DNA of 51,531 nt from Planctomycetota bacterium (GTDB lineage: Bacteria > Planctomycetota > UBA1135 > GCA-002686595): contig JAPLOE010000124.1 in assembly GCA_026692705.1 (NCBI GenBank), positions 1 through 51,531 of the forward strand, read 5' to 3'. The translations under genes were made by a program, and so were the position numbers. Under the pieces are notes generated by a model that was not told where the DNA came from, ran no database searches, and was given only the letters and a program-made list of their open reading frames with translations. Below are positions 1 to 51,531 of this stretch, in pieces (position 1 is the stretch's first letter; each line of letters opens with the position of its first letter).

Positions 1-737
1 GGCTCGCCGAGCAGGGGCTCCCCGTTCCGGCCGCCGGCGGCAAGTACTCGGTCAACCAGGGCCTGTGGGGCGTCACGATCGGCGGCGGCGAGCTGCACAC
101 GTCCGATCAGGCGCTGCCGGAAGAGGCCTGGTACTGGACGAAGAACGGCCACGGCCGCGCGACGCTGCAGGTCGGCTTCGAGAACGGCGTGCCGGTCTCG
201 CTCGGCGGCCTGCCGATGGATCCGGTGTCGCTGATCGAGCGCCTCAACCTCGAGGCCGGCGCGTTCGGCGTCGGCCGCGGCTACCACCTCGGCGACACGG
301 TGCTCGGCATCAAGGGCCGGATCGCGTTCGAGGCGCCGGCGGCGGAAGTGCTGATCGAGGCGCACCGCGAGCTCGAGAAGCTCGTGCTGATCGAGGACCA
401 GCGCTTCTGGAAGGATCACCTTGGCGACGTGTACGGCCGACGCCTGCACCAGGGCCTGTTCCACGATCCGTTCCAGCGCGACCTCGAGGCGTTCTTCGCG
501 TCAACGCAGCAGCGCGTGACGGGCACCGTGAAGGTGCGCGTGCAGCCGGGTTCGGCGCTCGTCGAGGGCGTGTCGTCGCCCTACAGCATGCTGACCGCGA
601 GCGACGCCAAGTACGGCGAGCGCGCGGGCTCCAACGCGACGCCGCAGGGTGCGCTCGGCCTCGCACGCGCGCTCGCGGAACCGGCGCGGCTCTTCCGGCG
701 CGCGGGCGAGAAGGGCGCCGCGGAGGTGGCGAAGTGA
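1..737 (+). CDS. argG: Argininosuccinate synthase, C-terminal part
   Basis: Joins citrulline and aspartate using ATP to give argininosuccinate, in the cytoplasm. The frame is open from the left edge (first full codon at base 3), so only the last ~244 residues are present. The visible part carries the family's conserved C-terminal half: the SVNQGLWG segment, EGVPVSL-like region (here NGVPVSLGG), the GRGYHLGDT region and the long helical C-terminal tail that supports tetramer formation. It ends in TGA, overlapped by 4 bases with the GTG start of the next gene, so translation of the operon is probably coupled. The start, ATP-binding motif and any promoter or arginine-responsive operator lie outside the window. 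Confidence 0.93.
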   Translation, partial: LAEQGLPVPAAGGKYSVNQGLWGVTIGGGELHTSDQALPEEAWYWTKNGHGRATLQVGFENGVPVSLGGLPMDPVSLIERLNLEAGAFGVGRGYHLGDTVLGIKGRIAFEAPAAEVLIEAHRELEKLVLIEDQRFWKDHLGDVYGRRLHQGLFHDPFQRDLEAFFASTQQRVTGTVKVRVQPGSALVEGVSSPYSMLTASDAKYGERAGSNATPQGALGLARALAEPARLFRRAGEKGAAEVAK

Positions 738-1825
738 AGCGCTGCACGCTCGACAAGATCGCGTCGGTCACGCTGCGCCTGGGGCTCGATCGCAACGCCG
801 TGCTCGGCGAGACGATTCCCGCCGAGGCGGGCACGGTGATCGCGTGCCGCGTCAAGAACGCGAAGACGACCTACAACACGCTCGAGGACGTGCACGGCCG
901 CATGGTCGCGCTGCATCCCGGCGACATCATCGCGGGCGCGCTCGGCCATCGCGACGCGCTGTACGGCTTCAGCGGCCACGTGCCGGAAAAGGTCGCGGTG
1001 GGGGACGAGCTCCAGCTCCTCAACCTCGGCGGCGTGATCGGCACGGGCGCGGAAGCGACGGCCGCGAGCGGCGAGCCGTTCCGGCTGGAAGTGCTCGGAA
1101 GCGTGCTGGAATTCCCGTACCTCGCGACGCGTGTCGGCATTCCGGCCAACATCGCGCGTGCGGCGCTGCCGACGCAGCCGATGCCGACGCGCGCCGAAGG
1201 CCTGCCGCCGATGATCGTGCTCGTCGGCACGTGCATGGACGCCGGCAAGACGACGGCGGCCTCGATCCTGATCAGCGAGCTCAGCCACAAGGGCCTGCGC
1301 GTCGCCGCGGGCAAGCTGACCGGCGTCTCGCTGCGCCGCGACATCCTGCAGATGCAGGACTGCGGAGCGGAGCCGGTCGCGATCTTCACCGACTTCGGCG
1401 TCGTCACGACCGACGAGCGCACGGCGGTGCCGGCCGCGCACAGCCTGATCGCGAACCTCGCGAGCTGCGAGCCCGACCTGATCGTGCTCGAGATGGGCGA
1501 CGGCCTGCTCGGCACGTACGGCGTGCAGTCGCTGCTCTCCGACGAGGTGATCCGCGGCTCCATCGAGAGCGTCGTGCTGTGCGCGCAGGACCCGGTCGGC
1601 TCCTGGGGCGGGCAGCTGCTCCTGCGCGACCGCTATGCGCTCGCCGTCGACGTCGTCAGCGGTCGAGTGACCGACACGCCGGTCGGGCGGCGCTTCTGCA
1701 ACGAGAAGCTCGGGGTTCCGGCGTTCAACGCGCTGCGCGAAGGCAAGCAGCTCACGGAAGCGGTGCTCAAGAGCCTCGCGTCGAAGGGCCTGCAGGTCGT
1801 CGGCGCCTCGAAGGTGCATGCGTGA
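734..1825 (+). CDS. P-loop NTPase-fold protein inside the arginine operon (DUF1611-like)
   Basis: 363 residues from a GTG that overlaps the argG stop by 4 bases. The N-terminal ~150 residues look like a small beta-rich domain. The C-terminal part starts with a Walker A-type loop, VGTCMDAGKTTA, near residues 160-171, then has a DFG segment and an LEMGDGLLGTYG segment where related proteins place a second nucleotide or metal site. The overall pattern resembles DUF1611 and dethiobiotin-synthetase-type P-loop proteins; this is pattern recognition, not an alignment. No known arginine enzyme matches it. It sits between argG and argC and is coupled to both by 4-base overlaps, so a role in arginine synthesis is likely. 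One possibility is glutamate N-acylation, since no argA or argJ is visible here and a DUF1611 protein (DgcN) is reported to N-acetylate D-glutamate. That is inference. Confidence 0.6.
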   Translation: MKRCTLDKIASVTLRLGLDRNAVLGETIPAEAGTVIACRVKNAKTTYNTLEDVHGRMVALHPGDIIAGALGHRDALYGFSGHVPEKVAVGDELQLLNLGGVIGTGAEATAASGEPFRLEVLGSVLEFPYLATRVGIPANIARAALPTQPMPTRAEGLPPMIVLVGTCMDAGKTTAASILISELSHKGLRVAAGKLTGVSLRRDILQMQDCGAEPVAIFTDFGVVTTDERTAVPAAHSLIANLASCEPDLIVLEMGDGLLGTYGVQSLLSDEVIRGSIESVVLCAQDPVGSWGGQLLLRDRYALAVDVVSGRVTDTPVGRRFCNEKLGVPAFNALREGKQLTEAVLKSLASKGLQVVGASKVHA

Positions 1826-2910
1826 GCGCGACGTCGATCCAGACGGCGACCGTGCCCGCGTGGGTGTTCGGCGCGAAGGGCATGCTCGCGGGTGAGCTGC
1901 TGCGGCTGCTCGACCTGCATCCGGCGTTCGAGCTCAAGGGCGCGGTGTCGCGCAGCGAGCAGAGCGTCGTGTCCGCGCATCCGCACCTCGTGACGCGCGC
2001 GAAGACCTGCAACAACGACGAGGCCAGCGCGGCGATCGCGAGCGCGCTCGCGGGCGGCGGCAAGGCGGTCGTGTTCCTCGCGCTGCCGCACGGCGAGTCG
2101 GCGGCGTTGTGGGCGAAGCTCTCGAGCGAGCTCGGGGCGCTTGCGGAGAACCTGTATGTCGTCGATCTCGCGGCGGATTTCCGCCTCGCGAACCCGGCGC
2201 GTTACCAGCAGGCCTACGGGCACCCGCATCCGGCGCCGCAGGAACTCGCGCGCTTCACGTACGGGTTGGTCGAGCTCGACCGCGCGGCCGTCGTCGGCGC
2301 GAAGCGTGTCGCTGCACCCGGTTGCTTCGCGACCGCGCTGCAGCTCGCGTGCGTTCCCGCGGCGGAGGCGAAGCTGCTCGACACGTCGCGTCCGTGGATC
2401 CTGAACGGCATCACGGGTTCGAGCGGCTCGGGCGTCGAGCCGAAGCCGGGCACGCACCATCCTTGGCGGCACGCCAACATGTGGGCCTACTCGCTCGACG
2501 GCCATCGCCACGAGGCGGAGCTTGCGCAGGCGCTCGAGCGCTGCGGCGTCGTGCCGCCGATCCATTTCATCGCGCATTCCGGGCCGATGGCGCGTGGCAT
2601 TCACATGACCGCGGCGCTGCCGCTCGCGCGCAAGGTGACGACGGCGGAAGTGCACGCAATCTACGCGGCGCGCTTCGCCGGAGCGACGTTCGTCGAAGTG
2701 CTCGAGGGCAAGGTGCCCGACCTGCGCTCGATCAGCGCGTCGAATCGCGCGCAACTCGCCGTGAGCGTGCGCGGGGATGTGCTCAACGTGCTCTGCACGC
2801 TCGACAACATGACCAAGGGCGGCGCCGGGCAGGCGCTGCAGTGCGCCAACCTGATGCTGGGTTTCCCCGAGCACTGGGGCCTGCCTCGCGCGGGCCTGGG
2901 AGTGAACTAG
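1822..2910 (+). CDS. argC: N-acetyl-gamma-glutamyl-phosphate reductase
   Basis: Reduces acylglutamyl-phosphate to the semialdehyde with NADPH. 362 residues from a GTG overlapping the previous stop by 4 bases. An N-terminal Rossmann segment reads FGAKGMLAGELL, followed by FLALPHGES and VDLAADFRL, which are typical of ArgC. The catalytic cysteine is C168 in the APGCFAT motif. The NGITGSSGSG segment and the HH segment after it form the substrate and cofactor pocket. Length fits the family. The acyl group on its substrate could be acetyl or succinyl, given the transcarbamylase two genes downstream. Confidence 0.93.
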   Translation: MSATSIQTATVPAWVFGAKGMLAGELLRLLDLHPAFELKGAVSRSEQSVVSAHPHLVTRAKTCNNDEASAAIASALAGGGKAVVFLALPHGESAALWAKLSSELGALAENLYVVDLAADFRLANPARYQQAYGHPHPAPQELARFTYGLVELDRAAVVGAKRVAAPGCFATALQLACVPAAEAKLLDTSRPWILNGITGSSGSGVEPKPGTHHPWRHANMWAYSLDGHRHEAELAQALERCGVVPPIHFIAHSGPMARGIHMTAALPLARKVTTAEVHAIYAARFAGATFVEVLEGKVPDLRSISASNRAQLAVSVRGDVLNVLCTLDNMTKGGAGQALQCANLMLGFPEHWGLPRAGLGVN

Positions 2911-2914
2911 TCCG

Positions 2915-4075
2915 ATGCAACTCAAGGAAATCGACGCCTACGCGCGTCTGCCGCTTCCCGTCGTCGGTGCCGAAGGCAACGAGCTCGTCCTGCGGGACGG
3001 GCGGCGTGTGCTCGACCTGTACGGCGGCCACTGCGTCAACACGCTCGGCGCCGGCGATCCGGGCCTGGGCCGCGTGATCAACGAGCAGTGGAAGCGCCTG
3101 TCGTTCGCGACGAACCTGCTCGACCACGAGGCGCGCGGCTGCTTCATGGCGGCCTTCGAGCGCAACCTGCCGCCGGAAGCCGACGGCTGGAGCGTGTTCG
3201 TGTCGAACTCGGGCGCCGAGGCGAACGAGAACGCGCTCAAGTTCGCGCTCGCGTTCACGCGCCGGCGCAAGGTCGTGTTCTTCAAGGGCGCGTTCCACGG
3301 TCGCACGGCGGCCGCGGCGGCGGTGAGCGACACCAAGCTCGCCGCGTTTCCCTCGACGCCGTTCGACGTCGTCAAGCTGCCGTGGAACGACGTCGAGATG
3401 GCGAGCAAAGCGATCGACACGAGTGTCGGCGCCGTGATCCTCGAGCCCTACCAGTCGCTCGCCGGCGTCACCGAGCCGAGCGCGGAGTTCCTCGCGACGC
3501 TGCGCCGCCTGTGCGATCGCACCGGCGCCGTGCTGATCTTCGACGAGGTGCAGACCGGCAGCGGGCGCCTCGGAACGCCGTGGGCCTCGCAGCACTTTGG
3601 CGTCGTTCCCGACGCGTTCACGACCGCGAAGGGCGCGGCCGGTGGCCTGCCGATCGGCATCACCGTCGTGCGCACGAAGATGGCGAGCGCGGTGCCGGGC
3701 AAGCTGTTCGGCTCGACGTTCGGCGGCGGGCCGCTCGTGCTCGCGGCGGCGGCGCACGTCGCGCACCGCGTCGGCGAGCCGGGTTTCCTCGACAACGTGA
3801 AGGCCACGAGTGCGGCGCTGCGCAAGGCGGCGCTGCAGAACTCTGGTTCCGGTGGCCCGATCGCATCGATCCGCGGCGCGGGCCTGCTGCTCGGCCTCGT
3901 CGTCAAGCCGGAGCTCAAGGCGAGCGCCGTGCGCGACGCGCTGCTCGAACAGAACGTGCTCGTCGGCACGAGCGACGATCCGCAGGTGCTGCGGCTCTCG
4001 CCCGCGCTCACGCTCACTCCGGCGGACGCGACTCGCCTCGCGACGGCGCTCGACGCGCTGGCGGTGAAGGCGTGA
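2915..4075 (+). CDS. argD: Acylornithine aminotransferase (class III PLP enzyme)
   Basis: Transfers an amino group from glutamate to the acylglutamate semialdehyde, giving acylornithine. 386 residues with the class III fold: NSGAEANENALK for the PLP phosphate, the KGAFHGRT loop, IFDEVQTGSGR with the PLP-pyridine aspartate, and Schiff-base lysine K239 in TTAKGAAGG. The ATG lies 4 bases after the argC stop; no Shine-Dalgarno is evident. The family also includes ornithine, succinylornithine and lysine-pathway aminotransferases, so the acyl group is not fixed by this gene alone. Position between argC and the transcarbamylase makes the arginine role nearly certain. Confidence 0.9.
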   Translation: MQLKEIDAYARLPLPVVGAEGNELVLRDGRRVLDLYGGHCVNTLGAGDPGLGRVINEQWKRLSFATNLLDHEARGCFMAAFERNLPPEADGWSVFVSNSGAEANENALKFALAFTRRRKVVFFKGAFHGRTAAAAAVSDTKLAAFPSTPFDVVKLPWNDVEMASKAIDTSVGAVILEPYQSLAGVTEPSAEFLATLRRLCDRTGAVLIFDEVQTGSGRLGTPWASQHFGVVPDAFTTAKGAAGGLPIGITVVRTKMASAVPGKLFGSTFGGGPLVLAAAAHVAHRVGEPGFLDNVKATSAALRKAALQNSGSGGPIASIRGAGLLLGLVVKPELKASAVRDALLEQNVLVGTSDDPQVLRLSPALTLTPADATRLATALDALAVKA

Positions 4076-5127
4076 AGGGCTTCTACACGCTGCACGACCT
4101 GCCGACGGCGGACGTCGAGAAGCTCGTCGCACGCGCGCTGCACCTGCGGGCGGGCGCGAGCGCGCGCCGCTTCGACGGCAAGGCGCTCGGCATCCTGTTC
4201 TTCAATCCGAGCCTGCGCACGCAGGCCTCGTTCCAGCGCGCGGCCGGCAAGCTCGGCCTCGACCTCGTCCAGCTGCAAGCCGGTGGCAACGGCGTGTGGG
4301 GCATCGAGTGCGAGGACGGCGCCGTGATGGACGCGGGCAACGCCGAGCACGTGCGCGAGGCCGCAGCGGTGCTCGGGCGCTTCGTCGACGTGCTCGCGGT
4401 GCGCGCCTTCGCCGGCATCCAGTCGCTCGACCGCGACCTGCGCGATGCGCTGATGAACGGCTTCCGCACGCACGCGGGCGTGCCCGTCGTCAACATGGAG
4501 AGCGCGCTGTGGCACCCGTGCCAGGCGCTCGCCGACTGGGCGACGATGGAGCTCTTCGAGGTGCCCAAGCGCGCGAAGTTCGTGCTCACGTGGGCCTGGC
4601 ATCCCAAGCCGCTGCCGCACGCGGTGCCCAACTCGACCCTGTGCATGGCGACGCAGCGTGGCATGGACGTCGTGCTGCTGCGGCCGGAGGGTTACGACCT
4701 GCACGAGTCGATCCTCGCCGAGGCGCGTGCGCTCGCGCAGGCGAACGGCGGCACGCTGACGATCACCAGCGATCGCGAGGCCGCGCTCAAGGACGCGAGC
4801 ATCGTCTACGCGAAATCGTGGGCCTCGCTGGGTTGCTGGGGCAAGCCGGAAGCCGAGACCGCCCAGCGCGCGAGCCTGCGCGACTGGTGCGTCGACGCGA
4901 GCTGGATGCGCCGCACCGACCGCGCGCGCTTCATGCACTGCCTGCCGGTGCGACGCAACGTCGTCGTCGCCGACGAGGTGCTCGACGGGCCGTGGTCCGT
5001 CGTGATCGATCAGGCCGAAAATCGCCTGCACGCCCAGACCGCGCTGCTCGAAAGCCAATTCGCGAGCCTCGAGCGCAAGAGCCAGATCCGCGCGAAGTCC
5101 CCCGTTCCCCTGGAGCTCCCGCAATGA
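4072..5127 (+). CDS. argF': N-acylornithine carbamoyltransferase (SOTCase/AOTCase type)
   Basis: Transfers the carbamoyl group to an N-acylated ornithine, giving N-acylcitrulline. 351 residues from a GTG overlapping argD by 4 bases. The carbamoyl-phosphate loop reads FFNPSLRTQASF rather than the STRT of ordinary ornithine transcarbamylases. HPCQAL follows near residue 149. TWAWHPKPLPHAVPNS is the signature loop of the acetyl/succinyl-ornithine enzymes, and MHCLPVRRN lies near residue 289. At the position that discriminates acetyl- from succinyl-ornithine use (Glu92 in Xanthomonas, Pro90 in Bacteroides fragilis, from memory) this protein has Ala91, before Glu-His. A small residue there fits the succinyl type better. 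The deacylase two genes downstream fits a pathway in which deacylation follows carbamoylation. Confidence 0.85.
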   Translation: MKGFYTLHDLPTADVEKLVARALHLRAGASARRFDGKALGILFFNPSLRTQASFQRAAGKLGLDLVQLQAGGNGVWGIECEDGAVMDAGNAEHVREAAAVLGRFVDVLAVRAFAGIQSLDRDLRDALMNGFRTHAGVPVVNMESALWHPCQALADWATMELFEVPKRAKFVLTWAWHPKPLPHAVPNSTLCMATQRGMDVVLLRPEGYDLHESILAEARALAQANGGTLTITSDREAALKDASIVYAKSWASLGCWGKPEAETAQRASLRDWCVDASWMRRTDRARFMHCLPVRRNVVVADEVLDGPWSVVIDQAENRLHAQTALLESQFASLERKSQIRAKSPVPLELPQ

Positions 5128-6059
5128 CCGACCTGTTCAAGGCGGCGCCGCATGTGCGCCTTCACCGTGGCAAGACCTTCGTGATCAAGGCCGGAGGCGG
5201 CACGATCGCGAAAACCGCGGCCATTCGGCAGTTCGCGCGCCAGGTGGCGGTCGTGCACGCGCTCGGTGCGCGCGTCGTCGTCGTGCACGGCGGCGGCCCG
5301 CAGACCGACGCGCTGCAGCGCATGCTCGGCGAGGAGCCGCGCATGGTCGACGGGCGCCGCGTGACGACGCCGACGGCGATGCGCGCGCTGCGCATGGCAA
5401 CGGCGGGCGAGCTCTCGGGCGAGGTCGTCGCGTGCCTCGCGGCGGAAGGCGCTCCGGCGGTCGGCGTCTCGGGCGCGAGCTCGGGCGTGCTCGTCGCCAA
5501 GCGCCGCGCGCCGATGCGCACCACCGAAGGCACCGTCGACTTCGGCGAGGTCGGCGACGTGCAGTCGGTCGATCCCAAGCCGCTGCTCGCGCTGATCGAG
5601 GACGGCTTCATTCCGGTCGTGTGCCCGCCGGCGGGCGACGGCAACGGAGGCTTCCTCAACGTCAACGCCGACCTCACCGCGGCATCGCTCGCGGTCGCGC
5701 TCGGCGCAGCGAAGCTCGTGATGCTCACGGGCGCGCCGGGAATCCTGTCGAATCCTGCGGATCCGTCGTCGCTGCTGTCGGCGCTCTCGATCGCCGATCT
5801 CGACGCGATGGAGGAGTCGGGTGCGCTCAAGGGTGGCATGCGCGTCAAGGCGGCCGCGATCCGCGCGGCGCTGTACGGCGGCGTCGGTCGTGTGCACGTC
5901 GTGTCGGGCGGTGACGACCAGTCGCTGCTCGCGGAGCTGTACACGACGCAGGGCGCCGGCACGCTCGTGACGCGCGAGCCCGAGAAGGCGCCGGCGGACG
6001 AGCCTGCGCTCAAGAACGTGATGCTCGAGCCGTCGGCGCCGCAGGGGGCTGCGCGTTGA
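5124..6059 (+). CDS. argB: Acetylglutamate kinase
   Basis: Phosphorylates the gamma-carboxylate of N-acylglutamate. 311 residues with amino-acid-kinase family motifs: FVIKAGGGTIAK near the N-terminus (lysine plus glycine loop), VVVHGGGPQTDAL for the substrate and phosphate region, LNVNADLTAASLA, MLTGAPGILSNP, and KGGMRVKAAA near the C-terminus. The ATG overlaps the transcarbamylase stop by 4 bases. The C-terminus carries an extra charged, proline/alanine-rich tail of about 25 residues. There is no obvious N-terminal helix of the arginine-inhibited hexameric type, so feedback control cannot be called from sequence. Confidence 0.92.
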   Translation: MTDLFKAAPHVRLHRGKTFVIKAGGGTIAKTAAIRQFARQVAVVHALGARVVVVHGGGPQTDALQRMLGEEPRMVDGRRVTTPTAMRALRMATAGELSGEVVACLAAEGAPAVGVSGASSGVLVAKRRAPMRTTEGTVDFGEVGDVQSVDPKPLLALIEDGFIPVVCPPAGDGNGGFLNVNADLTAASLAVALGAAKLVMLTGAPGILSNPADPSSLLSALSIADLDAMEESGALKGGMRVKAAAIRAALYGGVGRVHVVSGGDDQSLLAELYTTQGAGTLVTREPEKAPADEPALKNVMLEPSAPQGAAR

Positions 6060-7159
6060 GCTTCCCGCGCGAGCCCGCGCAGCTCCTGTCGGCGCTCGTC
6101 GGCATTCCGAGCCAGTCCGGCTCGGAGCAGGCGATCGCCGACTACGTGATGGAGCTGCTCGCCACCTGGAAGCTCGACGCGGAGCGTGTCGGCCATTCGG
6201 TCGTCGCGCGCGTCGAGCTCGGGGCGGGCCCGCGTTTTCGCATGCTCTCGCACCTCGACACGGTGCCGGTCGGGGCGAACTGGACGAAGGATCCGCTCGC
6301 GGCGGTGTGGGAAGGCGAGCGCCTGTACGGGCGCGGCGCCAACGACGCCAAGGCGAGCGTGGTCGCGATGCTGTTTGCGCTGAAGGCCTGCGCGGAGGCG
6401 CGCAGCGGAAGCGGCACGCTCGAGCTCACGCTCAACGAGTGCGAGGAGACGAACAATTCCGGCATGGCGAAGGTCCTCGAGCGGCTCGGGCTGCCCGACG
6501 GCGCGGTGACCGGTGAACCGACGGGCCTCGAGGTCGTGCGCGCGCAGTCGGGGCTCGCGGTGCTGACGGCGGAGTGGGGCGGGCGCTCGTGCCACGCGGC
6601 GCACGTCGCGCGCGTCGAGCACGACAACGCGCTCGTGAAGGCCGCGGCCGACATCGTCAGTGCAGGCCCGTGGATGAAGCTCGAGGGCGAGCATCCGCTG
6701 CTCGGCGCGAGCACGGTGGCGACGACAGTGTTCAAGTCGGGCGAGCGCCACAACGTCGTGCCCGACAAGGCGGAAGCGGTGTTCGACGCGCGCCTGAGCC
6801 CGGCGCATTCGGCGGAGGATGCGCTGCAGTCGCTCGCGCGCCGCATGCCGAACGCGAAGCTCGGCGTTCGTTCCGCGCGCTTGAAGCCGTTCGAGACGGC
6901 CGAGGATCATCCGCTGGTGCGTGCGGCGCTCGCGGCGACGGGGCGCACGCGCGCGATCGGTTCGTCGACGATGTCCGACATGGCGCTGCTGCAGGGTGTG
7001 CCCGCGATCAAGTGCGGCCCGGGCGAGACGGCCCGCTCGCACACGCCTGACGAATACGTGCTCAAGAGCGAGCTCGAGGCCGGCGTCGCGTTCTACACGC
7101 GGCTCGCTCCGGCGGCGCTCGAGGCGCTCGCGCTCTCGAAGGGAACGATGACCCGATGA
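6056..7159 (+). CDS. argE': M20-family acylcitrulline/acylornithine deacylase
   Basis: Zinc-dependent deacylase of 367 residues. The start is a TTG overlapping the argB stop by 4 bases; no in-frame ATG fits the alignment better. Metal ligands are visible: H66 and D68 in SHLDTVP, the bridging aspartate in YGRGANDAK, the catalytic glutamate pair in NECEET, a GEPTG segment, and the last histidine in KCGPGETARSHTPDEYV. The lid domain in the middle (residues ~170-280) is present. In an operon with an acylornithine transcarbamylase, the substrate is most likely N-acetyl- or N-succinyl-citrulline, releasing citrulline for argG. Alternative M20 substrates such as acetylornithine cannot be excluded by sequence. 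Confidence 0.87.
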   Translation: MSFPREPAQLLSALVGIPSQSGSEQAIADYVMELLATWKLDAERVGHSVVARVELGAGPRFRMLSHLDTVPVGANWTKDPLAAVWEGERLYGRGANDAKASVVAMLFALKACAEARSGSGTLELTLNECEETNNSGMAKVLERLGLPDGAVTGEPTGLEVVRAQSGLAVLTAEWGGRSCHAAHVARVEHDNALVKAAADIVSAGPWMKLEGEHPLLGASTVATTVFKSGERHNVVPDKAEAVFDARLSPAHSAEDALQSLARRMPNAKLGVRSARLKPFETAEDHPLVRAALAATGRTRAIGSSTMSDMALLQGVPAIKCGPGETARSHTPDEYVLKSELEAGVAFYTRLAPAALEALALSKGTMTR

Positions 7160-8349
7160 CCCAGTCGTTTCACCGCCCGGTGTGGGATCGCGGCGACGCG
7201 ATCGATGCGCAGATGCTCGCGTTCACGGTCGGCGACGACCCGCTGTGGGATCGCCGCCTCGTCGAGCACGACATCACGGGCTCGCTCGCGCACGTGCGTG
7301 GGCTCGCGCGCGTGGGGCTCGTCACGGGCGAGGATTGCCGCGCGATCTGCGACGGGCTCGAGCGGCTGCTCGCGTCGTTCCGGCGCGGCGAGTGGACGGT
7401 CGAGGCGGGCGACGAGGACGTGCATTCGGCGGTCGAGCGGCGCCTGACGGAGCTCGTCGGCGAACCGGGCAAGCGCCTGCACACCGGGCGCAGCCGCAAC
7501 GAGCAGGTGACGGTCGACGTGCGCCTGTGGTTGCGTGCGGCGAACGCGCAGGCGCGCGAGCTCGTCGTCGCGCTCTCGGAGAGCCTCGCGCGCGCGGCCG
7601 AGCGCCACCGCGACCTTCCGCTGCCCGGCTACACGCACCTGCGGCGCGCGATGCCTTCGACTGGCGGCGACTGGTTCGGCGCGCACGCGCGCGCCTTCCA
7701 GCTCGACGTCGACGAGTTCGACCACGCGCTGCGGCTCGCGCGCGAGTGTCCGCTCGGTTCCGGCGCGGGCTACGGCGTTCCGCTGCCGCTCGACCGCGAG
7801 TTCGTGGCCCGCGAGCTCGGCTTCGACCGGCCCGTCGAGCCCGTCACGCACGTGCAGCACTCGCGCGGCCGCGCCGAGCTCGCGCATGTCACGGCGCTGG
7901 AAGCCGTCGCGCTCGACATCGGCAAGCTCACGAGCGACCTGTGGCTGTACAGCACGAGCGAGTTCGGCTTCGTGAAGCTGCCGACGGCCTTCACGACCGG
8001 CTCGTCGCTGATGCCGCACAAGCGCAACCCCGACGCGATCGAGCTCGCGCGTGCGCACGCCCGCACGATCAGCTCGGAACGCGCCGCGTTGCTCGAGCTC
8101 GTGCGCGACCTGCCCTCGGGCTACCACCGCGACTTCCAGCTGCTCAAGCCGCCGCTGTTCCGTGCGCACGACTCCGCGGTGGCGATGCTCGCGCTGCTGC
8201 CGCGGCTCGTGGACGCGCTCGAGTTCGACGTCGAGGCGCTGCAGGCCGCCTGCGCGGACCCGAAGCTCGCGGCTACTCAGCGCGCGCTCGAGAAGGTCAA
8301 GGCCGGCGTGCCGTTCCGCGACGCGTACCGCGAAGAAGCGCAGAGATAG
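7156..8349 (+). CDS. argH: Argininosuccinate lyase, short form
   Basis: Splits argininosuccinate into arginine and fumarate. 397 residues, shorter than the usual ~460. The protein stops soon after VPFRDAYREEA, so the C-terminal helical segment of ordinary ArgH is missing. Family signatures are present but variant: GRSRNEQV, GYTHLRRAMPS (usually GYTHLQRAQP) and the flexible catalytic loop GSSLMPHKRNPD (usually MPQKKNPD). The loop serine and the lysine are kept. The ATG overlaps the deacylase stop by 4 bases. It is the last gene of the operon and converges on a gene on the other strand 24 bases away. Confidence 0.9.
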   Translation: MTQSFHRPVWDRGDAIDAQMLAFTVGDDPLWDRRLVEHDITGSLAHVRGLARVGLVTGEDCRAICDGLERLLASFRRGEWTVEAGDEDVHSAVERRLTELVGEPGKRLHTGRSRNEQVTVDVRLWLRAANAQARELVVALSESLARAAERHRDLPLPGYTHLRRAMPSTGGDWFGAHARAFQLDVDEFDHALRLARECPLGSGAGYGVPLPLDREFVARELGFDRPVEPVTHVQHSRGRAELAHVTALEAVALDIGKLTSDLWLYSTSEFGFVKLPTAFTTGSSLMPHKRNPDAIELARAHARTISSERAALLELVRDLPSGYHRDFQLLKPPLFRAHDSAVAMLALLPRLVDALEFDVEALQAACADPKLAATQRALEKVKAGVPFRDAYREEAQR

Positions 8350-8374
8350 CCGCGAAACGCGGGTTCCGGCGGCT
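8348..8374. terminator. Weak hairpin between convergent genes
   Basis: A six-base inverted repeat (AGCCGC / GCGGCT) with a small internal hairpin lies between the argH stop and the end of the minus-strand protease gene. There is no T-tract. It could separate the two converging transcripts, but the stem is short. Confidence 0.25.
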
Positions 8375-9528
8375 CACTCAGGTTGGCCGAAGGCCGCACT
8401 GACGAGCGCGAGCGTCTCCTCGATGCGCTCGCGGTTCTCGCTGCGAGAGCCGAGCTCGCGCACGATGTCGTACACGCGCTGGCGGGTGCGCAGGCTGGCG
8501 TGCTTGAGGTTCTCGAGCGACTTCTGCGCGCGGCGCCGCGCCGCCTCGAGGCCGTTGCGCCGCACGAAGGCCGTGACGTCGTCGGTCCAGATGCGACCGA
8601 TGAACTCCGCCAGCACGCTGCGCTCGAGCTCGCTGATCTGCGCGTCGGACGCGACCATCAGGACGCCGAGCCACGCCACGGTCTCGTGCACGAGCTCGGA
8701 CGTCACGAGGAACGCGAGGCCCTCGTCGAGCGCCTGGAAGCGGTCCTCGATCTCGGCCTCGACTTGCGCGAACGGGACGCCGCCGGGGCGGCCGCACAGC
8801 GACTGGTAGATGTCGGTCTCCGCGAAGCGCGTCATCGCCCAGTAGCGGAACGGCAGCTCGGGATGGCTGCCGATCTGGTCCTCGCCGGCCGGCACGTTCT
8901 CGGGGTGCAGGTACTGCTCAAGGATCGTGTCGATGTCGATGCGCAGCTCGTTGTCGGGGAGGCCGCACTGCAGCTTGATCAGCCCGCGCGTGAGCGTCGC
9001 GGGCGAGCCGCAGGCGAACATGCCGACGCGATCGGCGGACACTTCGCCCGCTGCGGAACGATGCGCGGCATACAGGTACGACACCGGATTCTCGTCGTCG
9101 CCGACCGCGTGCTTGAGTCCGGAGTGACCGAGCTCGTGCGCGACCACCGCGAGCAGCTCGTCGTCGGAGAGCAGCTGCACGACGCCGTTCTGCAGCACGA
9201 CGAAGGGCGAGCCGTCGCTGGTCGTCGTCGCGAAGGCGTTGAGCTCCGGGCTCGCCACGACGTAGACCTCGGGCTCGCGCTCGAGCAGCAGCCGCCGCGT
9301 CGCGTCGCACACGACGCGGTGGATGCGCGGCGTGACGCGCCGGCTCGCGCGCACGCCCTGGCGGCGGATCGAGGTGCGCAGCTCCTGCACGGCCTGGTCG
9401 CGACGTTCCTGCGCCTGCGGGTCGAGCCGCGCGACCTCGTCGAGCGGGAAGCGCAGGCGCGCGCACAGCTCCGCGTGGTCGATCGGGGGCTCGAACGCGA
9501 GCGGGGGATTCCCGTGGGTGTCGTTCAT
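8374..9528 (-). CDS. M48-type zinc peptidase with TerB-like domain
   Basis: 384 residues. The N-terminal half is a gluzincin peptidase domain: HELGH near residue 130 gives two zinc histidines and the catalytic glutamate, and the ALNAF-like segment (here ELNAFATTT) and EVSADRVG, with the third ligand, are M48 hallmarks. No transmembrane helix or signal peptide is seen, so the protein is probably cytoplasmic, unlike HtpX. The C-terminal ~120 residues, with LGVLMVASDAQISELERSV, match the helical TerB/DjlA-type pattern. The ATG lies 6 bases after the stop of the upstream 160-residue gene, so the two form a small operon. The substrate is unknown. Confidence 0.8.
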   Translation of the reverse strand: MNDTHGNPPLAFEPPIDHAELCARLRFPLDEVARLDPQAQERRDQAVQELRTSIRRQGVRASRRVTPRIHRVVCDATRRLLLEREPEVYVVASPELNAFATTTSDGSPFVVLQNGVVQLLSDDELLAVVAHELGHSGLKHAVGDDENPVSYLYAAHRSAAGEVSADRVGMFACGSPATLTRGLIKLQCGLPDNELRIDIDTILEQYLHPENVPAGEDQIGSHPELPFRYWAMTRFAETDIYQSLCGRPGGVPFAQVEAEIEDRFQALDEGLAFLVTSELVHETVAWLGVLMVASDAQISELERSVLAEFIGRIWTDDVTAFVRRNGLEAARRRAQKSLENLKHASLRTRQRVYDIVRELGSRSENRERIEETLALVSAAFGQPE

Positions 9529-9534
9529 CGTTCT

Positions 9535-10017
9535 CTAGCCGCCGTCGCCGGCAGGTTCGGGTTCCTTCGTGCCGCCGCCGGCGCGGCCACCGTCCGCGGC
9601 GGCGCGCAGCGTCGGATACAGGGAATCCGCGGCGGAAACGAGCTCTTCCAGCAGGAACAGGAGCTGCTCGCGGCCGAGCGTGCCGTCGAGCAACGGCAGG
9701 TCGATGCGCAGCGCGAGCTGCGAGCCCTCGGGCTCGCGCACGAAGCGGCTGGCGACGCGCGTCGAGCCGAGCTCGAGCACCGTCGCCGCCAGCGGTCCGA
9801 CGAAGCGCACGCGCGAGAGGTCGAGCAGCGCCTGCGTCTGCAGCGTGAGCAGCTCGCCACCTTCGTCGAGCAGCAGGAACACGGCCAGCGCCGGGCTGTC
9901 GCTCTCGTCGCGGAAGTGCTCGCACTGCCACAGGGTCTGCGTCGCGCCGCCGACGTCTTCCCAGTGCACCTGCGATTGGTCGAGCAGGGCACGCAGTCGT
10001 TCGATCGAGAGGGTCAC
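9535..10017 (-). CDS. YbjN/secretion-chaperone-like small protein
   Basis: 160 residues from a GTG. An alternating alpha/beta pattern starts with an N-terminal helix (IERLRALLDQSQ), continues with strands in the region around residue 50 (LAVFLLLDEGGELL) and ends with a long helix near the C-terminus. This resembles the YbjN / type III chaperone-like fold. The last 25 residues are a gly/pro-rich tail. No enzyme motif is visible. It precedes the M48 peptidase gene by 6 bases and may act with it. Family assignment is from overall pattern only. Confidence 0.5.
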   Translation of the reverse strand: MTLSIERLRALLDQSQVHWEDVGGATQTLWQCEHFRDESDSPALAVFLLLDEGGELLTLQTQALLDLSRVRFVGPLAATVLELGSTRVASRFVREPEGSQLALRIDLPLLDGTLGREQLLFLLEELVSAADSLYPTLRAAADGGRAGGGTKEPEPAGDGG

Positions 10018-10095
10018 GGGGCGCTCGCGCTGAGGTGGACGGAAACTGGGACGTGCGACGCGGCGATGCTAGCGCCCCTTCGCCGCCGGAAGCGA

Positions 10096-10128
10096 GCGAG
10101 GGAGCCCGCCGCAGCGGAACTCCCTCGC
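10096..10128 (-). terminator. Perfect 9-bp inverted repeat downstream of secreted-protein gene
   Basis: GCGAGGGAG and its exact complement are separated by 15 bases. The repeat lies 44-76 bases past the stop of the minus-strand gene ending at 10172. No T-run follows in the minus direction, so it may be a pause or processing hairpin rather than a classical terminator. Confidence 0.4.
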
Positions 10129-10171
10129 GTTCGCGGGCCGGTTCGACCGGCTCGTCACCTGCGCGCTTCGT

Positions 10172-11641
10172 TCAGGGCGAGACGAAGAACTGCAGGCCGT
10201 TGGAGAGGTTCGTGGTCTTGGGCGCCGGCGGGTCGCGGTACCAGGACTGCGCCCACAGCGGAGTGCCGACCGGGTAGGAGTTCGACGACGTCGTGAGCCA
10301 CGCGTTCCAGTCGAGCGTGAACGAGCCCGTGCACGAGCCCGCGCTGCCGCCGGAGCCCTGCGAGGGCGTGCGCAGCGTCGGCGACTTCACGCACAGGAAG
10401 CTCGAGCTGCCCGGGTTCCAGACCTGCGAGGTCGGGCCGTTGAAGCCGTAGAAGATGATGCCGGACTTCGCGCCCTCGACGTTGGAGACGTTGAGGGTGA
10501 ACGGGCTCGCCTGCGTCGCGCTGGCGTAGCCGGTGGCCGACATCGTCGCGTTGCAGCCGTTGGTGCTCGTGCCCGCGGTGCAGTAGGAGAACGACTCGGT
10601 CGGCGGCTCGAGGCGGAAGAAGTAGACCGCGCGCGTGCCGAAGTCGAGGACCGCGAGCGTGCCGCTCGCCGCATCCCACGAGAAGTCGTACCAGGCCGTG
10701 CTCAGGCCGACGGGCGTGAACGAGCCCCAGTTGACCGTGTGCGGCTGGCCGGTGGGCGTCGTGACGAGCACGCGCGCGAAGAAGTCCTGCACGTTCGAGC
10801 CGTCCGGACGGTCGTTGAAGATCAGGCGGTCGCCGTAGGGCGAGTTGATGTAGGCGATGTTCTGGCCGGCGGTGAAGCCCGCGGTGCCGCTCTCGGGCAG
10901 CGAGACGATCAGGGTGCCGCCGGAGCTCGCATTGCCGCCCGTGCGCGGCGCGCGCACGACGTCGTTCTCCTTGCGGAGGTAGATGTCGCCGGTGTCGGCG
11001 TCGAACTCGGTGTCGCGCCAGAGCGTGCCGGTGGTGCCGGTGGCCTGGAAGTTGAAGCCGGTCGTGGTGTCGTAGAGCACCGTGCCCGTGGCGCTGTTGT
11101 TGAGCGCGCGGCGCGCGACGTTGAAGCTCGTCCAGCCGGTGCCGAAGTCGACGCCGCCGAAGCCGGGGTCGAAGGAGACGCCGCTCGCGCCGCGGGCGGG
11201 CTGCGCCCACTGCGAAGTCGCGGAGCCGGGCGTCGAGACGTTCCAGGACGTGATGCCGTTGGGGTGCGCCGCGCCGGAGTCATAGGCGGCGACCAGCGAG
11301 TTGCCTTGGATGTCGAGGCCCGAGTAGCCGCGCAGCGCGGGGTTGGCGGCCTCGAAACCGAACACCGTGCCGTAGCTCGGCGTTCCGCTCAGCGGATTGA
11401 GCACCTCGACGATGCCGACGGCTCCCGCGGAGCCGGAGTTGCGGAAACCGGCGAGCCACAGGCGCGAGCCGTTCCACGCGACGGCCGAGGGGTTGGTGCC
11501 GATGAACTCGGGCGCGCCCACGGTCGAGGTCGAGAACACGCTGATCGTTCCCAGGTGCGTGAACGTGGTGGAGGTCGGGGTCTGGGCGACCAGGGCCGGT
11601 GCAAGCAGCACGGCGGCGAGGGTGAGTTTCAGGGTGCTCAT
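10172..11641 (-). CDS. Secreted protein with C-terminal cysteine module
   Basis: 489 residues. The chosen ATG at 11641 gives a clear signal peptide (STLKLTLAAVLLAPALVAQ); the frame runs 28 codons further upstream but that part has no signal-like character. The body (residues ~25-350) has repeated beta-strand segments resembling a beta-propeller, including DIQGNSLVAAYDSG and SAWYDFSWDAASGTLAVLD-like blades. From about residue 353 it carries the module shared with three other proteins in this window: YCTAGT...NGC, KSGIIFYG, FLCVKSPTLRT, SGGSAGSC and a final WYRDPP segment. Function is unknown; the module may be an adhesive or sorting domain. Confidence 0.8.
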   Translation of the reverse strand: MSTLKLTLAAVLLAPALVAQTPTSTTFTHLGTISVFSTSTVGAPEFIGTNPSAVAWNGSRLWLAGFRNSGSAGAVGIVEVLNPLSGTPSYGTVFGFEAANPALRGYSGLDIQGNSLVAAYDSGAAHPNGITSWNVSTPGSATSQWAQPARGASGVSFDPGFGGVDFGTGWTSFNVARRALNNSATGTVLYDTTTGFNFQATGTTGTLWRDTEFDADTGDIYLRKENDVVRAPRTGGNASSGGTLIVSLPESGTAGFTAGQNIAYINSPYGDRLIFNDRPDGSNVQDFFARVLVTTPTGQPHTVNWGSFTPVGLSTAWYDFSWDAASGTLAVLDFGTRAVYFFRLEPPTESFSYCTAGTSTNGCNATMSATGYASATQASPFTLNVSNVEGAKSGIIFYGFNGPTSQVWNPGSSSFLCVKSPTLRTPSQGSGGSAGSCTGSFTLDWNAWLTTSSNSYPVGTPLWAQSWYRDPPAPKTTNLSNGLQFFVSP

Positions 11642-11790
11642 GAAGAGAACGTTTGGGTCGAAGCTTGGGGTCGACGACCGGCTTCCGCGCAGCGCGGGAT
11701 CGGGCCGCCATCGAGACGCTCCCAAAATGCTAGCGTCGGTCGCGAACTCGGGGGGTACGATCTGGGGCGGAACTCCTCGAGATCACCCGC

Positions 11791-13779
11791 ATGCGCCACT
11801 TTGCCCGACGGATTTGGACGAATTTGCTTTTGGCCCTCGCTGTCGCCGCGGCCCCTGCCTTGGCTCGGGCGCAGGAGGTCCGGGCCTGCTGGCTGACGCA
11901 GTATGCGTACCTGACCCAGAACGAGGCCGGACTGCGCGCCTTCGCCACGAACATGCGCAACGGCGGCATCAACACCGTCTACGTCGCGATGTACTCGGGC
12001 GGCGGGGTGACCTACTGGCCGAGCAAGTCTTTCCAGGCTGCCGGGGGCACGTGGGCGAGCCCGAGCTTCGACTGGGCGGCCCATCTTGTCCGGATCTTCC
12101 ACGAGGAGGGCCTGCAAGTGGGCGCGTGGTTCGAATACGGCCTCGCGCTGGGGAGCTCGTCCCACCCCGTCGCGGTGGCGCACCCCGACTGGCTCGCGCG
12201 CGACTCCTCCGGCGGCGCCGTCACCGGCGAGAACGGGGGCTTCGTGTTCCTGTCGCCGGGGCATCCCGAGGTCGTGCAGCTCCTGAAGGACATGGCCAGC
12301 GAGCTCGCGGCCAACTACGACTTCGACGACATCCAGCTCGACCGCATCCGCTGGGGCCGCAAGACCACCGGGCGCGAGTACGGCTACGAGACCGTCACGG
12401 CGCAGGCGTACCAGGCGCAATTCGGCTCCGCGCCGCCGAGCAACGTCAACAACTCGCAGTGGGTGACCTTCCGCGAGGGCCTCGTCGACAACGTCGTGCA
12501 GCAGTGCTACCTCGCGATCAAGGGCTTCAATCCCGGCATCTGCGTGTCGTCGGCGCCGCTGGGGTCCTACGGCTGGACCCAGATGATGCAGCGCTGGAAC
12601 CACTGGACGGCCGGCGGCTACATGGACCTCGTCATGCCGCAGATGTACATGACGTCGCTCTCGAGCTTCCAGACCGAGTTCAACTCGCAGAAGAGCGCGG
12701 CGGGCGCGCAGGTCTCCAAGCTCGGCGTCGGCTATCGCGCGCAGGACGCCAACGACTGGACGCTGGTCCGCGACCAGCTCAATTACGCGCGTGGACAGGG
12801 CGTGAGCCAAGCGTCGTTGTGGGTGTACCACTTCTACACGTCCGTGCCGGCGATCCAGGACGAGCTCGACAACTTGCCGGATCCCGGCCAGCCGTGGGCC
12901 GCGCCCGCGAGCAATCCGTTCGTCGATCCCGACATGATCCAGATCGTCGTCGACAACTCGACGCCGGGGACGCTCGCCTCCGCCTACGTCGAGGGCGGCA
13001 GCGGCTGGGGCAACTCCGCGCAGTCGGATTTCCTCGGCTTCAACTCGCGCGTCGCGCCCGGCAGCGCGCTCGCGTCCGCCGAGTTCCACGCGCGCATCGA
13101 CCGCGCGGGCGCCTACGACGTCTACGTGTGGCACACGGCGTCGTCGAACCGCAACGACGCCGCGCAGTTCACTGTCGAACACGCGGGCGGTTCGTCGACG
13201 GTGAGCGTCGACCAGCGCACCAACGGTGGGCGCTGGAACCTGATCGGGCGCTGGCTGTTCGAGAATGGCGCGCGCGCACGCCGCGTCAGCGTGTCGAACG
13301 TGGGCTCGCTCACCGGCGAGTTCACGGTCGCCGACGGGGTCAAGCTCGTCTTCCGCGACGAGGTGCTCGCCTACTGCACGCCCAAGCCCAACAGCCTCGG
13401 CTGCCTCGCCGTGTCCGGCGCGAGTGGAACGCCGACGACCAGCGGAGCCGACGATTTCGTCGTGACCGCGAGCAACGTGCTCAACCAGAAGGCCGGCATC
13501 TTCTTCTGGGGACTCGCACCGAAGGCGAGCCCGTTCAGCGGCGGCACGATGTGCGTGCAAGGACCGCTGCGGCGCTCCGCCCCGCTCGATTCCGGCGGAA
13601 ATTCCGGCCAGAACTGCACGGGCGTGTACAGCTATCCGCTCACGCACGCCTACATGACGGCCCAGGGCCTCGTGCCGGGCACCGCCGTGTTCGGCCAGTT
13701 CTGGAGCCGTGATCCGCTGCACCCCGACAACACGACGGTCGGGCTCTCCGGCGGCGTCAGCTTCGTGATCGCGCCCTGA
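11791..13779 (+). CDS. Secreted GHL10-type glycoside hydrolase with golvesin-like and cysteine modules
   Basis: 662 residues with a signal peptide ending near ALARAQ. Residues ~28-360 match the GHL10/DUF187 TIM-barrel pattern: RACWLTQYAYLTQNE at the start, GGINTVYVAMYSGG, the acidic strand end DDIQLDRIRWGRKT and YMDLVMPQMYMTSL. Residues ~385-525 resemble the golvesin/Xly carbohydrate-binding-like domain, with VVDNSTPG, an SAYVEGGSGWGNS segment and GAYDVYVWHT. The C-terminal module from residue 528 (YCTPKPNSLGC) is the same as in three neighbours. Probable role: extracellular polysaccharide or peptidoglycan-related hydrolysis; the substrate is unknown. The C-terminus overlaps the convergent glycosyltransferase gene by 23 bases. 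Confidence 0.82.
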   Translation: MRHFARRIWTNLLLALAVAAAPALARAQEVRACWLTQYAYLTQNEAGLRAFATNMRNGGINTVYVAMYSGGGVTYWPSKSFQAAGGTWASPSFDWAAHLVRIFHEEGLQVGAWFEYGLALGSSSHPVAVAHPDWLARDSSGGAVTGENGGFVFLSPGHPEVVQLLKDMASELAANYDFDDIQLDRIRWGRKTTGREYGYETVTAQAYQAQFGSAPPSNVNNSQWVTFREGLVDNVVQQCYLAIKGFNPGICVSSAPLGSYGWTQMMQRWNHWTAGGYMDLVMPQMYMTSLSSFQTEFNSQKSAAGAQVSKLGVGYRAQDANDWTLVRDQLNYARGQGVSQASLWVYHFYTSVPAIQDELDNLPDPGQPWAAPASNPFVDPDMIQIVVDNSTPGTLASAYVEGGSGWGNSAQSDFLGFNSRVAPGSALASAEFHARIDRAGAYDVYVWHTASSNRNDAAQFTVEHAGGSSTVSVDQRTNGGRWNLIGRWLFENGARARRVSVSNVGSLTGEFTVADGVKLVFRDEVLAYCTPKPNSLGCLAVSGASGTPTTSGADDFVVTASNVLNQKAGIFFWGLAPKASPFSGGTMCVQGPLRRSAPLDSGGNSGQNCTGVYSYPLTHAYMTAQGLVPGTAVFGQFWSRDPLHPDNTTVGLSGGVSFVIAP

Positions 13780-14719
13780 TCTCGTGCAGCAGCTCGCGCC
13801 ATGCCGCGAGCTCGCGCGCACGCTCGAAGCGTGGGCGGCAGGCGTCGCCTGCGCGCACCAGCTCTCGCAGGAACTCTGCGTCCGTCTCCGCGCGCTCGAG
13901 CAGCCGTGCGAGGCCGGCGGCATCGCCCGCGTCGAAGAGCCCCGGGTGATCGGGCCCGAGCATGCCGAGCACGCCGTCGATGCGTGTCGCGAGCACCGGA
14001 GTCGAGGCCATCACCGCTTCGGCGACGACGCCTGGACCACCCTCGGAGCGCGACGAGAGCACGACCACATGCGCACTCGCGATCGCGCGCAGCGTGTCGA
14101 GCCGCGAGCGGGGCCCGAGCCAGCGCCAGCGCGGGTTGCGGAGTTCCTCCTCGCGCGCGGCGAGCGCGACCGAGGCGTCGAGCGAGTCGCCGATGTGCTC
14201 GACGCGCAGCCGTGAGCTCGCCGGGACGAGCATGGCCGCGCGCGCGCACAGCAGCGGATCCTTCACCGGTCGCAGGTGACCGACGACGCGGACGACGAAC
14301 GCCTCCGGCGCTCGCGGGAGCGGCGGTCAGGCTGGAGCGGACTGCACGATGGTGCGGACGCGCTCGGCGAAACGCGGCTCGATGCGACTTGCAGCGAGCG
14401 ACTGCAACGCGACGATGTGCCGCGAGAGTTCGAGCGTCTCGCGCAGCTCGGGCAGGCCGTCGAGGCGCTCGTACAGGTCGGTTCCCGTGAGCACACTGAC
14501 GATGTGCGTCGAGGGCGAGCGGGCCGCGCAACGGCGGATCGAGTCGCCGCTCTTGCGGGCGTTGAGCGCGACCAGCACGTCGACGGACGTCCCGCTCCAC
14601 TCGCGCCGCACGCGCACTTCGTGCCCCAGCTCGCGGAAGATCCCGGCCCAGCGCAACGCGGTCACGCGGTTGCCGGTCGTCACTCCCGGGGGAGCGGGAT
14701 GCACGATCTCGATGCGCAA
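13757..14719 (-). pseudogene. SenB-like glycosyltransferase (TIGR04348 type) interrupted by in-frame TGA
   Basis: A single reading frame runs from a TTG at 14719 to the stop at 13757, about 320 codons, the normal length for this family, but it is broken by one TGA at 14327-14329. The N-terminal half shows GNRVTALRWAG, VSVLTGTDLYERL and IVQSAPA. The C-terminal half shows RVVGHLRPVKDPLL, RWRWLGPRSRLDTLRAIA and SSRSEGGPGVVAEAV, the nucleotide-sugar-binding region of GT-B enzymes. This order matches SenB, the selenosugar synthase of selenoneine synthesis, and related putative glycosyltransferases. The TGA falls in the linker between the two lobes. It could be a nonsense mutation, a sequencing error or two separately translated halves; GTG and ATG codons follow the stop, but a start there would lack a clear ribosome site. 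It starts 2 bases after the moaA stop. Confidence 0.65.
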
Positions 14720-14720
14720 G

Positions 14721-15746
14721 CTAGCCGCCTCGTGTGTGCATCTCGAGGTGCGGATCGCGGCGCAGCGTCTCGAGTCCGACCAGCGGCCCGCGCGCGAGCT
14801 CCTCGAGGCGCACCTCGGCACCACGGTCGGCGCGGCGCGTCCACACGTCGCGAACGCGCGCGGCGATCTCCGCCTCGCTCTTGCCGCCGCGCACGAGCTC
14901 GCGCAGGTCGAGCCCGATGCGCGCGTACAGGCACAGGTACCACGTCCCGTCGGCGGTGAGCCGCGCACGATCGCACGCCCCGCAGAACGGTGCCGTGGTC
15001 GAGGCGATGATGCCGAACACCGTGCCATCGGCGAGGCGGAAGCGCTCGGCGGGCGCGCGCTCGCGATCCGGGAGCGGCTCGGCCCTTGCGTGGCGCGTCT
15101 CGATCAGCGCGAGCAATTCCTCGCGCGGCACGACGGCCTGCGGATTCCACTTCGTCGCGCCGCCGACGTCCATGTACTCGATCAGCCGCAGCTCGAGGCC
15201 ACGCTCGCGCGCGAAGTCGAGCAGCGCGAGCACTTCCCCGTCGTTCGTGCCGCGCATCACGACCGTGTCGAGTTTCACGCGCCCCGGCCAGCGCCGCGAA
15301 GCCGCGTCGATGCCCGCGAGCACGCGCTCGAGCCCGCTGCGCCGCGTCAGCGCCTCGAACGTGTCCGCGCGCAGCGTGTCGAGGCTCACCGTGATGCGCT
15401 TGAGGCCCGAATCCGCGAGCGCGTCGGCCTGTTCCGCGAGCAGCAGCCCGTTGGTGGTCAACGCGAGGTCGTCGAACGCCTCGATCGCCGCCAGCTGGCG
15501 CACGAGCTCGTGCAGCTCGTGCCGCAGCAACGGCTCGCCTCCCGTCAGCCGCACCTTGGTCACGCCGAGGCTCGCGAACACGCGCGCGAGCCGCGCGATC
15601 TCCTCGAAGCGCAGCAGGTGCTCCTTCGGCAGCCAGCGGTATTCCTCCTCCGGCATGCAATACGCACAGCGCAGGTTGCAGCGGTCGGTGACCGAGATGC
15701 GCAGGTTCCCGAGCGGGCGGCCGAGGGTGTCGAGCGGTGCGGTCAC
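14721..15746 (-). CDS. moaA: GTP 3',8-cyclase (molybdopterin synthesis)
   Basis: Radical-SAM enzyme making 3',8-cyclo-GTP, the first step of molybdenum cofactor synthesis. 341 residues from a GTG. The N-terminal cluster motif is CNLRCAYC, preceded by the conserved LRISVTDR. LTGGEPLLR follows. The C-terminal 4Fe-4S cluster cysteines lie in FCGACDRARLTADG and the following CLYA. Unlike standard MoaA, which ends in the GG motif, this protein ends MHTRGG; the terminal GG pair is kept. The SenB-like gene follows directly, so both may be one transcript. No other moa gene is near. Confidence 0.92.
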   Translation of the reverse strand: MTAPLDTLGRPLGNLRISVTDRCNLRCAYCMPEEEYRWLPKEHLLRFEEIARLARVFASLGVTKVRLTGGEPLLRHELHELVRQLAAIEAFDDLALTTNGLLLAEQADALADSGLKRITVSLDTLRADTFEALTRRSGLERVLAGIDAASRRWPGRVKLDTVVMRGTNDGEVLALLDFARERGLELRLIEYMDVGGATKWNPQAVVPREELLALIETRHARAEPLPDRERAPAERFRLADGTVFGIIASTTAPFCGACDRARLTADGTWYLCLYARIGLDLRELVRGGKSEAEIAARVRDVWTRRADRGAEVRLEELARGPLVGLETLRRDPHLEMHTRGG

Positions 15747-15905
15747 GGTCCGTCAGTATGGGCCGGACACGCGGGGCTGCAACTTGCGAAGCTCGACGTT
15801 TTCCCCGTGAGAGCTTGAAGCGCCGCGCGCGGACCGATGGAAGGGCCACGATGCGCGGCCCGCGCGCAGTACACTCCGCGCCAGTCCCTCTGGAGACACG
15901 TTTCG

Positions 15906-18900
15906 ATGCAATCCTCCCGCAGCGCTCTCGTCCTGTTCGCCCTCACATCCCTCGGTGCGCCCGCCTTCGCGCAGCTCAGCCTGCCCGCGATCTTCTCGGA
16001 TGGCATGGTGCTGCAACGCGGTGACGGCACGACGGTCTGGGGCCGCGCGCGGCCGGGCTCGACGATCACGGTAGAGGGTTCGTGGACGCACGCGCCCGCG
16101 AGCGCGACCGCCGACGCCGGAGGTGACTGGCGCGTCAAGGTCGCCGCTCCGCAGGCCGGCGGACCGTACACGCTCGCGGTGCACGGCGACGGCGAGCGCA
16201 CGTTCAGCGACGTGTGGATCGGCGAGGTCTGGTTCTGCTCGGGCCAGTCGAACATGGAATTTCCCGTGAACGCCTTCGGTCGCGAGGTCGGCGGTTTCCC
16301 CGGTGCCGAAGCGGAGATCGCGGCCGCGAACCTTCCGATGGTGCGTGTGTTCGACGTGCCCAACCGCGTGTCGAACCACCGCCGCCGCGACGTGCAGGGC
16401 AAGTGGGTGATCTCGAGCCCGAAGACCGCCGGCGACTTCAGCGCGACGGCGTTCTACTTCGCGCGCAAGCTGCAGGCCGAGCTCGGCGTGCCCGTCGGCG
16501 TCGTCACCTCCGACTGGGGCGGCACTCCGGCCGAGGCGTGGACGAGCGCGGAGGGCCTCGCCAAGTTCCCCGAGTTCGCGGGCTCGCTCTCCGACCTAGC
16601 GGCCTCGGTCGATCCGAACTTGCGCTACGAGCGCGAGCGCGCGAGCGGCACGAACTGGTGGACCGAGGCCGATCGCCGCGGTGCGCGCCGCGTCGCGGAT
16701 GGCTGGGCGAACACCGGCTTCGACGCGGGTGCGTGGCCGGAAGTCGACTTGCCCTCGTCGATGTCGGGTGACCTCGGCAACTTCGATGGATTTGCCTATT
16801 TCCGCACGGAAATCGAGCTTCCGGCGGCCTGGGAGGGTGTGGGGGCGACGCTCGAGCTCGGTCCGATCGACGACCGCGACGACGCGTGGTTCGATGGCCA
16901 GCACGTCGGCTCGGAACACGAGGACGGCCGCTGGGGCACGCCGCGGCGCTACAAGCTCGCACCGGAACTGGTGAAGGCCGGCAAGCGCTCGGTCGCCGTG
17001 CGCGTGCTCGACACGGGCGGCACCGGCGGCATCAACGGCAAGCCGGAGCAGCTGCGTCTGGTGAGCGACAAGCCCGAGCTCGGTTCGATCGCGCTCGCGG
17101 GCCGCTGGCGCGTGCACATGGGACCGCGCACGAGCGAGATGGCGCCGCTCGGGCAGGGCGGCTCGCCGAAGTTCGGCGCCGGCACGCCGAGCGCGCTCTT
17201 CAACGGCATGGTGGCACCGCTGCTGCCGCTGACGTTCCGCGGCGCGCTCTGGTACCAGGGCGAGGCGAATGTCGGTCGCACCGAGCAGTACGAGCGCCTG
17301 TTCCCGGCGCTGATCGGCGACTGGCGCAAGCAGTTCTCCAACGGCGAGTTCCCGTTCCTGTTCGTGCAGATCGCGCCGTTTTCCTACGGGAATCCGAGCG
17401 CTTCCGACTCGGCGGAGCTGCGTGACGCGCAGCGCAAGTCGCTCGTGGTGCCCAACACCGGCATGGCGAGCCTGATGGACCTCGGCGACGCCAACGACAT
17501 CCATCCCTACGGCAAGCAGGAAGTGGGCCGCCGTCTCGCGTTGCTCGCGCTCGAGAAGGCCTACGCGCGCAAGGTCGAATCGAGCTCGGGCCCGCTGTAC
17601 CGCTCGATGAAGGTCGACGGCCGCAACGCCGTGCTGTCCTTCGACCACGCCGACGGCGGGCTCGTGCTCAAGAGCACGACGCCGTCCGGCTGGCTGATCG
17701 CCGGCGAAAACCACGAGTTCTTCGAGGCCACTCCGCGCGTCGAAGGCGGCACGGTCGTGCTCTCGCACAGCCAAGTGCCCGTGCCGGCCGCGGTGCGTTA
17801 TGCGTGGAGCAACGTCGGCGTCGCGGACCTCGCCAACGGCGCGGGTCTTCCGGCCTCGAGCTTCCGCACGGACGACTGGAAGGGCGCGACGCTGCTCGGC
17901 GACGCCGGCCACACGCCGTACTTCGTCGCCGAAGCCGGCATGCGCTCGCTGTTCAACAACCGCGACCTTTCCGGCTGGATCAACGTGAACTGCTCGCCCT
18001 CGACGTGGACCGTGAAGGACGGCCGCATCGAGTGCTCGGGCTTCCCGACGGGCGTGCTGCGCACGGACAAGCAGTACGAGAACTTCGTCTTCGAGATGGA
18101 GTGGCGGCACGTGGTCGAGCAGGGCAACGCGGGGCTCTTCATCTGGAGCGATCCGGTCACTGCGCGCGGCGAGCCGTTCACGCGCTCGATCGAAGTGCAG
18201 GTGATGACGGGCATGGAGGGTCAGGGCTACACGAGCCAGGGCGACATGTTCCCGATCCACGGCGCGACGATGAAACCGGTCAACGGCCGCGGCGGAGTGC
18301 GCGCGTTCCCGACCGAGGCGCGCGCGAAGCCGGGTGGCCAGTGGAACCACTACCGAGTGACGTGCATCGACGGAAAGATCGAGCTCGCGGTGAATGGCAA
18401 GGTCGTCACGACCGGCACCGACTGCATGCCGCGGCGCGGCTACATCTGCCTCGAGTCCGAGGGCGCTCCGGCGCAGTTCCGCAACCTGCGCATCAAGGAA
18501 CTCCCGGCCGCGAAGCCCGACATTTCCGGCACTCCCGGCATGGTTTGCGACCTCGATCAGGGCTTCCAGTCGCTCTACAACGGCCGCGACTTCACGGGCT
18601 GGAAGTTCGGGCCGGAGCACGAGGGCCACTGGAAGGCCGACGACTGGACGATCTCCTTCGACGGCGTCGGCACGCACCTGTGGACCGCGGAGGAGTTCGG
18701 CGACTTCGAGCTCGTCTGCGACTGGCGCTGGAGCGGCCCCGCGCACGACGCCGACCTGCCGGTGATCTTGCCGAGCGGCGACTACGTGACGGAGAACGGC
18801 CAGCAGAAGAAGCAGCGCGTGCAGGAGTGCGGCGACAGCGGCATCTACCTGCGCGGCAACGACAAGAGCCAGGTCAACATCTGGTGCTGGCCGATCGGCT

Positions 18901-19172
18901 CGGGCGAGGTGTACGGCTACCGCACGGATGGCTCGCAGAGCGCGGCCGTGCGCGCCGGCGTGACGCCGCGCGTCAACGCGGACGCGCCGCTGGGCGAGTG
19001 GAACCGCTTCCACATCACGATGAAGGGCTCGCGCCTGACCGTCGTGCTCAACGGCGAGACCGTGATCGAGAACGCGGAGTTGCCCGGCGTGCCGGCGCGG
19101 GGCGCGCTCGCGCTGCAGCAGCACGGCTCGCCGCTCCAGTTCGCGAACCTCTACATCAAGCGGCTGAACTGA
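15906..19172 (+). CDS. Sialate O-acetylesterase fused to two DUF1080 domains
   Basis: 1088 residues; the ATG at 15906 is preceded by GGAGA and gives a signal peptide ending AFAQ. Residues ~20-570 are a SASA-type carbohydrate esterase: SDGMVLQR at the start, IGEVWFCSGQSNMEFPV with the nucleophile serine, ALWYQGEANV, and the catalytic Asp-x-x-His in GDANDIHPYGK. Two DUF1080 (laminin-G/LamG-like, 3-keto-disaccharide hydrolase) domains follow, at about 679-870 (LFNNRDLSGW) and 886-1088 (LYNGRDFTGW). The protein is probably periplasmic or extracellular and removes acetyl groups from complex glycans. The DUF1080 domains may bind or cleave the released sugars. Such fusions are common in planctomycetes. 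Confidence 0.88.
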   Translation: MQSSRSALVLFALTSLGAPAFAQLSLPAIFSDGMVLQRGDGTTVWGRARPGSTITVEGSWTHAPASATADAGGDWRVKVAAPQAGGPYTLAVHGDGERTFSDVWIGEVWFCSGQSNMEFPVNAFGREVGGFPGAEAEIAAANLPMVRVFDVPNRVSNHRRRDVQGKWVISSPKTAGDFSATAFYFARKLQAELGVPVGVVTSDWGGTPAEAWTSAEGLAKFPEFAGSLSDLAASVDPNLRYERERASGTNWWTEADRRGARRVADGWANTGFDAGAWPEVDLPSSMSGDLGNFDGFAYFRTEIELPAAWEGVGATLELGPIDDRDDAWFDGQHVGSEHEDGRWGTPRRYKLAPELVKAGKRSVAVRVLDTGGTGGINGKPEQLRLVSDKPELGSIALAGRWRVHMGPRTSEMAPLGQGGSPKFGAGTPSALFNGMVAPLLPLTFRGALWYQGEANVGRTEQYERLFPALIGDWRKQFSNGEFPFLFVQIAPFSYGNPSASDSAELRDAQRKSLVVPNTGMASLMDLGDANDIHPYGKQEVGRRLALLALEKAYARKVESSSGPLYRSMKVDGRNAVLSFDHADGGLVLKSTTPSGWLIAGENHEFFEATPRVEGGTVVLSHSQVPVPAAVRYAWSNVGVADLANGAGLPASSFRTDDWKGATLLGDAGHTPYFVAEAGMRSLFNNRDLSGWINVNCSPSTWTVKDGRIECSGFPTGVLRTDKQYENFVFEMEWRHVVEQGNAGLFIWSDPVTARGEPFTRSIEVQVMTGMEGQGYTSQGDMFPIHGATMKPVNGRGGVRAFPTEARAKPGGQWNHYRVTCIDGKIELAVNGKVVTTGTDCMPRRGYICLESEGAPAQFRNLRIKELPAAKPDISGTPGMVCDLDQGFQSLYNGRDFTGWKFGPEHEGHWKADDWTISFDGVGTHLWTAEEFGDFELVCDWRWSGPAHDADLPVILPSGDYVTENGQQKKQRVQECGDSGIYLRGNDKSQVNIWCWPIGSGEVYGYRTDGSQSAAVRAGVTPRVNADAPLGEWNRFHITMKGSRLTVVLNGETVIENAELPGVPARGALALQQHGSPLQFANLYIKRLN

Positions 19173-19194
19173 TCCGAGGCACGCGTTCGACGTG

Positions 19195-19220
19195 AGCGGG
19201 GCCGCGCGTGCGGCCTCGCT
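19195..19220. terminator. Bidirectional hairpin between convergent genes
   Basis: An 11-base stem with one G-T wobble (AGCGGGGCCGC / GCGGCCTCGCT) and a 4-base loop, 22 bases past the esterase stop and directly against the stop of the minus-strand amidotransferase. TCATTT follows on the plus side. Confidence 0.55.
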
Positions 19221-19823
19221 TCATTTCCGGCGCGCCGCGTCGACGAGCTGGCGGAAAAGCGCCTGCGAATCGGCGGTTTCCGGGCTGCGCTCGGGATGCC
19301 ACTGCACGCCGTAGAGCCAACGGCCGTCGATCGACTCGATCGCCTCGACCACACCGTCGGAGGCGCGGCCCACCTGCCGGAAGCCCGGCGGCACGCGGCG
19401 CACGCCCTGATGGTGGTGCGAGACGACGTGGGGGAGGCGGTTGCCGAGCATGTTCGCGAGCCGCGAGCCGGGCATCAGCTCCACCGGATGCGGCGCGCGA
19501 TGGTCGAGCAGGCCTTCGATGCGGGCGTCGGGCAGGTGCTGGAACAGCTCGCCACCCTGCGCGTAGCACAGCATCTGCATGCCGAGGCAGATGCCGAGCA
19601 CCGGCAGGTTGCGCTGCACGGCGGCGTTCGCGAGCGCGATCTCGGCGCGCTGGCGGCGCGGGTCCATCACTTCGGCCGTCGGATGCAGCTCGAGGCCCCG
19701 CTCGCGCGGATCGACGTCGTCGCCGCCCGACAGGATGAATCCGTCGACGCGCTCGAGCGCGACCGCCAGCTCCGCCTCGTCGAGACACGGCAGCACGAGC
19801 GGCACTCCGCCCGCGCGGCGCAC
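19221..19823 (-). CDS. Class I amidotransferase, peptidase C26 (PuuD) type, N-terminus missing
   Basis: 200 residues from a GTG. Catalytic elements are intact: the nucleophile cysteine in LGICLGMQML and the His-Glu pair in YGVQWHPERS. FILSGGDDVDP and SHHHQGV are typical of gamma-glutamyl-GABA hydrolase-like proteins. Homologues normally start ~40 residues earlier with a strand such as PLIGITP. Here the frame stays open upstream and still reads GLGIKLAYVEAV just before the GTG, then loses resemblance and runs into the metS-like sequence. The gene thus seems to have lost its 5' end. It may still be expressed, but the missing first strand would probably impair folding. Confidence 0.7.
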   Translation of the reverse strand: MRRAGGVPLVLPCLDEAELAVALERVDGFILSGGDDVDPRERGLELHPTAEVMDPRRQRAEIALANAAVQRNLPVLGICLGMQMLCYAQGGELFQHLPDARIEGLLDHRAPHPVELMPGSRLANMLGNRLPHVVSHHHQGVRRVPPGFRQVGRASDGVVEAIESIDGRWLYGVQWHPERSPETADSQALFRQLVDAARRK

Positions 19824-19849
19824 CGCCTCGACGTAGGCGAGCTTGATGC

Positions 19850-19915
19850 CCAGCCCGTCAGGATCACGACGAAGCTCACGGACAGGATCATGAAGGCCCA
19901 GGCGAGGGGTGTCAT
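19850..19915 (-). pseudogene. metS-like NSS transporter small subunit, 3'-truncated
   Basis: An ATG with a good ribosome site (GAGGAG, 8 bases upstream) starts 11 bases after the NSS transporter stop and encodes MTPLAWAFMILSVSF and a few more hydrophobic residues, the pattern of the tiny single-helix MetS subunit found after MetP-type transporters. After about 22 codons the frame enters the amidotransferase sequence in another frame and continues as unrelated residues to 19667. The helix is intact but the normal short cytoplasmic tail is lost. Confidence 0.5.
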
Positions 19916-19925
19916 GGTGGGCTCC

Positions 19926-21650
19926 TCAGGCGAGGTTGGGCTTGGTTTCGTCGTCGGGCGGGAACTGGCCATCGATGTCGCGACCCTGCGCCTTCCAGCG
20001 CTTCGCCCCGACCGCGGTGGTCGCCATCAGGAGACCGATCGTGCCGAGGATCAGGCCCCAGCTGTAGCGCGTCGCCGGCTGCGCATCGAGCTTGCCCGCG
20101 ACGTCGGTGGCGACGAACGTCTCGAGCTCCGGACCCGTGAGCTTCTTTTCCTCGGTCCCGACCTTCAGAGCCGCCGCGCGGAACTGCTCCTCGTTCCACG
20201 TCAGGTTGGCCCAGTATCCCGGCATGTTGCTCCAGCAGAACATCCCGAAGATCACCAGCAGGTACGCGGGCGACACCCACTTCATCATGAAGGCGATGAA
20301 GCCCGGGATGCGGATCTGCGCACCTTCGTGTGCTTCCTTCAGGCCCTTCTCGAGGCCGGTGACCCACGCGAAGCAGATGATCTGCGCGCCCGCGACGACG
20401 AAGATCATCACGGTGCCGACCCAGAAGTCGATCGTGTCGAGCGCGACGAGGCCCTTGGAGAACCACAGCACGAACACGTTTCCGAGCAGCGCCACGGCGG
20501 CGACGATCGTCGTGCCGACGGCGCGCGAGACGCCGAGCGCTTCCTCGACGAAGGCCTTGGTCGGCTGCAGCATCGAGAGCGAGCTCGTGATCGCCGCGAG
20601 GAACAGCATGAAGAACCAGATCGCGCCGAAGATGTTGCCCGCAGGCATGCGCGCGAACACGACCGGCAGCGCGAAGAAGCCCGTGCTGAAGGTTCCGCCC
20701 GTGTTTTCCTGCGTCGCGGCGAGGCCGAGGAACACGACCGACGCCGTCAGCGTGATCATGCCGCCGAGCGCGACCTCGAAGAACTCGTTGGTGGCCGACG
20801 AGGTCAGGCCTGAGAGCACGACGTCGTCCTTCTTCCGCATGTACGACGCGTAGTTGATGATCACGCCGAAGCCGACCGACAGGCTGAAGAAGATCTGACC
20901 GGCCGCCGCGAGCCACGTCTTGGGGTCGCTGAGCTTCGTGAAGTCGGGATTCCACATGAAATTCAGGCCCGCCAGCACGCTCTGGTCGGGGTGCGCGGGA
21001 TCCGTCGGCAGCGTCAGCACGCGCACGAGCACGATCAACGCGCAGATCGCCATCGCGGGCATGGCCCACGAGCAGAACTTCTCGATGCCCTTCGACAGGC
21101 CGCGGAACACGAAGAAGATGTTGACCACGCTCGTGATCAGGAAGAACCACACGCTCTGGTGGATCTTGCCGTCGGCGAAGAACCCGTCCTGCGTCGAGAA
21201 CGTGACGTTGGCGAAGAAGTCCTTCGACGTCGCGACTTGCGCCGCCACCTCGGCCGAGGGCTCAACCCCGATGCCACCGGTGAGGTAGTTCCATGCGTAG
21301 CACAGGCACCAGCTCTCGATGATCACGTAGTAGAAGTAGACCGCGATCGGGATCAGCACCCCGAAGGCGCCGACATACCGCGCGACCGGTCCCTTGCCCC
21401 ACACGCCCATGATCGCGGGCGCCGAATGGAAGCCCTTGCGACCGCCGTAGCGCCCCATGGTCCACTCGGCCCAGCCGATCGGGATGCCGAGCACGAGGAA
21501 GGCGATGAAGTACGGGATCATGAAGGCCCCGCCGCCGTTCTGCGCGGCGTTGCCCGGGAAGCGCAGGAAGTTGCCGAGGCCGACGGCGGATCCGGCGACC
21601 GCCAGGATCACGCCGAGGCGGCTGCCCCATTGCTGCTTTTGTTCCGACAT
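19926..21650 (-). CDS. Neurotransmitter:sodium symporter family transporter
   Basis: 574 residues with about 12 membrane helices. The N-terminus has the NSS signature WGSRLGVILAVAGSAVGLGN followed by FLRFPG, in which the unwound helix 1 binds sodium and substrate. Helix 6 region reads FFSLSVGFGVIINYASY, and helix 8 reads SSLSMLQPTKAF. The ATG at 21650 was preferred over one 15 codons upstream because the NSS motif normally starts ~10 residues from the N-terminus. An inserted extracellular segment (residues ~150-190) and a ~60-residue loop before the last helix are longer than in LeuT. The likely substrate is an amino acid. A metS-like small subunit follows 11 bases downstream, as in MetPS. 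Confidence 0.88.
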   Translation of the reverse strand: MSEQKQQWGSRLGVILAVAGSAVGLGNFLRFPGNAAQNGGGAFMIPYFIAFLVLGIPIGWAEWTMGRYGGRKGFHSAPAIMGVWGKGPVARYVGAFGVLIPIAVYFYYVIIESWCLCYAWNYLTGGIGVEPSAEVAAQVATSKDFFANVTFSTQDGFFADGKIHQSVWFFLITSVVNIFFVFRGLSKGIEKFCSWAMPAMAICALIVLVRVLTLPTDPAHPDQSVLAGLNFMWNPDFTKLSDPKTWLAAAGQIFFSLSVGFGVIINYASYMRKKDDVVLSGLTSSATNEFFEVALGGMITLTASVVFLGLAATQENTGGTFSTGFFALPVVFARMPAGNIFGAIWFFMLFLAAITSSLSMLQPTKAFVEEALGVSRAVGTTIVAAVALLGNVFVLWFSKGLVALDTIDFWVGTVMIFVVAGAQIICFAWVTGLEKGLKEAHEGAQIRIPGFIAFMMKWVSPAYLLVIFGMFCWSNMPGYWANLTWNEEQFRAAALKVGTEEKKLTGPELETFVATDVAGKLDAQPATRYSWGLILGTIGLLMATTAVGAKRWKAQGRDIDGQFPPDDETKPNLA

Positions 21651-21794
21651 CGATAGCTCTTCGGGGATGCGGGTGGGACCCAGGGGGTAGCGCACGGCCC
21701 GAGAGACGGGGGAGCCGCGCGAGGGAAGGGGGAGCCTAGTGGCACCGGCTCAGGGTGGCAATCGCCGATCCCGCGTTGGCGCGAGACAAGCTCG

Positions 21795-22754
21795 TCAGGA
21801 TCCCGTACGAGCCGCCGCCGCGCGCCGCAGGCGGTCGTTGATCGCGCGGCCGAGGCCTTGTTCGGGCGCGGGTTCGGCCAGGATGCGCTCGGCGCCGCTC
21901 GCGTCGAGCTCCCGTAGGGCCGCAAACAGGTTGCGCGCGGCTTCGGCGAGGTCTCCCGAACGCGAGAGTACGCGAGACGCGAACGCCGGACGCGCGCGTT
22001 CGAAGGCGAGCACCGCGACGCGCTCGTGCGCGTGCTGCGCGAGCAGCGCATTCAGATCCCCGAGTTCCAGCGGCGTGCGCGGCGCGTAGTGCGCGGCGAG
22101 CATGCCCGGCGCGGCCGGCAGGATGCGGCGTTGCGCGGGCGAGACGCGGCCGACGAGCTCCTCGATCGCTTCCAGCGGCGCTCCACCGGGCCGGTACAGC
22201 ACGCAGGCGCCCGCTTCCCAGCCGAGGATCGTGCTCTCGACGCCGACCGAGCACGCACCGCCGTCGAGGATGTACGCGACGCCCGTCTCGAGCTGTTCCG
22301 CGACGTGCGCCGCCGTCGTTGGGCTCGTGCGGCCGAACAGGTTCGCGCTCGGCGCCGCGAGCGGGAACTCGAGCGCTTCGAGCAGTTTCGCCGTGAGCGG
22401 ATGCGCCGGCTGGCGCAGCGCGACCGTGTCGAGTCCGCTGGTGACGATGTCGGGAATCGCCGCGCGCTTGGGGAGCACGAGCGTCAGCGGCCCCGGCCAG
22501 AAACGCTCCATCAGCGCGTGCGCCTCGCGCGGAACGTCGTGGCACAGCTCGAGCGCCGCCGCGCGCGAACGCACATGCACGATCAGCGGGTCGAAGGCCG
22601 GCCGGCGCTTGGTCTCGAAGATCGTGAGGCACGCCGCCGCGTCGAACGCGTTGGCGCCCAGCCCGTAGACCGTTTCGGTCGGAATCGCGACGAGCTCGCC
22701 CGCGCGCAGGTGCGCGGCCGCGCGCTCGAGATCCGTGCCGATTTCCGGGGCCAT
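21795..22754 (-). CDS. tsaC: L-threonylcarbamoyladenylate synthase, Sua5 type
   Basis: Makes threonylcarbamoyl-AMP from threonine, bicarbonate and ATP for the t6A37 tRNA modification. 319 residues in two domains. The YrdC domain (1-~190) has AIPTETVYGLGANA, ETKRRPAFDPLIVHV, FWPGPLTLVL, and APSANLFGRTSPT. The Sua5 C-terminal domain starts near residue 200 after the linker that begins GMLAAHYAP, a conserved lid sequence. The start ATG is followed immediately by the domain. Confidence 0.92.
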   Translation of the reverse strand: MAPEIGTDLERAAAHLRAGELVAIPTETVYGLGANAFDAAACLTIFETKRRPAFDPLIVHVRSRAAALELCHDVPREAHALMERFWPGPLTLVLPKRAAIPDIVTSGLDTVALRQPAHPLTAKLLEALEFPLAAPSANLFGRTSPTTAAHVAEQLETGVAYILDGGACSVGVESTILGWEAGACVLYRPGGAPLEAIEELVGRVSPAQRRILPAAPGMLAAHYAPRTPLELGDLNALLAQHAHERVAVLAFERARPAFASRVLSRSGDLAEAARNLFAALRELDASGAERILAEPAPEQGLGRAINDRLRRAAAARTGS

Positions 22755-22783
22755 CGCGGAAAGCTAACCGATCGCCGCGGCGC

Positions 22784-23200
22784 TCACACGCCGCCGCGTT
22801 CGTCGAGTTCGGGCTGCAGGTACGTGAACAGGCCCTTCGCGACGACCTGGCCTTGTTGCGAGAGCTCGACGTCGGCGAGCGCGACCGCGCGCCCTCTCCG
22901 CACCAGCTTCGCCACCGCGCGCACGGGCCCGCGCTCGAGCACCGCCGGCCGCACGAAATTCAGCTTGAACTCGATGCTCGTCAGCGTGTGCCCCTCCGCG
23001 ACCTGCGGCAGCAAGAGCCACACCGCCGCCGTGTCCGCGAGCGTCGCGAGGATGCCGCCGTGCACGCGCCCTTGCCCCTGCAGCAGCTCCGGCCGCAACG
23101 GCAGCTCGAGCAGCGCCTCGCTCGCCGAGCGCTCGACGAAAACGAGCCCGAGCAGCGCGCTCACGGGCATCGTGGCCACGGGATCGATCGGCGGGTTCAT
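22784..23200 (-). CDS. PaaI-type hotdog thioesterase
   Basis: 138 residues from the ATG at 23200; an upstream in-frame ATG at 23356 would add a low-complexity stretch and overlap the divergent oxidoreductase gene, so it was not used. GQGRVHGGILATLADTAA is the hotdog-fold central helix with the conserved histidine-glycine-glycine and aspartate. TSIEFKLNFVRPA is the following strand. The family hydrolyses acyl-CoA thioesters; the specific acyl group is unknown. It lies 29 bases from the tsaC start and could share its transcript. Confidence 0.85.
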   Translation of the reverse strand: MNPPIDPVATMPVSALLGLVFVERSASEALLELPLRPELLQGQGRVHGGILATLADTAAVWLLLPQVAEGHTLTSIEFKLNFVRPAVLERGPVRAVAKLVRRGRAVALADVELSQQGQVVAKGLFTYLQPELDERGGV

Positions 23201-23270
23201 GGTCGTGGGGAGCGCACTTCGCGGAGCGCGGGCTTGGCAAGGGGCAGAGCCTAGTGCTTTCCTGTCGGGC

Positions 23271-24884
23271 ATGTCGCGTCCCTCTGCTCTCGCCCTTGCG
23301 CTCGCGGCGGCGTCCTGCGTCTCCGTGCCCTCCGAACCCATGCACGACATCGTCATCTACGGTGGCACCTCCGGCGGCGTGATCGCGGCCGTCGCCGCGG
23401 CTCGCGCGGGGCGTTCGGTCGTGCTCGTCGAGCCTTCCGAGCACGTCGGCGGCATGACGAGCGCGGGCCTGGGCGCGACCGACATCGGCAACAAGCGCGC
23501 GATCGGCGGCATGGCGCGCGAGTTCTATCGCGCGCTGCGGTGCCACTACGACGACCCGGCCGCGTGGACGCACGAGCGCCGCGCCGAATACCGCGGAATT
23601 GGCCTGAAAGACGGCGAGGACGCGCTGTGGGCCTTCGAGCCGCACGTGGCGGAGCGGCTGTTCGAGGAACTGCTGGTCGGGGCCCAGGTGCGCGTCGAGC
23701 GCGGGGCGCGGCTCGATCTCGAACGCGGCGTCGAGAAGGACGGTACGCGCATCCTGTCGATCGCGAGCGAGGACGGACGGCGTTTCCGCGGCCGCATCTT
23801 CATCGACGCGAGCTACGAAGGTGACCTGCTCGCGCTCGCCGGCGCGAGTTTCCACGTCGGGCGCGAGGCCAACGCGACCTATGGCGAGACGCTCAACGGC
23901 GTGCAGGTCGCCAACGCCACCAAGCACCAGTTCAAGGTGCGCGTCGATCCGTACGTCACGCCCGGCAAGCCCGAAAGTGGCCTTTTGCCCGGCGTTTCCG
24001 CCGAACAGCCCGGCCCCGACGGCTCCGAGGACGCGCGCGTGCAGGCCTACTGCTTCCGCCTGTGCGCGACGGACTTGCCCGAGAACCGCCTGCCGTGGCC
24101 CAAGCCCGCCGACTACGACGAGCGCCGCTACGAGCTGCTCCTGCGCAACCTCGAGGCCGGCGATTCGCTCGCGCCGTGGCACCCGCTCGGCATGCCCAAC
24201 CGCAAGACGGACTCCAACAACAATGGCGCCGTGTCGACGGACCACATCGGCGCCAACTGGGACTACGCGACGGCGGGCTGGAGCGAGCGCGACGCCATCG
24301 TCGCGGACCACGAGAGCTGGCAGAAGGGCCTGCTGTGGACGCTCGCGAACTCGCCGCGCGTGCCTGCGCCGATTGCCGAGCACTTCGCGAGCTTCGGCCT
24401 GTGCAAGGACGAGTTCGTCGCGACCGGTGGCTGGCCCCACGCGCTCTACATCCGCGAGGCTCGGCGCCTCGTCGGCGAGACCGTGATGACGGAGCACCAC
24501 TGCCGCGGAACGCGCAAGGCCGAGCGCCCCGTCGGCCTCGCGGCCTACACGATGGACTCGCACAACGTGCAGCGCTACATCGACTCGACTGGCGCCGTCC
24601 GCAACGAAGGCGACGTGCAGGTCGGCGGCTTCCCGCCCTACGGCATCGACTACGGCGCCCTGCTCTCCAAGCGCGACGAATGCTCGAACCTGCTCGTCCC
24701 CGTGTGCCTCTCCGCCTCGCACATCGCCTACGGCTCGATCCGCATGGAGCCCGTGTTCATGGTGCTCGGGCAAAGCTGCGCGATCGCGGCCGATCTCGCG
24801 CTCGAACGCTCCGTCGACCTGCACGACCTCGACTTCGCCGAGCTGCGCTCGCGCCTCATCGCCGCCGGTCAAGTGCTCGACTGA
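23271..24884 (+). CDS. FAD-dependent oxidoreductase (PF12831 type), probable lipoprotein
   Basis: 537 residues. An N-terminal signal region ends in AAASCVS, an imperfect lipobox, so outer- or inner-membrane anchoring is possible. The FAD ADP-binding loop is DIVIYGGTSGGVIAAVAAAR (GxSGG form), followed by GGMTSAGLGATDIG, and the C-terminal FAD contact LVPVCLSASHIAYGSIRMEP. This arrangement is the planctomycete-rich PF12831 group, whose substrates are unknown; sugar or polyol oxidation has been proposed for the group. It diverges from the thioesterase gene and is followed by a strong hairpin. Confidence 0.82.
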   Translation: MSRPSALALALAAASCVSVPSEPMHDIVIYGGTSGGVIAAVAAARAGRSVVLVEPSEHVGGMTSAGLGATDIGNKRAIGGMAREFYRALRCHYDDPAAWTHERRAEYRGIGLKDGEDALWAFEPHVAERLFEELLVGAQVRVERGARLDLERGVEKDGTRILSIASEDGRRFRGRIFIDASYEGDLLALAGASFHVGREANATYGETLNGVQVANATKHQFKVRVDPYVTPGKPESGLLPGVSAEQPGPDGSEDARVQAYCFRLCATDLPENRLPWPKPADYDERRYELLLRNLEAGDSLAPWHPLGMPNRKTDSNNNGAVSTDHIGANWDYATAGWSERDAIVADHESWQKGLLWTLANSPRVPAPIAEHFASFGLCKDEFVATGGWPHALYIREARRLVGETVMTEHHCRGTRKAERPVGLAAYTMDSHNVQRYIDSTGAVRNEGDVQVGGFPPYGIDYGALLSKRDECSNLLVPVCLSASHIAYGSIRMEPVFMVLGQSCAIAADLALERSVDLHDLDFAELRSRLIAAGQVLD

Positions 24885-24902
24885 GTCCCGCTCCGATGAC
24901 AA

Positions 24903-24932
24903 GGGCCGGCCACCGCGCGCGGTGACCGGCCC
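24903..24932. terminator. Bidirectional hairpin between convergent genes
   Basis: GGGCCGG and CCGGCCC flank the palindrome CACCGCGCGCGGTG with one mismatched pair between. The stem lies 18 bases after the oxidoreductase stop and 24 bases before the end of the minus-strand secreted-protein gene. Confidence 0.65.
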
Positions 24933-24955
24933 CGAGAACGCGAAGTGGCCTTGAA

Positions 24956-25918
24956 TCAGGGCACGTACGTCATTTCGAGCGCGTCGGAGAGGCTCGTGGC
25001 CTTGCAGGCCGGCGGATCCCTGAACCAGCCCTGCACGTAGACCTTTTCGCCGACGGTGAAGGGGGCGCCGAGGGAGCCGGGGTTGGCGGCCTGGAAGGCG
25101 TTCCAGTTGAGGGTGAGCGTGCCGTCGCAGGAGCCGGCGACGCCGCCCGAGGACTGGGCCGCAGCGCGGGCCGTCGGAGCCTTCACGCACAGGAAGCTCG
25201 AGCCGCCGCTGACGCACCAAGGCTGCGGCAGGGCGCCGAGACCGTAGAAGATGATGCCGGTCTTCTGGCCCTCGACGTTGTCGATCAGGATCTGGCACGA
25301 GCCCGTGCCGGTGACGCTCGGGTTGGCGTTGGCGCTGATCTCGGCCTCGCAGCCGTTGGTCGTCGTGCCCGCCGTGCAGTAGCTGTTCGGCGCCGCGGGG
25401 CCCGTGAGCATGTAGCTGCGGAACGCGAGGCGCCAGCCGCAGTCGGCGAAGCAGCCGGGGCCGCCGAGGTAGAGGAAGTTGGGATAGGTCGGGTTGCCGA
25501 GGACATAGCTGCCCGAGATGCCACCGCCCGAACCGTTGCCCTGGATCTCGAACACGAACTTCCCGCCCGCAGCGAGCGTGATGTTGGCCGACGACGTGTT
25601 GATGAAGACGGGCACGACGCCGGCGCTCGACTGCGTCACGACGGTCTGGAAGAGGATCGGGCTCGTGTTCCAGCCACCGCCCGCGCGGATGCGGACCTCG
25701 AACGAACCGCCGGGGTTGCCGCTCATGAACACTTCGACGCCTTCGAGCGTGCCGGCGACGCCCGCCTGCACTTCCTGCTGCCAGATGAGCGAAGGTGCAT
25801 CGCCGTTGAAGCCGGCGTTGAACATCGAGGAGTTGTCTTGGTCGAGCGTTCCGGTCTGGGCGACGGCCGCGAGCGAGAGCGTTGCGATGCCGGCGAGGGT
25901 GCGAAGGATTCGGTGCAT
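24956..25918 (-). CDS. Small secreted protein with C-terminal cysteine module
   Basis: 320 residues. The ATG at 25918 has an AGGAG ribosome site 8 bases upstream and a signal peptide ending near SLAAVAQ. The first ~160 residues form a beta-rich domain (VEVFMSGNPGGSFEVRIRAG, GGKFVFEIQGNG) similar in pattern to a jelly-roll domain. The module begins near residue 180 (YCTAGTTTNGC), then KTGIIFYG, FLCVKAPTARA, SGGVAGSC and GWFRDPP. Two additional cysteine pairs occur in this copy. No catalytic motif is visible. The role is probably a surface or matrix component. Confidence 0.78.
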   Translation of the reverse strand: MHRILRTLAGIATLSLAAVAQTGTLDQDNSSMFNAGFNGDAPSLIWQQEVQAGVAGTLEGVEVFMSGNPGGSFEVRIRAGGGWNTSPILFQTVVTQSSAGVVPVFINTSSANITLAAGGKFVFEIQGNGSGGGISGSYVLGNPTYPNFLYLGGPGCFADCGWRLAFRSYMLTGPAAPNSYCTAGTTTNGCEAEISANANPSVTGTGSCQILIDNVEGQKTGIIFYGLGALPQPWCVSGGSSFLCVKAPTARAAAQSSGGVAGSCDGTLTLNWNAFQAANPGSLGAPFTVGEKVYVQGWFRDPPACKATSLSDALEMTYVP

Positions 25919-25986
25919 GGGGATCTCCTGGAGAGGGACTGCTTCAGAGTCTAGGCACGGGCCCCGAATCCGTGGGGCAGCAACTT

Positions 25987-28900
25987 TCAGGACTTCGGGG
26001 CGAGCCGCGCGAGAGCGAGCTCCTTCGCCGAGCGCAGGTCGACCTTGCCCGTCCCGAGCACCGGCAGGGCCTCGACCAGCAGGAAGCTGTCGGCGCGCGG
26101 GATGAAGAGGTTCGGCAGCCCGGCCGCGGCGAGCGTGGCGAGCAACGGCTGGATCGACTCGAGCGGGGCCGTCGAGAGCACGGCCAGCCGCTCGCCCTTC
26201 GCCTCGTCGGGAATGGCCGTCACGAGGAATACCTGCGTCGTCGCGTTCGCGGCCTTGTGCAGCTCGTCCTCGACACGCCCGTGCGGCACCATCTCGCCGC
26301 CGATCTTCGAGAAGCGCGACAGGCGGTCGGTGATCTTGAGGAATCCGTCCTCGTCGACGAGCGCGATGTCGCCGGTCACGTACCAGCCGTCGCGCAGCGC
26401 CTTCTCCGTGAGGTCCGGCCGTCCGAGATAACCGCGCATCACGTTGGGGCCGCGCACGAGCAGCATGCCCGCCGTGCCCGGCGCGAGATCGACGCCCGTG
26501 TCCGGATCGACCACGCGGCACACCAGTCCCGGCAGCGGCTGGCCCACGAACCCGCGGCGCCAGCCCGGTTGATACAGGCCCGCACCGCGGAAATCGCGCT
26601 GGCTCATCGCGACGACCGGCGCACACTCCGTCGCGCCGTACCCCTCGAGCGGGCGGATGCCGAACTGGTCCTCGAAGGCCTGCGCGAGGCGGTCGGTGAG
26701 CTTCTCCGCGCCCGTGAGCACGAGGCTGAGCGAACCGAACTGGTGCGGCGGAATGCGGCGCAGGTAGATCGAGAGCAGCGTGGGCGTCGCGATCAGGAAG
26801 CTGATCGCGTGGCGCTCGACGAGGTCGCCGATCGCGCCGACATCGATCGGGCTGGGATGGAACACGGCGCCGAGCCCGGAGCGCGCGGGGAACCAGATCG
26901 TCGCGGTGAAGCCGAAGGAGTGGAAGAACGGCAGGATGCCGAGCACCTTGTCGCTTGGCCCCACGTGCACGACCTGCTCGAGTGCCGCGCAGTTCGAGGC
27001 GACGTTGGAATGCGCGAGCATCACGCCCTTCGGTTCGCCCGTGGAGCCGCTCGAGAAGATCACGGTGACGATGTCGTCGGGCTTGACCCGGCGTTCGGCG
27101 CCGCAGCAGCGCTCCAGCAGCCGCACGGGCGCGAGCCAGGCCAGCGCGAGCGACGAGAGGCGCTCGAAAGTGCCGATTTCACCGGCAATTTCGTCGATCC
27201 AGAGCGGTTCGACACCTTCGGGAAGCTCGAGCTTGGCCTTCTCGAGGAACAGCTTGCTCGTGACGACCGTCTTCAGGCCCGACTGGCGCGCGGCCGAGGT
27301 CATGCCGGCCGGCCCCGTCGTGTAGTTGAGGTTGACCGTCGTGCGTCCGGCGAAGGAAGCCGCGATGTTGACGAGCGCGCCCCCGACCGACGGCGGCAGC
27401 AGGATGCCGACGTGCGACTGGCCCGCCCAGCGGCGCTTCAGCGCGCGGCCGAGCGCGATCGAGCCCGCCAGTGCGCGGATGCGCGACACGCGCGGTCGCG
27501 ACGAGTCCGCGAACAGGAACTGGAACGGCCCGCGGCGCACGCGGCTCACGAACGAGCGGTGCAGCGGCTGCGACTGCGCGTAGCGCGCGTGCCAGGCGTC
27601 CTGCCAGAGCATCTGCACCGCGCGGCGCACGGTGTGGAGCGGCGTGTCGGCGGCGAGCGGCTCGCCGAAGGACACGCTGACCGAATAGGGCAGTTTCTGC
27701 GGCATTTTCCACACGAAACGCCCGCCCTCGAAGCTGAACACCGAGCCCCACACGCCCTCGAGGTACACGGGAACGATCTGCGCGTTGCGGCCGCGCGCGA
27801 TGCGCTCCATGCCGCGCCGGAACGGCATCATCATGCCGGTGCGCGTGATCTGGCCCTCGGGGAAAATGCACACGAGGTTGCCCTGGTCGAGGTACTCGCC
27901 GGCCGAGCGCAGCGCGCGCAGGATCATGCGCGGCCCGCCGCTCGACGAGATCGGGATCGCGTCGAGCCAGCGCAGCACGCGCCCGATGATCGGACGCTCG
28001 AAGAACGGCGCATCGACGAGGAAACGCACCTTGCGGTCCATGCTCGCGATCAGGAACAGGCCGTCGACGAACGAAACGTGGTTGGGGACGAGCAGGGCGC
28101 CACCTTCCTTCGGCACGCGCTCCGCGCCGCGCACGTCGAGGCGGTAGATCGTGTGCGTCGCGAGCACGAGGCCCAGGCGCAGCAGCGTCTGCGGCACGAG
28201 CCACGTCGCCCAGGCCGCGCCAGCGACGACGATCGCGGCGGAAACCACGAAAAGCCCGCGTGTATCGACGCCTTCGCGCGCCAGCAGCGCGCCGAGCAGT
28301 GTGCCCGCGAGCGACGAGGCATACACGACGAAGTTCGAGAGCGCGACGACGGCGCCGCAGCGCTCCGCCGGCGCGCGCCACTGCACGAGCGCATTGAGCG
28401 GCACGACGAGCAGGCCGCCCGCGATGCCGACCAGCGCCATCGCGAGGATCGTTCCGCGCGTGCCCGGCAGCACGATGCCGAACAGGACGAGCATCACCGC
28501 GAGCAGGATCGAGCCGAGCGGCAGCAGGCCGAGCTCGACGTTGCGACCCGACATGCGCCCGGCGAGCAACGCTCCCGCGCCGATGCCGATCGACAGCGCC
28601 GCGAGCGGGATGCCGACCCATTCCTCCGCGAGCGCGAGGTCGATTTTCGCGTACACCTGCAGGTTCTGCAGCAGCAGGCTCGCGACGCCCATGAACAGGC
28701 CGTTGCCGAGGATCGCGAGGCGCAGCACGCGGTCGGAGCGGATCGCGCCCGCGGCCGAGCTCACGATCTCGCCGACCGAACCGCCGGAACTGGCCGGCTG
28801 CACGTGCGGCACGCTCAGGCTCGCGATGAATCCGACCAGCGCGAGACCGGCGAGCACCGCCGCCGCGATCCACGGTGTCGCGCCCGCCAACGACAGCAGC

Positions 28901-29391
28901 AACGGCCCCGTCGCGGTGCCGCCGACGATGGCGACGAACGTCGCGAACTCGATCAGGCCGTTGGCGCGCGAGAGGCGCTCGTGCGGAACGATCTGCGGCA
29001 GGATCCCGTACTTCGCGGGCGAGAAGAGCGCGCTCTGCACGCCCATCGCGCCGACCACCACGAGCGCGGGCAGGCCACCGGTGGGATCGATCACGAGCGC
29101 CGCGACGGCCGCGAGCATCAGGACCAGCTCGAGCGCCTTCGTCGCGACGATCACCTTGTGTTTCGCGAAGCGGTCGGCCAGCGGGATCGACGGCAGGGCG
29201 CCGAGCGCGAGCGGCAGCAGGAAAGCGATTCCGACCGTGCCCGCGATCTTCTGCGCCGCTTCGGTCGCTCCCGCGCCCTCGAGGCCGCGCTGGGCGAGCA
29301 GGGTGACGACGATCTTCCACGCGTAGTCGTTGAACGACCCGAGGAACTGGGCGACGACGAGGCCTGAGAGCGGGCTCCGCTGGGACTGCAT
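25987..29391 (-). CDS. aas: Aas-type bifunctional acyl-ACP synthetase/2-acyl-glycerophosphoethanolamine acyltransferase fused to lysophospholipid transporter
   Basis: 1134 residues in three parts. Residues ~1-410 are an MFS permease of the LplT type (FLGSFNDYAWK at the start). Residues ~430-620 are a PlsC acyltransferase with the NHVSFVDG motif (NHX4D) and the FPEGQITRTG motif. Residues ~650-1134 are an AMP-forming acyl ligase with FSSGSTGEPKGVMLAH, a GYGATECAP segment and WYVTGDIALVDEDG. The predicted role is import of lysophospholipids and their re-acylation at the inner membrane with fatty acids activated on acyl carrier protein. In enterobacteria lplT and aas are adjacent; here they are fused, as in several other phyla. 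The ATG at 29391 was chosen because the helices begin there. Confidence 0.9.
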   Translation of the reverse strand: MQSQRSPLSGLVVAQFLGSFNDYAWKIVVTLLAQRGLEGAGATEAAQKIAGTVGIAFLLPLALGALPSIPLADRFAKHKVIVATKALELVLMLAAVAALVIDPTGGLPALVVVGAMGVQSALFSPAKYGILPQIVPHERLSRANGLIEFATFVAIVGGTATGPLLLSLAGATPWIAAAVLAGLALVGFIASLSVPHVQPASSGGSVGEIVSSAAGAIRSDRVLRLAILGNGLFMGVASLLLQNLQVYAKIDLALAEEWVGIPLAALSIGIGAGALLAGRMSGRNVELGLLPLGSILLAVMLVLFGIVLPGTRGTILAMALVGIAGGLLVVPLNALVQWRAPAERCGAVVALSNFVVYASSLAGTLLGALLAREGVDTRGLFVVSAAIVVAGAAWATWLVPQTLLRLGLVLATHTIYRLDVRGAERVPKEGGALLVPNHVSFVDGLFLIASMDRKVRFLVDAPFFERPIIGRVLRWLDAIPISSSGGPRMILRALRSAGEYLDQGNLVCIFPEGQITRTGMMMPFRRGMERIARGRNAQIVPVYLEGVWGSVFSFEGGRFVWKMPQKLPYSVSVSFGEPLAADTPLHTVRRAVQMLWQDAWHARYAQSQPLHRSFVSRVRRGPFQFLFADSSRPRVSRIRALAGSIALGRALKRRWAGQSHVGILLPPSVGGALVNIAASFAGRTTVNLNYTTGPAGMTSAARQSGLKTVVTSKLFLEKAKLELPEGVEPLWIDEIAGEIGTFERLSSLALAWLAPVRLLERCCGAERRVKPDDIVTVIFSSGSTGEPKGVMLAHSNVASNCAALEQVVHVGPSDKVLGILPFFHSFGFTATIWFPARSGLGAVFHPSPIDVGAIGDLVERHAISFLIATPTLLSIYLRRIPPHQFGSLSLVLTGAEKLTDRLAQAFEDQFGIRPLEGYGATECAPVVAMSQRDFRGAGLYQPGWRRGFVGQPLPGLVCRVVDPDTGVDLAPGTAGMLLVRGPNVMRGYLGRPDLTEKALRDGWYVTGDIALVDEDGFLKITDRLSRFSKIGGEMVPHGRVEDELHKAANATTQVFLVTAIPDEAKGERLAVLSTAPLESIQPLLATLAAAGLPNLFIPRADSFLLVEALPVLGTGKVDLRSAKELALARLAPKS

Positions 29392-29562
29392 GGCGCAGAG
29401 CAAGCCAGTTTCCGGCCCGCTCCGCAACGCAGCGCTCCTGATCGGATCGATTCGTTCGGCTGGTTCAGGGCCCCCGCGGCCGTTCCGGGCGTGTTCGAAG
29501 GCCCCGGAACCGGGCAACCGGCGCCCAACCGACGGCTAGGAGGAAGTAACCTGCACCCAAGG

Positions 29563-30696
29563 ATGTTCGCAGCCCTCACGAGCCTCACCCTGATCGCGAT
29601 CCTCGCGTTGCCCACGCGCGCGCAGGACCCGGCCGTGCCCGCGACTCCGGGGCAGGACGGCCGCACGGAGGCGGCGCCCGCGCGGCCGCTCGACGATGCG
29701 GCGTTGCGCGCGCTCTCCTTCGACCTGCTCGGCCGGCCGCCGCTCGAGGCCGAGCGCACGCAATGGCTCGGCCACTCGCGCGACTAGCTCGTCGACGCGT
29801 TGCTCGGCTCGCGCGAGGCCTGGACGCAGTGGGTGGAGGAGCAGCTCTACTACTTCCTCCTGATCGACAACTTCCGGCCGGAGAACGAGCGCGTCGACTC
29901 GCTGCCGGAGCTGCTCGCGGCCGGGCGCCTCGACGTTCGCAGCGCGATCCACCGCATCGCGCTCAGCCCGAGCTTCGACCAGCGCAACCCCGGCGCCGAC
30001 ACCTTCGTCACGGTCGTGATGGAGCAGCTGAACGGCATCCGCGTGCAGAAGAACGTGCGCGAGCTCGACGTCGGCAAGCAGATCTACGACGGGAAGCCGG
30101 GCACGTTCCTCGGCAAGAGCGGCGCGACGCAGTCGGACCTGCTGCGCATCGCGATCGAGGACCGCTCCTTCGCGCAGACGTTCCTCGCGCGCGAGTACAA
30201 GCGCGTCGTGCGCACCGAGCCCGACAAGACGCGGCTCGCCGAGGAAGTGCGGCGCTTCCAGCGCGAGCCGGGCGAGTTTCGCGCGATCTTCGCGGGCTGG
30301 TTCGCGTCGGCGGAGTGGGAGGCTCGCGTGGGCACGCGCGTGACGGCGCCCAACCGCCTGTGGATCCAAGCGCTGTACGTCGACCTGCTCGGCCGCCCGC
30401 CGCAACCCGACGAGGCGCGCCGGCTGCGCACGGCGCTCGATGGCCTCTCGGACACCGGACCGCTGCGTTCGGTGCTCGCGCGCGTGCTGATCGACTCCGG
30501 CGCCGTGAAAGTGCCGGAAAAGGCCACGATTTCCGACCCGACGGCATGGATCTCGGGGCTCTTCCGGCGCCTGTTCGGCCGCGAGGCGAGCCCCGACGAG
30601 CTGCGGGAGTTCGTCACGGCCTTCCACGATCCCGCCTGCCGCCCGCAGACCGTGCTCTACGCGCTCGTCACGCACCCCGAATACCAGACCTACTGA
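29563..30696 (+). pseudogene. DUF1549-like secreted protein interrupted by in-frame TAG
   Basis: A reading frame from ATG 29563 (AGGAGG about 20 bases upstream) has a signal peptide ending in TRAQ and stays in frame to a stop at 30694, but a TAG at 29785-29787 splits it. The split reads HSRD-stop-LVDALLGSREAW, and a GAG-to-TAG change would restore the usual DELVDALL pattern. The protein has three repeats of an LLGRPPxxxE-like motif (near residues 50, 280 and 340), reminiscent of DUF1549/DUF4214 helical repeats. Its role is unknown. In planctomycetes DUF1549-type genes are paired with an alkaline-phosphatase-fold gene, which is the case here. A TTG at 29800 might permit reinitiation, without the signal peptide. 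Confidence 0.6.
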
Positions 30697-30717
30697 GCCC
30701 CAGCCGAAGGAACCTCG

Positions 30718-31860
30718 ATGCACCCGCTCCTGCACGACCGCCGCCAGTTCATGGTCGGGGCTTCACTCGCCGCGCTCGCGCTGCCGGCGGCGGCGCGTGC
30801 GTCGCTGACGCAGTCGAGCGCGCACAAGACGCGCCACGTCGTGCTCGTCGCGTTCGCCGGCGGCGTGCGTTCGCGCGAGACCTTCGGCTCGCCGGGCAAC
30901 GTGCCGACGCTGGAGGCGATGGCGAAGGAAGGCGTGCTCTACAAGCGCGTGAAGTCGTCGAACCTCGGGCACTTCGGTGCGGCGCTCTCGATCTTCACGG
31001 GCATCAGCGAGGCGCGGGGCATCCGCGAGAACGCGCGCGGCACCGACCCGACGCTGTTCGAGTACGTGCGCAAGGACCTCGGGCTCGCCGCGAGCGACGT
31101 GTGGATCAGCACGTCCGGTGGCGCGCAGCAGACCAACTACAGCTACGGGCTGCACCCCGACTACGGTGCGCGCTACGGCGCGAACACGGTTGACGGCGAT
31201 GGCCTGTTCAATGCGGAATTCAAGTCGATCCTCGAGGCGTGGGGGCGGCCGAAGGCGCTGCCGCCGAGGGAAGCGGAGCTGTACGCGCGGCTGCGCGGCG
31301 CGATCGGCAACACGCCCGGTGGCGCGCTCAACAATCCGGAGAGCTCGGCGCGCATCGAGCAGTACATCCTGCAGGAATTGACGAGCGGAACGGCCGACAT
31401 CCGCGGCGCGAACGCGGCGGACGCCAAGGCGATCCGTGTCGCGCGCAACTTGCTCCTCCTGTTCAAGCCCAAGCTCGTCGGCATCGTGCTGCAGCAGGCG
31501 GACGCGGCCCACGGCTCGTTCAACGGCTACGTCGAGATCATCCGGCGCAACGACGAGGCGCTCGGCGACCTGTGGCGCGCCGTGCAGGCGGATCCCGAGC
31601 TGCGCGACTCGACCACGATCGTCGTGCTGCCGGAGTTCGGGCGCGACGCGGACCTCAACTCGCGGCGCGGGCTCGACCACGGCGACGGCTCGAACGATCT
31701 CGAGTACGTGACCGCGACCTGCTGGGGCCCGGATTTCGCGCGCAACCGCATCGTCGAGGACGACGTGCAGGCGATCGACGTGTGCCCGACGGTGTGCGAG
31801 CTGCTCGGAGCGAGCGCGGCGAAGGCACGCGGCAAGAAACTCCCCAGGTTGTTCGCGTAA
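30718..31860 (+). CDS. Tat-exported alkaline-phosphatase-fold protein (DUF1501-like)
   Basis: 380 residues with a twin-arginine signal, DRRQFMVGASLAALALPAAA, so it is exported folded. After the signal, HVVLVAFAGGVRS occupies the place of the first strand and metal loop. The C-terminal part has TIVVLPEFGRDAD and GLDHGDGSNDLE, which match the late metal-binding segments of phosphatase/DUF1501 proteins (aspartate and histidine). The catalytic serine or threonine is not evident, so it may be non-enzymatic. An AGGAA site precedes the ATG. It lies 21 bases after the DUF1549-like gene and 12 before the decahaem gene, suggesting one operon. Confidence 0.65.
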   Translation: MHPLLHDRRQFMVGASLAALALPAAARASLTQSSAHKTRHVVLVAFAGGVRSRETFGSPGNVPTLEAMAKEGVLYKRVKSSNLGHFGAALSIFTGISEARGIRENARGTDPTLFEYVRKDLGLAASDVWISTSGGAQQTNYSYGLHPDYGARYGANTVDGDGLFNAEFKSILEAWGRPKALPPREAELYARLRGAIGNTPGGALNNPESSARIEQYILQELTSGTADIRGANAADAKAIRVARNLLLLFKPKLVGIVLQQADAAHGSFNGYVEIIRRNDEALGDLWRAVQADPELRDSTTIVVLPEFGRDADLNSRRGLDHGDGSNDLEYVTATCWGPDFARNRIVEDDVQAIDVCPTVCELLGASAAKARGKKLPRLFA

Positions 31861-31872
31861 CGAGGTCGCGGA

Positions 31873-34800
31873 GTGGCTCGCCAGCGTTCGCGCGGCCTCG
31901 CCGCGCTCTTCGAGGGTGTCGCGTGGACGCTGGGAATCGCGTTCGTGGCGCTGCTCGGCCTGACGGCGAGCGACGCGGGCGCCTCGGCGCCGACGCGCGG
32001 CGCGGAGGGCTGCGTCGCGTGCCATGCGGGCATCGAGGCGATGCACCCCGAGGCCGCGCTCTCGTGCACCGACTGCCACGGCGGCGACGGTGCCGCGAAA
32101 ACGAAGGCCGAGGCGCACCCGCAGCGCACGCGCACTGAAGCGGGAGACGAGCGTGTCGCGGGGACGACCGAGGACCTCACGTGGCGGCGCTTCGAGAACC
32201 CGATGGACCTGCGCGTCGCCGCGACGACCTGCGGCGGTTGCCACGAGCGCGAGGTCGCGCGTGTGCGCACGAGCTTGCACGCGACGACGGCGGGGCATCT
32301 GTCCGACGGCTACTACGAGGCCGGGCTCGTGCCGAAAAAGGGCTCCCAGTACGGGGTTTTCGCGGTTCCGGCGGGTCAGGCCGAGCCGGGGGACGTCACG
32401 CAGCTCTACCAGGTGCCGCCGTTCCGCGAGAGCGGCGCGAAGGACTCGCTCTCCACGCACTACGCCGACCTCGCGCGCAAGGAGTGCATGCAGTGCCACC
32501 TGTGGTCGGAGGGCCGTGCGGTGGAGGGCCGCGTCGGCTTCGACGGCGACTACCGCGGCGAAGGCTGCGCAGCGTGCCACGTGCCGTACGCGCTCGATGG
32601 CCTGAGCGAGAGCGCCGATCGCACCGCGCGCCGCGCCGAGCCGGGGCATCCGCGCATGCACTCGATGACGCGCGCGCCGACGACCGACACGTGCACGAGC
32701 TGCCACTACGGCGACGCGTCGATCGGCCTGAATTTCCGCGGCCTTTCGCAGCTTCCGCCCGGCGCTCCCGGTGGCCCGCAGATCCCGGGCACGACCGACG
32801 TGCTGCGCAACCGCCAGTTCTACCTCGACGATCCGGCGATCGTGCCGCCCGACGTGCACCACGAGCGCGGCATGCACTGCATCGATTGCCACACGGTGAA
32901 CGACGTGATGGGGGACGGGCATCTCTACGGCGCGATGGAGTTCGCGGTCGAGATCTCGTGCAGCGACTGCCACGGCACGTTCACGAAGCCCGCGACGCTG
33001 CGCACGGAACGCGGAACGCCGCTCTCGCACCTGCGGCGCAAGGGCAGCGAGGTCGTGCTCACCAGCAAGGTCGATGGCAAGGAACACGTCGTGCCACAGG
33101 TCGTGCACGTGCTCGACCGCAAGCGGCCGGAGTACAACGAGCGCGCGGCGAAGGCGATGACGCCCGACCACGGCGAGCTCGAGTGTTACCTGTGCCATTC
33201 GGGCTGGAATCCCAACTTCATGGGCTTCCACTTCGATCGCAACGAGTCGCTGACGCAGCTCGACCTGTTGAGCGGGCAACGCACGAAGGGGCGCGTGACG
33301 ACGCAGGAGAAGGTCTTCGCGACGTGGAAGAGCTTCTATGCGGGCCGGAACGAGTCGGGCCGTTTTGCGCCGTATTTGACGGGTTTTTCGACGATGGGCA
33401 CGGTGCGCGACGAGGAAGGGCGCGTGGTGCTCGATCAGGTGCTGCCGGTGACGGCGGCGGGGCTCTCGGGGCTGACGCAGGTGCACCACCAGATGCACAC
33501 GGTGCGGCCGACAGCGCGCGCGTGCGTCGAATGCCACCGCAGCTCGGCGACGTGGGGCATGGGCTCGACGAACTTCAGGCTCGGGCGCCAGCTCGCGTTC
33601 GTCGGCGACCGCCGCGGCGTCGAGGTGCTCGCGATCGACCGCGCGCAACTTTCGGCCTCGGTGCCGCTCGCGAAGTTCGTGCTGCCCGACATCGTCGACC
33701 TCGTGCTCGAGTGCGACCCGCTGCAGGCGCGCGCGCGGCGGCTGTACGTGGCGGAGGGCTTCCGCGGCGTGCACGTGCTCGACGTGTCGAACCCGATCGA
33801 ACCCAAGCGCCTGCAGTTCCTCGCGACGGTGCAGCCGAGCGGGCTCGCGCTCGCGGGAGAGCACCTGTACGTCGCCGATGGAGCGGGTGGCCTGCGCGTG
33901 ATGAAGTGCGCGGCTGACGGGCGCATCACGCAGGTGGCGCACGTGCCGACGTTCGACGCACGCGACGTCACGGTGCAGTGGCCGTTCGCCTACGTCGCGG
34001 ACGGGCCGGGAGGCGTGCTCGTCGTCGACATCCGCAAGCCGGCGGAGCCGCGCCTGGTCGGTGGCACGCGCGTGAGCTCCGACGAGGGCGCGCGCGATGC
34101 GGCGACGACGGTGACGCTGCTGTTCCAGAACTCGCGGCCGCTCGCGCCCGAAGGCGTGATCGCGGACCGGCGCAGTCCGGCGCGAGCGTTGCTGTGCGTG
34201 CTCGACGAGCGCGAGGGGCTCGTGTTGCTCGACGCGAACGAACCGACGGCGCTAGCGAAGCTGTGGCCGCCGACGGACGAGCGCAGCCGTGCGGTGCGGC
34301 GCAACGGCACGTTCCGCGGGCTCGTCGTGCGCAGCCACGTCGACCTCGCCGAGCAGCAGGGTGGCTCGAAGACGCGCGAGGGGGATTTCGCGTACGTGCT
34401 GGTCGAGGGTGAGGGCGGCAACGGGCCGACGTCGCGCGTGCAGATTCTCGAGATCACCGAGCCGCGCCGCGTGAAGAACATTGCGCAGCTCGAGTCGGGC
34501 GACGCGACGGAGATGCTTGCCGCAGGTGCGTTTTACAACGCGCCGTTCCTGCAGCCCGTGCTGTTCGCGCCGGGCAGCGACGGAGTTGTGCTCACCGACG
34601 TCGGCATCTCGGGCGAGCCGCGCCAGCTGGGTTCGATCGTCGGCCTCAAGGAGAGTTACGTCGTCGCGTTCGAGGAGTTCCCGCTCGACCGCATGCTCGA
34701 CGAGGCCGGCCGTCCGCTGAAGGACACGAGCCACGCGAACTCGCGCTGGCTCACGCTGGCGGAGATCGACCGGCTGCTGCTCGTGCCCGGCAGCGTGCTC

Positions 34801-35364
34801 GGCACGCTCGAGGGCGCGGCCCGCACGGAAGCGCCCGGCGCCGGCGCGCGCCAGCACTTTGCGGCCTGCGACGCGGATCGTTCGGGCGTGCTCGACGGTG
34901 CGGAGCTCGAGCGCGCGGGCGCGACGCTCGACGCCGATCGCGACGGGCGCATCGTGATGGCCGAGCTCGCGCCGCTGGCGGGGCTCGTGCTCGAGGTGCG
35001 TTCCGACGCGGAGCCCGAGCAGGGCCCGCAGTTCCTCGAGACGCGCGTCGATCGCGACGGCGACCTCGCGCGGCTCTTCGACGGCGTGGCGCCGCTGGAG
35101 TTCGATGCCGACGGCAACCGTCGCCTCGACAAGCCTGAGCTGTCGCGCGCGAGGGAGCCGGTCGTGCTCATCGGCGCCAGGGCGAAAGTCCGCGTGCCGA
35201 AGTACAACGAGAACCTCGTCTTTTTCTTCTACTCGCTGCTGGCCTTTGGCCTGACCGTCGTGGCGATGCTCCTGCTGGCCTCGATATATAACAAGCCCAT
35301 GCAGGGCTCATCCGTCCGGACTTCGCGCGTCAGGGCGAGTGGCCTTCGCGACGCGCCTACGTAG
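31873..35364 (+). CDS. Decahaem cytochrome with LVIVD repeats, EF-hand-like loops and C-terminal membrane helix
   Basis: 1163 residues from a GTG. A signal/anchor helix near the N-terminus (ALLGLTASDAG) is followed by ten CXXCH motifs between residues ~50 and ~560 (CVACH, CTDCH, CGGCH, CMQCH, CAACH, CTSCH, CIDCH, CSDCH, CYLCH, CVECH). Residues ~600-930 hold LVIVD-type beta-propeller repeats such as GVHVLDVSNPIEPK and GVLVVDIRKPAEPR. Residues ~990-1100 have calcium-loop-like segments (DADRSGVLDGAE, DADRDGRIVMAE, DADGNRRLDKPE). A membrane helix spans ~1115-1140. The last residues, after KPMQ, are out of pattern. The conserved continuation lies in another frame (see the adjacent entry), so the 3' end is probably frameshifted. 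Likely role: periplasmic or surface electron transfer. Confidence 0.8.
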   Translation: MARQRSRGLAALFEGVAWTLGIAFVALLGLTASDAGASAPTRGAEGCVACHAGIEAMHPEAALSCTDCHGGDGAAKTKAEAHPQRTRTEAGDERVAGTTEDLTWRRFENPMDLRVAATTCGGCHEREVARVRTSLHATTAGHLSDGYYEAGLVPKKGSQYGVFAVPAGQAEPGDVTQLYQVPPFRESGAKDSLSTHYADLARKECMQCHLWSEGRAVEGRVGFDGDYRGEGCAACHVPYALDGLSESADRTARRAEPGHPRMHSMTRAPTTDTCTSCHYGDASIGLNFRGLSQLPPGAPGGPQIPGTTDVLRNRQFYLDDPAIVPPDVHHERGMHCIDCHTVNDVMGDGHLYGAMEFAVEISCSDCHGTFTKPATLRTERGTPLSHLRRKGSEVVLTSKVDGKEHVVPQVVHVLDRKRPEYNERAAKAMTPDHGELECYLCHSGWNPNFMGFHFDRNESLTQLDLLSGQRTKGRVTTQEKVFATWKSFYAGRNESGRFAPYLTGFSTMGTVRDEEGRVVLDQVLPVTAAGLSGLTQVHHQMHTVRPTARACVECHRSSATWGMGSTNFRLGRQLAFVGDRRGVEVLAIDRAQLSASVPLAKFVLPDIVDLVLECDPLQARARRLYVAEGFRGVHVLDVSNPIEPKRLQFLATVQPSGLALAGEHLYVADGAGGLRVMKCAADGRITQVAHVPTFDARDVTVQWPFAYVADGPGGVLVVDIRKPAEPRLVGGTRVSSDEGARDAATTVTLLFQNSRPLAPEGVIADRRSPARALLCVLDEREGLVLLDANEPTALAKLWPPTDERSRAVRRNGTFRGLVVRSHVDLAEQQGGSKTREGDFAYVLVEGEGGNGPTSRVQILEITEPRRVKNIAQLESGDATEMLAAGAFYNAPFLQPVLFAPGSDGVVLTDVGISGEPRQLGSIVGLKESYVVAFEEFPLDRMLDEAGRPLKDTSHANSRWLTLAEIDRLLLVPGSVLGTLEGAARTEAPGAGARQHFAACDADRSGVLDGAELERAGATLDADRDGRIVMAELAPLAGLVLEVRSDAEPEQGPQFLETRVDRDGDLARLFDGVAPLEFDADGNRRLDKPELSRAREPVVLIGARAKVRVPKYNENLVFFFYSLLAFGLTVVAMLLLASIYNKPMQGSSVRTSRVRASGLRDAPT

Positions 35365-35663
35365 CGCAACTTTCGCCGCGTGCGAGCGCCGAGCAGCTGC
35401 TCGCGACCTTCGACGCCGACAAGGACCTGCTCCTGACCGCGCGGGAGCTCAAGAAGCGCCCCGACCTGTTCCTCGAGCTCGACGTCAACCGCGACGGCAG
35501 TGTCGATGCCACCGAGCTCGCGCAACGCATCCGCACCGTCGATGGTCAGGGTGTCGACGGCGTGCCGGACACGTTCCTCGATCGCTGGGATCTCGATGGC
35601 AACGGCAAGGTCGATCCCGTCGAGCTCCCCGCGGCCGCGAAGCGCGCGCTCGGGCTTCCATAG
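35292..35663 (+). pseudogene. EF-hand tail separated by frameshift from the decahaem gene
   Basis: In the reading frame other than that of the decahaem gene, bases 35292-35663 are open for 123 codons with no ATG or GTG near the start. They encode canonical EF-hand loops: DADKDLLLTARE, DVNRDGSVDATE and DLDGNGKVDPVE. They continue the calcium-loop region and directly follow its membrane helix. A one-base insertion or deletion near 35290-35300 would fuse them into a protein of about 1265 residues. Whether this is a real mutation or a read error cannot be told from sequence. Confidence 0.6.
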
Positions 35664-35717
35664 TCGCTCCGCGGCTCGGCTCGCTGCGCAGCGCAGGCTG
35701 TTCCTCGCGAAACGAAA

Positions 35718-35753
35718 GCGCCCCGCGCACTCGTCGCCGAGAGCGCGGGGCGC
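35718..35753. terminator. Strong bidirectional hairpin
   Basis: A perfect 11-base stem, GCGCCCCGCGC / GCGCGGGGCGC, with a 14-base loop lies between the EF-hand frame (ends 35663) and the convergent minus-strand gene (ends 35773). An A-rich stretch precedes it, giving T residues for the minus-strand transcript. Confidence 0.75.
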
Positions 35754-35772
35754 GAAGGAAGCGCGCGCGTCG

Positions 35773-37308
35773 CTAGTTGCGCAGCACGAACTCGAGGCCG
35801 CCGGTGAGATTCGTGTTCGCCGGGGCGCCGGAGTCGCGCGACCAGAACTGCGTGTTGACCGTCACGCCCGACACGAGCGCGGGATTGATGCCGCTCGCCG
35901 CGTAGGTGTTGAAGTCGAACGAGAACGAGCCGGTGCAGTCGTCACCCGTCGGCGTGCCGCCGCTCGCGAGCACGGGCGTGCGGCGCGGCGGGCCCTGGAC
36001 GCACATCGTGCCGCCGGAGAACGGCGTGTTGGCGCGGCCGAAGGTGCTGTAGAAGAGCAGGCCGGACTTCTGGTTGCGGATCGGCGCGGCGTTGACGATG
36101 AAGCCCGAGCCGTGGCTCGCGCTCGGCGTGCCGAGCGAGCTGATCACCGAGGTGCAGCCGAGCGAGTTGGTCTGCGCGCTGCAGTAGGCCTCGGAGGGCT
36201 CGAGCCAGCGGGCCTCGAGGTTGAAGCCGCGCTGCTGGCCGATCGGCAGGCCGGCGGCGGTCAGCTCGTCGAACAGGATCGTGACTTCGGTCGCGTGCTG
36301 GATCGAGCCGTCGCCGTTCGAGTCGAACATGCGGTAGAGGCGCTCGTTGTCCTGGGACTCGCCGGCGTACAGGGCGCCGTCGGCACCGCAGCGCACGTTC
36401 CAGATCAGGCTCGCCGCGGGCGCGACCCACCAGGCCGAGGACTCGCCCGGATCGATGGCGCCGTTGCTGTTGTTGTCGCGGAAGCGCCAGATGCGCTCGT
36501 TGCCCGTGTCGGCCATGAACCACGCGCCCGTCGCGTCCTGGTCGAAGCCCCAGTAGAAGGCCGAAGCCGGGAGCGTGGGCGGCAGGAACCAGGCCTTGAC
36601 CTCACCCGGCGCCTCGATCGTGCCGTTCTGGTTGAGGTCGTCGAGCTGGTACACGCCCTTGGCGAACAGACCCGTCGAGCCCACCTCCAGGTAGTAGACC
36701 TTGCCGTCGAGGCCGACGTGCACGTCCTGCGGGATCGACGCACCGGTGCCGCCGCCGAACGACACGTCGTGGCTCACGTAAAACTCGCGCGCCTCGTTCG
36801 CGTCCTGCGCGTCGCCGTCGTTGTTGAGGTCCTCGAGGCGCAGGATCGTGTCGCGTCCCGTCGAACCGCTCTGCTGGACCGCGACCCACAGCACGCCGTT
36901 GTGCCAGTCCATGCCGGCCGCGGACGGCATCGGGAGGAGCGTCACGCTCGAGGCCGGGTCGTAGTAGATCCACGTCTCGCCGGGCGTGTGCGCCGTGCCG
37001 TCGCCGTCGGTGTCCTTCATTCCGAGCACGAAGTCGCTCGACGAGTCGCACACGTACACGACGCCCGAGCGCGCCTGCACGATGCCGATGTTGTTGCTCA
37101 GCGGGAAGCCGCCGATCGTGTCGTCGTAGAACACCGTGCTCTCGAGCGCCCCGAGGTACTGCCCGTTGCCGTCGAGGTCGCGCAGGCGCGTGACGCGGTC
37201 GTTGTTGGAGTCGTTGACGAACACGTCGGGGCGCGGCCACCAGGGGGTCTGCGCGAAGGCCGGCGCGGCGAGCAGGAGCGGAGCGAAACGCAAGGCGGTG
37301 CGGTGCAT
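35773..37308 (-). CDS. Secreted beta-propeller-like protein with calcium loops and C-terminal cysteine module
   Basis: 511 residues with a signal peptide ending AFAQ. The body (residues ~20-370) looks like an NHL/PQQ-type beta-propeller whose blades carry aspartate/asparagine-rich loops such as RDLDGNGQYLGALE and DLNNDGDAQDANE. Each resembles a calcium-binding repeat. The C-terminal module starts near residue 375 (YCSAQTNSLGC), then QKSGLLFYS, MCVQGPPRRT and FWSRDSG. It is closest to the copy in the GHL10-type protein (11791-13779). Role unknown, probably extracellular. The gene lies between two convergent/divergent units and has its own upstream region of 200 bases. Confidence 0.78.
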   Translation of the reverse strand: MHRTALRFAPLLLAAPAFAQTPWWPRPDVFVNDSNNDRVTRLRDLDGNGQYLGALESTVFYDDTIGGFPLSNNIGIVQARSGVVYVCDSSSDFVLGMKDTDGDGTAHTPGETWIYYDPASSVTLLPMPSAAGMDWHNGVLWVAVQQSGSTGRDTILRLEDLNNDGDAQDANEAREFYVSHDVSFGGGTGASIPQDVHVGLDGKVYYLEVGSTGLFAKGVYQLDDLNQNGTIEAPGEVKAWFLPPTLPASAFYWGFDQDATGAWFMADTGNERIWRFRDNNSNGAIDPGESSAWWVAPAASLIWNVRCGADGALYAGESQDNERLYRMFDSNGDGSIQHATEVTILFDELTAAGLPIGQQRGFNLEARWLEPSEAYCSAQTNSLGCTSVISSLGTPSASHGSGFIVNAAPIRNQKSGLLFYSTFGRANTPFSGGTMCVQGPPRRTPVLASGGTPTGDDCTGSFSFDFNTYAASGINPALVSGVTVNTQFWSRDSGAPANTNLTGGLEFVLRN

Positions 37309-37509
37309 GAAGGTTCCTTTGGACTCGATGAGGGGCGTGGGCGAGCGCTCGAACAGGATAGACGCTGGCGGGCGTTTGCGGGGAGTGGCCTGCGGCGCCC
37401 AAGGCTATCCAAATGAGATCCAGTCTCAATACGGAGGACGGGAATCCTGCCGCTGGACCTCGAGTTCGCATTTGGCGATGGGCCGATTGCCCGCGCGCGT
37501 CGTGGGTGC

Positions 37510-39171
37510 TCAGCGGCTCGCCAGCGCCGACAGCGGCAGCTGCACGCGGAACGAGGCCCCACCCTCGGGCGCCGTTCCCAGCGTCAGCGTGCCGTCGTGG
37601 GCGGCCACGTTCTTGCGCGCGATCGGCAGGCCCAGGCCCGTGCCCCGCGTCTTGGTGGTCACGAACGGCTCGAAGATCTCCTCGCGCATCGAAGGCGGCA
37701 CGCCCGGGCCGTCGTCGCGCACCTCGAGCACGACCGCCTCCGGCTCGACCCGCGACTCGACGATCACGCGCGTGCCCTTGCCGTCGACGGCCTGCAGCGC
37801 GTTCGAGACGAGGTTCTCGATCACCTGGCTCAGCATGCGCTCGTCGATCGCGAGCACGAGCTCGTCGGGCACGCGCACGTCGACCGCGAGGCTGGGGAAC
37901 ACGCGGCGCAGCGGGTCGACCACGTCGCGCACGATCGCGCGCAGCGAGTGCGGTGCCAGCTTGGGCGGCACCGGCCGCGAGAAGCGCAGCATGTCGATCA
38001 CGGTCTGGTCGACGCGCCGCACCTCCTCGCCGATCTCGTCGAAGATCTCGCGGTGGGGGTGGCTCGCCGGGAGCTCGCGCGAGAGCACCTGCACGGCGGC
38101 GTAGATGCCCGCCAGCGGGTTCTTGATCTCGTGCGCGATCTTGGCCGACATCTCGCCGACCGCCGCCAGCGTGCGCGAGCGCGCGAGCTCGGCCTCGGTG
38201 CGGCGCTGCTCGGTGATGTCCTTCAGGATCGCGGTCGAGCCGACCACGCGCCCACGCGCGTCGCGCAGCGGCGTGCGCGTCAGGCTGCACCAGCGCTCGA
38301 CGCCGTCCTTGCGGATGCGGCGCGTGATGAAGTTGTTCACCGAGCGGCCCTGGTCGAGCTCGCGGCGCATGCGCTCGAGCTCGCCCGATTCCAGCACGTC
38401 CTGCGGCACGATGCGGCCGATGCGGCGCCCGACGACCTCGTCGGGAGCGAACTGGAACATGCGCTCGGCGCCGCGGTTCCAGAAGCGCACGACGTCCTCG
38501 TTGTCGATCAGGATCACCGCGTCGTCGGTGGTCTCGAGCATGTCGTCGAGCGACACCTCCGCGCCGGCCAGCGAGGCTCCGACGGCGCCGAGGAAGAAGC
38601 GCGGGCTGCCCGGCGGGGCGTGGCGCGGCCCTTCGACGTCCGTGAACTCGTGCGAGGGCCGCACGTCGAAGCGGCAGCCGCCCGGCGCGAGGCAGCTCGA
38701 GCAGCCGATCGGGGTACTGGTGAGGTCGAGGCCTGAAACGCGGCTCAGGAAGCTCGACAGCAGGCCGGCGGTGAAGCCGCTGGCGGCGTGGGTGGGCTGG
38801 CGGCGCGCGCAGCGGCCGAGCTCGGTCTCGAAGGGGTTCGTGAGCGTGCCCGCGAGGTGGAACTGGCCCGCAGCGGCATCGGTCGTGAGCGAGCGGATCT
38901 CGAGCGAACCGTAGCCCCGCACGCTGAAGCGCGCAAACCCTGCGGCGATGCGCTCGGCCAGCGCGGGCCCCTCGGGCAGTTCCGCGGCGAGCTCGCGCCC
39001 GACGCGCAGTCCGACCTCGAACAGCACGCGGTCCGCGGTCTCTTCCCCGGCCGTGGCGTGGACCGTCGCCTCGAGGGCGCGCAGTTCCTCGCGGGTGGGG
39101 ACGGCGAGCGCCGGATCGCTACGCCCGTTGTCGCCCAAAAGCGCGGAGGAAGTCCCGGACGGGGTGGCCAT
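37510..39171 (-). CDS. V4R-PAS sensor histidine kinase, NtrB-like
   Basis: 553 residues with no membrane helix, so cytoplasmic. Residues ~95-175 are a V4R domain, the zinc-linked small-molecule-sensing fold of XylR/DmpR-type regulators: cysteines in GRCARRQP and GCSSCLAPGGCRFDV match its pattern. A PAS domain follows (~205-320; DDAVILIDNEDVVRFWNRGA). The HisKA box is IAHEIKNPLAG with phospho-acceptor H347. The ATPase domain has N box ENLVSNALQAVDG, DDGPGVPP and GTGLGLPIARK. It is divergent from an NtrC-type regulator gene, which is its likely partner. The ligand is unknown; V4R suggests a small aromatic, bilin-like or similar hydrophobic molecule. Confidence 0.88.
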   Translation of the reverse strand: MATPSGTSSALLGDNGRSDPALAVPTREELRALEATVHATAGEETADRVLFEVGLRVGRELAAELPEGPALAERIAAGFARFSVRGYGSLEIRSLTTDAAAGQFHLAGTLTNPFETELGRCARRQPTHAASGFTAGLLSSFLSRVSGLDLTSTPIGCSSCLAPGGCRFDVRPSHEFTDVEGPRHAPPGSPRFFLGAVGASLAGAEVSLDDMLETTDDAVILIDNEDVVRFWNRGAERMFQFAPDEVVGRRIGRIVPQDVLESGELERMRRELDQGRSVNNFITRRIRKDGVERWCSLTRTPLRDARGRVVGSTAILKDITEQRRTEAELARSRTLAAVGEMSAKIAHEIKNPLAGIYAAVQVLSRELPASHPHREIFDEIGEEVRRVDQTVIDMLRFSRPVPPKLAPHSLRAIVRDVVDPLRRVFPSLAVDVRVPDELVLAIDERMLSQVIENLVSNALQAVDGKGTRVIVESRVEPEAVVLEVRDDGPGVPPSMREEIFEPFVTTKTRGTGLGLPIARKNVAAHDGTLTLGTAPEGGASFRVQLPLSALASR

Positions 39172-39241
39172 GGGGGGATCCTATGCGTCCTCTGGAATCC
39201 CGCGGATGGGCAGGGGTGCGTAGCGCATGGGGGACGAGGTC

Positions 39242-39257
39242 GGGCATACGTTGTGCA
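39242..39257 (+). promoter_or_regulatory. Possible sigma-54 promoter of the NtrC-type regulator gene
   Basis: GGGCAT-N6-GTGCA spaces a GG and a GC by 10 bases, matching about 9 of 12 positions of the -24/-12 consensus. It lies 95 bases upstream of the regulator start, in the 180-base divergent region with the kinase gene. It would imply autoregulation. Weaker than the site at 46746. Confidence 0.3.
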
Positions 39258-39351
39258 AGGACAAGGTCCTGAGCGCCGCCGGTCGGTCCGGAGCCACGGC
39301 GCGGGGGGACGGTCCCTTCCGCTCCGCGAACTCTTCCGCACTCCACGCGCC

Positions 39352-40770
<1,419 letters not shown>

Positions 40771-40922
40771 TGCGCCCTTCCCCCTCGCGTCGAGCCGCGG
40801 CAGGCCGATCGAACGCTCCAGCGTCGACCGCGTCCCCGTCCGCGTCGCGCGAGCCCGTCGACCGGAGCTCCCGGGGTGAGCCCGATCGATCCCGTTCCCC
40901 AGCGCCCCGAGTTCCCCTCACC

Positions 40923-42464
40923 ATGCAGCACCCGTCGCTAGAGCGTCGACGCCCGCACGTGGCCCTCCCGGCCGCGATCGGTTCCGCCGCCGCGTTCCTG
41001 TGTGCCTGCGCCGCAGCTCCGAAGGCCCCGCCTCCGGAACCTGGGACGCCCCAACCTGCCGCCGAGAGCCCCGCGGCCAACGGAGTGGCGCCCGCGGCCG
41101 CGACGCCGGCGGGTTCGCCCGCTGGTGCGCAGGGCACGACGCAGGGAGCCGCGCTCACCGCCGACGAAGGTTCGGCGACCGCGGCCCCGTCCGGTGCGGC
41201 TGCGCCGAAGAAGGAGTCCGACGAGCTCGCCATCCACGGCAGCCTGTCGAGCCGCTACCGCGCGCGCACCAGCGGCGGAGCGCACGACCAGGACTTCTAC
41301 GAGACGCTCGTGCTCGACGTCGGCGACTCGCGCAAGGACGGCGTCACCGCGCACGTGATGGGGCGCCTCGCCGGCGACCTCGACGGCCAGAGCGACCGCG
41401 ACGGCCAGTACGTGTACCCCAACCTCGCCGACGCCTGGAGCGATCCGGTGCAGGGCCTCTTGTACGAGGCGTGGGTCGACGTGCACGACGCGCCGAAGCT
41501 CTCGGCGCTGCGGGTCGGCCGCCAGAGCGACTTCCAGACGCCGGTGTTCGCCTACTTCGACGGCATCAGCCTCGCGACCAACTCCGCGGGAGCGTGGAAC
41601 TGGCGCGGTGGCGCCTACGGCGGCGTTCCGGTGCGCCTGTACGAGCAGTCGGCGACCGGCGACGAGCTGTTCGGGCTGTGGGGCGAAGCCAGGCCCTGGA
41701 CCGGCGGCCGCGTGCGCCTCGACTGGATGCACATCGAGGACAAGGACCGCTTCGCCGCGAACAACAACGACCTGCTCGGTGCGTCGCTGACCCAGCGGCT
41801 CGACGAGCGCTCGCGCGTCGACGTCAACTACACGCGCCTCGAGGAAACCGACCGCGACGTGCGCGTGCGCGGCACGTGGAGCGATCCGGCGAGCGACCTG
41901 ACCGTGCAGGCGAGCTGGTACCGCCTGCTCGAGGTTCAGAAGAGCTTCGCGCTCGAATTCGACCCGTTCTTCGAGTCGCTGCAGGACTTCCAGCCCTACG
42001 ACCAGTTCCGCGTGCAGGCCTCGAAGGGCTTCGGCGAGCACTGGCGCGCCGACGGCGGGCTCGACCTGCGCCGGCTCGATTCCAGCTCGTCGGAAGGCGC
42101 CTACAACCACGACTTCGATCGCGGTTGGCTGTCGCTCGTGATGCTCGACCTCGCCGCGGTGAAGGGGCTCACGCTGACGCTCACCGGCGAGGTGTGGTCG
42201 AGCTCCGATCAGGACGTCGAGACCTGGGGCGCCGACCTGAGCCGCAAGTTCGACGACGGCCTGACGCTCTCGGGCGGCTCGAGCTACGCGCTCTACCGTT
42301 ACGATTTCTTCCTCAACCGCGAGCGCGACGACGTGCGCTTGTGGTACTTGCGCATGCGCAAGAAACTCGGTGACAGTTGGTCGCTGGAAGGCTCCTATGA
42401 CTTCCAGGACGATTCCGAGGACTCCTACCACGTTCTGACCCTGGGGGCCGTATGGCGCTTCTGA
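40923..42464 (+). CDS. Outer-membrane beta-barrel, putative MtrB-like conduit porin
   Basis: 513 residues. The N-terminus has a signal region ending LCACAAAPK with a lipobox-like site, then ~80 residues of proline/alanine/glycine-rich linker. From residue ~100 to the end it is an alternating-hydrophobicity beta-barrel with many aromatic girdle residues (about 18-22 strands by eye), ending in the terminal phenylalanine typical of outer-membrane proteins (GAVWRF). MtrB-type porins are larger and have no conserved catalytic motif, so assignment rests on barrel character and context: the 13-haem gene overlaps it by 13 bases and the decahaem gene follows. It may form a porin sheath for electron-transferring cytochromes. 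It could be a plain carbohydrate porin. Confidence 0.6.
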   Translation: MQHPSLERRRPHVALPAAIGSAAAFLCACAAAPKAPPPEPGTPQPAAESPAANGVAPAAATPAGSPAGAQGTTQGAALTADEGSATAAPSGAAAPKKESDELAIHGSLSSRYRARTSGGAHDQDFYETLVLDVGDSRKDGVTAHVMGRLAGDLDGQSDRDGQYVYPNLADAWSDPVQGLLYEAWVDVHDAPKLSALRVGRQSDFQTPVFAYFDGISLATNSAGAWNWRGGAYGGVPVRLYEQSATGDELFGLWGEARPWTGGRVRLDWMHIEDKDRFAANNNDLLGASLTQRLDERSRVDVNYTRLEETDRDVRVRGTWSDPASDLTVQASWYRLLEVQKSFALEFDPFFESLQDFQPYDQFRVQASKGFGEHWRADGGLDLRRLDSSSSEGAYNHDFDRGWLSLVMLDLAAVKGLTLTLTGEVWSSSDQDVETWGADLSRKFDDGLTLSGGSSYALYRYDFFLNRERDDVRLWYLRMRKKLGDSWSLEGSYDFQDDSEDSYHVLTLGAVWRF

Positions 42465-43477
42465 GATCGATCCAGCGCGGCTTCAGCGCCAAGTTCGCGG
42501 CAGTCGGGCTCGCACTCTCGACGCTCGCGGGTTGCATGATCTACGAGGCGCTCGTGCCGACGCCGCCGCGCTTCGCGTTCAGCCACGCCAAGCACGTCAC
42601 CGACGAGGGCATGGCCTGCGAGGACTGCCACTTGCCGAGCGAGTCCGGGGGCGCGCCCACGATCCCCGTGCTGGCGCAGTGCAACCTGTGCCACACCGAG
42701 ATCGACGCGGAAAAACCCGAGGAAAAGCGCATCGCGCAGTTCTTCGAGGGCACCAGGATGAAGGCCGCGCACCGCGGCGCCGTCGGCGGCGACGTCAAGT
42801 TCCCGCACGAGCGCCACACCGAGGCGGGGCTGGATTGCTCGGCCTGCCACGCGGGCTTCGAGGCGAATGCCGACGTGACGTCGGTGCCGCGCGCGAGCAT
42901 GGCGAGCTGCACGGACTGCCACGTCGAGCGCAAGGTGGCGAACGAGTGCTCGACCTGCCACACGACGCTGCGCGAGGACGTCAAGCCCGCGACGCACAGC
43001 GCGGTGTGGATGCGCCAGCACGGCTCGACCGTGCGCGGCGGATCCGAGGCGACGGCCGACTCGTGCTCGATCTGCCATCAGGAGTCGAGCTGCACGACCT
43101 GCCACCTCGCGACGCAGCCGCAGAACCACACCGACTACTGGCGCCTGCGTGGGCACGGCATCAGCGCGAGCCTCGATCGCGCGAGCTGCGCCACGTGCCA
43201 CCGCGACGACTCCTGCGTGCGCTGCCACCAGGAGAGCCGGCCGCAGAGCCACTCCGGCAACTGGGGCGGGACGACCAGCCGCCACTGCACGGGCTGCCAC
43301 TTCCCGATCGAGGGCGAAGGCTGCTCGGTCTGCCACAACGGGACGCCGAGCCACCAGCTCGCGACGCCCAAGCCGGCCGACCACACCGCCGGCATGAACT
43401 GCCGCATGTGCCACGGGGCCGGCCAGCCGCTGCCGCACGTCGACAACGGCGACAGCTGCAACCTCTGCCACCTCTGA
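42452..43477 (+). CDS. Thirteen-haem c-type cytochrome lipoprotein (MtrA-like role)
   Basis: 341 residues with a lipoprotein signal, LSTLAGC at residue 28. Thirteen CXXCH motifs are present (CEDCH, CNLCH, CSACH, CTDCH, CSTCH, CSICH, CTTCH, CATCH, CVRCH, CTGCH, CSVCH, CRMCH, CNLCH). Spacing is dense, about one haem per 25 residues. Distal histidines are plentiful in the spacers (for example HFPIEG and PHERHTEAG-type segments). The 13-base overlap with the barrel gene indicates translational coupling and probable complex formation. In porin-cytochrome conduits, MtrA or the Geobacter OmaB-type partner carries electrons through the barrel. The haem number exceeds MtrA's ten; no close match to OmaB or DmsE is claimed. 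Confidence 0.8.
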   Translation: MALLRSIQRGFSAKFAAVGLALSTLAGCMIYEALVPTPPRFAFSHAKHVTDEGMACEDCHLPSESGGAPTIPVLAQCNLCHTEIDAEKPEEKRIAQFFEGTRMKAAHRGAVGGDVKFPHERHTEAGLDCSACHAGFEANADVTSVPRASMASCTDCHVERKVANECSTCHTTLREDVKPATHSAVWMRQHGSTVRGGSEATADSCSICHQESSCTTCHLATQPQNHTDYWRLRGHGISASLDRASCATCHRDDSCVRCHQESRPQSHSGNWGGTTSRHCTGCHFPIEGEGCSVCHNGTPSHQLATPKPADHTAGMNCRMCHGAGQPLPHVDNGDSCNLCHL

Positions 43478-43495
43478 TCGAGCTGGCTCGGAAGG

Positions 43496-43536
43496 CCCCG
43501 GTTCCTCGTCCGCGAGGCGCCGGGGTCCTCTGTTTT
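43496..43536 (+). terminator. Hairpin with T-tract after the 13-haem gene
   Basis: CCCCGG/CCGGGG and CCTCG/CGAGG stems separated by a 2-base internal loop, then TCCTCTGTTTT. It lies 19 bases past the 13-haem stop and separates it from the decahaem gene, which then needs its own promoter. Confidence 0.65.
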
Positions 43537-43619
43537 GCGGCCGTCGCGCTGCTTGCGCCTGCAGCGGAGAGCGTGCGCCCTATCGCTCCGCCGCGTACGT
43601 ACTGCGGACCATCTGTCCC

Positions 43620-43635
43620 CGGGTCGAATCTTGCG
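43620..43635 (+). promoter_or_regulatory. Possible sigma-54 promoter of the decahaem gene
   Basis: CGGGTCGAATCTTGCG has a GG and a TTGC spaced by the sigma-54 rule (GG-N10-GC), about 8 of 12 consensus positions. It lies 48 bases upstream of the ATG and just upstream of a GGAGG ribosome site at 43669-43673. Together with the near-perfect site at 46746 it suggests that the cytochromes share sigma-54 control. Confidence 0.4.
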
Positions 43636-43682
43636 ACAAGTGGCTCGGACTCTTGTCCCCGCCCTTCTGGAGGCCCTCGACC

Positions 43683-46568
43683 ATGACGCTGCTGAACAAT
43701 TCCCATCGCCGTCCCGCGCTCGGCGCGTACTTCTTCGCGGTTCTGCTCTCGACGAGCTTCGTCGCCTGCTCCGACGGTGACAACGGCGCGCAAGGACCGC
43801 AGGGTCCCGGCGGTCCGACGCCTCCGACGAGCACCCAGGTCGAGCCGGGTGACGAGACCCCGGGCATGGTGATCGATCTGCTGTCGCTCTCGGGCGGCTC
43901 GGGCCCCGGCGGCTCGTTCCGCGTCGGCGACCGCGTCGCGGTGCGCTTCACGCTCGAGAAGTCGAACGGCGACGCGTGGGACTTCAGCGAGCTCAACTAC
44001 GGCCGCATCATGATCAGCGGCCCGACCGACAACTACCAGCGCGTGATCCCCGAGAAGACCAACGTGCTCACGGCGTCGGTCGACAACGGCGACGGCAGCT
44101 GGACCTACACGTTCGCGGACGCGATCCCCGCCGTGTACGCGGCGCCCTACAACGACACCGCGAGTTTCGGCCCCGAGGACGGCGAGCTCACCGGTCAGTC
44201 GCTGCTCAACGGCACCTACTCGGTCGGTCTGTACTTCGGCTGGAACTTCACGGTCGAGGGCACGTCCTACCGGCTCTCCGACAACGCCGTGCAGGACTTC
44301 GTGATCGGCACCGGCGCGCTCGAGCCGCGCGAGGTCGTCGCGCAGGACAACTGCAACCAGTGCCACTCGAGCCTGCGCGCGCACGGCGAGCTGCGCCGCG
44401 ACGTCAAGCTGTGCGTGCTGTGCCACACCGCGGGCTCGGAAGACCGCAACAACGCCAACGTGGCGGGCGGCACCCCGGGCGTCTCGATGGACTTCCGCGT
44501 GATGGTCCACAAGATCCACAACGGCGCGCACCTCCCGAGCGTGCTCGGCGTGAGCACCAACCCCGACGGCTCGCGCAACTACGCCGCGACGGCGTCGCCC
44601 TACCAGGCGGTGGGCTTCGGCGACTCGATCATCGACTTCTCCGACATCAACTTCCCCGTCTGGCCGAGCCTGAACATCGCCATGCCGCGCGACCAGGGCT
44701 ACACCGCGCTCTCGACGCAGAACAAGCTGCTCGAGGACACGATGCGCTTCGGCGTCGTCGCCTGCGAGAAGTGCCACGGTGACCCCGACGGCGCCGGCCC
44801 GCTCACGGGCCCGGCCCAGGGCGACCTGTTCAAGGCCCAGCCGACGCGGCAGGCCTGCGGCGCGTGCCACGACGACATCGTCTGGGGTCGCCCGTACACG
44901 GCGAACGGCCAGACCATGGGCGCGCAGGCCGACAACGCCAACTGCAAGCTGTGCCACGACACGGCGGGCAACGCGCTCGCGGTCGAGGACGCGCACACCC
45001 ACCCGCTCTACGACGGCACGTTCAACGCCGGCCTCAACGCCGACATCTCGAGCGTGACGGAGTCGGGCACCAACAACGCCGACGGCACGATCGACGTGGG
45101 TGAGAAGGTCGCGATCACGTTCACCCTGACCGACGACGCCGGTACGGCGGTGAGCCCCTCGGTCTCGTCGACCTACAGCGTCGTGGTGTCGGGCCCGACC
45201 TCGAACATCAACGCGCTGCTCAGCACGTCGATCCCGCAGGCCAAGCTGCAGGGCTCGCAGCCCTACACGGTCAACCTGCCGCAGCTGAACATCCTCGAGT
45301 ACGTCGGGGACGCCACGGGTGGCATCGGTGACGTGTTCACGAGCGCGATGACGCCGCACTGGAACATCAGCGGCGCGACGACGACGGTGTTCGCGCGGAC
45401 CGGCACGACCGGCGGCGCGAGCGTGCTCTCGAGCGCGGCCGGCGCACTGTCGAACTACATCGACGTCGCCAGCGCGACGAACTTCGCCAAGGACGACTAC
45501 CTCGTGATCGAGGACGGCGTCGTGGGCAAGGAAGAGTACCTCCGCATCCAGTGGGTCGACGGCAACCGCCTGTGGTTCGGTGCGCTCGGCACGACCTACC
45601 AGCCCGGCACGCGCGTCGCGCACGCCGCGGGCGCCGCGGTGGCGGAAGTGCAGCTCACCACCAAGGCCGTGACGGTCGACTACACGCTGAACGCGACGAC
45701 GGGCCAGGTCACGGAAGTGACCGACTTCGGCGCGGGCAACGCGGTGCTCGTCAGCTACACGACCGACTTCGTGATGCCGGCGGTCTACCCGCTGAGCTTC
45801 AACGCCGGTCCGACGGTCGACGAGACCTCGGGCGAGTGGACGGGCAAGTCGATCGTCGACGGCACGTACATGGTCGGCATCTGGGGCGCGCGCACGCTGA
45901 CGCTCAACCTCTTCGGCGAGAGCAACAGCTACCGCGGCACGTCCTTCACGTCGGCGAAGAACTTCCTGGTCGGCTCGGCCGCCACGGAAGTGCCCTACGG
46001 CGCGGTGCCGGACGCCAACTCCTGCTACCAGTGCCACAGCGACATGCTGTTCCACGGTGGTGGCCGCCGCGGCTTCGACGCGTGCATCCTCTGCCACGGT
46101 GCCTCCGGCGCCGAGGACCGCCCGCGCATGGTCGCCCCGAACGCGCCCGAGACCGCCGGCGTCGCGATCTCGTTCCGCCAGATGCTCCACAAGATCCACA
46201 TGGGTGAGGAGCTCGCCAACGCGTCGACCTACACGGTCAACGGCTTCAGCTCCAACGCGTACCCCAACAACTTCACGTCGTACCAGTACGGCGAGGTCGT
46301 GTTCCCGGCGCTGCCGGGTGCGGCCGCCAACTGCACCATGTGCCACGGCGCGAGCGAGCTGTGGAAGGCGCCCGCCGACCGCAACCACCCGACCGCGCAG
46401 ACGCTGCCGGTGCGCGAGTGGGGCAACACGTGCGGCGCCTGCCACGACTCCAACTCCGCCCAGGCGCACATCGCTGTGCAGACCTCGGGCTCGGGCTTCG
46501 AGTCCTGCGCGGTCTGCCACGGCGAAGGCAAGGACTGGGCGGTCGAGAAGATGCACAAGACCTACTAG
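43683..46568 (+). CDS. OmcA/MtrC-family decahaem outer-surface cytochrome
   Basis: 961 residues. The ATG at 43683, with GGAGG 10 bases upstream, was chosen over an in-frame TTG upstream. The N-terminus is a lipoprotein-like signal (STSFVACSD) followed by a gly/pro collagen-like stretch (GAQGPQGPGGP), typical of the family. Ten CXXCH motifs form two groups of five: CNQCH, CVLCH, CEKCH, CGACH, CKLCH at ~224-420, and CYQCH, CILCH, CTMCH, CGACH, CAVCH at ~780-945. Beta-rich domains lie before each group (residues ~55-215 and ~440-770), giving the split-domain plan of MtrC and OmcA. Conserved MVHKIHNGAH and MLHKIHMGEE segments follow the second haem in each half. Likely terminal reductase to minerals or electrodes at the cell surface. 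Confidence 0.88.
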   Translation: MTLLNNSHRRPALGAYFFAVLLSTSFVACSDGDNGAQGPQGPGGPTPPTSTQVEPGDETPGMVIDLLSLSGGSGPGGSFRVGDRVAVRFTLEKSNGDAWDFSELNYGRIMISGPTDNYQRVIPEKTNVLTASVDNGDGSWTYTFADAIPAVYAAPYNDTASFGPEDGELTGQSLLNGTYSVGLYFGWNFTVEGTSYRLSDNAVQDFVIGTGALEPREVVAQDNCNQCHSSLRAHGELRRDVKLCVLCHTAGSEDRNNANVAGGTPGVSMDFRVMVHKIHNGAHLPSVLGVSTNPDGSRNYAATASPYQAVGFGDSIIDFSDINFPVWPSLNIAMPRDQGYTALSTQNKLLEDTMRFGVVACEKCHGDPDGAGPLTGPAQGDLFKAQPTRQACGACHDDIVWGRPYTANGQTMGAQADNANCKLCHDTAGNALAVEDAHTHPLYDGTFNAGLNADISSVTESGTNNADGTIDVGEKVAITFTLTDDAGTAVSPSVSSTYSVVVSGPTSNINALLSTSIPQAKLQGSQPYTVNLPQLNILEYVGDATGGIGDVFTSAMTPHWNISGATTTVFARTGTTGGASVLSSAAGALSNYIDVASATNFAKDDYLVIEDGVVGKEEYLRIQWVDGNRLWFGALGTTYQPGTRVAHAAGAAVAEVQLTTKAVTVDYTLNATTGQVTEVTDFGAGNAVLVSYTTDFVMPAVYPLSFNAGPTVDETSGEWTGKSIVDGTYMVGIWGARTLTLNLFGESNSYRGTSFTSAKNFLVGSAATEVPYGAVPDANSCYQCHSDMLFHGGGRRGFDACILCHGASGAEDRPRMVAPNAPETAGVAISFRQMLHKIHMGEELANASTYTVNGFSSNAYPNNFTSYQYGEVVFPALPGAAANCTMCHGASELWKAPADRNHPTAQTLPVREWGNTCGACHDSNSAQAHIAVQTSGSGFESCAVCHGEGKDWAVEKMHKTY

Positions 46569-46581
46569 CGGCTTGCGCCTT

Positions 46582-46649
46582 CGCGGGCGCGGGCGGCTCC
46601 TACGCACTTCAGCGCAGCGTGGAGAGCCGACCGCGCCCGCGGTGTTTTT
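46582..46649 (+). terminator. Intrinsic terminator after the decahaem gene
   Basis: An 18-base stem with one mismatch (46582-46599 against 46624-46641), loop of 24 bases, followed by TTTTT at 46645-46649. The strongest intrinsic terminator in the window. Confidence 0.8.
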
Positions 46650-46745
46650 CGCGTGGCCTCGAAGGCCGCGCGTGGGCGTGGTGGGGGACAGCGCGCAGTC
46701 AGCCCGTGGAACCTGCGCAGTTCGGCCCAGCGCCCGCATTTCCGG

Positions 46746-46761
46746 CGGCACGTAGCTTGCC
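46746..46761 (+). promoter_or_regulatory. Sigma-54 (-24/-12) promoter, near-consensus
   Basis: CGGCACGTAGCTTGCC matches TGGCACG-N4-TTGC in all but the first base, with the last position (C instead of A/T) also different. It ends 49 bases before the ATG of the membrane-protein gene at 46810. Transcription would start near 46771, so a GTG at 46771 cannot be the translation start. It is well placed to be activated by the NtrC-type regulator encoded at 39352-40770, perhaps from a distant upstream site. Confidence 0.75.
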
Positions 46762-46809
46762 ACTCGTTCGGTGGGCCACCCCCAGCGAACCCCCAACCTC
46801 CCCCTCGCC

Positions 46810-47652
46810 ATGGAACGCACCCTCAGCTTCAACGAGATCCGCCGCGCGCTCGCAGGCTTCGACGAGCCGCGTTCGGTGGCCGCCTTCGAGCGCCGCGCGC
46901 GCGCCGAGATGGCCGTGCTGTGTGGCATCGCGGGGATTGCGCTGCTGAGCGTGCTGCTCTCGCTGCGGTCGATGCGGGACCTGCCGGAAGGCTCGGAAAT
47001 CGCGTTTGCGGCGGCTCCGGCGGTCGAGCTCACGCTCGTCGGCGAACGCCGCGAGGCTCCGCAGGAAGCGTTCGCGAACCTTGCCAGCGCGCCGGTGAGC
47101 GCCGAGCGCGAAGTGGCCAGCGAGAGCGAAGTTGAAGCGCTCGAGCCCGCGCCGCTCGCCCGACCCGCGAAGGTCCAAGCGGCCGACGCGCGCGGCGAAG
47201 CGAGCTGGTTCGCGGAATATTCCGCGGTGGCGAGTGCGGAAGAACTCGCACTTGCGCTCAATGCGGCCTTCGGGAGCGCCGGAACCGACGCCCAGCGCCT
47301 GGCGGCGCTGCGAGTTTCCTACGAACGCGAACTTCCCGGCACCTCCGCGCTGTTCGAGCGCGCGGCCGGGTTCGGCGAGCCGGTCGGCCACGCGGCCGTG
47401 GCTTGGCTCGAGCGCCGTGCGTCGCGCGAGGCGCGCGCCCGCGAGCTGCTCGAGTCGCTGACCCTCTCGTCCACGCTGCGCGACGAGACCCGCGCGGCGA
47501 GCGCCCGTGCGCTGATCGCCTCGGTCGACGACGGAGAGGCCGCGCGGATCGTGGCGCGCCTCGGTCGCGACCGTTCGGACCTCGTCTACGAGAACGCGCG
47601 CGCGGCGCTTGCCGACCGCACGCGGGAACGCGCCCACGAGGAACTGCGCTAG
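46810..47652 (+). CDS. Single-pass membrane protein of unknown function
   Basis: 280 residues from the ATG at 46810; there is no Shine-Dalgarno but a C-rich leader. A cytoplasmic N-terminal ~35 residues precede one membrane helix (VLCGIAGIALLSVLLSL). A low-complexity glu/ala/pro-rich linker follows, then a helical alpha-solenoid-like domain (residues ~140-280; repeated ALRVSYERELP, RALIASVDDGE segments) that looks like HEAT-type repeats. No cysteine or haem motif is present except one Cys in the helix. It is the first gene after the sigma-54 promoter, preceding the tetrahaem cytochrome by 76 bases, so a role in assembly or anchoring of the electron-transfer proteins is plausible. No family was recognised. 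Confidence 0.7.
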   Translation: MERTLSFNEIRRALAGFDEPRSVAAFERRARAEMAVLCGIAGIALLSVLLSLRSMRDLPEGSEIAFAAAPAVELTLVGERREAPQEAFANLASAPVSAEREVASESEVEALEPAPLARPAKVQAADARGEASWFAEYSAVASAEELALALNAAFGSAGTDAQRLAALRVSYERELPGTSALFERAAGFGEPVGHAAVAWLERRASREARARELLESLTLSSTLRDETRAASARALIASVDDGEAARIVARLGRDRSDLVYENARAALADRTRERAHEELR

Positions 47653-47728
47653 ACCTCCACGATCTCGGGAGCGCGCCCGGCAAGGCGCTCTCCCGCGGAA
47701 CACCCAACATCCAATTCGGAGACCCAGG

Positions 47729-48433
47729 ATGAAGAACTCGAAGCTCGGTTTGACCCGCATCTGCCTTGCAGCGGCCGTCGCACTCGTCGGCTTTGCCGTC
47801 GTCGGACTGTCGTCGGACGGCAGCGCGGCCCAACCGGCCCAGGCCAAGGTCAACAAGTACGTCGGTGCGGCGAAGTGCAAGAACTGCCACAGCTCCGCGG
47901 AGACCGGTGACCAGCACGGCACGTGGGCGAAGATGAAGCACAGCCACGCCTTCGAGGCGCTGGGGACCGAGGAAGCGAAGAAGCTCGGCGCCGAGAAGGG
48001 CGTCACCGATCCGCAGAAGGACGACAAGTGCCTGAAGTGCCACATCACGGGCTTCGGCGTGCCGGCCGAGCAGCTCGACAAGAAGTTCGACACCAAGCTC
48101 GGCGTGCAGTGCGAGTCCTGCCACGGCCCGGGCGAGGCGCACATGAAGGCGCGCATGCAGGCCGCCGCGAGCGAGGACCCGGCGAAGAAGGCCCTCGGCG
48201 AGGGCGAGATCATCGGCAAGCCCGAGCAGAAGCTGTGCGTGACCTGCCACAACACGGAAAGCCCGAGCTACAAGCCGTTCTGCTACTACAAGCGCGTCGC
48301 CGAGACCCGCCACCTGAACCCCAAGAAGGAACGCAGCGAGGCGGACAAGAAGGCGCTCGCCAAGAAGTGCGGCTGCGCCGACAAGTGCCCGACGCCCGAG
48401 TGCGCCGACGGCAAGTGCGGCATCGACGGCTAG
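47729..48433 (+). CDS. Tetrahaem c-type cytochrome with cysteine-rich tail
   Basis: 234 residues. Ribosome site GGAG lies 8 bases before the ATG. A signal peptide ends near SSDGSAAQ. Four CXXCH motifs (CKNCH, CLKCH, CESCH, CVTCH) fall at about residues 50-175. The KNCHSS and ESCHGPGEAH segments resemble the cytochrome c554/NrfB-like periplasmic carriers. After the last haem there is a FCYYKR segment, a lysine-rich helix and a tail with five cysteines (KCGCADKCPTPECADGKCG) that has no haem spacing and could bind a metal or form disulfides. It probably shuttles electrons between the Rieske/b complex and the outer-membrane conduit. Confidence 0.8.
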   Translation: MKNSKLGLTRICLAAAVALVGFAVVGLSSDGSAAQPAQAKVNKYVGAAKCKNCHSSAETGDQHGTWAKMKHSHAFEALGTEEAKKLGAEKGVTDPQKDDKCLKCHITGFGVPAEQLDKKFDTKLGVQCESCHGPGEAHMKARMQAAASEDPAKKALGEGEIIGKPEQKLCVTCHNTESPSYKPFCYYKRVAETRHLNPKKERSEADKKALAKKCGCADKCPTPECADGKCGIDG

Positions 48434-48477
48434 TCGCAGGAATCGGGGCCGGTTCCGGCCTCGCATCGAAGTGATCC

Positions 48478-48510
48478 AGCCGGGCGCTCGGAGCGTCCGA
48501 GCGCCCGGCT
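48478..48510 (+). terminator. Perfect 14-bp hairpin after tetrahaem gene
   Basis: AGCCGGGCGCTCGG and its exact complement around a 5-base loop, 45 bases past the stop. No T-tract follows. It may terminate or attenuate transcription before the Rieske gene. Confidence 0.55.
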
Positions 48511-48547
48511 GGCGTCGTCAACCCCAAGCTCCTCACCCCACCTCGCC

Positions 48548-49198
48548 ATGATCCTCGTTCTCGATCCCAAGGCTCCGCAGGAAATGGTCGACTCCGTGGT
48601 GCGCATCGTGACGCAGCTCGGATGGAAGACCGAGGTCTCGCGCGGCGACGACCAGACCGTGATCGGCCTGTCGGGCGACGGTGATCCCGAGGCGCTCGAC
48701 AAGGCGCTGGCCGAGCGCGGGGACATCGACATCGTGCCGATCCTCACGCGCCAGCAGTACCAGCGCCTGCGCATCCGACGGCGCATGATGACCGGCCTCG
48801 TCGGTGGGCTCGGTTTGCTCACGGCGATGGGAGCCGCGGCGCCGGTCGCCGGCTTCCTGCTGCCGCCCAAGGGCATGCTCGGCGAGCGCGACCTCGTCAA
48901 GGTCGGCACTGCGCAGGAGATGGGCGAGCGCGCGTCGAAGCCGATCACGCTGTTCGGCCGCACGATGCTCCTGATCCGCGGCGCCAACGGGCGCTTCTAC
49001 GCGACCAGCGCGATCTGCACGCACATGAGCGTGTGCCACCTCGAGTGGAAGGAAGAGCGCAACCTGCTCGTCTGCCCCTGCCACGGCGGCGAGTTCGACG
49101 TGTACGGCAACGTGGTCAAGGGCCCGCCGTCCGTTCCGCTGCAGACCTTCCCGGTCGAGGTCTCCGGCGACGACCTGTTACTGCGGCGGGAGGTCTGA
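48548..49198 (+). CDS. Rieske iron-sulfur protein with N-terminal ferredoxin-like (DAHP-synthase-type) domain
   Basis: 216 residues. Residues ~1-75 resemble the ferredoxin-like N-terminal domain of DAHP synthases (MILVLDPKAP, VSRGDDQTVIGL). A membrane helix follows (~80-105; GLVGGLGLLTAMGAAAPVAG). The Rieske domain (~110-216) has ligands C157 and H159 in CTHMSVC and C176 and H179 in CPCHGG. The disulfide cysteine in the first loop is at +6 rather than +5 from C157, one residue longer than CTHLGC. It is the first gene of the b-complex run and lies 3 bases before the cytochrome b gene. It probably accepts electrons from quinol at the outer face of the inner membrane. Confidence 0.87.
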   Translation: MILVLDPKAPQEMVDSVVRIVTQLGWKTEVSRGDDQTVIGLSGDGDPEALDKALAERGDIDIVPILTRQQYQRLRIRRRMMTGLVGGLGLLTAMGAAAPVAGFLLPPKGMLGERDLVKVGTAQEMGERASKPITLFGRTMLLIRGANGRFYATSAICTHMSVCHLEWKEERNLLVCPCHGGEFDVYGNVVKGPPSVPLQTFPVEVSGDDLLLRREV

Positions 49199-49201
49199 GC
49201 C

Positions 49202-49837
49202 ATGGCCGAGCACGAGCAAGGCATCCCCGACATGCTGAAGGCGGCGCTGCGCTCGCCGATTCCGCACGAGCTGCGCGGCGACCTCGGACTGGGCGCGCTC
49301 GTGATCGCGCTGTTCCTGCTGCAGGTCTTCACCGGCATCCTGATGTCGCTGTACTACCAGCCGTCGCCGGACGCCGTCGCGGAGAGCGTGCAGTACATCA
49401 TGCGCGACGTGAGCTGGGGCTGGCTCGTGCGCGGGCTGCACCACTGGTCGTCGTCGGCGCTGATCGTCGCCTGCCTCGTGCACCTCGCGCGCGCGGTGCT
49501 GGCGGCGCGCTACCGCGGCCGCGCGTGGTACTGGTACCTCGGCGTGCTCGCGACGATGCTCGTGATCCTCTCGGCCTTCACGGGCGAGCTGCTCACCTGG
49601 GACAACGACGCCTACTGGCGCGTGCGCGCGATCCTCGCCGACGTCGAGACGATTCCGCTGGTCGGCCCCGAGCTCGCGGCCATCGTGCGCGGCGGCTCGG
49701 AGGTCAGTGCGACCACGCTCAGCCGCACGTACTCCGCGCACTCGCTGTTCGTGCCGTGGATGGTGTGGATGCTCCTGATCTCGAGCTTCGGTCTCATCGT
49801 GCGCGACGTGCGTCGCGGGAAGGCAGGCGGCTCATGA
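49202..49837 (+). CDS. Cytochrome b6-like protein, one haem ligand missing
   Basis: 211 residues with four membrane helices, the b6-type N-terminal half of cytochrome b. GGGAGG lies about 9 bases upstream of the ATG. Helix B holds GLHHWSSSALIVACLVH with H80 and H94 spaced 14 apart. The cd-region contains FTGELLTWD, matching the Qo-site GYSLPWD pattern, and the following segment PLVGPELAAIVRGGSEV is typical of the family. Helix D has H180 (SAHSLFVPWMV), but the partner normally 14-15 residues later is Ser194/Ser195, so the inner haem would lack one axial histidine. The C-terminal half with PEWY is absent. Confidence 0.87.
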   Translation: MAEHEQGIPDMLKAALRSPIPHELRGDLGLGALVIALFLLQVFTGILMSLYYQPSPDAVAESVQYIMRDVSWGWLVRGLHHWSSSALIVACLVHLARAVLAARYRGRAWYWYLGVLATMLVILSAFTGELLTWDNDAYWRVRAILADVETIPLVGPELAAIVRGGSEVSATTLSRTYSAHSLFVPWMVWMLLISSFGLIVRDVRRGKAGGS

Positions 49838-50250
49838 TCGTCGTGCTCGAGCGGGGCGCGAGTCCCGAGCAGGTCGAGGAAGTCGCGAGCAAGCTGCGGG
49901 CCCGCGGGCTCGAGGTGCGCGCGCTGCGCGCCGGCGGCAAGCCGGTGCTGCACGTGACGGCCGGAGCGGGTCGCAAGGCGCGCAAGGTGCTGCGCGACGA
50001 TCCCGTCGAGGGACTCGTGGCGATGGACGGCCCGCGCATCCGGCGCGAGGGCCATCGGCTGTTCCCGTTCCACGTCCTCAACTGGTCGGCGTGGTGGATC
50101 CTCGTGCTGGGCGCGATCGTGCTGCTCGCGGGCCAGTTCCCCACCGGCGTCGGGCGCCTGATCGACCCCGGCTCGCGCGCCCCGGTGCTCGGAGCGGTCG
50201 CCGTGTTCGTGGCCGTGCTCGCGTGGCTCGCCTTCAAGGAGCTGCCGTGA
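49834..50250 (+). CDS. Small membrane subunit with ferredoxin-like domain, possible subunit IV remnant
   Basis: 138 residues; the ATG overlaps the cytochrome b stop by 4 bases. Residues 1-~70 repeat the ferredoxin-like pattern of the Rieske N-terminus (MIVVLERGASPEQVEEV). Two membrane helices follow (~85-105 and ~113-134). LFPFHVLNWSAWW resembles the entry of cytochrome b/subunit IV C-terminal halves, but the PEWY quinone-site motif is absent. It may be a shortened subunit IV that completes the b-type complex. No known family was recognised beyond that. Confidence 0.6.
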   Translation: MIVVLERGASPEQVEEVASKLRARGLEVRALRAGGKPVLHVTAGAGRKARKVLRDDPVEGLVAMDGPRIRREGHRLFPFHVLNWSAWWILVLGAIVLLAGQFPTGVGRLIDPGSRAPVLGAVAVFVAVLAWLAFKELP

Positions 50251-51500
50251 TGCTGCGCAATCTCGTTCTCCTCGTCGCCGCTGCGCTCGCGCCGCGTGCG
50301 CTCGCCTTCCAGGCGCCGACGGCCCAGCCCCGCACGGCGAACTGCATCACTTGCCACGGTGCGCAGGAGCTGCAGGCGCGCGTGAGCGTGCACACGCGCG
50401 CCAACGTCGACTGCATCACCTGCCACGGCGGGAATCCCGGCGAAATCGACGTCGCGCGCGCGCACGGCGCGCAGATGCGCTCGCTGAAGGACCCGCGCCA
50501 GGCCGTCGACACGTGTGGCACGTGCCACTCCGACGTCGACCGCCTGCGCAACTTCGGGCTCCGCACCGACCAGCTCTCGCTGTACTGGACGAGCCAGCAC
50601 GGCGCGCAGCTCGCGCTCAAGAACGACGCCAACGTCGCGACCTGCGTCTCCTGCCACGGCAGCCACGGCGTGCTCGCGCCGTCCGATCCGCTCTCGCCCG
50701 TGCATCCGCAGAAGCAGGTCGAGACCTGCGGGCGCTGCCACGGCGACGAGAAGCTGATGGCGCAATACGGGCTGCCGGCGACGCAGCCGGAAGCGTACCG
50801 CGGCTCGGTGCACGGTCAGGCGCTGCTCGACGACGCTCACCCGGCCGCACCTTCGTGCACGGACTGCCACGGCTCGCACGGGGCGCTGCCGCCGCGTGTC
50901 GGCGAGGTCGAGCAGGTCTGCGGCCAGTGCCACTCGGTCGTGCAGGACTACTACGACAGGAGCCCGCACGCGAAGGCGACGGGCGCGACGGGTTCGGTGC
51001 AGTGCACGGCCTGCCACTCCAACCACGGCGTGCAGAAGCCGACGATCGAGCGCTTCACCGGCGACGCCGAAGGCCACTGCGGCGCGTGCCACACGGAGCC
51101 CGACGACAAGGCGCTGGCGGTCGGCCGCACGCTGCACGACGACGTCCAGAAGCTCGTCAGCACGATCCACGACGCCGAGCTCGCGGTCGACAAGGCCGGC
51201 GAGCGGGGCCTGTTCCTCGGCATCGAGCGCGGGTACCTCGACGACGCGCGCGGGCTGCTCGTGCGCGCGCGCACGATGACGCACACGCTCGATCCCGCGG
51301 CGCTCGATGAGGTGCTCAACCGCGGCCAGGGCATGGTCAACAAGACGCTCGAGGATCTCGCGACGAAGAACCGCATCTTCCGCGACCGCAAGATCTTCAC
51401 GGCGATCTTCTTCGCGGTGTCCTTGGCGTTCGCGATCGCGCTCGCGATGCACGCGCGCGAGCTCGCCGGACGCCGCAAGCGACTGGGGAGGACGCAATGA
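50250..51500 (+). CDS. Membrane-anchored nonahaem c-type cytochrome
   Basis: 416 residues; the ATG overlaps the previous stop by one base. A signal peptide ends near RALAFQA. Nine CXXCH motifs (CITCH, CITCH, CGTCH, CVSCH, CGRCH, CTDCH, CGQCH, CTACH, CGACH) span residues ~32-290, each followed by HG- or NHG-type distal-ligand segments (CHGSHGV, CHSNHGV). A helical region and one membrane helix (IFTAIFFAVSLAFAIALAM) follow near the C-terminus, leaving a short basic tail. The pattern resembles the multihaem subunits of Geobacter Cbc-type and other alternative quinol-oxidising complexes. It probably takes electrons from the Rieske/b subunits to periplasmic carriers. Confidence 0.85.
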   Translation: MLRNLVLLVAAALAPRALAFQAPTAQPRTANCITCHGAQELQARVSVHTRANVDCITCHGGNPGEIDVARAHGAQMRSLKDPRQAVDTCGTCHSDVDRLRNFGLRTDQLSLYWTSQHGAQLALKNDANVATCVSCHGSHGVLAPSDPLSPVHPQKQVETCGRCHGDEKLMAQYGLPATQPEAYRGSVHGQALLDDAHPAAPSCTDCHGSHGALPPRVGEVEQVCGQCHSVVQDYYDRSPHAKATGATGSVQCTACHSNHGVQKPTIERFTGDAEGHCGACHTEPDDKALAVGRTLHDDVQKLVSTIHDAELAVDKAGERGLFLGIERGYLDDARGLLVRARTMTHTLDPAALDEVLNRGQGMVNKTLEDLATKNRIFRDRKIFTAIFFAVSLAFAIALAMHARELAGRRKRLGRTQ

Positions 51501-51531
51501 AGCGGCAGGGCTGGTTCGCCGGAGTGTGGGA
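51497..51531 (+). CDS. Start of a further gene, cut by window edge
   Basis: An ATG overlaps the nonahaem stop by 4 bases (the same coupling as its upstream neighbours) and encodes MKRQGWFAGVW before the window ends. The basic N-terminus could begin a membrane or exported protein. Its position makes it a likely further subunit of the same complex. Confidence 0.5.
   Translation, partial: MKRQGWFAGVW

Follow-up and report, generated by a model that had tools for sequence, protein, structure and literature searches.

The Mtr and Pcc conduits of extracellular electron transfer have been described as independently evolved and unrelated. The Pcc class, as set out by Shi et al. 2014 (PMC4245776), comprises porins of 18–22 predicted strands with periplasmic partners of 5–14 haems and usually an outer-membrane cytochrome, and the same study predicted a two-gene pcc cluster in Candidatus Kuenenia, consisting of a porin and a 14-haem cytochrome. 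Electrode-dependent anammox has also been reported (PMC7188810). For MtrCAB, one survey lists the system in three phyla, the planctomycetes not being among them (PMC8805035), and a single planctomycete MAG from ferromanganese nodules has been noted to have mtrC (PMC10367259). The part of the literature spanned by our search contained no description of a hybrid between a Pcc core and an OmcA/MtrC-type surface cytochrome.

The locus considered here has the makings of such a hybrid. It lies in a stretch of 51,531 nucleotides (the window) that is a complete contig of a 4.95-Mb MAG in 348 contigs, and consists of three consecutive genes on the forward strand: a putative outer-membrane barrel (40923–42464, ATG at 40923, 513 aa), a 13-haem lipoprotein (42452–43477, ATG at 42452, 341 aa, with exactly 13 CXXCH motifs and the lipobox LAGC) and a decahaem lipoprotein (43683–46568, 961 aa, 10 CXXCH), whose open frame begins with a TTG at 43653 and whose likely start is the ATG at 43683. 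This is the arrangement given in a preliminary description of the sequence, whose coordinates hold apart from the start codon of the third gene. The barrel and 13-haem genes overlap by 13 nt (42452–42464, forward strand; ATGGCGCTTCTGA), an overlap also present in close relatives, and translational coupling of the two is probable. Compared with relatives, all three genes have an excess of changes at third codon positions, and therefore look to be under protein-level selection. The host is confirmed as a planctomycete, as had been suspected from the DNA: the 13-haem protein has an 87% match in a genome of the same genus (G004 and JABWBL010000206.1, which we took as one record), a planctomycete MAG named “Planctomycetaceae bacterium isolate MAG_29”. 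Contamination is unlikely, since the neighbourhood upstream of the three genes (window positions ~25987–40770) is syntenic in a further genome, G002.

Searches of Pfam, NCBIfam and the PDB give no significant match for the barrel, and a profile of its family (32 homologues) finds nothing in the PDB at E-values up to 10. AlphaFold2, given an alignment of nine homologues, predicts a disordered Pro/Ala-rich N-terminal linker followed by 22 beta strands, most of them with good local confidence; 18–28 strands had been expected. Standard geometry for n = 22 and an assumed shear of ~24 would give an estimated backbone diameter of ~40 Å and a lumen of ~30 Å. When used as a Foldseek query the model retrieves only generic porins at an rmsd of ~8–14 Å, the highest query TM-score in the list being 0.47 for the 24-strand usher FimD, and no MtrB is found among the top 50 matches. 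The nearest structures by E-value include porins of the OprD/Occ type and AlgE. Porin_4 is matched by 4 of the 32 relatives (best E-value 3e-6) and not by the barrel in the window. The preliminary description had allowed that the barrel might align with ordinary sugar porins; the family has no sequence match to solved ones. In the closest relatives a lipobox-like cysteine closes the signal peptide of the barrel (40923–41050 in the window) and a long Pro/Ala linker comes after it, while more distant barrels seem to have ordinary signal peptides.

Homologues of the 13-haem protein were aligned (35 sequences) at identities of 34–87%. Outside the haem motifs, 12 histidines are kept in 27 of 27 thirteen-haem members and a thirteenth in 78%; one such conserved histidine per haem motif is expected to be the second haem ligand. 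These homologues and histidines, with the third-position excess in all three genes, show that the locus is not a chance pattern. A lipobox-type cysteine ends the signal peptide in all 31 of the 31 members with at least 13 haems. Members with 9 haems, found in other phyla, retain exactly the last 9 of the 13 conserved extra histidines, align only to about residues 157–340 of the 13-haem protein, and adjoin a barrel homologue wherever the contig extends far enough. Residues ~157–341, the C-terminal 9-haem core, are probably the trans-membrane wire lying inside the barrel, and we infer residues ~40–156 to be a periplasmic extension. The four-haem module at the N-terminus resembles QrcA, ActA of alternative complex III, and cytochrome c7. 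A fold model computed free of haem is usable only in this ActA/c7-like part, which structurally matches ActA of alternative complex III; the C-terminal half is of low confidence, with pLDDT ~35–55 over residues 190–300.

For the decahaem protein the assignment made in the preliminary description, to the OmcA/MtrC family, is borne out. It scores 277.9 bits (E = 1.8e-82) against TIGR03507, for which the curated cut-off is 209.3 bits, its haems are split 5+5 across two MtrC/MtrF II/IV domains (PF22113), and it matches MtrF (E = 6e-11) and OmcA (E = 5e-9) in the PDB. The only cysteine outside the haem motifs is cysteine 29 of the lipobox (VAC), and at 961 aa the protein exceeds the solved Shewanella proteins in size. 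The OmcA-like N-terminal domain PF22112 reaches 10.4 bits in this protein; the genome has no match to it and, as no control genome matched either, we did not use it as evidence. Judged by sequence, the protein is a genuine member of the family. A second decahaem protein of the OmcA/MtrC family, with no adjoining barrel, is encoded elsewhere in the same genome (contig C59, ~15363–17786; locus L127, 9785–12796).

The relatives of the first two genes lead to the anammox bacteria. One anammox genome (G183, a single contig of 4.41 Mb) is very probably that of Kuenenia MBR1, and it carries exactly the barrel and multihaem pair, in the same order; the multihaem protein there has 14 haems, and the neighbourhood lacks a surface cytochrome. 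Taking this genome as Kuenenia, the barrel family profile matches it with an E-value of ~1e-99. A similar picture emerges in the anammox order, where in most of the 26 genomes with a barrel match the profile reaches E-values of ~1e-90 to 1e-100 with the partner adjacent, and the 13–18-haem partners are homologous to that in the window (E-values from 1e-72 to 1e-126 for full-length neighbours). By sequence, then, the barrel is a member of the Kuenenia-type Pcc porin family, which has received little study. Since G183 carries the homologous pair, the core in the window is of a family in which the anammox member had previously been suspected of being a conduit, and because the anammox pair matches the cluster of 2014, the phylum already had a predicted conduit. 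It had been stated that such conduits are not established in this phylum; this is not supported, given the pcc cluster predicted for Kuenenia by Shi et al. 2014 (PMC4245776) and the homologous pair in anammox genomes.

We scanned 84,980 genomes with the 13-haem alignment and obtained 36 loci, from Planctomycetota (including Candidatus Anammoxibacter), Hydrogenedentota, Elusimicrobia and deltaproteobacterial lineages; two loci (L057 and L061) belong to a phylum of only 46 genomes. The barrel adjoins the multihaem gene in all but one of the loci found by way of the multihaem protein (36 of 37), the exception lying at a contig end. As these first loci had been found through the multihaem protein, a search with the barrel alone was also made, and it finds the barrel in 26 of 59 genomes of the Anammoxibacter order and in 32 of 149 sampled planctomycete genomes. 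Among the loci fetched from these two barrel-first samples, a 9–18-haem homologue lies beside nearly every clear barrel match uncut by a contig end. Pairwise distances for the barrel and its multihaem partner are correlated with r = 0.94 over 69 pairs, a value to which shared ancestry contributes.

The same sample of 149 planctomycete genomes contains no MtrB/PioB protein above cut-off. An OmcA/MtrC protein above cut-off is present in 15, of which 12 also have the barrel, adjacent in most, compared to 20 with the barrel among the 134 genomes without an above-cut-off OmcA/MtrC (Fisher p = 4e-7, a significance inflated by phylogenetic relatedness). In other planctomycete families the place of the decahaem protein is taken by an 8-haem protein, in some cases with PKD domains, or is empty. 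On balance, we favour a family of conduits distributed across Planctomycetota, with further members in Hydrogenedentota, Elusimicrobia and deltaproteobacterial lineages. Its fixed elements would be the 22-strand barrel and the 9-haem core; different versions of the periplasmic extension (0, 4 or more extra haems) and of the surface cytochrome (OmcA/MtrC, PKD-type 8-haem or none) could replace one another, and OmcA/MtrC would work without MtrAB.

Several of these loci have features of their own. Large 8-haem proteins of ~700–1140 aa, two of them with PKD domains, are encoded at or near the pair in L057 (6609–9554), L052 (11029–13110) and L051 (11299–14724), where OmcA/MtrC is absent; these are possible alternative surface cytochromes. 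Within L051, a planctomycete cluster, another 8-haem protein (9699–11105) has a weak match to hydrazine dehydrogenase (79 bits, cut-off 900). An open frame with 46 CXXCH motifs lies beside an oppositely oriented barrel homologue in Elusimicrobia (L064, 9188–12427, forward strand), and one Candidatus Anammoxibacter genome (G166; L069, L074 and L076) has three barrel and multihaem pairs, with 17, 18 and 13 haems. The phylum is not devoid of canonical MtrAB-type pairs: in another planctomycete family (L066) an MtrB/PioB-like barrel lies beside a 10-haem MtrA/DmsE protein above cut-off (1420–3753 and 3757–5007, reverse strand).

Directly 5′ of the barrel is an NtrC-type sigma-54 response regulator (38788–40770, forward strand) with a receiver domain and the motifs GESGVGKG and GAFTDA, the true start of which is probably several hundred nt inside this open frame. 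It occupies the same place in L023, L024 and L032–L036, and is accompanied in several relatives by a histidine kinase. The sensor histidine kinase of the window (37510–39171, reverse strand, with H-box and ATP-lid motifs) is divergent from the regulator, and its homologues adjoin the NtrC gene in L023 and L024. With an NtrC-type neighbour, a sigma-54 promoter would be expected 5′ of the barrel; the search before the barrel gave no exact site and fewer loose matches than chance, and searches for sigma-70 promoters and terminators gave nothing above shuffled sequences. Also upstream is a 10-haem cytochrome with LVIVD repeats (31873–35361, forward strand), conserved in G002, which is ExtM-like at 215.6 bits against NF040943, under the cut-off of 800.

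Downstream of the decahaem gene, all on the forward strand, is a putative membrane-anchored protein (46807–47652), which has no Pfam or NCBIfam match and is conserved in place in L021, L022, L024 and L025. It is followed by a periplasmic tetrahaem cytochrome, c554-like (47729–48433, PF13435), found in the same place in relatives, by a Rieske iron-sulfur protein with an N-terminal DAHP-FXD-like domain and a TM anchor (48548–49198; PF00355, PF18152), and by a short b6/ExtP-like cytochrome b (49202–49837, PF00033), which scores 140.6 bits against ExtP (NF040969), under the cut-off of 290. Next are a small membrane protein with a weakly FXD-like start (49834–50250), conserved in place in relatives and a possible subunit of the Rieske/cytochrome b complex, and a 9-haem cytochrome with a C-terminal hydrophobic segment (50250–51500, 9 CXXCH, PF09699/PF14522). 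The last gene, probably for a 17-haem NapC/NirT-type cytochrome (51497–51531), is cut by the end of the window 35 nt in; the product of the gene at this point in relatives has 17 haems and a NapC/NirT domain, and the remainder appears to lie on contig C147 of the same assembly (G000). In relatives the 17-haem gene is followed by that of a multihaem protein that also has a b-type membrane domain and is reminiscent of Geobacter CbcL. A quinol-to-surface chain made up of the Rieske/cytochrome b, tetrahaem, nonahaem and 17-haem proteins is plausible.

Taken together, a porin-cytochrome conduit, as first put forward in the preliminary description, is the best reading of the locus, considering the adjacency of barrel and multihaem genes, the conservation of haem ligands, the 22-strand model and the OmcA/MtrC membership of the decahaem protein. 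We regard it as highly likely that the barrel serves as a conduit porin with the C-terminal 9-haem core inside it, and that electrons from a quinol-oxidising module pass by this route to an OmcA/MtrC surface cytochrome. A complex of this kind, its topology, the electron transfer and its direction are what we infer from the locus. In the inner membrane, electron exchange with quinol would be the task of the Rieske/cytochrome b complex and, in relatives, also of the 17-haem NapC-type and multihaem/b-type proteins, and the tetra- and nona-haem cytochromes would carry electrons over the periplasm to the 13-haem lipoprotein. The C-terminal 9-haem core of this lipoprotein, inside the 22-strand barrel, would pass them through the outer membrane, where the surface decahaem protein would give them to, or take them from, an extracellular partner, possibly Fe/Mn oxides, humics or another cell. 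That the haem wire fits in the barrel is an assumption, because a barrel of 22 strands is narrower than MtrB.

Other explanations have to be weighed against this one. An assembly or binning artefact could in principle have joined unrelated genes, the source genome being a MAG in 348 contigs. However, the same order recurs in several genomes that other projects have recovered from the genus and family, together with the upstream synteny, and an order shared across the genomes of independent projects refutes this reading, to which we give practically no weight. Acquisition of a canonical Shewanella-type MtrCAB by a planctomycete would account for a surface cytochrome scoring 277.9 bits on TIGR03507 and for a set of barrel, periplasmic cytochrome and decahaem protein that resembles mtrCAB. 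Yet the barrel in the window has no match to the MtrB/PioB model (TIGR03509) at E-values up to 10, just one of its 32 relatives matches that model (E = 0.047), and hhalign against planctomycete MtrB-like proteins gives a probability of 5.8%; its 22 predicted strands compare with 26–28 in MtrB. The 13-haem protein, a lipoprotein with 13 haems and not 10, scores 7.5 bits on the MtrA/DmsE model (TIGR03508) against a cut-off of 192. A core of MtrB and MtrA is thus rejected by the curated models, by the profile against the PDB and by hhalign, which refutes a canonical MtrCAB for the barrel and periplasmic protein and makes this origin for the locus very improbable. The preliminary description had anticipated that both proteins differ from their Mtr counterparts, which their strand and haem numbers and their failure in the curated models confirm; its label of “Mtr/OmcA-like” fits the surface cytochrome and not the core, which is of the Kuenenia Pcc family.

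A further alternative is that the barrel is an ordinary porin that lets a solute through, an oxyanion such as selenite, with the cytochromes acting as a periplasmic or surface reductase, in line with what has been proposed for ExtI and the Geobacter ext cluster that surrounds it. The ExtP-like cytochrome b, the ExtM-like 10-haem protein nearby and the OprD/Occ-type and AlgE porins among the nearest Foldseek structures all point in this direction, but the ext resemblances are far below their cut-offs and the barrel matches no ext porin or sugar-porin model. Moreover, the barrel is accompanied by one particular multihaem protein, a partner for which a solute porin would have no use, and we consider this explanation improbable. 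More weight is due to the same conduit run inward, in which Fe(II), a mineral, an electrode or a partner cell would be the source of the electrons that reach the quinone pool or oxidases. Complexes of Rieske protein and cytochrome b of the bc type can accept electrons in reverse; against this, the role associated with most OmcA/MtrC-type surface cytochromes is outward reduction, and several independent types of quinol dehydrogenase follow in relatives, as they do in metal reducers. Such conduits work both ways in principle, with PioAB/MtoAB as the precedent (PMC8805035). Inward flow is a serious though lesser possibility, and for the proposed conduit we lean modestly towards outward flow.

If the proposed conduit is real, extracellular electron transfer would be far commoner in Planctomycetota than one would suppose from the anammox case alone. 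Gene order and phylum-wide co-occurrence link an Mtr-type surface cytochrome to a Pcc-type core, and, as OmcA/MtrC would be working without MtrAB, the surface module would be swappable between independently evolved conduits. The 9-haem homologues would mark the membrane-crossing part of the wire, and the structural question could therefore be tested directly on a small protein pair.

Of the systems described so far, the Geobacter extHIJKLMNOPQS cluster (selenite/tellurite; PMC5877670) resembles the window in grouping a porin, multihaem cytochromes, a Rieske protein and a short cytochrome b; it differs in that the ExtP- and ExtM-like proteins of the window are below curated cut-offs, the barrel is without a match, and an OmcA/MtrC-type decahaem protein is not described there. 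Geobacter OmbB-OmaB-OmcB has the same three-part plan, whereas the surface cytochrome here is of the OmcA/MtrC type and not OmcB. Shewanella MtrCAB/MtrDEF shares both the plan of barrel, inner wire and surface cytochrome and the 5+5 OmcA/MtrC decahaem protein itself; however, MtrB has 26–28 strands compared to 22 and no detectable sequence relation to the barrel here, and the inner wire differs from MtrA in its 13 haems, its lipid anchor and the lack of homology beyond haem-motif segments. The broad Pcc description of Shi et al. 2014, compared at the level of the class, fits the locus, with its 22 modelled strands, 13 haems and clustered decahaem lipoprotein. Closest is the Kuenenia Pcc itself, with a homologous barrel and a homologous multihaem lipoprotein in the same order; it has 14 haems where the window has 13 and no outer-membrane cytochrome gene beside the pair, whereas the window has an OmcA/MtrC decahaem protein and a quinol module 3′ of it. 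What is new, in our best reading, is thus the combination of a Kuenenia-type Pcc core with an Mtr-type surface cytochrome.
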